Source of the DNA: Pontederia crassipes
Lineage: Eukaryota > Streptophyta > Magnoliopsida > Commelinales > Pontederiaceae
Assembly (NCBI GenBank): GCA_030549335.1
Contig: JAUKPH010000017.1
Location: forward strand, 1,616,501 to 1,680,500
Direction: 5' to 3'
DNA: 64,000 nt
Below, in pieces: positions 1 through 64,000 of this stretch (its first letter is position 1; the number at the start of each line of letters is the position of its first letter). The notes under the pieces were generated by a model. It was not told the DNA's origin and searched no databases. It saw only the letters and a list, made by a program, of their open reading frames with translations. Made by a program: the position numbers and the translations under genes.

Positions 1-1137
1 CATGCACGAAAGCGTCAAAAATTTTCCATCTTTTGTCAGTATAAAAAATTTCGCGTCTTTTGACCTTCTTGGTTGAAAGCACTAGTAAAAGGCACGCGCT
101 TGAATTTTCGCACCACCGAAAAATTTTTGCCCGAGTCCATTTTTTTCATCCCAATCATCTCGCCTTGCATCAACATGCACGAAAGCGTCGAAAATTTTGC
201 ATCTTTTGACAGTGTAAAAAATTTCGTGTCTTTTGACCTTCTAAGGTGAAACTCGAATAAAAGGTGCGAAAAGGCGCGCGCGAATTTTTGCACCCACGAA
301 AAATTTTCGCCTGAATCCCTTTTTTTCATCTCAATCATCTCACCTTGCATCAATATGCCCGAAAGCATCATAAATTTTGCATCATTTGACATCGTCAAAA
401 ATTTCGCATCTTTTGGCCTTCTTGGTTGAAATCACGCGTAAAAGGTAGAAAAAGGCGCGAGGGCGAACTTTGGCACCCCCAGAAAATTTTTGCCCGAGTC
501 CATTTTTTTGTCCCAATCATCTCACCATGCATCAACACGCACGAATGCGTCAAAAATTTTGCATCTTTTGACAACATCAAAAATTTCACGTCTTTTGACC
601 TTCTTGGCCGAAAACACTAGTAAAAGGCGTGTGCTCGAATTTTCGCACCCCCAAAAAATTTTCGTCCGAGTCCATTTTTTCGTCCCAATGATCTCACCTT
701 GCATCAACATGCACGAAAGCGTTGAAAATTTCGCATCTTTTAACATCATAAAAAAATTCGCGTCTTTTGACTTTTTTGGCTAAAAACACAAGTAAAAGTG
801 CTAGGAGGCGCATGCGCGAATTTTCGCACCCCCAGAAAATTTTCATCCCAATCATCTCGCCATGCTTCAGCATGCACGAAAGCATCGAAAAATTTGCATT
901 TTTATAGTGTAAAAATTTTCGTGTCTTTTGACCTTCGTGGCTAAAAACACGAATAAAAGGTGCAAAAAGGCGCGCGCGAATTTTCGCGCCCACGGAAAAC
1001 TTTCGCCTGAGTCCATTTTTTCGTTCCAATCATCTCTCCATGCATCAACATGCACGAAAGCGTCGTAAATTTCATATCTTTTGACATCGTCAAAAATTTT
1101 GCATCTTTTGGCCTTCTTAGTTGAAAACACGCGTAAA
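1..1137. repeat. Tandem satellite, ~175-bp unit, about 6.5 copies
   Basis: Units begin with a CATGCACGAAAGCGTC-like block near 1, 174, 354, 534, 708, 871 and 1048, so the period varies from about 163 to 181 bp. Each unit carries CATCTTTTGAC, TTTTGACCTTC, AAAATTTTCGC and TCCCAATCATCTC blocks. The array is truncated by the window edge and stops at about 1137. The short overlapping ORFs in it come from the repeat itself and are not genes. Confidence 0.9.
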
Positions 1138-4108
1138 CATGGTTGTGATCATTGGGTGTTTGAGTGATAACTTGCTGAAATTAAAGAAAGGGTCAATTTT
1201 TCATTTTTTTGTCTCCCAACTCACTAGCTGCAAGTGCACAGGTAAGTTGTAGTAGACTCAGGTTGCCATATCCACAAAGATTTAAAGTCCTAGACTACAT
1301 AAAAATAGTTTAGATTAATCCTAATTAAGGTAGCAAAAAAAAACAGATTTTTGATTGAAAGTGAAAACAAATTTTTAACAAGTGCAGAATGATAACAGGT
1401 TTTGGAGTTTTGGGAATTTTTGTAAAACTAAATTAATAATGCTAGTTTAATGTCTATAAAGGTTTAACTATCAATGAGAAAGGTTCTTCTAGGATTTGGG
1501 GTTCATCTAAATTAATTAAGGATGGAATGGATCAAGTTATCATTAAATGTCCAACTTTTGATTCAATCTGAAAATGGCTGCTCCCACAGCTCAATTGGTC
1601 TCTAACTAAGCAACATATTCTCATATAGTTGTAAGCTAGATTGAGTCAATAGAGGGTCCTCACTAAAAATCAAGTTATCATTCAGCTCAATAGGAAGTTC
1701 ATTGCTGATTTTTACAATTCAAAGAAATTTTGGAATGATACTTGTAATTGCAATCATAAAAAGATGGAATCATTCCAATCAATCAAACTAGGGTGAGATC
1801 TATCCAATTATGGTGCTTGTGCTCCTTGATTCATCTCTGAATTTCAGGGGGATTTAAATTCAACCTCTCGGTTGCAAAATAAAATGAAATCCCCACAAAC
1901 ACAATTCAATTGGAAGTGCAAAGTATATGATCACAGGAATTCACAATTTCCATTGCTCCTTGGCCCATCTCTGGATCTCAAGGATGACCTAATGACTACC
2001 TCTCAGCAGTGGATTAAGTTGAGACTTGACAATGGAAATCAGAATTCAATTGGAAATCAGAAAATAGAATTCTGCAATTCCGAAATCTGAAATATTAATA
2101 CATGGAACTAGGTTTATCAATTGCTTCTTGACCCATCTCTGGACTGCAAGAGTTCCCTAAAGTTCATCTCTCAATGATTGAATAAAATCAGGGGATTCAA
2201 TTGATAAAATAGTTCCAGCAGGAAATCAGAAAAAAAAAATCAGAATTCAGGCATTCAGTTCAGAAATCAGAGGAACAATCTGATTTGAGTCAAAATGGTT
2301 GTCCAAACATCTTGATTCATTTCTGAACAAGATAGGAACAATAACAACATCCCAATGACTCAATTAATCAGGTTAAAATGAAGAACAGATTTTAATAGCC
2401 ACAGAAATCAGAAATTCAAGAATCAGGGAATCAGAATTCAGGTTTTCAAAAATCAGATTAGGAACAGTGAACAGATTTGAATCATGAAGAATGTCAAACA
2501 TCTTGATTCATTTCTGATCAAGATTGGGGACAATATCAACCTCTCAGCTGCCCTATTAATCAGGTCCACAATGACAAACATATTCAAAAGTTCAGGAATT
2601 TAGATTCAGAAAAATCAGGAAATCAGAATTTCAGAAATCAGAACTTTCAATTAAATTGGAATTCAGAACTTGACATTGATTTCTAATCCATTTCTGAACT
2701 AGAGATAGATCAAATGATAACTTCTCAGTTATATATTACAATGGGATCTAACAATGGCAAGAACTAATTCTAAATAATTCTGGAATCTAAAAATCAGCAA
2801 TGGTTCAGTGCAAAAATTAATTCAATCCATTTCCATCCATAACTAATCTAAACTACTACCCTATCCTAGAAGAAATGGAGTTTAGCTCCTCATATTTACA
2901 GAACTTGACATCAAACGAATTGAGAAATAGATACAAATCATTGATTGATTGAAGCTCTCGGCCAGCAACAGCAAGTCCAGTAGCAGCAGCCCTCAGCAGC
3001 CTCTCCTCCTTGCTCCAAACCCTTAATGACCAGCCCCCTCTCTCCTCCAGAAATTCCCCCTTTTATATGACTCCTATCCATTTTTGGATCAGCATCAGAA
3101 TGTTCTTTACCCTTTGATTGCAGCCACCTGTCCCTGGACTGAATTCACAGCTGTAGATTCCTTTTTGTGCAGAAAAAAGTAGATGGTCCCCCCCCCCCTA
3201 CTTTTTCCACTTTTTGGCCACCTTTCTTCCTGCTACAAATCCCAAAACAGCAAGCATCAAAGTCCTTGAATGGTGTTTTGATAAATAAAGATCAGGATGA
3301 TGATAGTTGCTAGCTCAAATATCAAATGAAGTTGGGTGTTGTGCAGGAGTGATAAGTTATATCGATATTAATGATTTTAGGGGTCCGGAATGATAACTTT
3401 TAATAAATCCTAGAAAATGTCCAAATATGGATGGTTCAAAGCATTTCAGGCATCAAATGGATTAGAGTGACAAGTGAGTGAGATTAGAAATCAAATATGA
3501 ATGAGATTTCTAAGGAGTGATAACTTGGGTGCCCAAAAACGATAATTTATATGACTTAAAAATGATAACTTGAGTTGTGGTTATTCAAATGTGATGAGAT
3601 TTGACCAGCAATGAGTTAAAACAATAATAAGATGATTGCTTAAGGCCCCTGTGCAGAATTAATGGTTTTGCATGTCGAAATGATAGAATTGCCCTTTAAC
3701 GATAACTTAGCACTTGAAAAACGATAACTTGTTCAAATGGACTTAAAACTTTGCACAAGTTGAAATGTGAATATCCAAATATGATTTATACATGATAATG
3801 ATGGATTTAGGGCAAGAAAACCATTGAAAATTAGTTCATTCAAAATAATGATAACTTGACACCTACGAGTGATAACTTGTCCTCAAAATGATAACTTGGC
3901 ATAGAATTTAATTATTAATGGATTTTGACATTTCAGAACCTCTATGCACATGGAATTAAGTATGAAATGAGAAATATCAACTAGTTATCACAATGTATGC
4001 ATTCCAAGTGTAATTGGTCCAAAGATAGGCAAAAGTGGGACTCGATATGTATAAAATGCATCTAAAATGGGTTAGAAACATATAGTGATCAGCCAGTGAT
4101 CAAAACAC
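1138..4108. repeat. LTR-retroelement-like non-coding block, family unresolved
   Basis: No host or transposon protein was recognised. The stretch at about 1215-1290 (GCAAGTGCACAGG, then CCATATCCACAAAGA) resembles a non-coding block common in plant Ty3/gypsy elements; this is memory of the family, not a search. The block contains degenerate internal repeats (1830-2720) and repeated copies of TGATAACTTG on both strands (1165 to 3898). No terminal repeats or target duplication were found, so its ends are arbitrary. Confidence 0.4.
1830..2720. repeat. Degenerate tandem repeat, ~120-190 bp spacing
   Basis: A block reading CTTGATTCATTTCTGAACAAG and variants (CTTGGCCCATCTCTGGATCTC, CTTGACCCATCTCTGGACTGC) recurs near 1830, 1955, 2125, 2312, 2500 and 2678. 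CAGAATTCAG and CAGAAATCAG strings lie between copies. Spacing drifts, so this is an old, diverged array inside the larger repeat block. Confidence 0.6.
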
Positions 4109-4111
4109 TAA

Positions 4112-5713
4112 CACTAGAAGAAATATGGCAATCACAGACGGTTTCAATTTCCTTGAAAATTGTCGGAAACGCATTTCCGATGGTTTTTTCGTCGGATTCG
4201 ATTCGTCCGAAAAATGATCATCGCAAATAAATTTCCGATGGTTGGAAAAAAAATGCTAGAAATTTTGACGGATTTCCTACGGTCACGATCGCCAATATTT
4301 GCGACGGTCAACAAAGCCGTCACCGCCAATATTTGCGACGGTCCACGAAATCATCGAAACTTCGACGGTCACGACCGTCGAAGTTTTCGACGGTTTCGTC
4401 GACCGCCGCAAATATCGGCGGTTGTTACCGCCGAAATTTTCGACGGTCGTCCGGCGACCACCGAAGTTTCGACGGTCAAAACTGTCGCAAAAAAATTTTA
4501 TAATATAAAGAAATTAACGACCAGATTCGGCGGCCAACGCCAGCAGTCGAGCAGCCGGATCTAGCCGCCAGTCGGCCGAGGTCGGATCCGATCGCCCGTA
4601 GCCGTGGGAGGCTGGATCCGGCCGCCCGCGGCCGAATCGGCAGTCGAATCTGGCCGCCAGACGGTCGATCCGACTGCTGCGGGCCGAATTCGGTTGCTGG
4701 GGGCCGGATCCGGCCGTCAGGCGGCTGATCCGGCCGCCAACGGCGAGATGCGGCCGCTGATCCGGCCGCCAGTGGCGAGATGCGGCCGCCAGCGGCAAGA
4801 TCCTGCTGCTTGGTGGTCCGGGCCGGAGAGAGAGACGCCGGCGGGAGAGGGTCGCTGACAGTCGACGCTTGACGGCCGCTCAGAGGCTCGCCGGCCGGGA
4901 GAGGGAGGGGGAGAGAGAGAGGAGAGGAGGGAGAGAGAAGAGGAGGAAAAAAATAAGAAAGGGGTATTATATATATAGGTTGAAAGATGAGAAAGCGGGA
5001 AACTAAAAAAAAGAAGCGGGATAACGAAATTTTAACTGGTCATCGAAAAAGTATATACTAATTATTTTTAATTTTACCGACGATTGTGATCGTCGATAAT
5101 TATTTAATTGTAAAAATAAAATACTATATTTAGTTATATATAATATTTATTTTTTTATTTTATCGACGGTTTGAACAGTCGCTAATTATTACCGACGGTC
5201 GGAACTGCCGGAAATTGCGACGGATTTTTGGACGGACGGATCCATCGGAAATATCGACGTTCCTAATCGTCGAAAAATAAAATAATAATATAACAATTTA
5301 CATAATTTATTATTTTCATTTCCGACGGTCGTGACCGTCAGAAATTATGATGGATGGGTATCCGTCGAAAATATCGACGTTCTTAATCGTCAAAAAATAA
5401 AATAATAATATAACAAATTACATAATTTATTATTTTCATTTTCGACGGTCGTAACCGTCGAAAAATCCGTCGAAAATTACGACGGATGGATATCCGTCGA
5501 AAATTGCGACGGATGGATATCCGTCGAAAATATCATCCGTCGCAATTTTCGACGTTCCTAATCGTTGAAAAATAAAATAATTATATAATTTATTATTCTC
5601 ATTTCCAACGGTCGTAACCATCGAAAAATGCGTCAGAAACATTTTTGTTGCAAAATCCGTCATAAATTGCGATGGATTTCTATCCGTCGAAAAATGGTAA
5701 TTTTCTTGTAGTG
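4112..5713. mobile_element. Non-autonomous CACTA (En/Spm-type) DNA transposon, 1602 bp
   Basis: The left end is CACTAGAAGAAA and the right end TTTTCTTGTAGTG, the inverted termini expected of CACTA elements. The 3-bp target duplication TAA is intact on both sides (4109-4111 and 5714-5716). Both subterminal regions are packed with CGACGG/CCGTCG and GTCGAAAA motifs in both orientations, the usual transposase-binding architecture. No transposase domain is visible, so the element would need TNPA/TNPD proteins in trans. The interior 4530-4930 is strongly GC-rich with recurring CGGCCGCCAG strings and breaks the AT-rich subterminal pattern. Confidence 0.9.
4880..4978 (-). promoter_or_regulatory. Promoter-like block inside the CACTA element
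   Basis: Read on the minus strand, a TATATATAAT run (about 4967-4976) is followed by a CT-rich tract (about 4895-4955) and then GC-rich sequence with a 94-codon ORF (4798-4514). This order imitates a plant promoter, pyrimidine-rich 5' leader and first exon. It could be the residue of the element's own transposase gene start or captured host sequence. The ORF product resembles nothing I recognise. Confidence 0.35.
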
Positions 5714-5716
5714 TAA

Positions 5717-6757
5717 GTCATTCTTTATTAATTCTTAAGTCAAATTACATAAAAATATATTGAAAATGAAGAAAAATATAACCTTTATATAAATTAATTA
5801 TTAGTATAGTAAATATTTTTTAATTAACATGTAATAATTATATTAACCTTCTGAGATCATATAAGATTGTAAGATCTATAATCAAAATTAAAATCATATT
5901 AAGATTTTCTCAAGATAATTAAGATCGAGATTGGTAAATATTGATAAGATCGTAAAATCATAGGATCTTAAAATCCAAATTGAGATCGTGACGACCTTGC
6001 GATAGTGGTTACTTAGGAAAACATGATTAAAATGAGGTAAAATATGCACTTATTCTGCTGAGCACATTTGAGGCAAACATAATGGAATCCATGCTCGCTC
6101 ATATAAGTGGAGGAGGTATGCGATCGTGACTGTCAATTTCTTTTCAATGACCCAGATCTTGCGAGTGATAGGGTTTGAAGAGTAGATGAGCAGTTGGATC
6201 TTTATATTTTTATAGTTGCTCTCCTCGCCTCATATCTCGGACCAGTTGTCCCTTCCGTTGATGAGCTCTCGTCGCCTCAGATTTGTGTCCCTTTCATTGG
6301 CGTTGCTTTTCCTCGTCGAAGGTTCCTTTTTGCTCTACTATTTTTTTGGTATGTGATCATAATAATTTCCTTCTCCTATTTTTCTCAAATCTTCAACCAA
6401 CCATTCTTTTTATTGACGACGATTTTCATGGACGAAGGTTCCTTGCTCGTAGCGTGCTTCAAAGGCTTGTGTTGTTGCGTTATGATGGGATCCCTTCTTT
6501 GTCTTTTCTCGTAGCGTGCTTCAAAGGCTTGTGCTGTTGCGTTATGATCGGACCATTCTTGATAGTTTTTTGCATGCAATCTTATGTACTGCTTTTTATT
6601 CTTTATTCTCTTCTCTTGATCGAACCCCTTCTCATCTTTATTCTTTGTTGTGCAACCCTAATGTTTCATAAAATTATGTGTTTAATAGAGATATTTAGGT
6701 GCAGAGGGAGGTCCACATAAGGACTTAATTTGAGCATTTTATTACAAGTATTCCTTC
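5717..6757. other. Intergenic, no recognised gene
   Basis: AT-rich flank of the CACTA element. Overlapping plus-strand ORFs of 106 and 145 codons (6194-6720) have no recognised domain and are rich in Phe, Leu and Cys, as expected from chance translation. A 45-bp block starting CTCGTAGCGTGCTTCAAAGG is directly repeated at about 6447 and 6509 (62-bp spacing), with few differences. Confidence 0.6.
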
Positions 6758-7175
6758 ATGCTAACACCAACTCTGTATTTCATGGTCCATGAATATCATG
6801 TAATGAATTGTACATATATAACACCGCAATGCTCAAATTGTAGGCAATGTCTGAAATTAAATAAGAAACGTTGCATAAATGTTATTGTCAAGAAAAATTC
6901 ATCATTAAACTTTTTGGACGGAACACAATTTGGACGAAGATTTTACGTTTCTAGTAATAATCAAGTGGGTAACAATAATTGTGATATTCAATTTTTCTTT
7001 TATTTTTTTGCTCTAAGAATAAATAAAATTTGAACCTCTTATATGAATGCAGACTAAAGGTTGTCAATATTTTCGTTGGACAGATGGAACTATTGAAGCT
7101 CTTTATAAGAAGGTCATCAATGGACTATTACGTAAAATAAATAAATTGAAGATGCTCAATCATTTTAGAAATTGA
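6758..7175 (+). pseudogene. Probable GRF zinc-finger gene or gene remnant, two exons
   Basis: Exon 1 6758-6964 ends CAA|GTGGGT. Exon 2 7053-7175 starts after ATGAATGCAG and stays in phase to a stop, giving about 109 aa. Across the junction the protein reads FGRRFYVSSNNQ then TKGCQYFRWTDG, which matches the plant GRF zinc-finger pattern of GRRFY, a cysteine, a second Cys, then YFxWxD. Upstream lies CSNCRQC. The cysteine normally just after GRRFY is absent (Val-Ser-Ser here), so metal binding is doubtful and decay is likely. The start codon is uncertain. GRF fingers are known in nucleic-acid-binding proteins and transposon-linked plant genes; no role is assigned here. Confidence 0.5.
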
Positions 7176-7908
7176 CCACCTTCATTTTGATTTTGGTATT
7201 AGTAGTCATGACGTTATCTTAGCAACATGGGTATGTTCTGAAAATATGAAATAACAGAACAATATATGTTGAACTGCTAGAATGGAATAATGTATGTTGA
7301 ACAATAGAACAATGTATGTTGAACTACTATAATGAACAACTTATGTGCTTATTTTATGTATTCAGAATGAAAACCATGAATATATATTATCTTACTTGTA
7401 CTAAGATGATTCTTATGGTATTAGATTTGTTGAGATCTTGATGATGGTCATTCATATATGATCACATAGTGTTCATAATTAATTTGAAGAAAAATAGTAT
7501 GGTTGTGAAATGCGGCATTACAGAACTGTGCATACCTTTAATTATACTTGTGATAGTTGTGAAATGTGGGAATTTAAGTTTTCTTGGTGTACTACATTGG
7601 TTGATGTTTATGATGTGTTTTCATTGTTCTGGATTGTATAAACAGAATCATATTTTTTGCTTTCCTATTTGAGTGATAAATACAAGTTTTCTTTGGCTTC
7701 TTTACCAATTGACCTGTAGATTCTTTAATCCACGTATGCTAGCTAGTTTCGTTGCAACAATATATATGATTCAAGACAGAAACTTTAGCTAACTCAGAAA
7801 AACTTAATTGCACTAGTATGTTCGACATTTTTCTCCATCACGGGAGAATAAAAAATTCCACAAACTTTTAGCCATAATCAAATAGGATTAATTGAGAAGG
7901 AGCTAACT
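7176..7908. other. Non-coding, AT-rich
   Basis: No gene recognised. A short block (GAACAATGTATGTTGAACTAC and variants) is repeated in tandem at about 7250-7330. The 67-codon ORF at 7469-7672 lacks any recognised feature. Confidence 0.6.
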
Positions 7909-8536
7909 GGACAATTCAATGCTCAACATTTTATGCAATTCACTTGGCCCGTGCCTACTTAAGCAAAAGGTGACCATTTTGATCCAAACTCAGATACATC
8001 AAGCTTAAAGCAATACAGAAATCTAGGCACCTCACATTGTTGTCAAAAGCAAAAATTAACTTAAAAGGACATGCAAAGCTCAATAATCTTTCTGCCACAA
8101 CATTTCGCTTCGTTTGGGAGTGCTATTTGAAAAAGCAAATTTGAGAAAAAACTTGCTTTTAGCAAAAGGAGGGGAGCCATCAGTGAAGAAAAACACACCA
8201 TTAATTGTGGCGTATAAATTTTTTTGAGAAAAAGAAATTACAGTATCTTTCACCAAACATTAAGTGATTAAAAAAAAGTGAGCTTTTCAAAAAGCTCTCC
8301 GACACCACGCCAAACGCAATCTTAGTTGTCTACGAAGCCAAATGTTGTGGCAGAAAGATTATTGAGCTTTGCATGTTCTTTTAAGTTAATTTTTGCTTTT
8401 GACAACAATGTGAGGTGCCTAGATTTCTGTATTGCTTTAAGCTTGATGTATCTGAGTTTGGATCAAAATGGTCACCTTTTGCTTAAGTAGGCACGGGCCA
8501 AGTGAATTGCATAAAATGTTGAGCATTGAATTGTCC
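7909..8536. repeat. Long inverted repeat: two 205-bp arms, 218-bp loop
   Basis: The left arm 7909-8113 and the right arm 8332-8536 are reverse complements over 205 bp, with two mismatches by eye (one in the GGACATGC block, one in the CATTTCGCTTCG block near the loop) and no gaps. Similarity stops sharply outside the arms. A transcript would fold into a hairpin of about 200 bp. The arms do not match a gene I recognise. The loop has its own MITE-like look. Confidence 0.95.
8111..8325. mobile_element. Possible MITE in the hairpin loop
   Basis: The loop starts CGTTTGGGAGTGCTATTTGA and ends near GCTTTTCAAAAAGCTC followed by CACGCCAAACGCAA, giving imperfect inverted ends of the CGTTTGG...CCAAACG kind seen in plant hAT-like MITEs. 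No target duplication could be fixed, so the call rests on the inverted termini only. Confidence 0.4.
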
Positions 8537-8999
8537 ATCTATCTCTCATTTTTAATTCAAACAGAGCCATCTGCATGATCGATGTAAGATGTACCATGAT
8601 AAAAAAAATTTCCAAGCTCATTCTTTCAAATATCTCGTTCATCATGAGATCGCACTTCGATCTTTCTAAGTTCGGATCAAATAAATTTAAAGCTAGCTAT
8701 CTGAGTACGTGCGTTAGAGAAAGTTTAAGAAGCACGACTGAGAAAAGCAAGATGGCCATCATATAAGCTTACATAAATAAAGCAAGAAGTATTACATACA
8801 TAGAGGGAAAATTAAAGAAATAGAATTGAAAACCACAAGAACAAACCATCGTATTGTAGTGAAAGAAGGCGAACCTTCTTCCCACAAATTTAACACAAAA
8901 TACATATAAACCAAACATCGAATTAATTGTGTCATCACACAAACACAACCCTCTGATGTTATTTTATAACATTGATCTGACCGATAGTAATCAAAGTTT
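8537..8999. other. Intergenic, 3' flank of the first PLAC8 gene
   Basis: No gene recognised on either strand. It probably includes the 3' UTR of the minus-strand PLAC8 gene that ends at 9000. Confidence 0.5.
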
Positions 9000-10716
9000 T
9001 TAAGGATTCATTTTTTGTTGGGCCGGCGGTGCGGTTGCCACCAAGGCCCGCCGTCTCTCCATGTTGTCGCGCCATCCTGCATTCAATCGTCAAGTTTTTT
9101 TTTTCTTAAAATAAATTGATTCGTGGTATTAAACATGATTTATTATTATTTACCTTTTTGTAATGTAATATTTCATTCACGATATTAATGTAGGCAAGAA
9201 AATGTTTTCAAGCATTTTTTTCGATTATTATAATAGGATCCATAGGGGTGTAAGACAAATTCCATCAACCTCCAAAAAAATTGAAAATGTAAAAATTTGA
9301 AGTCCGAATATGATTTAGGACTAAAATTAAAGCCCACTGGAATCTATCTTGTTATTTATATAATTAATTCATCACTCATCAATTTTTATTATAAATATAT
9401 TATATTTTTATATAATTTCATATTTTTATGTCACATTATGGAACTCTAATATGATGATTTTAGAAATTTAAAAGTATGTTTTATATTTAGTTCTAAATTT
9501 AAATGTATTATATTTAATTTAATTTATAATACATATTTTTAAATCTAATTACACAAAAGTATGATTCCAAAAATAATTTAGGACAGTTTTAATTTTAAAA
9601 ATTTACTCAAGAATAACGAATAATTTGTTTAGATCGATAAAACGGGTCGGACTTAAACTATTTTCTGCCTTAGGATCCAATCAAAATTCAAAATCGCATT
9701 TAATAATTATGAGTGAGAAATTTAACGACGATATTTTTTAGCGTAGAAATGTTTTTAATATTCCGGTACCGATGGTCATGTCGAAATCACGGCGCCGCAG
9801 CTCGCGGTACATCTGGCAGAGGGAGCAGCACCCGCACCAGCAGTGGACGCAGCAGTCGGCGCAGGGCTCCTCGCGCAGCCCGTAGAGCTGCCGCAGCTTG
9901 TAGCGGTAGACGCACGAGTAGAGCGGCAGCAGGAACCCCGTCGCGCACATGAGCGTGTACAGCACCGCGCTTGCGCTGCTCGCTGCATCCCATCCCATCC
10001 CATGTCCAACAATAACAGATGTTAATAACTCAATATTTTTTCCATAATGGAGAAGTAACATGAGACAGGGCGGTAATGACAATTAATTGGATTCACAATT
10101 AAAGCAGCTTTTGCCAAAATAAATATTGCTTACAATGAAACCATGCATGCTCAGATGAATTTATTTTCACCGCCTTAATTATCTTTAGTTTATATTCATA
10201 TATACCTTCACTCGATGGAGATCTACTTATATAATATATTGATTGACATGATTAATTTATGGAATAAAACATTTCTAAATATTGTCAATCTCTTCTATAA
10301 GCATAAAAAAAATTAGGTCTCCAAAAAATAATGAGATTTAGTGATCAAGAGTGTAGATAAATAAGAGTGAAACTGTTAAGGATCGAATAGAGTTACAGAT
10401 GGATCCTTGGTCTACGATCTCGGCGATCCGACCGAAGGTGACGCAGGGGCAGAAGCATGTGATGCAGCCTGCATGCATCAACAACATGCAAATATATATA
10501 TCAAGCATTCGTTAACTTCAATGATAGATAACTGCGAAGAAATGACGAGCTTTATATATGAAGAAATATGAAAAAGTGAGCATGCAGTAAGTACGCACAC
10601 TCCTCATTGCCGCAGTCGCAGTCGTAGAGCCCGGTCGACCATGGGCGCCTTTGCGCCGGCTGGTCATGGAACGCCGCCACCGCCGACGGTAGTGGCTGGT
10701 ACACCGGCGGATGCAT
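9000..10716 (-). CDS. PLAC8 / cell number regulator-like protein, copy 1 (159 aa)
   Basis: Four exons: 10716-10599, 10468-10397, 9982-9770 and 9076-9000. All introns are GT-AG and the phases join without a break, giving 159 aa. The start was chosen at the MHPPVY methionine, 96 bp below a TATA box. The PLAC8 signature CCxxxxCPC is residues 40-48 (CCITCFCPC), followed by [13 protein letters not shown], a hydrophobic stretch at about 75-93 ([16 protein letters not shown]) and the cysteine-rich CADCCVHCW block, then [18 protein letters not shown]. Family members are small plasma-membrane proteins linked to organ size (CNR) or cadmium/zinc/calcium transport (PCR); which applies here cannot be told. 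The exons are GC-rich, unlike the introns. A same-strand paralogue begins its last exon 10 kb away. Confidence 0.9.
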
Positions 10717-10739
10717 GACTCCCAAACGACAGGTTCAAA

Positions 10740-10819
10740 GTCAGCTGATGCTACGTGAGAGAGAGAGAGAGAGAGAGAGATTCGATATTTGCGTCGTCGT
10801 CCCGTGCAGCCCATTTATA
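10740..10819 (-). promoter_or_regulatory. TATA box and GA/CT-rich leader of PLAC8 copy 1
   Basis: TATAAATG on the minus strand (10819-10812) lies about 100 bp upstream of the chosen start codon. Between them is a (GA)n tract (about 10752-10780), a CT repeat in the transcript sense, as is common in plant 5' leaders. Confidence 0.6.
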
Positions 10820-12113
10820 GTCCTGCAGCGAAGTGAGAGATTGGTGGTACATTAACATAATGAAATAGTTTTCCATAGACCTCAAGTCTTCGTTAGGTGT
10901 CCGCATTCATCACGAACAGTTGGATGTTCAAAAACTTAAAAGCACACAAGTTAATTTAAAATGGAGTTGACAAACTCAGAAACTAGCAGCTATGAAAAGA
11001 TTACTTTTGGTAGATTTTTTTTATTTATTTTCAACCAAATGTCAGGTGTTAATATATATCTTTTAATATTTTACTGGATAAAAGAACATGATTAAATAAT
11101 ACTTTACGACGCAATGATAAGTGGCGTGCATGGTCTTTAATAAAACGTTAGAAGCACAAATTAAGTATTAACTAGTTGGCACATTTTGTATATATATCTA
11201 CGTACCCACCAGAGCTCATTGACGCGGTCAAGATGATAGCAAATGAAATGTTATCAAGTGTATTAGTCATTCAGTTTATATAATTAATAAGTAAAGCTAG
11301 CAGATTTATCAGAAATAGTTAATAATTACAACATTATTTTGACATTATTATTAAGAAATTGAGAAAAAAATAATTCTAGATTCCAAAAAAATGAAAAAAT
11401 CATCTCAATAAATATAATTTAATTAATAAGACACCTATTTTACACCACTACAATAAAAAAATCTTTTAAAATTAGAATTACTTGAATCAACAATAAAGCT
11501 AATTTTCAAAGTTTATTTAATCGTTATGTCGGACTTTAACTACTATCTTAAAAATATTTAGAATAATTTTAACTCTTTTACTATTTAATTTATCTAATTA
11601 ATCAGAAAATGTATTAAATTAGAATTATTTTAAATACTTTCTCAAATCATCTTAATAGTTATATAAATTAGGCATACTTCGATTTTTCACTTATAATATG
11701 TATGAAATAAAACTAATCCTAAGAACAATTGTTATATCAAGTACTTCTCATATAATAATCAACTCATAAATCATGGTAAATTATTAAAATTTAAAATAAA
11801 CTAACATTAGGGAAGACTTCGATACGTAGATAAAGTTCAACTAATATGCCACTAAATAAAAAGATATTTCATATCTATGAGGCATGATATCAAATCTGAT
11901 TACTATATTAAAAAAATAAAGAACAAGAAGTAGCAAACAAAGTAAAGTGAGACACGTTCTTTCTTGAATTTTCAATACAGATTCGTTATAGATCTTCCAA
12001 ATCTCTCTTTTTTTTTCAAGTTTTTTTTTTTCTCTCAAAACAATGTTCCAATGATGGTCTCTGGACGCTCCAAGGTTTGTTTTATAATTTTGTTAGTAAA
12101 GCCATACAAATAG
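10820..12113. other. Intergenic, AT-rich
   Basis: Upstream region of PLAC8 copy 1 and flank of the gypsy element. No ORF or RNA gene recognised. Confidence 0.6.
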
Positions 12114-12606
12114 TGATGCAGCGCAGGATCTTCGAGAAAGATGGAAGACACCAATACGAGAAAGACACCAATACGAGGATAACCCGAAGTGTTATCCAAG
12201 AAATAAAACCCAGAACAGTTTCTGGAGCGGAGATACTTGCGAATCCTCGCACAATTAGAAACAAAAAAATTGATGGATATAATCTGCATTCTTTTCTATT
12301 GATCCTCGTTTATATAATGCTTACATCCAGAAAAAAGGAAAATACTAGAAAGAAAATAAACTAACAAGAAAACCAACTAAGAAAGAAACGACTTATAAAA
12401 GGAAACGAACTAAGGGAAACAAACTACTGAAAATCAACAACCAATAAAAAGGAATATTTGCTAGGTTGCTTTGCCTGCAAATATTCATTCTGTTGCAGTC
12501 TTAATTGTCTTGATTTTCTACCACATTATGACCTTGATTTTCTGCCACATTATGGCCTTGTTCATTGCCTTGATTTTCTGCCACATTATGGCCTTGTTCT
12601 GCATCA
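12114..12606 (-). repeat. 3' LTR of the gypsy fossil (493 bp)
   Basis: It pairs with 16831-17307. The 16-bp length difference is largely a short tandem duplication near 12150-12170. It contains a threefold repeated TGTGGCAGAAAATCAAGG-type block close to its minus-strand 5' end. Confidence 0.92.
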
Positions 12607-15600
12607 GTCCCTCCTCCTTCAAGAAAGCTCGGCCCCGAGCTAGTATTCGTATCAAGGAGAGGTAAGCGAAGAGATCAGCCACATTGAATGTTGCAGAAAT
12701 GCCAAATCCAGAGGGCAAGTCAACGACATAAGCATTGTCATTAATCTTGCGAAGGATACGACAAGAACCATATTTCTTGTTGCGTAACTTATGATAAGTA
12801 CCAGCCGGGAACCATTCTTTTCTAAGAAAAACAAGGACAAGATCGCCTTCTTCAAAAGTCTTCAACCGACGATGTTGATCAGCTTTAGTTTTGTAGTCGG
12901 CATTAGCAGCCTCAAGCTGCAGCCTAGTAGCTGCATGTATGTCTCTAATATTGGAGACAAGTTGGTCAATATTATCGAGTTGTGAAGCAGCAGGAGAGGA
13001 AGAAGTAATATCAACCACTTGGTGTGGGAGAACACCATAAATGATCTCAAACGGTGCACGCCCAGTAGATATGTTCTTCATGCAGTTGTAGGCAAATTCA
13101 GCTTGAGAGAGTGCAACATCCCATTGTTTAGGGCGATCTCCACATAAGGCTCAAATGACATTTTCCAATGATCGATTGACAACCTCTATGTGGCCGTCTG
13201 TTTGAGGGTGACAAGTCGTACTAAACTTCGAATTTAAACCACAACTATCGCCAAAAATGAGATAAGAACTTGGTGTCTCGATCAGAAATAATAGATTTTG
13301 GCACGTCATGGAGACGAACCACCTCTTTGAAGAATAAGGAGGCAATTTGACTGGCATCCGATGTTCATCTACAAGGGACAAAATGTGTCATTTTGGAGAA
13401 GCGATCAAGAACAACAAAAACAGCATCCACCCCTCGTTGAGTGAGAGGAAGCCCCAAAATGAAATCCATCGATAAGTCCTCTCACGGAACATGAGGAACG
13501 GGTAGAGGCAAATACAAGCCAGTGTTTTGGGATTGCCCCTTAGAAACTTGGCAGACTAGACACCTTTGGACAAAGCGCTCAACATCGCGCTTCAATTGCA
13601 GCTAATAGTAGCGCTTCTCAACTTCGGCGATGGTCTTGTCTCGACCAAAATGACCGCTAAGGCCATTACCATGCAGGTCACGAATCAATTTTTCCCGCAA
13701 GGAAGACCTAGGGATGCAAAGTTGGTTAGCACGAAAAAGAAATCCATCATTAATATGCATACCATTGGAAGGAAGGTGAAGAAGACAACGCTCCCAAGCA
13801 TCTTTGAAATCCTTATCTGTTTTGTAAAAGTCTTTGAGGCCTTCAAAACTCACGACCACTGCGCGTACAATTGCTAACACCTCTGCTCGGCGGTTCAATG
13901 CATCAGCAACATGATTGGAGTAACCCGATTTGTGTTTTATGACATAATTGAAATGTTGCAGAAAAGTAATCCAGCGGCCATGCATTCTGTTGATGTTTGT
14001 TTGGTGCTGAAGATGCTTGAGGGACTCGTGATTAGTAAACAGCACAAATTCGCGTTGAATGAGATAGTGCTCCTAATGCTTTAACGCCTGAACAACAACA
14101 TAGAATTCCAACTCATAAGTGGTCCATTTTTGCCGATCATCACTGAGCTTCTCACTATGGAAAGCAACGGGACGTCCATTTTGAGACAGGACAGCACCAA
14201 TCCCAATCACAAAGGCATCACATTCAACGATGAAAACTCTTAAAATCAGGGAGGGCCAAAACAGGAGCCGAAGTAAGCTTTTGTTTAATTTCAGCAAAGC
14301 TATTGTCAACAGAAGCACCCCAATTAAACTGACCCTTCCGCAAGCAAGCAGTAATAGAAGCCATAATGCTACTGAAGTTGCGGATGAAGCGACGATAGAA
14401 TGTAGCTAAACCATGGAAGCTACGAACTTCTCCAACAATTTTGGGTGTCGGCCAAGAGATGATGGCTTGGATCTTAGTAGAATCTACTGAGATTCCCTCG
14501 GCCCCAATGACGTAGCCCAAAAATAAAAGTCGATCGCTAGCAAAGGTGCATTTTTTCATGTTAATGAAAAGCTTATGAGACCTTAGTGTAGTCAATACCT
14601 CTTCTAGATGCATGAGATGATCATTTTTGCAGCGGCTATAGATGAGGATATCGTCTAAATAAACGACGATGAAACGCCCGATGAAAGGTTTTAACACGTG
14701 TCATAAGACGCATGAAGGTGCTTGGTGCATTGGATAAACCGAATGGCATGACCATCCATTCATAAAGGCCTTCTTTGGTTTTGAATGTTGTCTTCCACTC
14801 ATCTCCTTCGGCAATTCGGATTTGATGATAACCACTCCTCAAGTCAAGTTTGGAGAAGATAGTTGAGCCACTCAGCATGTCGAGCATGTCATCAAGTCGT
14901 GGGATGATAGTAATTTTGTTAATTGCACGGCTATAAATGCACATGCGTCAAGTGCCATCTTTTTTTTTGTACGAGCAACGCAGGTACAGCACATGGGCTT
15001 AGACTCTCGCGGATGTGACATTTGTGCAGTAATTCTTCAACTTGTTATTGCAAGATTTGATGCTCTCGAGGACTCATTCGATAATGAGGAAGGTTGAGCA
15101 GGCTAGCTCCAGGAACAAGGTCAATCTTGTGTTGAATATCATGTGAAGGTGGAAGCCCCGGGGGAAGATCATCAGGAGAAAGATCATTGAACTTATGCAA
15201 CAATTCCTGCACAAAGATATTACCAAAGGAGACTGGATCATGGATAAAATCTTTGACAACTAGTGCACAGAACAAGCCTGAGGATTTGACTGCACTATGA
15301 AGTTCGCATTCATTGGTGATTAGAAAAGAAGCTTTGGTTGAAGATTCGTCGCCTTAGGGTTGTCATTGTCTAGCGGCATCAAACGGATGCGATGGCCATC
15401 TTTGTTGAAGACATAGATGTTGTCACGGCAGAAATGTTTCACATCAGCATCATATTGCCATGGTCTTCCCAAGATAACGTGACATGCATTCATGTCCACG
15501 ACATCACATATGACTTCATCTTTGTATCGCTTGCCAATAGAGAAAGGTACCTTGCACCTAAGTGAAACCTTTACTTCAAAGCCCTTGCGAATCCATCCTA

Positions 15601-16830
15601 TTTTATATGGAATAGGATGCTTCTCGGTGGCCAGACCCAACTTCAGAACCACTAAATTGAAGACAATATTTTCAGAACTGCCACTATCAATAATAACATC
15701 GCATAACATCCCATTGATGGTGCAAGTAGTACGAAAGATCTTGTGTCTTTGAGAAGCTTTGACCTTCTTTGGAGTAAAGAAAAGCCTCTGAACAACATAT
15801 GATAGTTGTTCACCTTCTTGATCAGGGTAAGCTTCTTCTTCATCTTCGATAAGAGGATTGTTGTCGTTGTCATTAGCACCTTTTGAATCAGCATCATCAA
15901 CCTGTGCAAAGTGAATAGGAACTCATTGTGGACATTCATTTGAACGGTGTTCTGACTGCCTGCATCGATAACAAATGATAGAAGATGAGGACCCCCTCTT
16001 GGCTGGAACATTGTTTGGCAGCTTCGAGATAGTGGGAACAGAGATTGCTTTTTAGTGAGAGGGTTCCTCAAGAGGGATTTGCTTTTGAACAACTTTTGGA
16101 TCAGCATGATGGGAAGCTTCAGAAATGCGAAAGTTGCCTCGATCAAGTTGTCTCTCCACTTTCTCAGCAAGAGTGATGGTTTCAGGCAAGGTGTAAATCG
16201 TTTGAATATCGACACGATCTCGGATGGCCGGACAGAGACCACCGATATAACACATAATTTGTTGAGGCTCAGATTCAAATAAGTTGTTTCTTGATATTAA
16301 TCGACAATAATCTGTGATGTAGGTGTTCACTGAACGATTACCTTAGTGACAATCTTGCAATTGATGAAAGAGGCTTTGCTCATAATCTGGAGGAAGATAA
16401 CGGGCTCGCAACAGCTTCTTCATCTTTGGCCAGGACTGAACAGACTGTTTATGTTGACGCATGTGCATTAGTTGGGTTTGCTCCCACCATGCAGATGCTC
16501 CCCCTTTTAGGCGATATGCAATGAGCTTCACTTGTTTATGGTCAGGAATCTCCATGTAATCGAAGAAACGCTCCGCTTCAGCCATCCAATCTTGTTGTCT
16601 ATGAAGATGTCCTCCACATCTTCATAGCTGTCCGCATGACGAAGAAGGGCTTGGGCCCTACGAGGAATCATTCGTTCTCCACGATCATGCAGCAGCCGAT
16701 CCAGAGAAGCATTGAGTCGTTGCAGATTTTCTTCCATGGCGGTGTTCATTCGCTGGAGGTCCTCCTTCATCTCATTGAACTCTGCATGGGTGGGTGCATC
16801 TCCCATGATTCTCGTTGCTCTGATACCACT

Positions 16831-17307
16831 TGACGCAGCGCAAGATCTTCGAGAAAAATGGAAGACACCAATAAGAGAATAACCCGAAGTGTTATCCAAG
16901 AAATAAAACCCAGAACAGTTTCTGGAGCGGAGATACTTGCGAATCCTCGCACAATTAGAAACAAAAAAATTTGATGGATGTAATCTGCCTTCTTTTCTAT
17001 TGATCCTCGTTTATACAATGCTTACATCCAGAAAAAAGGAAAATACTATAAAGGAAATAAACTAACAAGGAAACCAACTAAGAGAGAAACGACTTATAAA
17101 AGGAAACGAACTAAGGGAAACAAACTACTGAAAATCAGCAACCAATAAAAAGGAATATTTGCTAGGCTGTTTTGCCTGCAAATATTCATTCTGTTGCAGC
17201 CTTAATTGCCTTGATTTTCTACCACATTATGACCTTGATTTTCTGCCACATTATGGCCTTGTTCATTGCCTTGATTTTCTGCCACATTATGGCCTTGCTC
17301 TGCATCA
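16831..17307 (-). repeat. 5' LTR of the gypsy fossil (477 bp)
   Basis: Starts TGATGCAGAG on the minus strand and ends next to the primer-binding site. Terminal dinucleotides are TG and CA. Confidence 0.92.
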
Positions 17308-17312
17308 AATAG

Positions 17313-19541
17313 AAATCCAGCTGAATTTGTATCAAATTTCTATTAAAACTTTGGCATGATTAATGATCGTAAAAATATGATTCAAGGCTTTGATAGTTTC
17401 TGTTCATGCCTATAAACTGAATTTTCGCATCCATAAAAATTTTTCAATACACTTCAAGTGTTTCACTCAGGATTATGAATGAGTTTCCATGGCCAAAAAT
17501 CATCATTGGGCCTATTTTCATCATCTTACTCACATATGAGAGCTATTTTCTTTGCCGTCAAACTTTGCAATTCATCTCAAATTTGATTTTTAGTTAGATT
17601 TTAACTTCTTTGAAACGGGTACTATATTATTTTATGTTCATAGATTATACGAAAATAAACTTGGATAAAAAGTAATCCGAAAAGATCAATTTTAAAATTT
17701 AATCATATAAATTCAAATGTAAATAAAAAACTGGATGCTATCGACGAAACCAGCGAGCTCGTATAGAGGGAGGATCTCCCCCTCTCTCTCCCGCACATGC
17801 TCGCCGACGTGCGCGAGAGAAAAAGGGGGTGCTCAGCACCCATTTGCAACTCATCACGAGTTGGAACGTTGGCCCCCCATTCTCTCCTTCACCGCATCAC
17901 GTGGCGAAGCATAAAAGGAGGTCGGCACCCTCTTTCCCCCTTCGCCGATCATGAGGCAGGGGGTGCCCCCCTCCCCCACCCCACAATCTCACACTAGAGA
18001 TAACAGAGAGGGGGTCGCCTACCCCTCCGCGCGCCGACACGAGGAGGGACGGGAGGTCGCAGCAACTCCCACCCCCCCCCCCCCACCCCCCCTCCCCCCC
18101 CCCCCCCCCCACACACACACACCGGCCCCTAGCACGCTCCGATGGTCCCCCACACTCGCAGAGGGGTGCTGCCCTTGTGCCGACGATCAGAGGTTGCAGA
18201 AGAGGGCCACCCCATTTTTAAAATTTTTGATATTATTTTATTTTTAATAATTTCACATCACTAATTTGCTCGCATGGAAGAAAGATAAAATCATCACGTG
18301 GACGTCACGTCGACCAAGCAACTGAAAAACGGTCAATCACAGGTCAAAAGGACAGTTAGTGAAATAAGTTAAAAAATGAAGGGCAATCTAATTATAAAGT
18401 TAAGTTGGAGGTTAGCACTAATTAAGTGTGAAAGTTGGAGGGCATCTAGTGAAATTTATTATTATAATAAGATAAGGAAAAGATGTTTTCATTATTTTAT
18501 AAAAGATAAAATAAATTCAAATATACATTCTTTTACAACAAAGATATATAGCATGCACAGTTTTGATTAAACTAGTTTTCCCTTTTATATTACCTCTATA
18601 CTTATTCATTACAAAATAAGATTGTTGGGCTAATAATAGAAAATTAGAATGACTATATTTTACTCCAACTTGAATGATTGATCAGGCCAAGCAGTTTATC
18701 TAAAGTTGATTGGTATAGTTAATCATATTTTATTTTTATAAAGGCGTCTTTTGTGATAAAAATATTCTTAGCGAGGCCCGTTATTATTTTTTCATGTATA
18801 ATTGAACTCAGTTTTAATTGTTTAAATAATAATCCTTTGTTTATGTTGGCAATTACAACTATAGTTCTTTCGAATTATTAATGAATAGTTGAATTGATAA
18901 ATTACCTTGAGTTGTATTTGAATGAAGTAGAACGTAATGGTTAAATTTAAAAAGTTGATGGAATAAATTTATTTTGAATAAAATATAATAATTGTGGACA
19001 TAAAATAATTTTAATAATTAATAAATATTATATAAAATATATTATGTTAAAAATATATTATTAAAATATAATAAATAATATTTTAAGTAAGCTATATTTA
19101 AGACAATATTTTTTTTATGAAATGACTAAATTAATCCATTTGTAATATATATTATATTTGATATATTTATTATCTTTAATAAATTTAATTAATTAATAAA
19201 TCATCTTATGTGAGGAATGTAATTGACAGAAAATCAGAGAACTTAAAAAAAAGAAAAGTATATTTGAAAAAAATAAGTTATAAAAAATTAGCATCATATT
19301 CGTGTACAATAGATGGAACCAGACGGTGACTATTCTCATGTCGAGTTGACGTTTGACGAACCGATCGAAATCTGTCCCTAGTTGAGTCTAATTCCGACTG
19401 ATAGTAAGGTTGAACATTTAAACACTTGTATCATAACTCTAAGCAAGATTCTATAATTTTAATATACTGCTTTAAGCGTCACTTGACAACCTAAAAAAAC
19501 GAGAAAAACTTGTGCACACGGTTAAGAAACAACCAATGAGA

Positions 19542-19572
<31 letters not shown>

Positions 19573-19579
19573 TAATCCA
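17313..19579. other. Intergenic with GC-rich, C-tract block
   Basis: A block at about 17760-18230 is rich in CCCC and GGGG runs, with an almost pure C tract at 18069-18110 and CA repeats after it. The ORFs there are low-complexity artefacts. It is followed by AT-rich DNA. A (TA)n run lies at 19549-19574. The GC-rich block resembles one at 32340-32680. Confidence 0.6.
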
Positions 19580-19896
19580 AACTTCGTCTATGTTTTATAG
19601 CTGATTCCAAGTCCGGATAAAGAAAGAGGATTGTGTTAGGCCCCGACAGCCAGCGTAAAATCCTATCGAATCGCATGAACATGGATCAACGAATATAGTA
19701 AGAAGAGTAGATCAAATAATCTGGAGTCCGATTAAAAGAGGGAGAGGGAGGCCAAGGCGGACACTTGGCGAACTAATAGAGCAAGATCTATTGGTGAATA
19801 ATATACCGAAAGGTTTGGTTATTAATAGAGCGGAATGACGTCGTATGATCCATGTAGCCGACCCCACCTAGTGGGATAAGACTTTGTTGTTGTTGT
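19580..19896 (+). mobile_element. Short RTE-LINE-derived element, head plus long tail
   Basis: The head reads TATGTTTTATAGCTGATTCC through GATCAACGAATAT (about 19588-19696). It is joined directly to the 3' end of an RTE-type LINE, starting at TAAGAAGAGTAGATC and ending GTGGGATAAGACTTTGTTGTTG. The same head and tail occur at 46785, 51406 and 57192. It landed in or next to a TA microsatellite, which hides any target duplication. Confidence 0.8.
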
Positions 19897-20169
19897 ATAT
19901 ATACACGCTTAAATTAAATAGATAAAGCAAGAAATACTGCACTGGGAATAAATATAAAGAAGAAAAACCATCAAATTCTAGCAAAAGAAAGCGTTCCTTC
20001 TTCCCTCAAACATCAAGTTAATTACGACGTCATGCGGCTCTCCGACATATGTAACATGTGTAATCTGAATAATGATATTATTGTTTATCATTCACCCCGC
20101 CTCACCTCATGCTCACGGTCAAACACAATTGATACATATATATTCGATCCAATTGAGTAATCGGTAGCT

Positions 20170-23100
20170 TTAACGATTCATGTCTTGGTAGACCGGTGGT
20201 GCTGTCGCCATCTGCTTCTGCTTGTCCATGTTGGCGTGCCATCCTGCAATTAATCGTCAAGCTTAATTAATGGGCCATCCCTTTGCCTCATATAAGAAAT
20301 TAAAACTTATAAGCACAATGACTTTGCTCTCAAGATATGTATGGCTGTATTTTTGTCTTCGTCAAGACCCAGTCAGCACTATTAATTGATAGAGTTTGGC
20401 CAATTTACATTAAGATAAAATACGATCGATCGAATTGATCGTTCTAGGAAACGATTATTGGGTTTCTGAACCTTTCAACTAGGGAGCCTATCGATTAAAA
20501 CTTGGTTCATGAATCATAACTTTAGCCAAATTAGTAAGCATACTACATCTTGTAATACGATTGAATGATCATTTAGAAATTAAGAATTACTATTTTAATA
20601 CAATGTAAGCAAACCTTTGAATGATTTAGCTCTTATATATATGTGTTACATCTTAACAACTAATTAACGCTCCAAGATCCAAATGTGTTTTATCCTCCTA
20701 ATTGCATATAGATAGATAAGTATGCAGTACATACCGATGGTCATGTCGAAGCCACGGCGCTTGAGTTCCCGGTACATCTGGCAGAGGGAGCAGCACTCGC
20801 ACCAGCAGTGGACGCAGCAGTCGGCGCAGGGCTCCTCGCGCAGCGCGTACTGCTGCCGCAGCTTGTAGCGGTAGAAGCACGAGTAGAGCGGCAGGAACCC
20901 CGTCACGCCCACGAGCGCGTAGACAGCTGCGCTCGCGCAGCATGCTGCATGCATGCACCCACAGGCCACGAGAACACCACCATCACGAACGGCAACATAT
21001 ATTAATCGATCATATATATATCATCTTCATAATAACATTAATGAAGCAAGAAGAAGATGTTTCAGGGAGGGAGGATCGAGTTACAGGTGGATCCTCTGTC
21101 GACGATCTCGGCGATCTGGCCGAAGGTGATGCAGGGACAGAAGCAAGTGAGGCAGCCTGCAGCAGATATGTATACGTGCGTTGCATGCGAGCATGCAAGC
21201 AGCAGAGTGTTGGTTTAGAATGGTGGAGTGGAGCGACGACCGCGAAGAAATTAATGACGAGTTGTAAGTTAGACGATTAATTAGTTGCAGTGTATACGCA
21301 CGTTCTGTTAGAGCTGGTGAATACTTCATAGCCCCTTGTTTCTCACACCGGGTTCGTCCACGTGAGCTTAGGGGAATCTGAGTATTACCCAATTAACAGT
21401 ATTGTTAGCGTACGAACGAAAGGGAGGGTTCGGGGGGCCCCGCCCCCCGACGGCGGTCCCTCTCGCCGGTGAGCGGGCGGGGGTTCGAGGGCAGCGCCCC
21501 CGAAACCTAGACGGGTTTTGGGCTTTTGTTTAGCCGGTCCGTGTGGTTCGGATTATGTTTTTTTTTCTCTGTTTGTTTGGGTTTTAAACCCGGTTTGGAG
21601 AGGCTATTAATAGCCTAATTTCTGATGTAATTTTGTGTGGCGGCTGTAAACCTAAACGATATAGTGAAACCTCTTTGCAGGACGTAGCCCTCATCTCAAG
21701 GGTGAACCTGGGTAATTTCGTGTGTCTCCTCTATTTTTCTGCAATCTCTCTGCGATCTTCTCTCCTTGTTCTCGGATTTTTTCCATCAATTGGTATCAGA
21801 GCCAGGTTGTTCGAGGAATTAGGGTTTATTCGAGATGTCAGGAGGATCGCGGATTGAGATAGAAAAATTTGATGGAACGCGATTTGATCTCTGGAAGATG
21901 AAGATGGAGGATCTTCTCTGTGATCGAGATCTTTGGACGGCAATCGAGAAGGAGATACCAGGCATGGAGGCGGCGAAGGTCGCGGACGAGGCCTCCTCCA
22001 GTCAGGCAGATCCAAAGGCGATCGAAGAGTGGGATCGGATTGATAGAAAGGCGAAGGGTTTGATTCGGCTGTGTCTCACGGATTCAATTCTTACGAATGT
22101 GATGGGCGAACCTACTGCCAGAGATCTGTGGAGGAAGTTGAAATCCCTATATCAAAGTAAGTCGTTGGTTAACAAGTTATTTCTGAGGAAGAAATTGTAC
22201 AATCTTCGGATGCAGGAGGGTGATTCATTTTCTACTCATCTTTATAACTTTAACACGGTGATCAGTCAACTTGTATCAATCGGTGTTAAGTTTCAAGATG
22301 ATGATAAGGCAATAACATTGCTCTGTTCACTGCCGGATTCATGGGACAATCTAATTGTTGTGATTGGTGGCGGGGATAAAGAACTTTCGTATGAAAGTGT
22401 ATGTGCTGCCTTGTTATCAGAGGAAATACGAAGAAAGGGATCAGCAAGTTCTGGTAAAGAGGCGCTGGCGGCCAGAGGAAGGCAACCAGAAAGAAATTAA
22501 AATCAGAGAGGGAGATCCAAATCCCGTGGGCGTCGAAGAGTAAGGATAAGAAGGTGCAATGCTGGAGATGTCAAGAGTGGGGCCATCTGAAGCGAGATTA
22601 CAAAAACAAGCCGGTTCATAAGAAAGAAGCTGAGTCAACCTCGGATAAAAAGGAGGCTGAGGCAGGAGATATGTATGTGGCTTCTGCATGTACGGCACAG
22701 TCAGATAAAGATGTCTGGCTTATCGACACTGGTGCTTCGTACCACATGACGCCTCATAAACACTGGTTCTGTGAATATGAGGAGTATAATGGTGGAGATG
22801 TCATGCTCGGAGATGATACTGCGGTTCAGATTGTTGGACGTGGCAGGGTGAAGTTGAGGATGAATGATGGCACGGTGAAGACTCTACCAGATGTGATGCA
22901 TATACCACTTATGAGCAGGAGTTTATTATCTGTTGGTACAATGTCTGACTCGGGTGTTATATTCAGTTGCGATAAGGATTCGTGCAAGATGATCAGAGGG
23001 TCGATTGTAATTGCACGAGGGGTTCGCTATGGCACGTTGTACAAGTTGCTCGGAGAGACAATATCTGTGGGCTGCGGATTTATTTCTGAAGAGGCCAAAA

Positions 23101-26100
23101 AAGATGAAGACACCAAATCTATGTTGTGGCATCGGAGATTAGGCCATATCAGTGAAAAAGGACTCTCCACTATAGCATCAAGTCAGATGGTAGAAGGAGT
23201 TCCGGATTGTTCTGTGGGCTTCGGGTTCTGTGAATATTGCCTCCATGGAAAACAGAACCGAGTCAGTTTTCAACAGACAGGTTCAAGAGCAACGAAGATT
23301 CTCGAACTGATTCATAGTGATGTCTTTGGACCAACTCCGACTCCATTTATTGGAGGGTCCAGGTACTATGTTTCTTTTATAGATGATTTTTCGAGATACA
23401 GTTGGATTTATTTTATCAAGAATAAATCAGATGTATTCGATAAGTTTCGAGAATTTAAAGTTTTGGTGGAAAATCAATTGACTGCGATCAAGGTCCTTCG
23501 TACAGATAATGGAGGTGAATTTTGTTCAGATAAGTTTGAGCATTTCTGCGTGGACAATGGTATTGCTAGGCAGAAGACAACTCCATATACACCTGAGCAG
23601 AATGGAGTAGCTGAAAGGTTAAATCGGTCACTCATAGAGAAGGCCAGATGTATGCTGAGTTGGGCTGAATTGGGGCAAGAATTCTGGGCAGAAGCTGTAG
23701 CCACAGCAAACTACCTGAAGAACCGCTCACCGACCTCATCAGTGAAGGATCAGACACCTTATGAGGCAATGTTTGGGAAGAAGTCAAATTTGTCTCATGT
23801 TCGGGTGTTTGGATGTGACGCATATGTTCATATACCCAAGGAAAAGCGGGGTAAGCTTGATAGTAAATCTGAAAAGAACATATTTGTCGGATACAAGGAA
23901 GGGATCAAGGGCTACAAACTGTGGAATCCAAAGTCAAGGACTATTGTTTACAGCAGGGATGTTGTTTTCCGTGAATCACGTTCCCAAGTTGAAGTTCAAA
24001 AAGGTGATGAACCTAAGAAAGTGGTAGTGCTTGAAGAAGATTCTGATTCTGAAACTTCAGAGGTGGATGCACAAGATACTTCAGTTGAGTCTGTTATAGA
24101 ACCGGATCAAGAGGACTCGGTTAATGAAGTTGAAGATGCAGATTCAGATGAAGACCCAGATATTGGTACTACCATACCAGTTCTCAGGAGATCGACACGA
24201 GAAAAAAGAGCACCTTTGAGATACTCTCTTAGTGCTCTGAGTTCGTTTCATGCTTTGAGCATCATCGGAGAAGAACCTAGTTCTGTAAAAGATGCAAGGT
24301 CTATGGATGATGCAAATCAGTGGGAGCTTGCTATGACAGATGAGATGCAGTCACTGGATAAGAATGAAACATGGAGTTTGTGTAAATTGCCTAAGGATAG
24401 AAAGGCAATTGGTTGCAAATGGGTGTTCAAGCGAAAGCTGAAACCGGATGGGACTGTAGAGAAGTACAAGGCGAGGCTGGTAGCTAAAGGGTACTCTCAG
24501 GTTGAGGGAGTCGACTATGATGAGATTTTTTCTCCCGTGGCGAAAATGACTTCAATCAGATTTGTTCTATCTCTGGCAGCAACATATAATCTTGAAGTAG
24601 AGCAGATGGATGTGAAGACGGCATTCCTTCATGGGGACTTGGAGGAAGAGATATATATGAGGCAACCAGAAGGCTTTGAAGTTCAAGGTAAAGAAAAGCT
24701 GGTGTGCAAATTGAAGAAGTCTTTGTATGGATTGAAGCAGTCGCCAAGGATGTGGTACCAGAAGTTTGATACGTACATGCTCGAACTCAAGTTTGTACGT
24801 TCAGATTCAGATCATTGTGTCTATATGAAGAGAGTTGGAGATCAGTTTGTCATTCTTACATTGTATGTGGATGACATGTTGCTGATTGGAAACAGTATGA
24901 AGATGGTGAATTCAGTGAAGGGTTTGTTGGCCAAGAAGTTTGAGATGAAAGACTTAGGGCCAGCGAATTTTATTTTGGGTATGCAGATTAGAAGGGATCG
25001 TCAGAAGCGAAAGTTGTGGCTAGGACAGGAGAAGTACATAAAAGAAGTGTTGAAGAAATTTAACATGTCGGACTGCAAGCTAGTGGGTACTCCTATGTCT
25101 CTAGGAACCAAACTTTCTGCAGAGCAATGCCCGAAGACGGATGAAGAAGCTGAAGAGATGGATCGTGTGCCATATACAAGTGCAGTGGGCAGCTTGATGT
25201 ATGTCATGGTGTGCACGCGTCCAGATATAGCCCAAGCAGTGGGAGTCTTGAGTCGATATATGTCTAACCCAGGCAGGGAACATTGGAATGCTATCAAGAG
25301 AGTTTTCAGGTACCTTCGTGGAACTTCAAATTTTTCGTTGTGTTTTGAAGGTACAAGGAAAGGAAAGATGCTTCATATTGTGGGCCATGTAGATGCTGAT
25401 TGGGGTGGAGACATTGATGGTAGACGATCCACTAGCGGATATATTTTTACATTATTTGGGGCTGCACTAAGTTGGATGAGCAAGAGACAAAGCGTGGTAG
25501 CACTTTCTTCTACAGAAGCAGAATATATGGCTCTTACTCATGCTGCAAAAGAGGCCATATGGCTACGACGGTTGTGCTTAGAGCTCGGATTTGAGCAAGG
25601 TGCTATAGAGGTGAGATGTGATAATCAAGGTGCTATTCAGTTGGCTAAGAATCCCGCATTTCACTCACGCACAAAGCATATTGACATCCAATACCACTTT
25701 ATTCGGGAAAAGGTGGAAAAGAAAGAGGTTCAGCTTGAAAAGGTTGATACAACAGAGAATAGTTCTGATTTTCTGACTAAAGCAGTTACAGGTGTAAAGT
25801 TTGAGTGGTGCTCTACTGCTATCGGATTGAAGAAGAATGTTGCTGGCAAGGCTCTCATTGGTGTGAAGTATCCACCAAGTGGGAGAATGTTAGAGTTGGT
25901 GAATACTTCAGAGCCCCTTGTTTCTCACACCGGGTTCGCCCACGTGAGCTTAGGGGAATCTGAGTATTACCCAATTAACAGTATTGTTGGCGTACGAACG
26001 AAAGGGGGGGTTCGGGGGGCCCCGCCCCCCGACGGCGGTCCCGCTCGCCGGTGAGCGGGCGGGGGTTCGAGGGCAGCGCCCCCGAAACCTAGACGGGTTT

Positions 26101-26481
26101 TGGGCTTTTGTTTAGCCGGCCCGTGTGGTTCGGATTAGGTTTTTTTTCTCTGTTTGTTTGGGTTTTAAACCCGGTTTGGAGAGGCTATTAATAGCCTAAT
26201 TTCTGATGTAATTTTGTGTGGCGGCTGTAAACCTAAACGATATAGTGGAACCTCTTTGCAGGACGTAGCCCTCATCTCAAGGGTGAACCTGGGTAATTTC
26301 GTGTGTCTCCTCTATTTTTCTGCAATCTCTCTGCGATCTTCTCTCCTTGTTCTCGGATTTTCCCATCACATTCGTCGTCGGCGTCGCAGTTGTAGAGTCC
26401 GGTCAACCACGGGCCTTGCGGCACCTGCCCCTGGAGGGGGAACGGCGGCGGAGGTGGCTGATTCGCCGGAAACCCCGTCAT
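20170..26481 (-). CDS. PLAC8 / cell number regulator-like gene, copy 2, split by a retrotransposon
   Basis: Exons: 26481(or 26570)-26370, 21156-21085, 20944-20735 and 20243-20170. Splice sites, phases and exon lengths match copy 1 (72-bp exon 2; 210 against 213 bp in exon 3). Motifs are [22 protein letters not shown], a hydrophobic segment, CADCCVHCW, and FDMTIGWHANM. A Ty1/copia element of 5063 bp lies in what is now intron 1, antisense to the gene. Exon 1 has two possible starts. A family-typical MYP start at 26570 is out of frame with the rest, because two [10 protein letters not shown] repeats lie 47 bp apart. The methionine of the second repeat (26481) is in frame and would give 155 aa. 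Whether the gene is expressed depends on the altered donor and this start. Confidence 0.8.
21306..21788 (+). repeat. 5' LTR of the copia element (483 bp)
   Basis: TG...CA ends, paired with 25888-26368 at about 98% identity. It contains a GC-rich segment (about 21420-21510) and is followed two bases on by the primer-binding site. Confidence 0.95.
21835..22500 (+). CDS. gag ORF of the copia element
   Basis: About 221 residues of the UBN2/gag type: [18 protein letters not shown] near the start and a SLPDSWDNL block further on, as in Tnt1-like gag. It begins 32 bp after the primer-binding site. Confidence 0.85.
   Translation: MSGGSRIEIEKFDGTRFDLWKMKMEDLLCDRDLWTAIEKEIPGMEAAKVADEASSSQADPKAIEEWDRIDRKAKGLIRLCLTDSILTNVMGEPTARDLWRKLKSLYQSKSLVNKLFLRKKLYNLRMQEGDSFSTHLYNFNTVISQLVSIGVKFQDDDKAITLLCSLPDSWDNLIVVIGGGDKELSYESVCAALLSEEIRRKGSASSGKEALAARGRQPERN
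22554..26054 (+). CDS. pol ORF of the copia element
   Basis: A 1166-codon ORF with protease, GAG_pre-integrase and integrase core, copia reverse transcriptase and RNase H. The recognisable protein ends around 25.87 kb, and the final part of the ORF is only read-through into the 3' LTR. Confidence 0.9.
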   Translation: MQCWRCQEWGHLKRDYKNKPVHKKEAESTSDKKEAEAGDMYVASACTAQSDKDVWLIDTGASYHMTPHKHWFCEYEEYNGGDVMLGDDTAVQIVGRGRVKLRMNDGTVKTLPDVMHIPLMSRSLLSVGTMSDSGVIFSCDKDSCKMIRGSIVIARGVRYGTLYKLLGETISVGCGFISEEAKKDEDTKSMLWHRRLGHISEKGLSTIASSQMVEGVPDCSVGFGFCEYCLHGKQNRVSFQQTGSRATKILELIHSDVFGPTPTPFIGGSRYYVSFIDDFSRYSWIYFIKNKSDVFDKFREFKVLVENQLTAIKVLRTDNGGEFCSDKFEHFCVDNGIARQKTTPYTPEQNGVAERLNRSLIEKARCMLSWAELGQEFWAEAVATANYLKNRSPTSSVKDQTPYEAMFGKKSNLSHVRVFGCDAYVHIPKEKRGKLDSKSEKNIFVGYKEGIKGYKLWNPKSRTIVYSRDVVFRESRSQVEVQKGDEPKKVVVLEEDSDSETSEVDAQDTSVESVIEPDQEDSVNEVEDADSDEDPDIGTTIPVLRRSTREKRAPLRYSLSALSSFHALSIIGEEPSSVKDARSMDDANQWELAMTDEMQSLDKNETWSLCKLPKDRKAIGCKWVFKRKLKPDGTVEKYKARLVAKGYSQVEGVDYDEIFSPVAKMTSIRFVLSLAATYNLEVEQMDVKTAFLHGDLEEEIYMRQPEGFEVQGKEKLVCKLKKSLYGLKQSPRMWYQKFDTYMLELKFVRSDSDHCVYMKRVGDQFVILTLYVDDMLLIGNSMKMVNSVKGLLAKKFEMKDLGPANFILGMQIRRDRQKRKLWLGQEKYIKEVLKKFNMSDCKLVGTPMSLGTKLSAEQCPKTDEEAEEMDRVPYTSAVGSLMYVMVCTRPDIAQAVGVLSRYMSNPGREHWNAIKRVFRYLRGTSNFSLCFEGTRKGKMLHIVGHVDADWGGDIDGRRSTSGYIFTLFGAALSWMSKRQSVVALSSTEAEYMALTHAAKEAIWLRRLCLELGFEQGAIEVRCDNQGAIQLAKNPAFHSRTKHIDIQYHFIREKVEKKEVQLEKVDTTENSSDFLTKAVTGVKFEWCSTAIGLKKNVAGKALIGVKYPPSGRMLELVNTSEPLVSHTGFAHVSLGESEYYPINSIVGVRTKGGVRGAPPPDGGPARR
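25888..26368 (+). repeat. 3' LTR of the copia element (481 bp)
   Basis: Its last bases directly abut the exon 1 end of PLAC8 copy 2; the inner TG/CA terminus supplies part of that gene's present splice donor. Confidence 0.95.
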
Positions 26482-26775
26482 CGGCACGCCGAGGGCGACG
26501 GCGGTTGGTTCGCCGGAAACCCGGTCATCGGCTGCGCATGGATAGCTTCCGTCGTGGGTCGTGGATACATGACCGCCGACGGACACGCAGAGAGAGAAAT
26601 TGAGCTGAGGATATGTATGAGAACTGAGAAGAGGAGAGAGAGAGAGATTGGGGAACAATGGAGGATTGTCTTTAAGTCTACTTGTAAGTGTGAGTGGCTC
26701 AGGAGGGTGCTGAGTTCATCAATAATTGCAAAGTATGTCTACATTATTTTTTTTCCAGCTAGTAATCTCACACAA

Positions 26776-27528
<753 letters not shown>

Positions 27529-28149
27529 CACTACAACATTTTTAAAGCATTTCCGACCACAATATTATAAAATTGGTCAAAATTTATTTTAAAGAAAACG
27601 GATCTATATATTAATATATTATATATTTTTTATTATAAATAAAATTATCGAGAGGTTTAATTTTTGATATTATCGATGAATCTTGTAATAACAAAGGTTA
27701 GATCCATCCAAAATAATAATATTAAAATATTAATTGTATGTATTCATCAATAATATCGAAAGTTAGATCTGTCAGAAATAATAATATTAAAATATTAATC
27801 TTGTGCTTCTATCATATTATATATATTTTTATTATAAATAATATTACTGACAGGTCAAGCCTTCGGTATTATTTATGGATTGCAATCCATCGATAATATT
27901 GAAGGTTAGATTTGTCAGAAATAATAATATTAAAATATTAATCATATGCTTATTATATATTTTTTATTATAAATAAAATTACTGATGGATCTATCCTTCG
28001 ACAATAGATGTCTTATTCGTCAGTAATTTTAAAAGCAAAGATTTGTGCGATTGATCTTGTTAGTATTTCGGAAGGATCTTTCTTGTCATCGCAAATGCGA
28101 TCATTTTAGCTGGTCAAAAATTGATCATCAGAAGCAGTTTTCCTGTAAT
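27529..28149. mobile_element. Possible degenerate CACTA-type MITE with internal tandem repeats
   Basis: The left edge reads CACTACAACATTTTTAAAGC and the right edge CAGTTTTCCTGTAAT, a diverged version of the TTTTCTTGTAGTG terminus. No matching 3-bp duplication was found. Inside (about 27600-27995) a unit of roughly 120-150 bp with TTAGATC, CAAAATAATAATATTAAAATATTAAT and ATATTTTTTATTATAAATAA blocks is repeated about three times. Confidence 0.35.
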
Positions 28150-29458
28150 ATTTTGCACATATATTTTTTATCTAGGATAAAATTATCATATTTAAAATTA
28201 ATTTTTGAGACAATTATTATTGTATCACCTGTCTGAATCAGCAAAAAAAACAATATTCATTATAATTTCATAATGATGAATTCATTATTGCTCTTATAAT
28301 TCATTATTGTGGCATCTTTGATTTCATTTATTTATTTATACCTTATTGTTTTCTCATTTAAATTTATGCATTATTTTTAGAACATAATTTAATTTTTTGT
28401 GAGCTTGATTATTAAATTGCATAAATGTAATGAAGACAAATGATACTTCATTCCAATGCATGCCTTAAATGACTAAATTATTCAAATTGAAAACTTGTAC
28501 TGCTAGAATTACAAAACCAGATGACATAAACAATAAAACAGGGAGAAAATAAACATCACCACACCTTCACAAATTCTTCAATGGTATATCAACCAATTGT
28601 CGACAAATTCTTCATCATAACGGTGAACCAATTATAAACTTTGAAAAAAAATGCGACAAATATTGTTTGCAAAGTTCACCAGCGAATCCCATTTTCGTCG
28701 CCGAAGATGAGCATGAAAAGCGAAGAGAGGGGAGGAGGGCGACGAGCGCGAAAAAGAAAGGAGAAAGTGCGGGGGCGAGGCTCCACTGTGCATCGCCGGC
28801 AAGGCCAAAAGGGAGGGACCTTGGGGAGAGGGAGATGGGGTCAAGTTTTTTTAATTTATTCTTAAAATTATATTTTTTTTACTTTTAGTCTGTCACATTA
28901 TAAGCCAAAAGATCGGGTAACAAACTATATCCGATCGACAGGGTGTTGGCGAAAAAAATTAATAATTAGAGAACAATTTGATTATAAAATAAAGTTGAAA
29001 GATAATATTGAGAAAGAGGACAAAAAGTATTTAGTGAAATTTTCATTCTATAGCAAAAAGGTATCAATAAAGATGGACAAAGGAACGTGGGACACACAAT
29101 ATATTATGCTAGAAGAGAAATGTGATATTCATAAATTATCAAAGATAGATTATTCAATCACTACCGAAAAAAAAAAGATATATTATTCAATGTAAAGACA
29201 AGAAATGCAATAGCGCAAACCTAATAATCAATTAAAAAGTTTATCTTGGAAGATCGAATGAGAAAGCAAACAAAAAGATCTACATAAATTATTCATCGAT
29301 ATTTAGAGGAAATTTACAGTATGGAGAATATCTAACTTGTCATTATTGTTGACAAGCCAATTAAGACGCTTCAAGAGAAAGTACAAAAAATGAAGAATGA
29401 CAAACCATGTGAAGGATTTGAACAAAATATAAATTTAACGCTGAAAAACAGATAGAAG
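28150..29458. other. Non-coding, with a GA-rich block
   Basis: AT-rich, with a G/A-rich patch at 28680-28850 holding short overlapping ORFs without recognisable domains. The following stretch (about 28975-29035) resembles the sequence after the GC-rich block near 18380-18450, so both may belong to one repeat family. Confidence 0.5.

Positions 29459-29498
<40 letters not shown>
29459..29498. repeat. (TA)n microsatellite
   Basis: About 19 TA units. Similar (TA)n runs lie at 31471-31503, 31628-31642 and 60940-60969. Confidence 0.95.
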
Positions 29499-29501
<3 letters not shown>

Positions 29502-31466
29502 CGATGGTAATGATGTGTACTTTCTTATAAAAAAATCATTGTCTTAATGTTGTTAGTTGATATTTTATTTGAGTTTTACATATTGAAAATTTGTTTCGTA
29601 TTTCCTGCCCGTGTTCTTGACATATATAATGTATACATTTATGTCAATAAATATGGAAATAAGGATTAAATTGTTGACATCATAGATATTTAGTTAAACA
29701 CCAATAAATATTATTGAAAAAAAAACATGTATCGCATATTCATTTGTGGATATGATTTCAGTTAAAAATTGTAATAATGAAACCTATGGAAAAAAAAAAC
29801 CTCCATAGAAAATGTGGAAACACTTGAGTAGTTTGCTTTTTAATAAGGAGAGGACATAAAGAATGTAAACTTTATGACAAATATGATCGAAGATTATATA
29901 TCTTTCTCAGAGTTATGGCACAAGCCACTTAACACATGCGACAAAAGAACTTTATACACTACTTGAACAGGGATCTATTTTCGGACATAAAAGAGGTTTC
30001 TCTTGACGAATGCATTTATTATTTACATATGCTCAATAAAAACTTAAATAGTGGTAAATTTGCATCTTATATGTGTAACATGATTTGTATGCTAGCATAA
30101 AAATTATTTTATGTTATTATTTCAATTCTCGATCATTCTTTTGAAAAAAAACATTATTTTATTCTGAAAATGATGATCAAATATAAACTTCTTTAAAATA
30201 AAAAACATATTGAAGTAACTTTAGAGATGTGAAATCTAAAAAGCAAATATGCATGTGACATTTAAAAATCAAATAAAGGTTTTTTAAAAAATAGAAAAAA
30301 AGATAGCATATTTATTTGGAGTCAAACATTTAACATCCAAATTCTAAATTATATTAGAAGTCAAAGCTTTAACTTCTAATATGTATTTTAAAAAAAAATG
30401 TTACGACATAATTCTAAAGTTGAACTTAAAATTTAAATTTTTTTTATGTTATTAGTAGGGAAATGGAGATTGGAACTGATTCTTGGATTACACTGCACTG
30501 CGCCCTTGTTTTAGAAGGAGACAGGTTTGACAGAGCCCTCACATAAGAAAGTAGGAAGTCTCTGCCAACAATATATGAGACAAATAAAAAAAAGGGAAAA
30601 TGACTTCTCTATAGAGAATGTTTATATTTGTCGACCTCGTTTTTTATAAATTTATTTAAAAAGCATATTTTAGAGAGAAAAAGAATAATTATGTAAACAC
30701 TAATTTATTGATTTTCAGCACAAAAAAATTAATTATAAAAAAATTCAAGTGGTACCAAATTTGGCGAGAGGTTGTCTACGTAGGGGCCAATTAATTGATG
30801 AGTTGTGGCTTTGACCAAGTCACTCTTCGCTGTTTGATGGTGAAGTTGTCACTACCATCCACAGCTCTGCTACAATTGGAGCATTCAATTCATGGCCCCT
30901 TTAGAGCAATGTTGGTTGACTCAATTACTACCATCCATAGTTTCAAACGTTTTGATATGGATACTATTAACTTCTTATTCAAATTTTTGAGTTATTATAT
31001 TGGTAAAAAGAATTTATTTCTGCTATATTTTTCGACTTCAAATTAGTCAAATCTTAATAATTTCAAATATTGAACACCTTGTTAATCGAGCTGGTAAGAA
31101 AAAAATCACGACCTCTCGAGCCCTCTCTCCTCTGATTCCTTCTAATTTGTAGTAATGGGTACGAAAAGGAATATCTTCCTTTTTTTAAATTGTTGGAAAA
31201 CATATTTTCTTCATGGTCCACGTAGAGATGCAGCATTAATGTCAATTGTCCTGGTAATGTTAATTGTTAAGTGTTAAGTGCAACGAATACAAATAAAAAT
31301 TTAAATAAATACATATTTTTCATTCTTTAGGAAATTACGGCTGTTTTTATTACAAAAAATACTCTATTATTTGCTCACGTATTTGAATCGTGCAACGTTG
31401 AAAACAGATAATTCAACAGAACAAAAAGGAATCTAAATTTCTTGTCAGATAAAAAATAATTTCGTT

Positions 31467-31507
<41 letters not shown>

Positions 31508-33486
31508 AATGTTAAATCCTTCTAAAAATTTAGCCTAAAATTTTTTCTAATACTCACATTTTTAATTTGACCCAAAAAATTGATAAAATTACAATAATTA
31601 GAAGGATATATCCTCTAATTAGTATCATATATATATATATATGTATGCAATTTTTTTGCTGGTTATGATTTATATGATCATTGACATTAATGCAAAAAAA
31701 GAAAATTCAAAACCGAAAATTGGATTCATTACCCGGGATGCAAAAGAGGAACTCCAGAGTCCAGATCAATGATTAATACCCCCGAAGCGAACGGCAAATC
31801 TCTCTCTCTCTCTCTCCGTGAAAGGCGAAGAAAATGCCTTCCGTACCGATACGCTGACAGCTTCCCCCAGCTCGAAAGGGATCTCCCCTCAGAGCTCTCT
31901 CTCTCTCTCTGGGATGCCGTGATACACGCTACTGATCAGACCTTGGAAATTTTCAAAATTATTACATGCATGCACTTCTTGAATCATTTCAGTGTCAAAT
32001 TGACCACAAAAAATAAAGGAATATGAAGATATCTTTTTATTACCAGTTCCGAAAGGGACATGGATAGATCAATTCGGGCGGTATGAATGATTATGCACAT
32101 GGTGAAATTTTCAAATGAAAAATTATGCATTCATGAAAATTCGAACAGTTATATTACACGTACCATTCGATATCTCGTCCGTCATCAAATTATTTTTGAA
32201 CTTTTTTTTCTTGCATGTTTGATGTTCTGACTAACATTAATCGATTCACCGATTACATTAATAAGATGAAAAAAATAATTAAATAATATAAATATTTAAT
32301 AAAAATAATAAAAAATAAAAAGGAGACTCATCTAAAAAGAATTGGCATTCTTTCCTTTCTCCTCTCACACATTGAAGAAGAGGGGAGGAGGAAGGAGGCG
32401 TCAGCTTCCTTTTGCAACTCGTTAGTATAACGGGACCTACAATTCGTCGACAAAAGAGGGTTCACACTTCATTTTTTTCTCGCGTGCACGAGAAATGGAG
32501 GATCTATTCTCCTTTCCCTCTCTCTCATGCTTGTCGGCACACGAGACATGAGAGAGAAATGGAGCGTCGCCCCCCTCTGCCAATGAGTTGCAGAGGGGGC
32601 CTCGACCCCCTTCTCCTTTTTAGCACCGGTGAGGAGAGGGGAAGGAGCGCCAGCCCCCTTTCGACGAGCCTCTTTTTTATTATTTTATATTATTCTATTA
32701 CATTTTGATATTATTTAGTTATTTTTTGGGTGCCACCTCAATAACGTAATTGGGGGAATCGACTATTGACAATTAGGAGGATTAGGCGTGTAAAGAAAAA
32801 TAAAGTTAAAAAATAATTTAATTAGAAATCAAAATTAATGGACCGTCCAGTTACCGCATTCAAAATTGACTACCATTCATATAATTTATCCGAACTTGAG
32901 ACCTTTTATGCACGGTGAGACACTTAACTAGTCTAGTGTTCGACCGCATGTGATATGGATAAATCCTGACATGTTGAGCAAAATATTCGAATAATTTATG
33001 AGATGTAAGTGGGCATTTCTATATTTCAAGAGCATGTTTGGTTGGGATTGAAAGAAAGTAAAATGACTGGAAGAAAAAAAAAGGAATCATTTTATTTAAG
33101 TTGGAGAATAAGAATGGAAAAGGACTTCCCCCTCTAACATTCCAAATTTCTTTTAATATCAAATCAAAATGAAAAGGAGATAGATATATTAATATATATT
33201 TAATAATATAAATTGAATATATAAATATGTATATATAAAAAGATAAAATCATCTAAATAAAATTATTAGTAATCATTCATTTTCTTCCATTTTCTTTAAT
33301 TATGTAATCAAATAAATATAATTATTTATCTTCTCTCTCCTCCCATCATTTCCCTTTCTCCTCTTCATCTTCTCTTTCTAATTAAGGATGAGTTTCAAAA
33401 AATATTATAATTTAGAAATGGACAAGTGAAACTCTGAGAGATATTATCTAAATAATAAAAACATTGGTGTTTTTCAAATATGATAT
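29499..33486. other. Long AT-rich intergenic stretch
   Basis: No gene recognised on either strand. It holds a (TA)n run at 31471-31503, CT repeats at 31799-31816 and 31900-31913, and a GC-rich patch at 32340-32680 with GAGGGG and CCCCC runs resembling 17760-18230. The ORFs of 60-98 codons have no recognised motif. The patch around 31769-32026 looks more gene-like in composition, but nothing identifiable follows. Confidence 0.6.
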
Positions 33487-34138
33487 AGGCTCCGTTTGGC
33501 ATTATCAGCCGATTTGACAAGCGAACAACGGATTAACTAGCAAATAGTGGATAGCAGGTGATGATAAACGGTTAGAGATTGTAACTAATAAGTGTTTGGT
33601 AAACTTAGCGATTGAATTAGCTGATGAATATAAAATGACATAATCAAACATATGACAAATTATTTAATTTAAGCATTATATAAATTGTATTATAATACAA
33701 ATAGTTAAATATTTATTTCTTAATTAAATAAAATAAAATTTTATAACTAACTTTTTTTGTTAAAATATATAGAAATTTATATTGACAATAATTTTTATAT
33801 AATATAAAAGTATTAATTGTGAAATTATTTTTTATTCATTATTAACATATAAATAATTTGCAATTAATTAAGCATGAATATAAAAATAAATATAGTTAAA
33901 TGATTATAAAATAAAAAATGAGAAAAATAATAAGATAAGTTAGAAAGAAAAAATGTATTTGAATAAGGATAAAATTGAAAAAGTTAAACACTGGTTGAAG
34001 TAGCTTTTCAATATTTTCATATGAAACGCTAAACATTATTTATTTTTGTCATTTACCAAATAAAAGAATTAGCATTTGAACCACTAAACACTAGTTGAAT
34101 CGCTAATTTTGGTGTTGCCAACAGAGCCATAAACAAGC
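33487..34138. mobile_element. Probable hAT-like MITE, ~650 bp
   Basis: The left end GGCTCCGTTTGGCATTA and the right end TGTTGCCAACAGAGCC form imperfect terminal inverted repeats of the GGCTCYGTT kind typical of non-autonomous hAT elements. Internally, GCTAA/TTAGC motifs near both ends are also inverted. No convincing 8-bp duplication was seen and no transposase is present. Confidence 0.5.
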
Positions 34139-34539
34139 CTTAGTTTTGTTTTAGATAGCGCATTTATCAATGTTTAAGTTCTTTGTTATAAATTTAAAAG
34201 TTGACAATATCAGATGCATTTATCCAAGCCAATATTCAACATTTTTATAAAGGTCATTATGGGAGTTAAATATGTAATTAATTCAGAACTTTAACGTTTT
34301 AAAAATAAAAGATAAGTTGAAAGAAAATATGTAACAAGGGTCGATGTTAAGATCTATTTTTTTACCTTTTAACATTTTTAAATTCCCCTCTAATAAGTGG
34401 TTGTACAAGCAATAATCTTACAAAATTGAACCAATCTATCATTTAAAATATTCAGAATAATAATGATAATAATATTGGAAAAAAGTCTTTTGAGTCTAGA
34501 ATGAAAGGCTTTTCTTGCTTGCCTGAAAAGGAAGAACCC
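34139..34539. other. Non-coding, AT-rich
   Basis: No feature recognised between the MITE-like element and the start of the L1 LINE. Confidence 0.55.
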
Positions 34540-37500
34540 TGGTGCACCCTCTCCTCACCCGTCTCCAACGTCCCTCGTCGGCGCCACCAGCTTTTCTTCT
34601 TCCCACTCCCCATCTCATCCTTGCCTCTGTCCCCCTCACCCCTCCCTTATTTTTTCTCGTGACCTAATTTCGCGATTTCGACATCGGGGACCTAGGGTCT
34701 GTGTCGACCCTCGGCTGGGCAGTGCCACCCTTAGGCGTCTACGGCCCTCCATGACAACCACATGAAAAACCTCCCTCCCATATACCCTTTTTCCTCCTCT
34801 GTCACTCTCCACAAACCCCAACGGTGCGTCCCTTGCAAACTTTTCACCACCCTCGCGGCACTTGGTCAGACGTTGTCAAGGCACGTCACACCTCTGCCCA
34901 CTCACTGATCCTCCTATGACAATGGCCTCAACTGCAAGCAACCATTACTGATGTTGTGAACATCCCCCGCGCAGACGTCTCCCAATAGTTGGTGGTAGCG
35001 GAACGCAGCCTGATGGGCCACTTCTTGGGTAGCAGAGACTATAGAGGATCTCGCTGCTCTGGACTCCCATCTTCCCCAATTTTGGGACATTTCGGGGCAA
35101 ATATCCATCCAACATCTAGGTAACGCATATCTCTTCTATACTCTCTGACATTGATGATTACCTACAGGTCCTCACTCAGTAGTAAGCAACCTTTCGCAGT
35201 CACATCCTACACATCAACAAATACAAACCTTTCTTTCGTCATTTAGTGGAGCAACCGGACACCATTCCTAATTGGATCCAATTCCCAGGCCTCACCTTTG
35301 AACTATGTTCTGATACTGCGGTTCGTCGCATCTCTTCCTATTTCGGCACCCTCCTTCGGATCGATCTCCTGACGGAGCACAAAGATGCTCGTGCACCAAG
35401 GATCTGTGTTGACATTAATACGAAGACACTAGTTAAGTAGGGCATCTGGGTGATCTACCGGATGGCACCCGCTTCTTCCAGCGGGCTCTATATGAAAACA
35501 TTCATCTTTTCTATTTCAGGTTTGGATCGATCGGCCATCGCCTAGAAGACTGTCAGCGCGGGACCGCACCTTTCGGTCAGTGAGGGACCGCTCCTTCCGG
35601 CAAAGAGGCAAGCATTCTTCTGCACGGGTCTTGGATGCTTACGGTCTACCGTCGACGTCCTCTGAGACCGTGTCCGTCGGCGGTGCCGCTGCCTCGTCAG
35701 GGAACGCAGCTATAGTCTCGACGTTTGACCACTACGTCCGTGATCACACCGCCTGACGTCGCTGCCTGGCAGTACGGCTTCCGACGGCATTCATGTAACG
35801 GCTACTGACGAAGATATTTTTTGTCAGGTTGATCTGAGTGTGGAACAGCTGTCCCACACTTCAGAGGCGTACACTGCGCTGATGAATGACACCTATCAAA
35901 TGCCAAGATCGAGGAGCGATAAAAATTAGTCCTATTTCGACGGAGATGCCACCTCCAAGAAACCAAACATACCTGAATGTGAGACACGTGGATCCCATTA
36001 CGCATCTATCACAAATACCTTACCCCTAAACCTTCCCCTCAAACTCCTTGCCTCCCTCTACCCCCAAGCCCATCTCCCCACTCTTTCCCTCCCCTCGCAA
36101 TACCGGCCCTAAGTTCTTTACTGCTTTGCCTCCCTAGCCCTCTCAGACCTCGCTCCCTCCTTCCGTCTTCCCGATGAGAATGGATCACGATAGTTTGCGA
36201 GAAACAGTTCTAAATAGTTTTGCTGCAAATGAGGTGGAACAAAGTTTTTCAAAATCAGACGGGAAGCATGTCAATGAGGAGGTGATCATGGATCCTCCCC
36301 CATCACGATCAGACACAAAGAAACTTGGCGCCCATCGTGCTTCAGCCCTGTTGGCGGCACCGGAGTTATGATACAAAGATAATCGAGCGCAGACAAAAGA
36401 TAAGAATGTACCCAACCATAAAAAGCCCACTACTCCCTTAACTTCATCGACAAATGAAGCAAGACCACCGGCCCGACGCACGGGCCTGAATCTCAATACA
36501 TGAAGATAGTAACATGGAAGTGCCAGGGGGCCTTCCGTAGTGAGGATTGCGAGTGTCTCTCGGACATCATAAAAAAGGACCAACTTGACATCTTGGTGCT
36601 GGTAGAAACACACACTTGTCCAACCTGTTCTTTGTAGGTTAGGCTCCGACTAATAGGGGATCTTCGAGCCTGGGGTTGGCCGCACGGGTGGCATTGTGCT
36701 AGCATGACGTGACCGAGACACCAGCGCCTCCGTGGTCAGGCAGAGCTCACAAGTCCTTCATGTGATTATTGCATTAGAAAAATTTTCTTTTCTACTCATC
36801 TATATCTATGCTAGTGTTTTTCCCTATAAGCCTTTCACCTACACTAAATCAATAGTTTCATATCCATGCAGGGTCTTCTGGATATCGAATGTGCGGAGTA
36901 GCGATTCACCTGGTGCAACAACCGGCTAGGCGGGGAGCGAATCATGTGCGATCTGGACAGATTCCTCGTGAGCCCTCACTGGTTTCTCTCCTTTTTCAAT
37001 ATGTCTTTATGCTATCTCACTAGATGTTATTTTGATCATTCTCCCCTTTTATTCACCACGGATAAGTTTTGTAAGAGAACCCACTCTTTTAAATTTGAGC
37101 ATTTTTTTGTTGGAATATGGGGAACCAAGAAACATTATCGAACAAACATGGAAAGATTGACCCATGGACAACAATATGTCGAAGCTCTAAATAAAATTAA
37201 ACATAAAATCCTAAAATGGAACCGTGATATTCTAGGTTACCTAGAATTGAGACTTCACAACACTGCTCAGGAGATTAGTGGACTGGAGAAGCTAGATGAA
37301 TCCCAATCGCTTAGTGATAATCACATCCTCAAGCTCAAATCCCTTTACCACCTTCACACGGCTTTGCTTCGTCAAATCACCTTGAAATGGTGGAGCAAAT
37401 CGCGCATCGCTTGGCTTCAGTAGGGTGACCAAAACTCAAAAATTTTCCACATAACAATAATAACTAGACGTAGTCACAACACAATATTTAAGCTTAGTTT

Positions 37501-40213
37501 ACAAGCCAACTCGGACTCATACATCACTAATGAGAACCAAATTTGTCAAGTTTTTGTCAACAACTACACCGATCTTTGGAAGCCTACACTAGATATGAGT
37601 CCCCCTCCTAACTCCTGGCCTTGCCTCCCTCAGCTTCCGGCCTAATGGCACCAAACATTGCTCATACTAATTATGTTGGAGGAGATCAAGTCTATCTTTT
37701 GGAGCATGCCGAGTGGTAAGGCTCCTAGACCGAATGATTTTTACCGTTGAGTTTTATCGTACATATTGGAATATTGTGGGGCCCATTATCACCTCTCAGA
37801 TCTTGAATTTCTTTGAAATTGGTATTCTTCCCGACGAATGGTGCGAGACATCTCTAATTTTCATTCCTAAATCTAAGCCGGCCATCAGGGTCACCAACCT
37901 TCGGTCCTATTGCCCTTTGTAATGTACTTTACCGGTATAGTGGCTAAGATTCTGGCAATAAGATTAAAACTCACTCTTACCCATCTAATTGATAGATCCC
38001 AAAGCGCTTTCATCTCTGACAGATCAATTCATGATAACATCCTCACTATCCAAGAAATCGCAACAGAAAGAAATATATGATTATTAAGGGTCATATGGCC
38101 AAGGCATTTGATTGTGTTTCATGATCAGCTATTAATTATGTGCTCACAAACATGAATTATCTTATAATTTTCATTAATTGGATCATGAATTGTGTCACCT
38201 CCCTAAATTTCCACTACATCATAAATAGAACTTCATCTCAGTCTTTCAAAAGTCACAAGGGGGGTGAGGCAGGGTGATCCACTCTCGCCTTACCTTTTGT
38301 TATGGTTACTCAAGTCTTATCATCTCTGTTAAACCAACACTCAGCTCTAAATAACATTCAACCTTTTAAAATCAATAACTTCACAACCAGCCACTTGCTT
38401 TATGCCGACGATCTAATTATCCTGGCAGCAGCAAATACAAAAAATTGTAAAAACATTACCAAGATACTTAAGCAATACCATGAATTCACTAATCAAACTA
38501 TAAATCTTGCCAAATCTCAAGTCTATCTTTCCACTCGCCTCTGCCCCCGACGCAGACTTGCTATTCCGGCCTTTCTTGGAATTAACATTGGTTCTTTTCC
38601 ATTACATACTTGGATGTGCCTATTTCTTATAAGCAGGTGGTGGGCAAGTCGCATCTATTGATCGAAAAGGAAATAAATAAACTCTCTGGATGGAAAGGTA
38701 AATTGCTAAATTAGGCTGGTAGAGCTACTTTGATCAAATCTATTATTTACTCTCTCCCATTGCATTCTTACTTATATTTCTGGTTCTAGTGTGACTTTAC
38801 TTGAAAAACTATCACGAAATTTTTTTTGGTCCTATATGCAAAACGATAAAGGCCTACTACATCTGATTGGCTGGCCAACTATCCAGCTCCCAATCTCCAC
38901 TGTGGCTTGGGTATTCGCAATATGAACTCAATTAAAATTCCATTGCTGGCTAAAAAAGTTTTTGAAATCCTAAATGATTTTGATACTTTGTGGACAAATC
39001 TATTAAAGAACAAGTATGGTAATATGCATCTGTGGCTCCCTTCCACTTTTCATCATACTTCAGCTTGGAGCTGAAAAATTGTCCTGAAATGTTTAGGTGA
39101 GATTAAAGATGACATCACACGATACATTGGCAATGATTGCACCACTTGTGTTATGAATGGCCCATGGTTATTTACTCTGCCTCTCAGCCTTATGCCCATA
39201 TATGTAAATGTTAATGTACAATTGTAGGAGTTAAATGTATCAAATCATACTGTTAAGCCTAGAACTTGCATTTACTTTTTACTTATTTTGGTCATTCTCT
39301 GGCCTCGCAAATATCTGAGTTGTGTCTTCCTCTCTCCGCCAATGATGACCAATGGATTTGGCTCCCGGACCCCCTTGGCTGTGCCTCCACCTCGAGTACT
39401 TACATATTTCTTTGCGGCAGGGCAACTCCACAAACAATCTTGGACTATGATCTGGCGGCTGAGTGTTCCACAAAAAATAAATTTTTTTATGTGAAAATTT
39501 TTGCACAAACGTTTACCTACCCTTGATCTCCTTGTTTTAACCCCTCTATCAATCCGGCCTGTGTCTTGCGCGGTGCTTGCGCTGAGACCATGGCACACCT
39601 ATTTTTTTATTGTTCTTTTGCATAAAACATATGGTGTCTTTTCTTTCAAAATACTTTATATCAATTCAAAATGTGGGACTCTGGGCAACTGGGAGTTGGA
39701 TCGAGGAAGGTGTTGATCTCGAGTCCCGCTTGAGGTCCTTATATTTTGAAATACTTGCTTTTACGGAACGAAGCGCATTTTCAGTCCAAAATTATTACCG
39801 CCTCGGGTGTAGGAGAGGGCCCTCGCTGGTCATACTGAATATGTTGATAACTTTCAGTCTGAGGCACGCACTATCCTCCCCCTGCCCAACCTGTCCAGTG
39901 GGATCCCCTGCGCCAAGTTGAGTTGCTCTCAACTCTGATGGATCACATGTTGGTCTCGAGGTCTTTGAGGGTATCGTCTTTCTCATTCGCTCTTCTCATG
40001 GAACTCTTCTTTACGCAGGTGCCCAAAGATTCAAAGGACATTCGATGCTGGAGATGGAGGCGCAGGGTTTACTCGAGGGCGTCAAGCAGTGTGCACTAAA
40101 GGGATATAGATGAGTCGCTTGTGGTGTTGATTCCGAGCTACTGGTCAAGATCGTTGTCAAAACCATCCCCTGTCCATGGTGTATTCTTAACCTCACGATG
40201 AACATTTAGTATT
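34540..40213 (+). mobile_element. L1-type LINE, nearly full length, decayed
   Basis: ORF1 (about 34918-35760) contains a DUF4283-like block, IPNWIQFPGLTFELCSD to APRICVDINTK (35263-35430), then a zinc-knuckle-like region near 35520-35560. ORF2 starts with the endonuclease MKIVTWKCQGAF...LDILVLVETHTC (36500-36625). Reverse transcriptase segments follow (36944-38661) with the catalytic LLYADDLII (about 38397-38423). A zf-RVT-like part lies at 39270-39600 and an RNase H domain at about 39915-40213. Stops and frameshifts break both ORFs many times: ORF1 has a stop right after INTKTLVK, and ORF2 is split into at least six pieces. The 5' limit is estimated. The RNase H tail is present a second time downstream. 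Confidence 0.85.
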
Positions 40214-40609
40214 TTTCAAAATCTTACCTCTTGAGCGAGAGAAATAAATTAGCTTCATTGGAGGAGAAGTGTGTCTTACCTCTCGAAGCGAAGAAAAGAC
40301 GGTAGTGTAAAGAGATTTTCTTCCTTGCTCCATTTGAAACAAATGAAGAGTTCTAGTAGAATCTCCGATGGTCTTGATGTTAAGAAGTCGGAGCGGGAAC
40401 GTAGGCTAAGGTGTGACCGAATCTTATCAACAACCATCGTGTCTTTGCATTTGATTTTCTCTCTCTCCCTTCATATTATGCTTATGCTCTTAATTGCTTT
40501 GTTTTAAAAAGGTTTTAAAAAATTAGTTTTGTACTTCCGCGATGATTTTCGTGAAATTGACATTTTTAATTGAACACCAATTCACCCCCTCACCAAAGAA
40601 TCAGTTTTG
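40214..40609 (+). mobile_element. LTR-end-like fragment between two RNase H copies
   Basis: The block from about 40390 (GGAACGTAGGCTAAGGTGTG...) to AACACCAATTCACCCCCTC at about 40571-40590 resembles the 3' end of plant copia (SIRE-type) LTRs from memory. No opposite end or target duplication was found. It separates the two copies of the LINE RNase H tail. Confidence 0.35.
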
Positions 40610-40870
40610 CTCTTCTCATGGAACTCTTCTTTACGCAGGTGCCCAAAGATTCAAAGGATATTCGATGTTGGAGATGGCGGCGCAGGGGTCACTCGAGGGT
40701 GTCAAGCAGTGTGCACTAAGGGGATATAGACGAGTCGCTTGTGGTGTTGATTCCGAGCTGCTGGTCAAGATTGTTGTCAAAACCATCCTTTGTCCATGGC
40801 ATATTCTTAACCTCACTAAAAACATTTGGCATTACATCTCGCTACTAGAAGATTTCAAATGTAAACATAT
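40610..40870 (+). mobile_element. Second copy of the L1 RNase H tail
   Basis: Positions 40610-40832 repeat 39991-40213 at roughly 93-95% identity by eye (HGTLLYAGAQRFKG..., VACGVDSELLVKIV). This copy keeps one open frame through the domain (within 40542-40877) where the first copy carries a stop. Confidence 0.85.
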
Positions 40871-42307
40871 TTATTGAAAATGTTGATTTTTTTGTCTCAC
40901 TTGGGCCGCTCTCGGTCTAGAGCATTTTTTGGGACGAAACATCTAAAAAAAAGTATCATGTATCAAGACTACCCTGCTTTAATCATTAATAGATAATTCT
41001 CTTTTGACAAAAAAAATTCAGGAAAAAAAATCTAGGCAACTTTTATAAAAATATTTGGCAACCTACGTACTGAAGAGTAATATAAAATATGTACTACTTA
41101 ATTAACATACATTTATGTGAATAAATATAAAAAAAATGTATAAGCTAATAAAACATGTCATGATTGATGTCAATTTATAGAATAAAATACTTTTAATACT
41201 ATCATAAATATAGAAGTTATAAAGAAAAAAAATATTTTTAATACTTTCATAGAAATAAAGAGAGTGTAATCTCGAGTGAAAGATAATTATTTTTAGTTTT
41301 TTGTATTAGGTTAATAAATTTCGTTGTAAAATAGAAAAGGGAGTTGTTTTATGTGTAATTATAGAGTTGACGCTATTTATTTATTTTCACTGCACAGTTT
41401 ATTGATTTGTGAAGAGAAAAAAAATCTTACTGACAGCTTACAGTGTATTATCATGCAAATTTAATACAAAGAAAGAGGGGATTAGTCCAATGATAATAAA
41501 TAGCTAATATGAATCTCATGCTGAAAAGAGTTTAGCCAGTTAAATTCAGAAGATTAAATGCAAATGTATGATATTTTTTGCAAGAAACCTAGTAACTGGT
41601 TGAAATATTGAAATGAAAAAACAAAGAGGACTATGTCAGTTCATGTAGTACTGTAACATCAACTGAGATACGAATGTATAGCAATGTTGTACTCTTTTAT
41701 TTGGTAAATAAACGAAGCACATGTACACAGAAAATTAGCTGACTGGTTGATATTTTTTCATAGAAATAAGGAGTGTAATCTCGAGTGAAAGATAATTATT
41801 TTTAGTTTTTTGTATTAGGTTAATAAATTTCGTTGTAAAATAGAAAAGGGAGTTGTTTTGGTGCAAATTAGAGTCCGAAGTATAATAATTAAAAGTTAAT
41901 TAGAATGATGAAAAAATGAAAAATGTTTTACCATCTGTGATCTCACCAATTTTCATCTACTCTTTCTTTCATTATTGTTAATTATTTCTGTGAGCTAAGC
42001 AGAGCTACGAGGCAGTCACTAGACTCGCAGTTCCAAGCTCTTCCCTCTGACTGTGTCATCGTATGCTCCTTTCCCCACGTCCCCATGCATATCATTAACT
42101 CACCACTACATGTTACTCACTCCCCCCCTCCGATGTCAGAGCTATCGAAGTGTGCAATCTTAATGTAAGCAAATATTAATGCCACTGTGATTTGATGCGC
42201 ACACTGCAAAAGTTCAAGCAACTGATAGATGGATAGAGCAATACGGACGGACGGATGGATTGATTGATGATACTGTGATAGAACGCAGAGAGGCAGAGAG
42301 AGAGAGA

Positions 42308-42309
<2 letters not shown>
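40871..42309. other. Intergenic with a 104-bp direct repeat
   Basis: A block of about 104 bp containing GTGTAATCTCGAGTGAAAG and ending AAAAGGGAGTTGTTTT occurs at 41246-41350 and again at 41756-41859, almost identical. The rest is AT-rich and no gene was recognised. The upstream region of the TGA gene starts in its right part. Confidence 0.75.

Positions 42310-42338
<29 letters not shown>
42310..42338 (+). repeat. 29-nt G tract preceded by GA repeat
   Basis: An AGAGAG run (from about 42295) passes into 29 consecutive G, about 700 bp upstream of the first certain TGA coding exon. Length may be affected by sequencing error. Confidence 0.9.
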
Positions 42339-42693
42339 AGGAAAAGATGTGCACAGCTGCGCTTTCGCGCTATGGGAGGGTTCGCTTTCTTGTGACTGAG
42401 AGAGAACGCAGTGCCTTCTACTCTTCTTCTTCCCCTGCGCTGTCGCTCTTGTCGTTCGCCTGTGTTCCTTCTCTTCCTCCTGTTGCTCCGACTGCTGAGC
42501 AATGTACGCTTCTCATTTGTACAGGTGCCCTGTCTTGGAACCATTACTCTTTCTCTTTCTCTTATTAATAAACAAAAGGTCACGTGAAACGCTCGGAACT
42601 GCGTGATTCCGGAAAACTCACCATCTTTTTTATTGGCTGCGTTTCATTGTTGTTGCTCCTTTTTTTTTCACTGCTTCTCTGATTTTGCTGCAG

Positions 42694-42932
42694 AGGGGAG
42701 CAGTCATCAGCTGGATTCAGCATCGCAGATGCCGTTGTTGACATCGGCAGAAGTACGTGCCACTGCTGCTGCTGAGCTGCTTTCTTGTGATTACTATTAT
42801 GGTGCCTAATTTGTGTGCTTCTCTTTTGCCCGAATGCAAGATCCTGTTCTTAGCTCCAAGAGCTTGAGCAATGCCACTGCTGTCAACCTATCTGCATTGC
42901 ATCTTCAGTTTGGAGGAGGTTTGAGCCGTCCG
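42694..42932 (+). other. Tentative upstream exons of the TGA gene
   Basis: Exon A 42694-42752 (after TTTTGCTGCAG, before GTACGT) reads HQLDSASQMPLLTSAE. Exon B 42841-42932 reads SNATAVNLSALHLQFGGGLS and ends before GTAGGA. The LHLQ region resembles the N-terminal LQLQKG segment of long clade II TGA proteins, so B is probably coding. Exon A does not join B in frame with the strong donor at 42753; a weaker donor at 42757 (TAC|GTGCC) would. A joins the next exon in frame if B is skipped. Confidence 0.5.
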
Positions 42933-43040
42933 GTAGGAGGCATATGACCTCGAGCTCTTTGCCGTTTTAGTAACGCTAATTTCTGATGATGTTTGCAGAG
43001 CGTGGTTTTAGTATTGAATTTGTTGTGCTGATGACAGAGA

Positions 43041-46000
43041 ATGGCGTCAACGGACATGACAGCTACGGTAGCAGGGGCGGAGGCGGAGGCTTGCAGATTG
43101 GCGTTCGCCAGAGGGCAAGCCGAGAACTGGGGTGACTCTTTCGTGGCAGTCAGCAGCTCGAGGACTGATACATCCACCGACGTGGAGAATGATGAGAGGA
43201 GTCAGATGGTGAGATTTTTACTACTCGCCCTTCATCACTTTGCATGCGTTTCGTGGCGTAGTATTGAAGTATTGAACTATGGTACACATATTGGTTCAGT
43301 TCGGAGCTCTTCAACACGAGGGTGTACTGTGCGTCTCTTCCTCTCCTGCGACGAAGGAGAAAACTGGGGATCAGAAGGTCAACGTCACCAGCGTTTCTGC
43401 TGGAAATTTCGTGTGTTATTGTTTGTGTTTTCTTTTCCCTGTAATAGTGTTAATTCGGATTGGTGCCTCTGTTGCATAACAAATGCAGACACTACGTAGA
43501 CTGGCGCAGAATCGCGAGGCTGCCCGGAAGAGTCGATTGAGGAAAAAGGTCACCTTTTTTTTCTCTTATAATCTTTTTGTCATTTTTTTTTCTAACCTCA
43601 CAGGTGCTTTACTCATCTTTGGGCCTTTCCAATGCCACTTTTGAGTTGAATGCCAAAGTCGATTTTATCATCTCCAAATGTATACATTGGAGTGTCATGT
43701 CATCTTGAAAATGGTAGCCTAAGTTGCAGTAGGTTTTTAACCTGTGTTTGAATACTTCTATGTCCGAAACCTGGGACGCTATCAGCTTTCCTGTGCCAGT
43801 ATTTCTCATATGTAGCATGTGTTCTCAGCACGCAGATGAGAACAAATTACTTCGTTCCTATTGGCAAAATCCTAGACATAGCCCTGTTATTCTGCGTCAT
43901 ATTTTTACTATGAAATTGTTAATTATACACGCACACTTATGTTGATATGGCTACGGGTAGAGTGCCATCTTGCCTGCAACTCTGTTGTACAGTAGATGAT
44001 AGATGAGATGACAAGCCCGGTGATCGGCCTTGGCAATAACTTTGTCAACTTAATTGTTTGTCAGAGTTCTGTCTTGAATCTTGATAGCTTTCCCAGGAAA
44101 CACTTGCGTCAAGTTTGGCAATTGCAATACTATTTTTTCTTTTAGAAACTCATCATAACAACATAATACATCTCGATATCCTTCTAGAGAAACTACCGAA
44201 GACCTTGGTTGAGCTTTCTACCTGAAATATACTACTGAAATGCTTACTTGGACTTCAGATCCATCACTGTTTACATGGTTGATGCTTTGTATTTATTGGA
44301 TGTTTACATACATGGGTTCATTCTGATTGCTCACATTATTCGGTGATTTTGATCTACATAGGCTTATGTTCAGCAACTTGAAGATAGCAGATTAAAGTTG
44401 ATGCAACTTGAACAGGAGCTTCAGAGGGCAAGACAGCAAGTATTTCCACTCTTTGTTCCTTTCCTCTTTGACCTCAGTTTAGCTATTGCTATTATGCCAG
44501 GCATCATGAATATCTGGTGTTTTCACAGGGTATCTTTGTGGCAAGTGGGTTTTCTGGGGATCATGGTTATTCCATTGGAGGAAATGGTTAGTTCCTTTCG
44601 AGTTCTTTTTATTGACCCCTGTCTTTTGTTATCTTTTGTATAGCAGAAATATTTTACTTTAGCTATGCTACATGAATTGGTATATCTGCACGTACAAGTT
44701 GCATTACATATCTTTACTACAATGAACTCTCTGAAATCATAGATCTTTTCCTGAATGCAAATGCATACTTCTTTCTCACACGAATGTTTCATCCTCTTCT
44801 TCTGACTTCAAGTATGCTTCAGGGTCATTAGCATTTGACATGGAGTATGCTCGGTGGCTCGATGATCATCAACGGCATGTTGATGATCTTAGATCAGCCT
44901 TAAACTCTCATGCAGGTGACGATGAGCTGCGTCTCTTAGTCGAAGCTGTGATGGCACATTATGATGAACTTTTCAGACTAAAAAGCACTGGTACAAAGTC
45001 GGATGTGTTTCATATGCTTTCAGGCATGTGGACAACTCCTGCTGAAAGATGTTTCATGTGGTTGGGAGGTTTCCGTTCGTCTGAGCTTCTGAAGGTAATT
45101 TTTTAAATTTCCTTTTCAGAATCATTAAAGATTTAACATCCTTTAAATTAGTGGATGATACAATTCTCCAACCAAATGGCTACCAGATACTAGCAAGCCA
45201 GCTTGAGCCGTTGACAGATCAACAATTGATGGGCATATGTAACCTTCAACAGTCATCTCAGCAAGCCGAAGATGCATTGTCTCAGGGCATGGAAGCTCTG
45301 CAGCAATCCCTGGCTGAGACCCTTGCTTCTACATCGCTCGTTTCAGCTGCTGGATCCGATAATGTTTCTAACTATATGGGACAGATGGCAATTGCTATGA
45401 ACAAATTAGGCACGTTGGAGAACTTTCTTCGCCAGGTATTTACTGTATCCTGTCAAAGATAAGTTCTACTTATCTAACAAGAAAATAAAATGAGTTCAAA
45501 ACTAACAGAGAAGACGACAAAGCTCCAATTCAACTGCTTTCCTTAATAGTCATACAATTTTGTAATAAGTTCAGTTACTTTTAATCTATCAGATTTGTAT
45601 AACTAATACATGCATCAACGGTAGGAGTATTTAATAGATTTGATGTTGTGGAGTAACTTGGGAATCTGGATACAGTTCTTCTCATGGACTATGATTTGAT
45701 ATTCTTGGGAATCCTGGATACAGTTCTCCCCGAGGACTATGATTTGATATTCTCTGAAGCATTTTATGGAATATAGTACAAAAGGTGAAATAGTTTCATT
45801 GAGAGTATCAAAAGAGAGCTGTAAAGGAAATAGACTGTAACTTTTTTGTGATTGATCTGAAACATTGCAGAGAATCAAGGATCATACTTTGAACCTGTAA
45901 ACAGTGGTTAACATCATGGTGCAAAGAAAGGATGATCCCCCATTTGAATTGTACCCCTCATCTTGTTTCATGATCTTGGTTTCTTGCAGGCCGACCTCCT

Positions 46001-46136
46001 GCGGCAGCAGACCTTGCAGCAAATGCATCGCATATTAACCGCCCGGCAAGCGTCGCGAGCCCTGTTAGCCATCAACGACTACTTCTCCCGCCTGAGGGCA
46101 CTGAGCTCTCTATGGTTGGCGCGACCGAGAGATTAG
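43041..46136 (+). CDS. TGA-type bZIP transcription factor (clade II, TGA2/5/6-like)
   Basis: Exons: 43038-43208, 43300-43377, 43489-43548, 44362-44439, 44529-44586, 44823-45094, 45187-45435 and 45990-46136, all GT-AG and in phase. From the Met at 43041 this gives 369 aa; upstream exons may add an N-terminus. The basic region NREAARKSRLRKK lies in 83-102, and the leucine zipper AYVQQLEDSRLKLMQLEQEL follows at 103-122. The DOG1 domain runs from about 150 to 340 (MEYARWLDDHQ, DELFRLKSTG, AERCFMWLGGFRSSELLK). The C-terminus RLRALSSLWLARPRD is typical. Family members bind TGACG (as-1) sites as dimers in the nucleus and work with NPR1 in salicylate responses or with glutaredoxins. Clade II is inferred from remembered TGA2 and rice TGA2.1 sequence. 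A polyadenylation-like AATAAA lies at 46357. Confidence 0.93.
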
Positions 46137-46356
46137 TGCTTGCTTCCATCGGTTTTCTTTGTTCACTTCTGAGCAGACGCAAGAGTGTTCTTATTCTATC
46201 AGTATGTTTAACAAAGTTTCCTGCTCTTATGATGCAACTGTCCAGTGTATAGGAACTTTGTATATTATCCCTACGAATGCCTTCGATGGTTGAGTTGTAA
46301 TTGGAGTAGTCTCATCGAACTCCGTATGCTGAGGTCCCCTGCTATATTTAGCTTTG

Positions 46357-46362
46357 AATAAA
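46357..46362 (+). terminator. Candidate polyadenylation signal of the TGA gene
   Basis: AATAAA about 220 bp after the TGA stop codon, in TTTGAATAAAATAGG. Plant signals are loose, so this is only a candidate. Confidence 0.4.
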
Positions 46363-46382
46363 ATAGGAAATGCGATACTAAA

Positions 46383-46784
46383 AATCTGTTATCCCACTTC
46401 TCACACACGAGGATTTAGCTTGATGCCTATATTAGTCGTAATCATACTCTATTTTATTTCATTATATTGACTATTACTATTATTTTTATTTTTGTTCTTT
46501 TTATATATTCTAACTGAAACTAAGAGATTGAGGAAGTTAAAGTAGAGAGCTTAGTAGAATCACTACAGCAAAATATTTTAAGAGATTCTGTTTCTCCTGC
46601 TTGCATTGCATCAAAGGTATATTTTCATCTGATCACATAAACTTCGCCTTTGGAAAATGAAATTTTTTATTTCTAAAGGTGAAGTTGCAAGCCTGGATGT
46701 TTTATTTCTAAACTTTTGGAAGTCGCTTTTGGAAAATGAAACTTCGCATCTGTTTCTCATGAATGCCAAATTTTTTATTTTTAA
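46383..46784. other. Intergenic, AT-rich
   Basis: Downstream of the TGA gene. Contains a degenerate repeat of a block with CTTTTGGAAAATGAAA and AACTTCGC at about 46640-46760. No gene recognised. Confidence 0.55.
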
Positions 46785-46981
46785 ATTTCGCCTATGTTTT
46801 ATAGTCGGTCTCAAGCTCGGATAAAAGAAGAGGATTGTATTAGGTCTCGACAGTTAACGTAAAATTCTGTCGAATCTCATGAACATGGATCAACGAATAT
46901 ATTGTGTTAATGAACGGAATGACATCGTATGATTCATGTAGCCGATCTTATTTAGTGGGATAAGATTTTATTATTGTTGTT
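46785..46981 (+). mobile_element. Short RTE-derived element, older copy
   Basis: A diverged copy of the head (CGCCTATGTTTTATAGTCGG to GATCAACGAATAT) is joined to the last ~70 bp of the LINE tail (AACGGAATGACATCG...TAGTGGGATAAGA), ending TTATTATTGTTGTT. About 15% of positions differ from the 51406 copy. No clear target duplication remains. Confidence 0.8.
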
Positions 46982-49100
46982 AGATATTTTAATTAAATAA
47001 TAAAATTTTAGTTGCAAGGCCCCTTTCTTGAATCAATTGAGCTTAAGTTGGTTTTATTATAAATTTCACCTGATCGACAGTTGAGAAGGAACTCCACTCA
47101 GTATAAGTTGTAGGAATTAAGAATTGTGTGAATTCACGATAATTCTAAATTCATTATAAGTCTACACAATATTACAATACTTTAAATCCCAAGTTTTGTA
47201 ATTTTCAAGAGGACAGAAGAATGATAAATACTCAATGGGCAATGTAAATTGTTGGCTTTGGAGAGAATAATATAGCGTAACTAATTCATATTAATTATTA
47301 CTTAATGGTTATTAATAAATAATTAAGCGATAAAGGTAAAAAAAAAAGGAAGCACGTATGATGTTTTTGGGTGAGCCGGGCGAGCATTTCGATCGGTGGA
47401 TGGATTAGTAGTTCGGTTAGTTGGATGCTTGGAGTAGACGTGTTGGTCAACGTATTATTTTTGCCGTTCTAGTTTTGAACACCGGATTAATGAGGTGCTA
47501 ATATATAAGTATTGAAAAAAAAAAATCTAAAAGTCGGATTAGAAATTAGACTCACCTTTGACTTGAGTTAGGATTTGATTTGTTTCTAATTGAGTCGATC
47601 AATTAGCTTAACATAATATTTACTTTCCGAAATATATTATCGATATACCAATTTAATATATATATTTAATAAACAAATAAATAATATAAAAAACATAATT
47701 ATATTCTCTTATCCTTCATTCTATATATTTCCTATCTATTGTCCTCTTAAAATATTTTATTTTATTTTATTTTATTTTTCATTTCTTCATCTTAAACCTA
47801 TCTCTTTAATTTTACCATTGATCGTTTTTCCTCCTTTTGTCTCCGTTATAATATTTCTTATTCCATTTTCAAATGTACCATTTTATCTTCTTTCACTTGG
47901 AAAGTTAAAAAAAAAGTGGATTGAGCCCACTATTTTTAAAATTTTGCTAGGCGTTTTTACTGGTTTTATTTTTTTTAATATTGAAAAATGATTGCTTCAG
48001 CCATTCATTTCATGGTTGCTCAGTCGGTCCGAACTGATTTTAACAAATTTATTAATATTTCCCCCCAAATGGGACCTGTTCTGTAGTCTATTTTTAACAA
48101 GTTTTCAGAATATTTCAAGGTTGTGCTAGGAGAATAAGAGGAAATGAAAATAATAAAATAATCCTTTTTAATGGATTATCTTCCCTTGTAACTCGTACGT
48201 GTATACTTTTCTATATTACCAACGATCAGTACACTCGTAGATTAGGAGACTCGAATTTAATGTGTTAATGTTAAAGGCGAAATATTTGTTTATTTTTGTT
48301 TTATATTTTATATTGGATATTGAATAATATGATCACTACAATAAAATTCTTTGGCTTAATTTGTTATATGATGACTGCGATCCACTAGACCGAGAAGCAA
48401 AAATAAGGAGGGGCCAAGTTTCCCAAGACCTCTCAATCAAGTGAAAAGGTTTGCAAGCACTGGACCAATAGAGATTTCATGTCAAAGAGCTTAGTAAACA
48501 AATTTGAGGGGGAGCCAAATTGATTTATAACTCTAAAAATTACATATAAATATATGTAATTAATTAAAATTTTAAAAATTAAGAGGGCCAGGACCCCTCA
48601 ATCTATATGTGGGTCCGCCCCTGTTCGTACGTATCATCTCAAATCTTCAAATTTTTCGTGATCAATCTCCCCTTTATAATAAAACACGACCGCGAATTAA
48701 ACGCTTAATTTGTTATATGATGATTGCGATCCACTAATTCATACGTACCATCTTAAATCTCCAAACTTTCCTTGATCAATCTCCCCTTGATATAAAATAC
48801 GATCGCGAATTATCTTCTAATTAATTAAAAAAAGCTCAACCTCAAGCGTGTGATAATATATTTTTTTAAAAAATAATTTATCATGAACGAGAGTTGGGAT
48901 AGAGTAGATAATAACTTCTTACCGTTTAAACAAAAATCATGAGTTAAAATTTTTATGAATGTAAAAAATTTTCACTAAAAATTTTATCCATCATAATTAA
49001 ATGTATTGTCCAGGATGATATCAAATTAGTTGCTTTTTAGTTACAAACTTATCCATTTATTTGCTTTTTAGTTACAATGTCTCCACTTAATTGTGCGAGG
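46982..49100. other. Intergenic, with a duplicated block at 48357-48812
   Basis: AT-rich, no gene recognised. A block starting TTGTTATATGATGA, reading GATCCACTA, then TACGTAYCATCT and CTCCCCTT, occurs twice in tandem (48357-48702 and 48707-48812). The first copy carries an extra ~236 bp (about 48388-48623) that is absent from the second. Confidence 0.65.
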
Positions 49101-49279
49101 AATTCTATTGGCGTTGGTCTAAGTGGAGCAGGGTGGCGCGGGCGGCGGGCCCTCCAGTCCGCACAGTGACGGGAGGAGTCAAAGAGTCGAAGCCCTAAAA
49201 GATTCCATCCAATACCACTGTTGGAATCAAATCTTACGACCGCTATTTAGCCCCCGAGATACCATCCATCCTCACCTTC

Positions 49280-49313
<34 letters not shown>

Positions 49314-49337
49314 CCGAGAGCAAGCGAAGCGTTCGCC
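49101..49337 (+). promoter_or_regulatory. Proximal promoter and 5' leader of the asparagine synthetase gene
   Basis: A CT repeat (about 49281-49310) lies just upstream of the start codon, as in many plant 5' leaders. A weak TATA-like CTATTTAG is at about 49241-49248. A single TGACG pentamer is at 49167-49171; one such site can occur by chance and does not show control by the neighbouring TGA factor. Confidence 0.45.
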
Positions 49338-52300
49338 ATGTGTGGAATCCTTGCCGTTTTGGGCTGCGCCGACTCCTCCCTCGCCAAGCGATCTCGCATC
49401 ATAGAACTATCTCGGAGGTACCCATCTTTTTTTCTTCCTGGCTTCCTGTGTCCCTTTTGACGGTTTGGTGAATTTTGTTTGTCGCGTTTTCTTTTGCCTA
49501 TGAATCATTTGTGGTTCTTTCAAAAAAAAAAAAACCTGGATGTAAGAGAACAAAAAGTGCGTTCTTTTGAGGGCCGTTTGCGCAACAGGAATGTTGAAAA
49601 GCGTGCATTCATTCAACAAAATGCGTGTGTACACTGAGGGAAGGAAAAGAGAGTGGTGTCTGGCCTAAAGTTCTGACTTTTTTTAACTGGTTAGGATGCA
49701 TTTGGCCATTTTGTGTTTTGATGGTTGAAGTTGCTTTATTCAGTGTCCTAATAGATAGAGATGTCTGACTAATACTGACTGGCAATTGTGTTTTTGTGTA
49801 TTTTTTCCTCTTAAATTTCTTATGATAATACCTTAAGATACCTTCAAAATCTCAACTTTTTTGCTTTAGGAAAATAAAAAATGTGTTCTTTAGATAGCCG
49901 GAGATGGTTGGGATCTCAAATACGTTGAGTGCTTCAATTAGCAATGCATGTTTGGTAGTGGATATTTCTTCATAGTGCACGGTCCTGTCACGCCAGAACA
50001 TGTTGTTTTAGTTTATGAAGACATCACATAACTTAGTTAAGTGATTTTCTTTAATTAGTCATACGTTCTGTATGTATATACTGCCATCTAATAAGTGGAA
50101 AAGTTTTGACTCCTTATACATAACTTTTTTGTTTTGCAACTGAACTGTATAAATCCACTTATCAAATTAATGGCTGAGTTGTCCACTTATTTTGGATTAG
50201 TTCTGTGACAACTGACTCTATTCAACTTCAAAATGACTTGTATCCTTACTAGTTGATCTACAGATGCACCCAACTGAAATTAATTTTCTAAGTGAACTTT
50301 GTGAGAATCTGCATTATGTCAAATTGTTTATAAAGTACAGTGGCTATTAAGAAATCTCGTTACACTTAACAATAATATTTTAGCAATTTTGGAGTTAAAT
50401 TCAATTATTCGATATTTAATGGAAAACTGTAATTTAAATCTTTATGATTAGGAAATATAATTGCGGAAGCTTTTTCCATATAGTGAGATATTGCACTTTC
50501 AGATTTTTCTTTTTGAAGCATGTGCAGAATGGCTTGACTGAAATGAGTTGCTCCCTATGTTCACTGGAGATAAACAATATTGTCTTATACAAAAATACTA
50601 TTGTAAGGAAATAAAATAATAGTGATGTTGTGTAATTCCAAAGTATTTCTATCATTAATATATCTATATGAAAGCCAAGAGTATATATCCAATGAATTGA
50701 TAATTGTAACCTGAAATCATAAATATTAACTCTTATTTTTTGCTCTCTCATTCATTATTTTCTTTATTCAGTATACATTTTTCCAGTAATATTTGGTGTA
50801 CATTTGTTACATCATTTAATTTCTGCAGGTATGCTACATAAAGTTGATGATAATTAATGTGAATATGGCAAGTTGACGATAATTAATGTGAATATGGCAT
50901 ACGACAAACATGCGTCATTGAAATGGAATTTTCCACATATTTGAATTTTCTTGGTTTGAGCATCTAGTATGTTATTAAAAGAAAACCACTCTTGCTAAAC
51001 TATGATAATGGCTTGAAACTTGAACAATTCAATTTCGATGGCAACCGAATGGGTAGTCATCCTTTCTTCTCTCAAAAAAAAAAAAAACTTGAACAATTCA
51101 ACTTGCACCTCTGATGAGATTGATTACCTATAAAAGACTTGGTTGATCTACAGTTTTTCCTCAACTTTTTGTAACTATGCTGCTTTCTAGTTTTCAACTT
51201 ACAGCATGATTTATCTGATAAGTTCTAATGCCTTAAAATTCTACAAAATTTTACAAGTCCGTCTGAAACTAAGCTTGTGTGGCAATAGATAGTGTGGTAA
51301 ATCTAGACTCATTATCAAAGCCAAAGAAGGATTCCATTATTTACAAGGTGTAAACATGTATATATAAAGTTCTATTTCTTTGTAAGGCAGCTATTATTAC
51401 AAAGTAACTCCGCCTATGTTTTATAGCCGGTCTCAAGCCCGGATAAAGGAGGAGGGTTGTGTTAGGCCCCGACAGCCAGCGTAAAACCCTGTCGAATCGC
51501 ATGAATATGGATCAACGAATAGAATGGCGTCGTATGATCCATGTAGCCGACCCCACCTAGTGGGATAAGGCTTTGTTGTTGTTGTTGTTGTTGCAGCTAT
51601 TATTACAAAGTCACGGCCCTTGCATTTTCTTCTAAATGCGGCGATCTTAAATTTTATATATTTTGGGTCTGAATACCTTGTTTGCTTGTGCTTTTGTCCT
51701 TTCTTTTGAGGAAACAGATTGAGGCACAGGGGCCCTGATTGGAGTGGCTTGCATTGTTACCAGGACTGTTATCTTGCTCATCAAAGGTTGGCCATTGTAG
51801 ACCCTACCTCTGGAGATCAACCACTCTATAACGAAGACAAATCCATTGTTGTCACGGTTTGGGCTATTTCCATCCTCTTTCTAGGAATTGTAGTGTCTTA
51901 ATACTCCCACATTCTAGCAACAGTTTTATAGGATCCTTCTGTGAAAGCCAAACTTCAAACTTTACTTTTTCCTTTTGGCTGATGATCACATCTTTACATG
52001 CATTTTGGCATATAAGATAAGACTAGTATCTTTATGACATATCTTTTATAGCCTATTAAAGGTTATCACCATAAAGAGTTTTTTATTCTCATTTGTAGGT
52101 GTGTTCATAACTTGTTATTTTTTTCATTTTTATGGAGGAAAAGATCATTCGAGGTTATTATCATCTATATTATTATCCTCAAGTGTGAAGATAGTGCAAG
52201 GAATATTGACATACACCCTCAAGTATGACTTATGGCATACACTTCCAATCATTAAGTCCGAGATCTAGTAATGTACAATATTTAACCTTTCCTTTTTTTG

Positions 52301-55300
52301 TTGTCTGCTTCGGTGAGAGAAGCACCTTTTCTTTTGAGTTAGAAAAGGATGTTTGACAAGGGTGGGTATCGAGTTTTTGTGAAACGGGTATCGAGTTTAT
52401 TGTGTAAATAATCTTCATTGAGAAAATTCGCAAGCCAACAATGTTGCTCTATGTCTAGCCTCTTGTTACAAGTTATGGTGTCAACAGGCAGGTTGTGACA
52501 ATTGTTGATACAAACTTGGGGGTGTAACATAGTGGAGATTCTGGGGTATTCGTGCAACTGTTTTGGTTGACTTCTGTCTAAGATTTGTGAAGTAGGGAAT
52601 GCTGTGGAGAATCATATACATTGCATGTAAAAAAAATGATGATTTTCCAACAAAAGAACTCTTGGACATATTTATATATGTTCCCTCTAAAAAAGCAGAC
52701 ATACATTAGTATGTTTCCGTATCATAAAGATTGGAATTTATCTTATCTCCCCACCCACACACAAAAATAGTATGTAAATAAATAAATAAATATATATCTC
52801 TTTTAGTTTTCCTTCTTAGCCAAGACATCAATGATGATACTACATTGTGACTCTGATAGGTTAATGGAGAGATCTATAACCATGAGGAGTTGAAAGCAAA
52901 GCTTCCTTCTCATCAGTTTCGAACTGGAAGTGACTGTGAAGTGATTGCACATCTCGTGAGTAGCTAATTTCCACTGGGTTTTTCTGTCAAGACTTATTTC
53001 ATTTACAATAATATGCATATTGACGCATTCAAGGTTTGGAAAACTACAACTTTAAATAATATACTACGTCTCTTACAGCTATCGTTTCCACCAACTTACT
53101 AAAATGAATTTGTTGCGGACGAATATTACTTGGATATTGTACTCAAAATCTAATAGGTGGAGCTTCTACCAAATTGTTAAACTATTTTTGTACGCTACAG
53201 TACGAAGAATATGGAGAAGACTTTGTAGATATGTTGGATGGCATGTTTTCATTTGTTCTTCTCGACACACGAGATAAAAGTTTCATAGCTGCTCGGGATG
53301 CTATTGGCATTACACCTCTGTACATGGGATGGGGTCTTGATGGTGTGTATGGTGTAGCTGATTGGATCCTTATGTCTTATGTTATTTAGAGATGAAATTT
53401 TCGTAGTCTCTTATGAACTTTGTTTGGTGATCTTTTACAGGATCCATTTGGTTCGCTTCAGAATTGAAAGCTTTGAGTGATGACTGTGAACGCTTTATAT
53501 CGTTTCTTCCTGGTCATATTTATTCAAGCAAAAGGGGTTAAATACTATTCTCCCTCTCTCACTTGTACCCACTTTGTATCCAAAAACGGGGGCTTATTTT
53601 TGATAGATTTTATATGAGAGAATTCTAAATTATTGCAACATATCAAAAATGAATTTTTGGACTCAATCCTAAAAGAATCTTGTTGATTTGATGGGTCAAT
53701 ATCTGAAATTTTCTCTGGATATGGGTCAAAGCAAGTCAATACATAAATCACTTTAAAAAAGAATGGGGTTAGATAAATAAAAGTATATTGTTTCATTCTT
53801 GCTATGATTTTAGCTTTTAGTCTTTGTTCTTATATCCAGAAGTTGTCCTTTTTGTGATTAAATTACTTTGATTTGTATGCAGGTGAGTTACGCAGGTGGT
53901 ACAATCCTCCATGGTTTACAGAATGTATACCATCAACACCTTATGATCCTTTAGTTCTTCGTGAAGCCTTTGAAAAGGTATGTTTGTTTTTCTTCATGGA
54001 GTGCATTATATCTGCTTTTCTAACATCATCTTGCATGAATTCATCAGCAATCCTTATTATTTTATAGCAACTTATAGTTTACTTGTAATTTGTGTTCCAT
54101 GGGTTCTTGTTGCTTTTCACTAGTGGTTACTTGCCGCAGAAATGTTGCATGAGTATGCATCATTTTTGCTATGTTCTATTTATGTTTTTGTTTGGAATAT
54201 TAGAAATTTTCAAACTCACTCGCGAGAAAAGACCATTAACTGACCTATAAATTTTTATTTTCTGTAAATTTTGGCTGATTATTATTCATGTTCATAATAT
54301 TATAGGCCGTCATCAAGAGGTTAATGACTGATGTCCCATTTGGTGTGCTGTTATCTGGTGGGCTTGATTCTTCACTTGTTGCGGCTGTAGCATCAAGACA
54401 CTTAGCAAAAGCACAGATTTCCAGACAATGGGGATCGCAGCTGCATACTTTCTGCATTGGGCTGAGGGTTAGTTTTCAATCCTGCACACGTGGCCTAACA
54501 TTTTCCTGTATTGTAGCACATGAATGACATTAGATGTAAAGGGCCTGTAAGCTTGGCTGATGTATTTCTATGTTATCCTAAAACAAGGTATTCTTATGTA
54601 GAAAACGAGAACTCTCACCATAGTATGAATATTAAGGTAACATTAAGAATAATTATATTCAGTTACAAGCTCTTTCTAAATGATAGTTACGTAGTGGATA
54701 TTTAGCAAATACTTTGTAGGTGGCAGGAAGATTCAGATTGTCTAAAATACATTGAAGTACCTTTTCAATGGGAACATGATAATCATAGTTGGTGAGTCCC
54801 ATTATGAAGAAACATAGACATCCTTAGGGAATCATTCAGAAAATAAACCTTATGAAACTTCAGTATTGTGTGTGGATATAGAAGGACATAGCTGCTTGAT
54901 ATTGTATGCAAACAAATGCTCGAAAGAAAAATCTCTTGCCTCTTTCAGTTTGGCTGGTTTTATTGCATATGTTTGAGTTTGCTTTTCCTGATGTGCCTTC
55001 GCAACTGTGAAATGCAGGGTTCTCCTGATCTGAAAGCTGCTAGAGAAGTAGCAGACTATCTTGGCACTTTCCATCATGAGTTTCACTTCACAGTGCAGGT
55101 ATTCCTTTCAATTTATTGTATTGATTCTCTAAATAGTTACAAATCTGATTGATGTATGTATTCTTTTCTATCTTAGGAGGGTATTGATGCACTGGAAGAG
55201 GTCATCTATCATATAGAGACATATGATGTGACTACAATTAGGGCAAGTACCCCAATGTTTCTGATGTCCCGTAAAATAAAATCCTTGGGGGTGAAGATGG

Positions 55301-58300
55301 TCCTTTCTGGGGAAGGTTCTGATGAAATCTTTGGAGGGTATCTGTATTTCCATAAAGCACCAAACAAGGAAGAGTTCCATCAGGAAACATGCCGAAAGGT
55401 ATCTATAGTTGAAATGCTTATTTTCCCTATTACACAATGGAATACAGCACTGTCTTAAATAAACTAAAAATTGTTCCCCTAAAAACTAAACTAAGAATTG
55501 AGAAATTTGATACTTCGGGATTCTAAAACAATACTAATTGTGCCATATGATTCATACTTTGAACAACAACTTTATCACAAAGTGATATAACTGAAAATAC
55601 AACCACAAATATGACTGAAAATAAAAGTAGGATAACTATTATTAGCAGTCAAAATGCAAGAATCTTAAACACAATTACTACTAATATCTTATCAATTCGA
55701 GATAACTAACCCACTAACTAATATGAAGTGGTGGTATTTTATCTTTACACCCTTACTAAACTTTCACCTTGTCCTCAAGGCGGAGAAAAGAAAATTAGTA
55801 GTAATATTCTGCGGGTGCAGTTGAAGCCTCCAAACTTGATTAACTCTATCTTTGGGCCAAGAGAGAAATTTTTGAACCAATATAAACTTCAGCTTTTTTT
55901 CTTATGAAATGAGCTTTCCCTTGTAATGTGTAAAGCTGATTTCTTATGAATGAGTGCTGCTTCTTTGTGCTTTGCTAGCAGGTTTTTTGAGGTTCTGATA
56001 CCAATTGATACAACAACAAAGCCTTATCCCACTAGGTGGGGTCGGCTACATGGATCATACGACGTCATTCCGCTCTATTAGTAACCAAACCTTTCGGTAT
56101 ATTATTCACCAATAAATCTTGCTCTATTAGTTCGCCAAGTGTCCGCCTTGGCCTCCCACTCCCTCTTTTAATCGGACTCCAGATTATTTGATCTACTCTT
56201 CTTACTGGCGCATCTAATGGTCTTCTCTGAACATGACCAAACCGTCTCAAACAATTCTCTACCATTTTCTCACTAATAGGAGCCACTCCGACTCGTTCAC
56301 GTATATGGTCATTTTTAATCTTATCTAATCTTGTATGACCACACATCCATCTCAACATCCTCATTTCGGCTACCCTCACTTTACGTTCATGTTGTCCCTT
56401 CATAGCCCAACATTCACTACCATATAACACTGCTGGTCTTATAGCAGTACGATAGAATTTTTCTTTAACTTTATTGGGTACTTTTCTATCACAAACAACT
56501 CCAGTGGCTTTCCTCCACTTACACCAACCAGCTTGAATTCTATGATTACCATCGTCATCAATCTCACCATTTTGTCTTACAATTGATCCTAAATATTTAA
56601 ACTTTGTCACTTGAGGAATTATATCCTCCCCTAGCCTAACTTTCAAATCGTCTCTAAGTTGTTTATTTGTGAAATTGCTATGCATATATTCTGTTTTATT
56701 CCTACTTAAACGAAAACCCTTTGACTCCAACGTATTTCTTCATATTTCCAATTTTGTATTAATCTCTTCTCTTGAATTCGCTAAAAGTACTATATCATCC
56801 GCAAATAGCATGCACTTAGGTACCTCCTCTGTGATATTCTCGGTTATAGCATCGATAACTAAATTAAATAGATACGGGCTTAAAGCTGATCCTTGATGTA
56901 GGCCAATTCCTATAGGAAATTCATTTGTTTCACCTCCGAGTGTCCTAACCCTAGTCAATGCCCCATCGTACATATCTTGTATTACCTTAATGTAGGCAAC
57001 ACTCACCCTCTTCTTTTGCAAGGTTTTCCAAAGTACATCCCTTGGTACCCGATCATACGCCTTCTCTAAGTCAATGAAAGCCATATGTAAGTCTCTTCAA
57101 TGATACCAATTGAAAATAAAACTACAAATATGACTGAAAATAAAAGTAGGGTAACTATTATTAGTAGTAAAAATGCAAGAATCTTAAACACACAACAACA
57201 ACAATAACAAAGCCTTATCCCACTCGGTGGGGTCGGCTATATGGATCATACGACGCCATTCCGCTCTATTAGTAATATATTCGTTGATCCATGTTCATGA
57301 GATTCGACAGGGTTTTACGCTGGCTGTCGGGGCCTAACACAACCCTCCTCCTTTATCCGGGCTTGGAGTGGACCAAACTCCAATTACATTTTTTTTTTGA
57401 GAAGTCCAATTACATAATTGATCCACACATTTTCCAAAGGCTACCCTAAATGTAAAGCCCATGCATGTAATTATAACATGCAGTTATGGTTACAATAACT
57501 ATAACTAACTACAAATAAACTACCCACTACTTTTTTAACTAACTAATACAAAATGGTGGTATCTTATCACAAAGTCTATAACATTCTTCCATCATTTCAT
57601 CGATCCTGTAAATTTTCATCAGGTCAGCTACTGCACCTTTGACTTTTTGTTCACTTGTATAGTTTTTTTATGGATGACTAGACTTGCTACTTGCTAGCTA
57701 TCCTTTTGCTCTTCAAGAAAAAAAGAAAAAAATTTTGTAAGTCATCTTTTTCTGTGTCAGTTTATACTTAATGTCTTTAAGTTTGCTGTCCTTAATGTTT
57801 GTCTCATGTTTTTTTGCTGTCCGCTTCTAATGTTTCCCTTCCACTAATGAGAGCCTTTTTTAATACTTTTGAAATTTAGATCAAAGCTCTTCATTTGTAC
57901 GACTGCCTGAGGGCTAATAAAGCAACATCAGCTTGGGGTGTGGAAGCTCGAGTACCATTTTTGGATAAAAGTTTTATTAACATAGCCATGGACATCGATC
58001 CCGACTGGAAAATGGTAAGTTTGTTCTGTTAACATGCAACCTTTCATGTAGTACTCTCTTGTTACAACATATAGCAAATCTGGAATATGTATCAGTGAAA
58101 CATGAGTTTCTCAATTTGATTTCTAATCACATCGTACAATTTTAAATATATTCTTGTTTGGCAGTAGCACCTAAATCAACATGTAAATCAAAATCTTTAA
58201 GTGTTTACAACAACAACAACAACAACAAATCCTTATCCCACTAGGTGGGGTCGGCTACATGGATCATACGACGCCATTCCGCTTTATTAGTAACCAAACC

Positions 58301-60330
58301 TTTCGGTATATTATTCACCAATAGATCTTGCTCTATTAGTTCGCCAAGTGTCCGCCTTGGCCTCCCTCTCTCTTTTTTAATCGGATTCCAGATTATTTGA
58401 TCTACTCTTCTTACTGGCGCATCTAATGGTCTTCTGAACATGACCAAATCATCTCAAACGATTCTCTACCATTTTCTCACTAATATGAGCCACTCCGACT
58501 CGTTCACGTATATGATCATTCCTAATCTTATCTAATCTTGTATGACCACACATCCATCTCAACATCCTCATTTCGGCTACCCCCACTTTACGTTCATGTT
58601 GTCCCTTCATAGCCCAACATTCACTATCATATAACACTGCCGGTCTTATAGCAGTACGATAGAATTTTTTTTTAACTTTATTAGGTATTTTTCTATCACA
58701 AAGAACTCCAGTGGCTTTCCTCCACTTACACCAACCAGCTTGAATTCTATGATTAACATCGTCATCAATCTCCCCATCTTGTCTTACAATTGATCATAAA
58801 TATTTAAACTTTGTCACTTGAGGAATTATATCCTCCCCTAACCTAACTTTCAAATCGTCTCTAAGTTGTTTATTTGTGAAATTGCTATGCATATATTCTG
58901 TTTTATTCCAAATCTTTAAGTGTTTAACAATACAAAATTGGGTATTTCTTCAGCTTTCACAGATAACCGAGTCTTCACTGTGTTGGCTTAAGTGTTTAAC
59001 TATTAACCTAGAGAATGAAAATTACATTCGAAGAGATGACACTAATTTTACGCTGTCACATTCTAAAACCGTGCTTGTTTTGTTGACTTGGGAACTTTTC
59101 TTTTGATGAGGTTGTTGACATTAAGAAATTAATGTGATTTCCTTTTATCAGTGAAAATTTAATGTGTTATCTGAACATCATATTTCTTGTGTTCGCAGAT
59201 TAGACCCGATCTTGGTCGAATCGAAAAGTGGGTTCTAAGAAATGCATTTGATGACAGTAAGAATCCTTATCTGCCAAAGGTATGAGATATTCTGTCATTT
59301 GTTTTCTTTAGCTTAAAGTTGCGCTGAAACTTATTTTCTTATCAGCGACAGAACTTCACATCAAATGCTGATTATGGATGTTTATTCTTCTTTTTAGCAT
59401 ATCCTTTATCGGCAGAAGGAGCAATTTAGTGACGGTGTGGGATACAGCTGGATTGATGGGTTGAAGGATCATGCTAATGAAAATGTACATATATGATAAA
59501 TATAATGTTCTCAGTTCCTACTCATCTTAAGTCTTAACCTATTGTTTTCTTGATATTTAATATTATCTTTTATTCGCTTTGTTTATATTGATGACTTAAT
59601 GATTGTGCTTCCGGATGGCCAGGTCTCAGACTCTATGTTAGCAAATGCAAGCTTTGTTTATCCAGAAAATACTCCCACAACTAAGGAAGCATATTATTAT
59701 CGCACAATATTCGAGAGATTCTTTCCTAAGGTACATAATATATATTTTCCCTAAAAAAAGGTCAGATGTGATTCAGGAAAGAATAATTAGCAGATGAGTG
59801 ATTTGTGAAATTTCTCCACTGATTCATGGCATTTCTCAGCAAATTTATTGTTTCCATTAGTTAGCTGCCTCAGATCAATGTGATTGGTTCAATGTCTCTC
59901 TTGTTAGATCAGGGAGAGCAGACTCTGTTTCTTGGGTTATGCACGCAGATTTTGCTATTGAGTTAAATTTTCTACCAACACCCTCTCAGAAAAAAAATCT
60001 TCTAACAACATTGTATGCGACATTTTTCAAGGCAAGCTCATTGCAAGAACTTCAGCTAATTCAGGGCATTTCTTTCAACAGAATGCTGCTAGGTCGACTG
60101 TACCTGGAGGGCCAAGTGTGGCATGTAGCACCGCGAAGGCTGTAGAATGGGATGCAGCCTGGTCCAAGAATCCTGATCCATCCGGTCGCGCGGCGCTTGG
60201 AATTCATTCTGCTGCTTATGAGGAGACACCAGAAACCGTGACTGCTGTAGAAAACTCTACTCCCACAACTGGCTTTCCGCAGAAACTACATGAAGGCGTT
60301 ATGGAGACGACTGTTTCCTCTGCTGTTTGA
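49338..60330 (+). CDS. Asparagine synthetase, glutamine-hydrolysing (590 aa)
   Basis: It makes Asn and Glu from Asp, Gln and ATP in the cytosol. Fourteen GT-AG exons join in phase: 49338-49417, 51718-51856, 52860-52955, 53201-53342, 53441-53536, 53883-53977, 54306-54467, 55018-55098, 55177-55398, 57880-58014, 59199-59279, 59398-59484, 59623-59730 and 60082-60330. The start is certain: [10 protein letters not shown] puts the catalytic Cys at residue 2 of the glutaminase domain. Also seen are LRHRGPD, NGEIYNH (75-81), the ATP-pyrophosphatase loop SGGLDSS (233-239), SGEGSDE (341-347), [11 protein letters not shown], and [14 protein letters not shown] near the C-terminus. Length is normal for plant ASN and no break was found. 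Introns 1, 9 and 10 (2.3, 2.5 and 1.2 kb) are enlarged by non-LTR insertions. A candidate AATAAA lies at 60361. Confidence 0.97.
51406..51592 (+). mobile_element. Short RTE-derived (SINE-like) element, 187 bp, 19-bp TSD
   Basis: It lies in intron 1 of asparagine synthetase. A perfect 19-bp target duplication GCAGCTATTATTACAAAGT flanks it (51387-51405 and 51593-51611). The head (CGCCTATGTTTTATAGCCGG to GATCAACGAATA) is joined to GAATGGCGTCGTATGATCC, the end of the RTE LINE, and closes with (TTG)n. It has no coding capacity and must have been moved by an RTE enzyme. Confidence 0.93.
56009..57100 (-). mobile_element. RTE-type LINE, 5'-truncated, 1092 bp
   Basis: It lies in intron 9, antisense to the host gene, flanked by the 13-bp duplication TGATACCAATTGA (55996-56008 and 57101-57113). 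Minus-strand reverse transcriptase blocks are [33 protein letters not shown] and FADDIVLLA (57084-56740), then the C-terminal part [28 protein letters not shown] and [16 protein letters not shown] (56730-56065). The two parts are in different frames, so one frameshift lies near 56735. It ends with (TTG)n on its own strand. RTE assignment rests on these motifs and the trinucleotide tail. Confidence 0.93.
57192..57366 (-). mobile_element. Short RTE-derived element, head truncated
   Basis: On the minus strand: CCAAGCCCGGATAAAGGAGG to GATCAACGAATAT, then ATTACTAATAGAGCGGAATG through the LINE 3' end, closing with (TTG)n. The extreme 5' part of the head is missing. It is inserted in the LTR-like block of intron 9. 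Confidence 0.85.
58208..58909 (-). mobile_element. RTE-type LINE 3' fragment, 702 bp
   Basis: It lies in intron 10, antisense to the host gene, flanked by a 17-bp duplication AAATCTTTAAGTGTTTA (58191-58207 and 58910-58926). It covers the same 3' part of the reverse transcriptase ORF as 56009-57100 ([44 protein letters not shown]) at about 95% identity, with separate small lesions breaking the frame near 58448 and 58640. 5'-truncation and the (TTG)n tail fit target-primed integration. Confidence 0.93.
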
Positions 60331-60939
60331 TTTGTTCAGTTGCTTCTTTAGGACAGTGAAAATAAATGGATGCAAATGGTGTGAAGGTTGTCGTTTGCCT
60401 CAATTGCCATGTAGCCTAAAATGGTGAATCCATGATGAAAATGCACTAGACAAATTTTGCTTGTTTCAGACAGAATTTGCACTCGCTCTTGCCCAAACGT
60501 GTCTCCTTTATGCTGGTTCAAGATGGCTCATGAGCCTTTTTATCACGGAAAATTGGACCAAAAAACAATTCCAAAAATGTGTAAAAGCAACTTGTTAGTG
60601 ATACAATATGGTCAAATAGTAGGCATTAGGGTTGTTCGTTACATTACAACTAATTATCGATAATTTTAATTATTCTAATAATTAATATTTTTAAAATCGG
60701 ACTGATTGAGCCAATTTTTTATTAAAATATTATTTTTATGATTTCAAAGATATATTATCAATAGCACTTTCAAAATAATGTAAAAATATTATTAATAATA
60801 TTGAACATTGATTTTTTTCTCATTTTCTAAATTATATTTACAATAAATTTATCCAAAATCTATTATAGTTTTATATAATTTACTATGTTTGAATGAAAAT
60901 AGAAAAAAAAATGTAGAGTCACTGCATTCAATAATATGA

Positions 60940-60970
<31 letters not shown>

Positions 60971-61165
60971 ATTGAAAAAATGTCAATCCTTGAGCTCCAT
61001 ATCCATTATATTAAAAAGAGTTTGAAGTTGAATGATTTAATTTTATTTAAATATTATTATAATGTACATGTTAGAAAAAGTTTTGAATAAATTATTTAAC
61101 GAAATATGTTTAAAAAAATATTAATGAGTGAAATTGAACTATATTTTTTTAATTTAAAAATATTG
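60331..61165. other. Intergenic, 3' flank of asparagine synthetase
   Basis: It includes the probable 3' UTR (AATAAA at 60361) and AT-rich DNA with a (TA)n run near 60940-60969. No gene recognised. Confidence 0.6.
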
Positions 61166-63129
61166 TGTAACACCCGATTAAAAATAAATAAATAAATAAT
61201 ATGAAGTCAAATTTTAAAACCAACCATCATAGCCCATAGTTGAGCCCATTAGCATATTAGGCCTAAAGTCTAATCTATAAAAGTCTTAATACCCTAAAGC
61301 TCCTTTTATCCACTCATTACCTCTCTCTCACTCCTCTCTCTTATTCCTCAAGCACACTCCAATCCAGCAAGAGCAATGGAGCTCCAGCAAGGTTCTTCTA
61401 GGTTCTTCTTCATTTTTGTATTTCCCTTTGATTTTCAGCATCATCCCCTTACTTTCTTTCCCAATCGAAATGCTTCTTAGATGGAGAATGACAATGGGAG
61501 GGTGATTATTAGTGATCGGACAGGTTTCAAGCAAGAATCAACCCCAGAAGGAGGTGGATGAATCCGAAATCCTCCTGCATAACTTAATTAGCAGTATGGT
61601 ATAATTAGAGTTCTTATCTTGAAATGTGTTCTTGATTAATGAAAGAATGTGGAAAATGAACGATTGATTGTGTTCTTGTGTTTGATTATTGTTTTGTGAT
61701 TCCTTATTACTATGGATGTGTTCTGTATCAGTCCTCCATACTTTGATGATTGATTGTAAGCATTGATTGCATTTCTGAATTAAAAATTGTTGATAATATG
61801 ATTCTGTCCGATTCTATTTTCACGACGACCGATCGATCGATCCAGAATATCGGTCGATCGGTGACGTGAAAATCGATCGACCGATCGATAGATACCGATC
61901 AACCGATCATTCATTCCGAGCCTTTTATAGGTCGGCCGATCGACCGACTGAAGCTCATTTTACAGACCAAGCACTATCGGTCGACCGATCCAGAGATATC
62001 GATCGACCGGTACCCAAAAAGCCGACCGAGATCATTGAATGAACCCAACACCATCGGTCAACCGATCCAGAGATATCGGTCGACCGATCTAGAGAGATCA
62101 GTCGACCGGTGCAAAGAAATCGGTCGACCGACCATAGAGAACCGATCGACCGGCCCTTATCCAAAATTTATTTTGATTGCTGATTGACTAAGATTCAGTC
62201 CATGATTGTGTTATGCATTTTCCTACTGATTGAATTGATGTGTGACTAAATCATTTGTCTTGTTATTGATCTGTCCATTGATCAAATCCCTTTATAGAAT
62301 GAAAGAGTTATGAATTGATAATGAGATTAAAGTAAGAAAGATAAAGAGATAAAAAGAGGGTGGCCAGATCATGCTAAGTGCTTATAATGAATGGTCGCTC
62401 CCTTAGTCATGGCTTGATCACTCATTAACTGCATAAGGTTGTATTGTTTGCTCGGCGGAATGCCCTAAAGAGTTAAAGGCACCTAAAGTCATGTAATGCT
62501 AAGAAAAAAGTACAAGGATAAAGAGTGTGTACAAATGACATGGGTATGATTATGATAAGTGAAGCATGATTATTACTCCAGCATGATTACGGTAACCTCT
62601 CATGATTATATGATGCATGATCTCTATCATCTTTAAACCATTGATATCTCAAATTGAATGATTTTATATTCTCTATCTGATCTTGTCATCTATGATTACT
62701 GATTCTGACTATTGCTATTTACTGTTATGCATTGAGCATTTTATGGATCCCTACTAGGTTGTATAGCTTACAGGAGGATCTCCTCCCCTGTGTTGATTTC
62801 CACAGGGCCAGGTCAGTGATGGTGTTGAGATCGTGTGTCGCGACCAACTCGAGCGATGATAAAGCATATGAACCAACAGAAGAGCCTAGTTATCTTTTCT
62901 CTATTTTTCGCATTATAAACTTGGATGTAATTCAGATATGATTTCTACTATGGAGACTTGTAGTATTTTGAGACTTCCACCATTTTGATATCCCATGTTT
63001 TCTTTTTATTTTATATTGTTATCATGTTATTGTTTTAATTGAGATTTGGTTTAGTCAAAGTTAGTGTTTTTCATAGCGCCTTCAAAGAGATTTTCACCAC
63101 ATGGCGTTGGTCGATTTGGGGGCGTTACA
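61166..63129 (+). mobile_element. Solo LTR, 1964 bp, probable Ty3/gypsy
   Basis: It starts TGTAACACCC and ends GGGGGCGTTACA, with a perfect TATTG target duplication outside (61161-61165 and 63130-63134). There is no primer site, internal domain or second LTR, so it is the residue of LTR-LTR recombination. The TATAAAA at 61276 suggests plus orientation. TGTAAC...GTTACA ends and ~2 kb length are usual for Ty3/gypsy lineages such as Tekay. Its middle (61820-62155) is dense in CGGTCGACCGAT-type palindromes. Confidence 0.88.
61820..62155. repeat. Cluster of CGGTCGACCGATC palindromes inside the solo LTR
   Basis: More than ten copies of ATCGGTCGACCGAT and close variants (ATCGATCGACCGGT, ATCGGTCAACCGAT) lie in about 335 bp, with spacing of about 15-35 bp and AGAGATA linkers. 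The TCGA cores are self-complementary. Confidence 0.85.
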
Positions 63130-63134
63130 TATTG

Positions 63135-63919
63135 TATTCTTTTTACTTTTTTATTAATATCTTTTATTTTCTTTTAAATTTAATTGTTTATTCTATTAAT
63201 ATCTTTTCTTTTTCTCATATCTTTTTATTAAATTATTTTTTCTTGTCTTTTTCTCTATTAAATTGTCTCCATTTTTACTTTTTCTCTCATTTCCTCTTTT
63301 TCTCCATAAATTTCTCACTTCATTATTCTTCTTAAATTTCTCACTTCATTTATACACCATTACCTTCCTTTTTTTTTCATAACGATATATTTTATTTCCT
63401 TTTTGTTTGATTCTATCATTCAAAATTTTAATTTTGCATTTTTAATGGTAAATAAGAAACTAAAACCATTTTCCCTTTCAATATTATTTAATGGTAAATA
63501 AGAAACTAATTTTGTCCGGTTGAATCCAGTTTTTTATCAATACCAATTTTGATGAAAATCTGGATATCAAATCAGCCAGTCCGATTTTCATAACACTACT
63601 ATTAATTTTGATTACCATCTTGTTGAAGAGATGTTTGATTGAAATATATTTTGAAAAAAAATATTTATTCAATCAAATTTATTAATTCTAAATATTTTAT
63701 TAATAAACAACATTCAATTTCAGGTTCTTTATTATTCAAAGTCCTTCATAAATAACAGTTAATTTTGCCTCATCTTTTAATTATGTTCACTTTTCTATAT
63801 GCTTTGTTTATTTTTAATAATATGTGATAAAAACTAAAATAATATTCTTAAGTCTTTTAATAGTTTTTATTTTTTTAATTATTATTTATATTACTAGTAC
63901 TTACCAAATGCTATAATAT
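63135..63919. other. Non-coding, T-rich
   Basis: Dominated by T-rich and CTTTTT-rich low-complexity sequence; no gene recognised. GGTAAATAAGAAACTAA is repeated at about 63447 and 63492. Confidence 0.6.
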
Positions 63920-63924
63920 GGTAT

Positions 63925-63968
63925 TATTGATGATGATGACGATGATGATGATGATGATGATGATGATG

Positions 63969-64000
<32 letters not shown>
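63925..64000. repeat. Compound microsatellite (GAT)n-(AAT)n
   Basis: About 15 GAT/TGA units with one GAC interruption, then AAT units running off the window edge. Confidence 0.97.

Follow-up and report, generated by a model that had tools for sequence, protein, structure and literature searches.

A copia-type LTR retrotransposon has probably inserted into the intron-1 donor of a PLAC8 gene (copy 2), re-forming the GT that it struck, with partial continued splicing at the predicted donor; we assign this reading as a whole a probability of about 0.6. Its structural part, namely antisense integration just behind the first base of intron 1 (between +1 and +2), a target duplication, and a re-formed GTG, can be taken as very nearly certain. 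For the splicing outcome, in which the junction of 26370 with 21156 would be used partially and less efficiently amid LTR donors and early termination, the odds are judged slightly short of even. Positions refer to the whole stretch of DNA analysed, a window of 64 kb.

The element (21306..26368) lies on the plus strand within intron 1, antisense to its host gene, which is on the minus strand. It is bounded by a 5' LTR of 483 bp (21306..21788, plus strand) and a 3' LTR of 481 bp (25888..26368, plus strand), both reading TGTTA...CATCA, with the paired TG...CA ends that Ty1/copia requires. Behind the 5' LTR stands ATTGGTATCAGAGCCAGG, which we take to be a tRNA-Met-type primer site, and before the 3' LTR stands AAGTGGGAGAA, presumably the purine tract. 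The Pfam domains follow the order Retrotran_gag_2 (PF14223), gag_pre-integrs, rve (PF00665), and RVT_2 (PF07727), with integrase before reverse transcriptase as in copia, and together with the LTR pair and its ends they uphold the assignment to copia made in the preliminary description. The gag ORF (21835..22500, plus strand; PF14223 at 1.4e-41; stop at 22498) and the pol ORF (22554..26054, plus strand; integrase core and reverse transcriptase, Pfam rve and RVT_2) are in different frames, which breaks the gag-pol reading frame, in departure from a working copy; this concerns activity and not family membership. A blastn search of the 19-29 kb region against the 64-kb window found no second copy of the element, and scanning the window with Rfam and for tRNAs gave 0 matches. 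Alignment of the two LTRs gave 471 matches, 7 transitions, 3 transversions, and 2 gap columns (10 substitutions in 481 aligned sites; K2P 0.021), in line with the divergence of about 2% first estimated. Because dS between the two PLAC8 copies is 0.34, the LTR divergence of 0.021 shows that the insertion came well after the copies diverged.

Copy 2 was modelled on the minus strand as exon 1 (26370..26481, counted from the ATG at 26481), exon 2 (21085..21156), exon 3 (20735..20944), and exon 4 with the stop codon (20170..20243). Its paralogue with the uninterrupted site, copy 1, occupies 9000..10716 on the same strand (exons 10716-10599, 10468-10397, 9982-9770, and 9076-9000) and has an intron 1 of 130 nt. 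With the inferred borders, among them the end of exon 1 at 26370 and the start of exon 2 at 21156 as originally placed, the PLAC8 frame is open in both copies, starting in copy 2 at ATG 26481, and phase-1 splicing of T|GC yields Cys. The PLAC8 domain (PF04749) was recovered from the exons joined by inference with E values of 3.9e-30 in copy 2 (profile 1-101 of 101) and 9.5e-29 in copy 1. Within the open frame 26658-26272, ATG 26481 is the sole ATG in frame with the domain. The start codon of copy 2 that resembles that of copy 1 lies at 26570, out of frame with the domain, and opens a short ORF (26478..26570, minus strand) whose stop (26480-26478) overlaps ATG 26481. Because this start codon is out of frame, copy 2 may be impaired whatever the splicing, and a functional protein is perhaps absent. 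The preliminary description had mentioned neither this start codon nor the in-frame competing donor 26289 and the candidate acceptor at the far element end treated below.

The target duplication straddles the exon/intron boundary, as the preliminary description had it. Its exon-side copy, CATTC (26369..26373; GAATG on the minus strand), comprises the last exon-1 bases GAAT and the intron +1 G, and its intron-side copy, CGTTC (21301..21305; GAACG on the minus strand), is followed by TGCGTAT, the remainder of the displaced old donor; the element thus sits between intron-1 bases +1 and +2. The duplication has the 5 bp of copia elements, and its two copies agree at 4 of 5 bases. A match of at least 4/5 has by arithmetic a chance of about 0.016, and there is nevertheless little doubt about the insertion because of the LTR ends and the homology on both sides. 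The T in the exon flank and in copy 1, together with the Cys codon that it makes, indicates that, of the two, it is the intron-side copy that has changed. The inferred empty site of copy 2 reads GAAT|GTGCGTAT, the present site GAAT|GTGATGGG, and the uninterrupted site of copy 1 GAGT|GTGCGTAC; the joined flanks and copy 1, whose donor is also GTGCGTA, agree on the old donor T|GTGCGTA that had been proposed. When the joined flanks were aligned with copy 1 there was no gap at the junction; elsewhere exon 1 showed a gap of 3 nt and the intron three gaps. Intron 1 of copy 2 (joined) aligned alone with that of copy 1 scored 37, whereas the highest score among 500 shuffles was 32. Intron 1 of copy 2 has lengthened from 145 to 5213 nt, matching the growth of some 5 kb initially reported. 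That an assembly chimera instead of a real insertion produced this arrangement is scarcely credible, given the complete LTR pair, the matching TG...CA ends, the 5-bp target copies, and two flanks whose homology in copy 1 forms a single unbroken site.

The present intron-1 donor is AAT|GTGATG (26364..26372, minus strand). Read base for base, its G comes from the target duplication and its TG from the outer end of the 3' LTR, and in the change from GTGCGTA to GTGATG the +5 G has been lost; these points agree with the earlier account. The donor had also been called rebuilt, and a GT is indeed present again, but this is nothing special: the intron still starts with GT because the element end begins with TG. 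In a table of insertion offsets, GT was kept in 6/6 insertions after intron bases +1 to +6 and lost in 5/5 at 0 to -4, and its retention is automatic whenever a TG...CA element lands at intron base +1 or later.

Donor strength was assessed with an approximate plant donor matrix and with U1 pairing energy. By this matrix the score fell from 0.9 at the empty site to -1.61 now, a loss of 2.5 bits, with the empty site better in 90% of 5000 perturbed matrices; U1 pairing weakened from -3.0 to -2.1 kcal/mol, a loss of 0.9 kcal/mol. The suggestion that the intron may splice poorly is plausible but was overstated: by the same matrix the present donor outscores 2/5 of the remaining inferred donors of copies 1 and 2, and in each copy the donor of intron 2 likewise has neither the -1 G nor the +5 G. 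No strong defect is claimed, since matrix and U1 energy differ in effect size and two inferred native donors rank lower, and a large splicing loss is uncertain because other inferred donors of these genes are weak too. Between 26600 and 21160, 50 of the 216 GT sites score above the present donor by that matrix. Of the two donor classes, AG|GU and |GURAG, described by Parker et al. (PMC9803359), the present donor fits neither; the old donor strictly fitted neither, yet it had the +5 G.

As the sequence shows, the copia element integrated antisense between +1 and +2 of PLAC8 intron 1 well after the copies had diverged. The 5-bp target duplication preserved exon 1 together with the +1 G, and the next bases came from the TG of the element end, so that the intron begins GTG while +4 to +6 are replaced. 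The spliceosome would most likely still join 26370 to 21156 in some transcripts, giving the old protein junction, presumably less efficiently than before the insertion. It would probably face competition from donors inside the LTR, chiefly the in-frame 26289, and early termination in the 5-kb intron.

Eight donors in exon 1 and the 3' LTR outscore the present one, and all were translated. Seven of them lead to early stops (26425, which breaks the frame, 26252, 26171, 25971, 25944, 25931, and 25929), and the frame is kept by 26289 alone; some GT donors deeper in the element score higher, the best being 24178, while translation covered exon 1 and the 3' LTR. Splicing might have shifted to 26289, a predicted donor in the 3' LTR (CAG|GTTCAC, 26283..26291, minus strand) that would lengthen exon 1 by 81 nt and the protein by 27 residues just before the CLTCFCPC motif. 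We regard this as unlikely. No other GT lies in the stretch from the present donor to the read-through stop (26274-26272), and this one belongs to the AG|GU class, pairs with U1 at -5.9 kcal/mol against -2.1 for the present donor, and opens a frame that continues to the end (182 residues), but its bases +3 to +6 (TCAC) are poor and the frame would be kept one time in three by chance alone. Its matrix score of 0.51 against -1.61 puts it ahead in 65% of 5000 perturbed matrices, and in the other 35% it does not come out ahead. More doubtful still is that the single donor has given way to a pair that both keep the frame and lie 81 nt from each other, with the old protein made from the re-formed donor, 27 LTR-coded residues placed just before CLTCFCPC by 26289, and a young copia LTR on trial as a coding exon. 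Not every rival excludes the best explanation.

A stronger competitor, which we would back at roughly one chance in three, is that copy 2 is dying or dead, its transcripts ended early or spliced from early-stop donors such as 25931, with the out-of-frame start making the splice question irrelevant. Start codon 26570, whose context is the same as that of copy 1, meets the stop at 26480, and the top-scoring predicted donor of exon 1 and the 3' LTR (CCG|GTGTGA after 25931; 25925..25933, minus strand; score 2.52) leads to an early stop. On the gene strand the enlarged intron 1 holds 7 AATAAA motifs and the old intron 0, counted without a chance control, and an intronic copia element of RPP7 is reported to have an LTR at which transcripts can end (PMC7529245), leaving the orientation of that LTR aside. 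These points are offset by exons 1 (from 26481) to 4, which are stop-free and retain the inferred splice borders, and by ATG 26481, which overlaps the stop and could serve as a start; the frame change could also be a sequencing error. Pairwise dN/dS of copy 2 against copy 1 is 0.44, a value to which both lineages contribute and which for the most part reflects the time before the insertion. Removal in two steps is much less probable: the element would be excised as a separate intron that runs from GTG (26369) to a predicted acceptor AACAG (21309-21305, composed of the LTR end and the target copy's first G). Next to this acceptor come AAC (21304-21302; acceptor and AAC together span 21302..21309, minus strand) and then the displaced donor, and splicing from the old donor AAC|GTGCGT would then leave AAC as a 3-nt microexon. 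The CA of the element end and the target G do form AG, with the old donor 3 nt further on. Evelknievel in CMT1 is reported to have a splice form (25% of clones) whose acceptor is the LTR A plus the target-duplication G (PMC6238269), and in [D1,2] stwintrons a donor is divided behind its first base (PMC12403724). Against this, the microexon AAC creates an in-frame stop at codon 38, no good pyrimidine tract was seen by eye before the acceptor, and the one-step route requires no microexon.

For the favoured insertion with continued partial splicing, Evelknievel in Arabidopsis CMT1 is, by analogy, the closest precedent. It is a copia-like element in exon 13, opposite to the gene and with a 5-base target duplication (PMC6238269), and splice sites at the LTR/target-duplication ends remove it whole, with a donor that belongs either to the outer LTR end or to the target duplication. 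Evelknievel interrupts an exon, where it creates an intron, whereas in PLAC8 copy 2 an existing donor was struck and an existing intron enlarged; its RNA forms are known, whereas those of copy 2 are predicted. Spliced Evelknievel RNA is described as low in level and mostly frame-shifted (58% and 17% of clones), with 25% frame-keeping. RAC, an antisense copia element of 4.77 kb in intron 1 of soybean rhg1-a alpha-SNAP, is likewise near exon 1; it is reported as apparently spliced out effectively, and the reported cDNAs are without it, but it has an intact ORF and sits in the interior of the intron at a distance from the donor (PMC6712407). COPIA-R7, in intron 1 of Arabidopsis RPP7, similarly puts transcripts at risk of ending inside the element, but there termination is at the 5' LTR, under EDM2/H3K9me2 control (PMC7529245). 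Introners that take splice sites from target duplications also combine duplicated target bases with element bases in one splice site, but those described are short, multi-copy, mostly DNA-transposon-like, and make new introns, whereas here one LTR element lies in an old intron; the available text contains 0 words starting with 'LTR' (PMC9860276). Identity with introners was rejected, copy 1 having an intron at the same place. In fungal [D1,2] stwintrons an insert likewise splits the donor between its first and second base, but those stwintrons are reported to show no target duplication and the inner intron must leave first (PMC12403724), whereas here the exon is directly followed by a re-formed GT and a single step could be enough, so identity with these was also rejected. 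Among the matches listed, no open-licence paper described, by its title or the start of its abstract, an LTR element re-forming an existing donor via its TG end, and a tomato case (PMC10970333) is a different situation.

By these comparisons, the insertion closely resembles, as a phenomenon, those already measured in Arabidopsis and soybean. It carries a simple rule, that an LTR element with TG...CA ends preserves GT from intron base +1 onward. It also offers a clean natural test of the extent of change beyond +3 that a plant 5' splice site tolerates while still working, for which the uninterrupted paralogue in the same window is a built-in comparison.

The two PLAC8 paralogs, copy 1 (10716-9000) and copy 2 (starting at 26481 or 26570 and ending at 20170), lie on the minus strand. 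For each, four exons were inferred from splice signals, reading frame and the similarity between the copies. The full Pfam PLAC8 profile was matched by both inferred proteins (E values of 9.5e-29 and 3.9e-30, respectively). A copia LTR retrotransposon occupies 21306-26368 on the plus strand, antisense within intron 1 of copy 2. Its Pfam domains are arranged in the copia order. This copy of the element is not intact, as its gag and pol ORFs occupy separate reading frames. Pairwise comparison of its plus-strand LTRs (21306-21788, 483 bp, and 25888-26368, 481 bp) gave 10 differences in 481 aligned sites and 2 gap columns. With substitution rates of 1.3e-8 or 7e-9 per site per year, the K2P divergence of 0.021 dates the insertion to about 0.8 or 1.5 My, respectively, an age that rests on only 10 changes and whose sampling error alone is large. 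Divergence of the two PLAC8 copies is far older than the insertion, since their dS is 0.34 (dN 0.15, 128 codons) versus this K2P value. Of the 10 LTR differences, 9 show A or T in the 5' LTR against G or C in the 3' LTR, 6 of them being transitions, and the tenth runs in the opposite direction; such a bias may reflect decay of the 5' LTR in a methylated state.

Broken retrotransposon pieces, which we take to be gypsy-type, lie between the PLAC8 copies on the minus strand (13602-14944), with RVT_1 and Integrase_H2C2 matches in three of four ORFs tested. Just downstream of copy 2 is a dispersed repeat (19580-19896), with pieces of 80-98% identity elsewhere in the window at 46783-47004, 51406-51585, 56010-56206, 57198-57367 and 58216-58415. 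One piece overlaps the end of the ORF at 56065-56730, which presumably resembles the end of a LINE-type reverse transcriptase.

Read on the gene strand, the exon-side junction is GACGAC-GAATG-TGATGGG and the intron-side junction CTAACA-GAACG-TGCGTATAC. The copy 2 flanks, joined over one target copy, aligned to copy 1 gap-free at the junction, with gaps elsewhere, and the uninterrupted exon 1/intron 1 boundary of copy 1 is GAGGAGT|GTGCGTAC. The junctions, this alignment and the copy 1 site point to GAAT|GTGCGTAT as the most likely ancestral donor of copy 2. The base differing between the target copies most likely changed in the intron-side copy, because both the exon side and copy 1 retain the T preceding the donor, and this T completes a cysteine codon once joined to exon 2. 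The insertion point is between intron bases +1 and +2, and intron 1, formerly 145 nt long (21301-21157), now spans 5213 nt. The insertion at this donor, reported in the preliminary description, was confirmed by the LTRs, the target copies and the flank alignment.

The same description held that the element had rebuilt the donor, which might splice poorly. This interpretation is supported in part: GT was indeed kept, the +5 G is gone and the intron is about 5 kb longer, but the rebuilding is nothing special. Insertions were scripted at offsets -4 to +6 of the copy 2 donor; GT was retained in all six after intron bases +1 to +6 and lost in all five at offsets 0 to -4. Either strand of an element with TG...CA ends starts with TG, and GTG is therefore regenerated by any insertion directly behind +1. 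The observed event is accordingly the most upstream GT-keeping insertion at this site, with no special repair, and such survivors may be favoured by selection.

Donors were scored using an approximate plant matrix, with 5000 perturbed matrices for robustness. The score fell from 0.9 for the inferred empty site to -1.61 for the present donor (after 26370), the empty site being superior in 90% of perturbed matrices, and U1 pairing fell from -3.0 to -2.1 kcal/mol. Parker et al. (PMC9803359) describe two donor classes, AG|GU and |GURAG, in both of which weakness on one side is offset by strength on the other. The present donor, without a -1 G or +5 G, has neither motif as given there, and the old donor strictly lacked both as well, though its +5 G was present. 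Two observations speak against claiming a strong weakening: two of the five other inferred PLAC8 donors score below the present one (-3.4 and -2.41 with the same matrix), and in both copies the donor of intron 2 likewise lacks the -1 G and +5 G and has U1 pairing of only -1.3 kcal/mol.

Between 26600 and 25888 there are 31 GT sites, counting the present donor, and eight of them score above it. The only GT between the present donor and the read-through stop (26274-26272) is the candidate at 26289 (CAG|GTTCAC), which is predicted to keep the frame and add 27 codons and is ahead in 65% of perturbed matrices, a moderate lead. The other seven, including 25931, which scores highest within 26600-25888, are predicted to lead to early stops. 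AATAAA occurs on the gene strand seven times in the enlarged intron versus none in the old one (raw counts, 5213 versus 145 nt).

A point absent from the preliminary description is that the copy 1-like start of copy 2 is out of frame. The ATG at 26570 has the same context as the copy 1 start codon (GTCATG), and its frame stops at 26480; exon 1 (26570-26370) contains a near-repeat coding 11 protein letters twice, whose 47-bp spacing, no multiple of three, puts this start out of frame. The sole ATG in the open frame of the PLAC8 domain is 26481, overlapped by that stop (ATGA). Copy 2 may therefore depend on this second start or be impaired whatever its splicing; alternatively, an assembly error may account for the frame change. 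Approximately 200-330 bp upstream of 26570, at 26777-26899, the trinucleotide ATT/AAT is repeated 41 times.

The nearest known case is Evelknievel in CMT1 (PMC6238269), likewise copia-like and opposite in orientation to its gene. It is removed using splice sites at the LTR ends and target duplications; spliced RNA is at a low level, and the frame was restored in 25% of spliced clones and not restored in 75% (58% and 17%). In soybean, the element RAC shows that an antisense copia near exon 1 can be spliced out (PMC6712407), COPIA-R7 in RPP7 demonstrates the risk of termination (PMC7529245), and TE sequence supplies both splice donors and acceptors in an Arabidopsis long-read study, with copia slightly over-represented among such events (PMC10241880). 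The PLAC8 copy 2 insertion is a well-preserved new example of an already known phenomenon.
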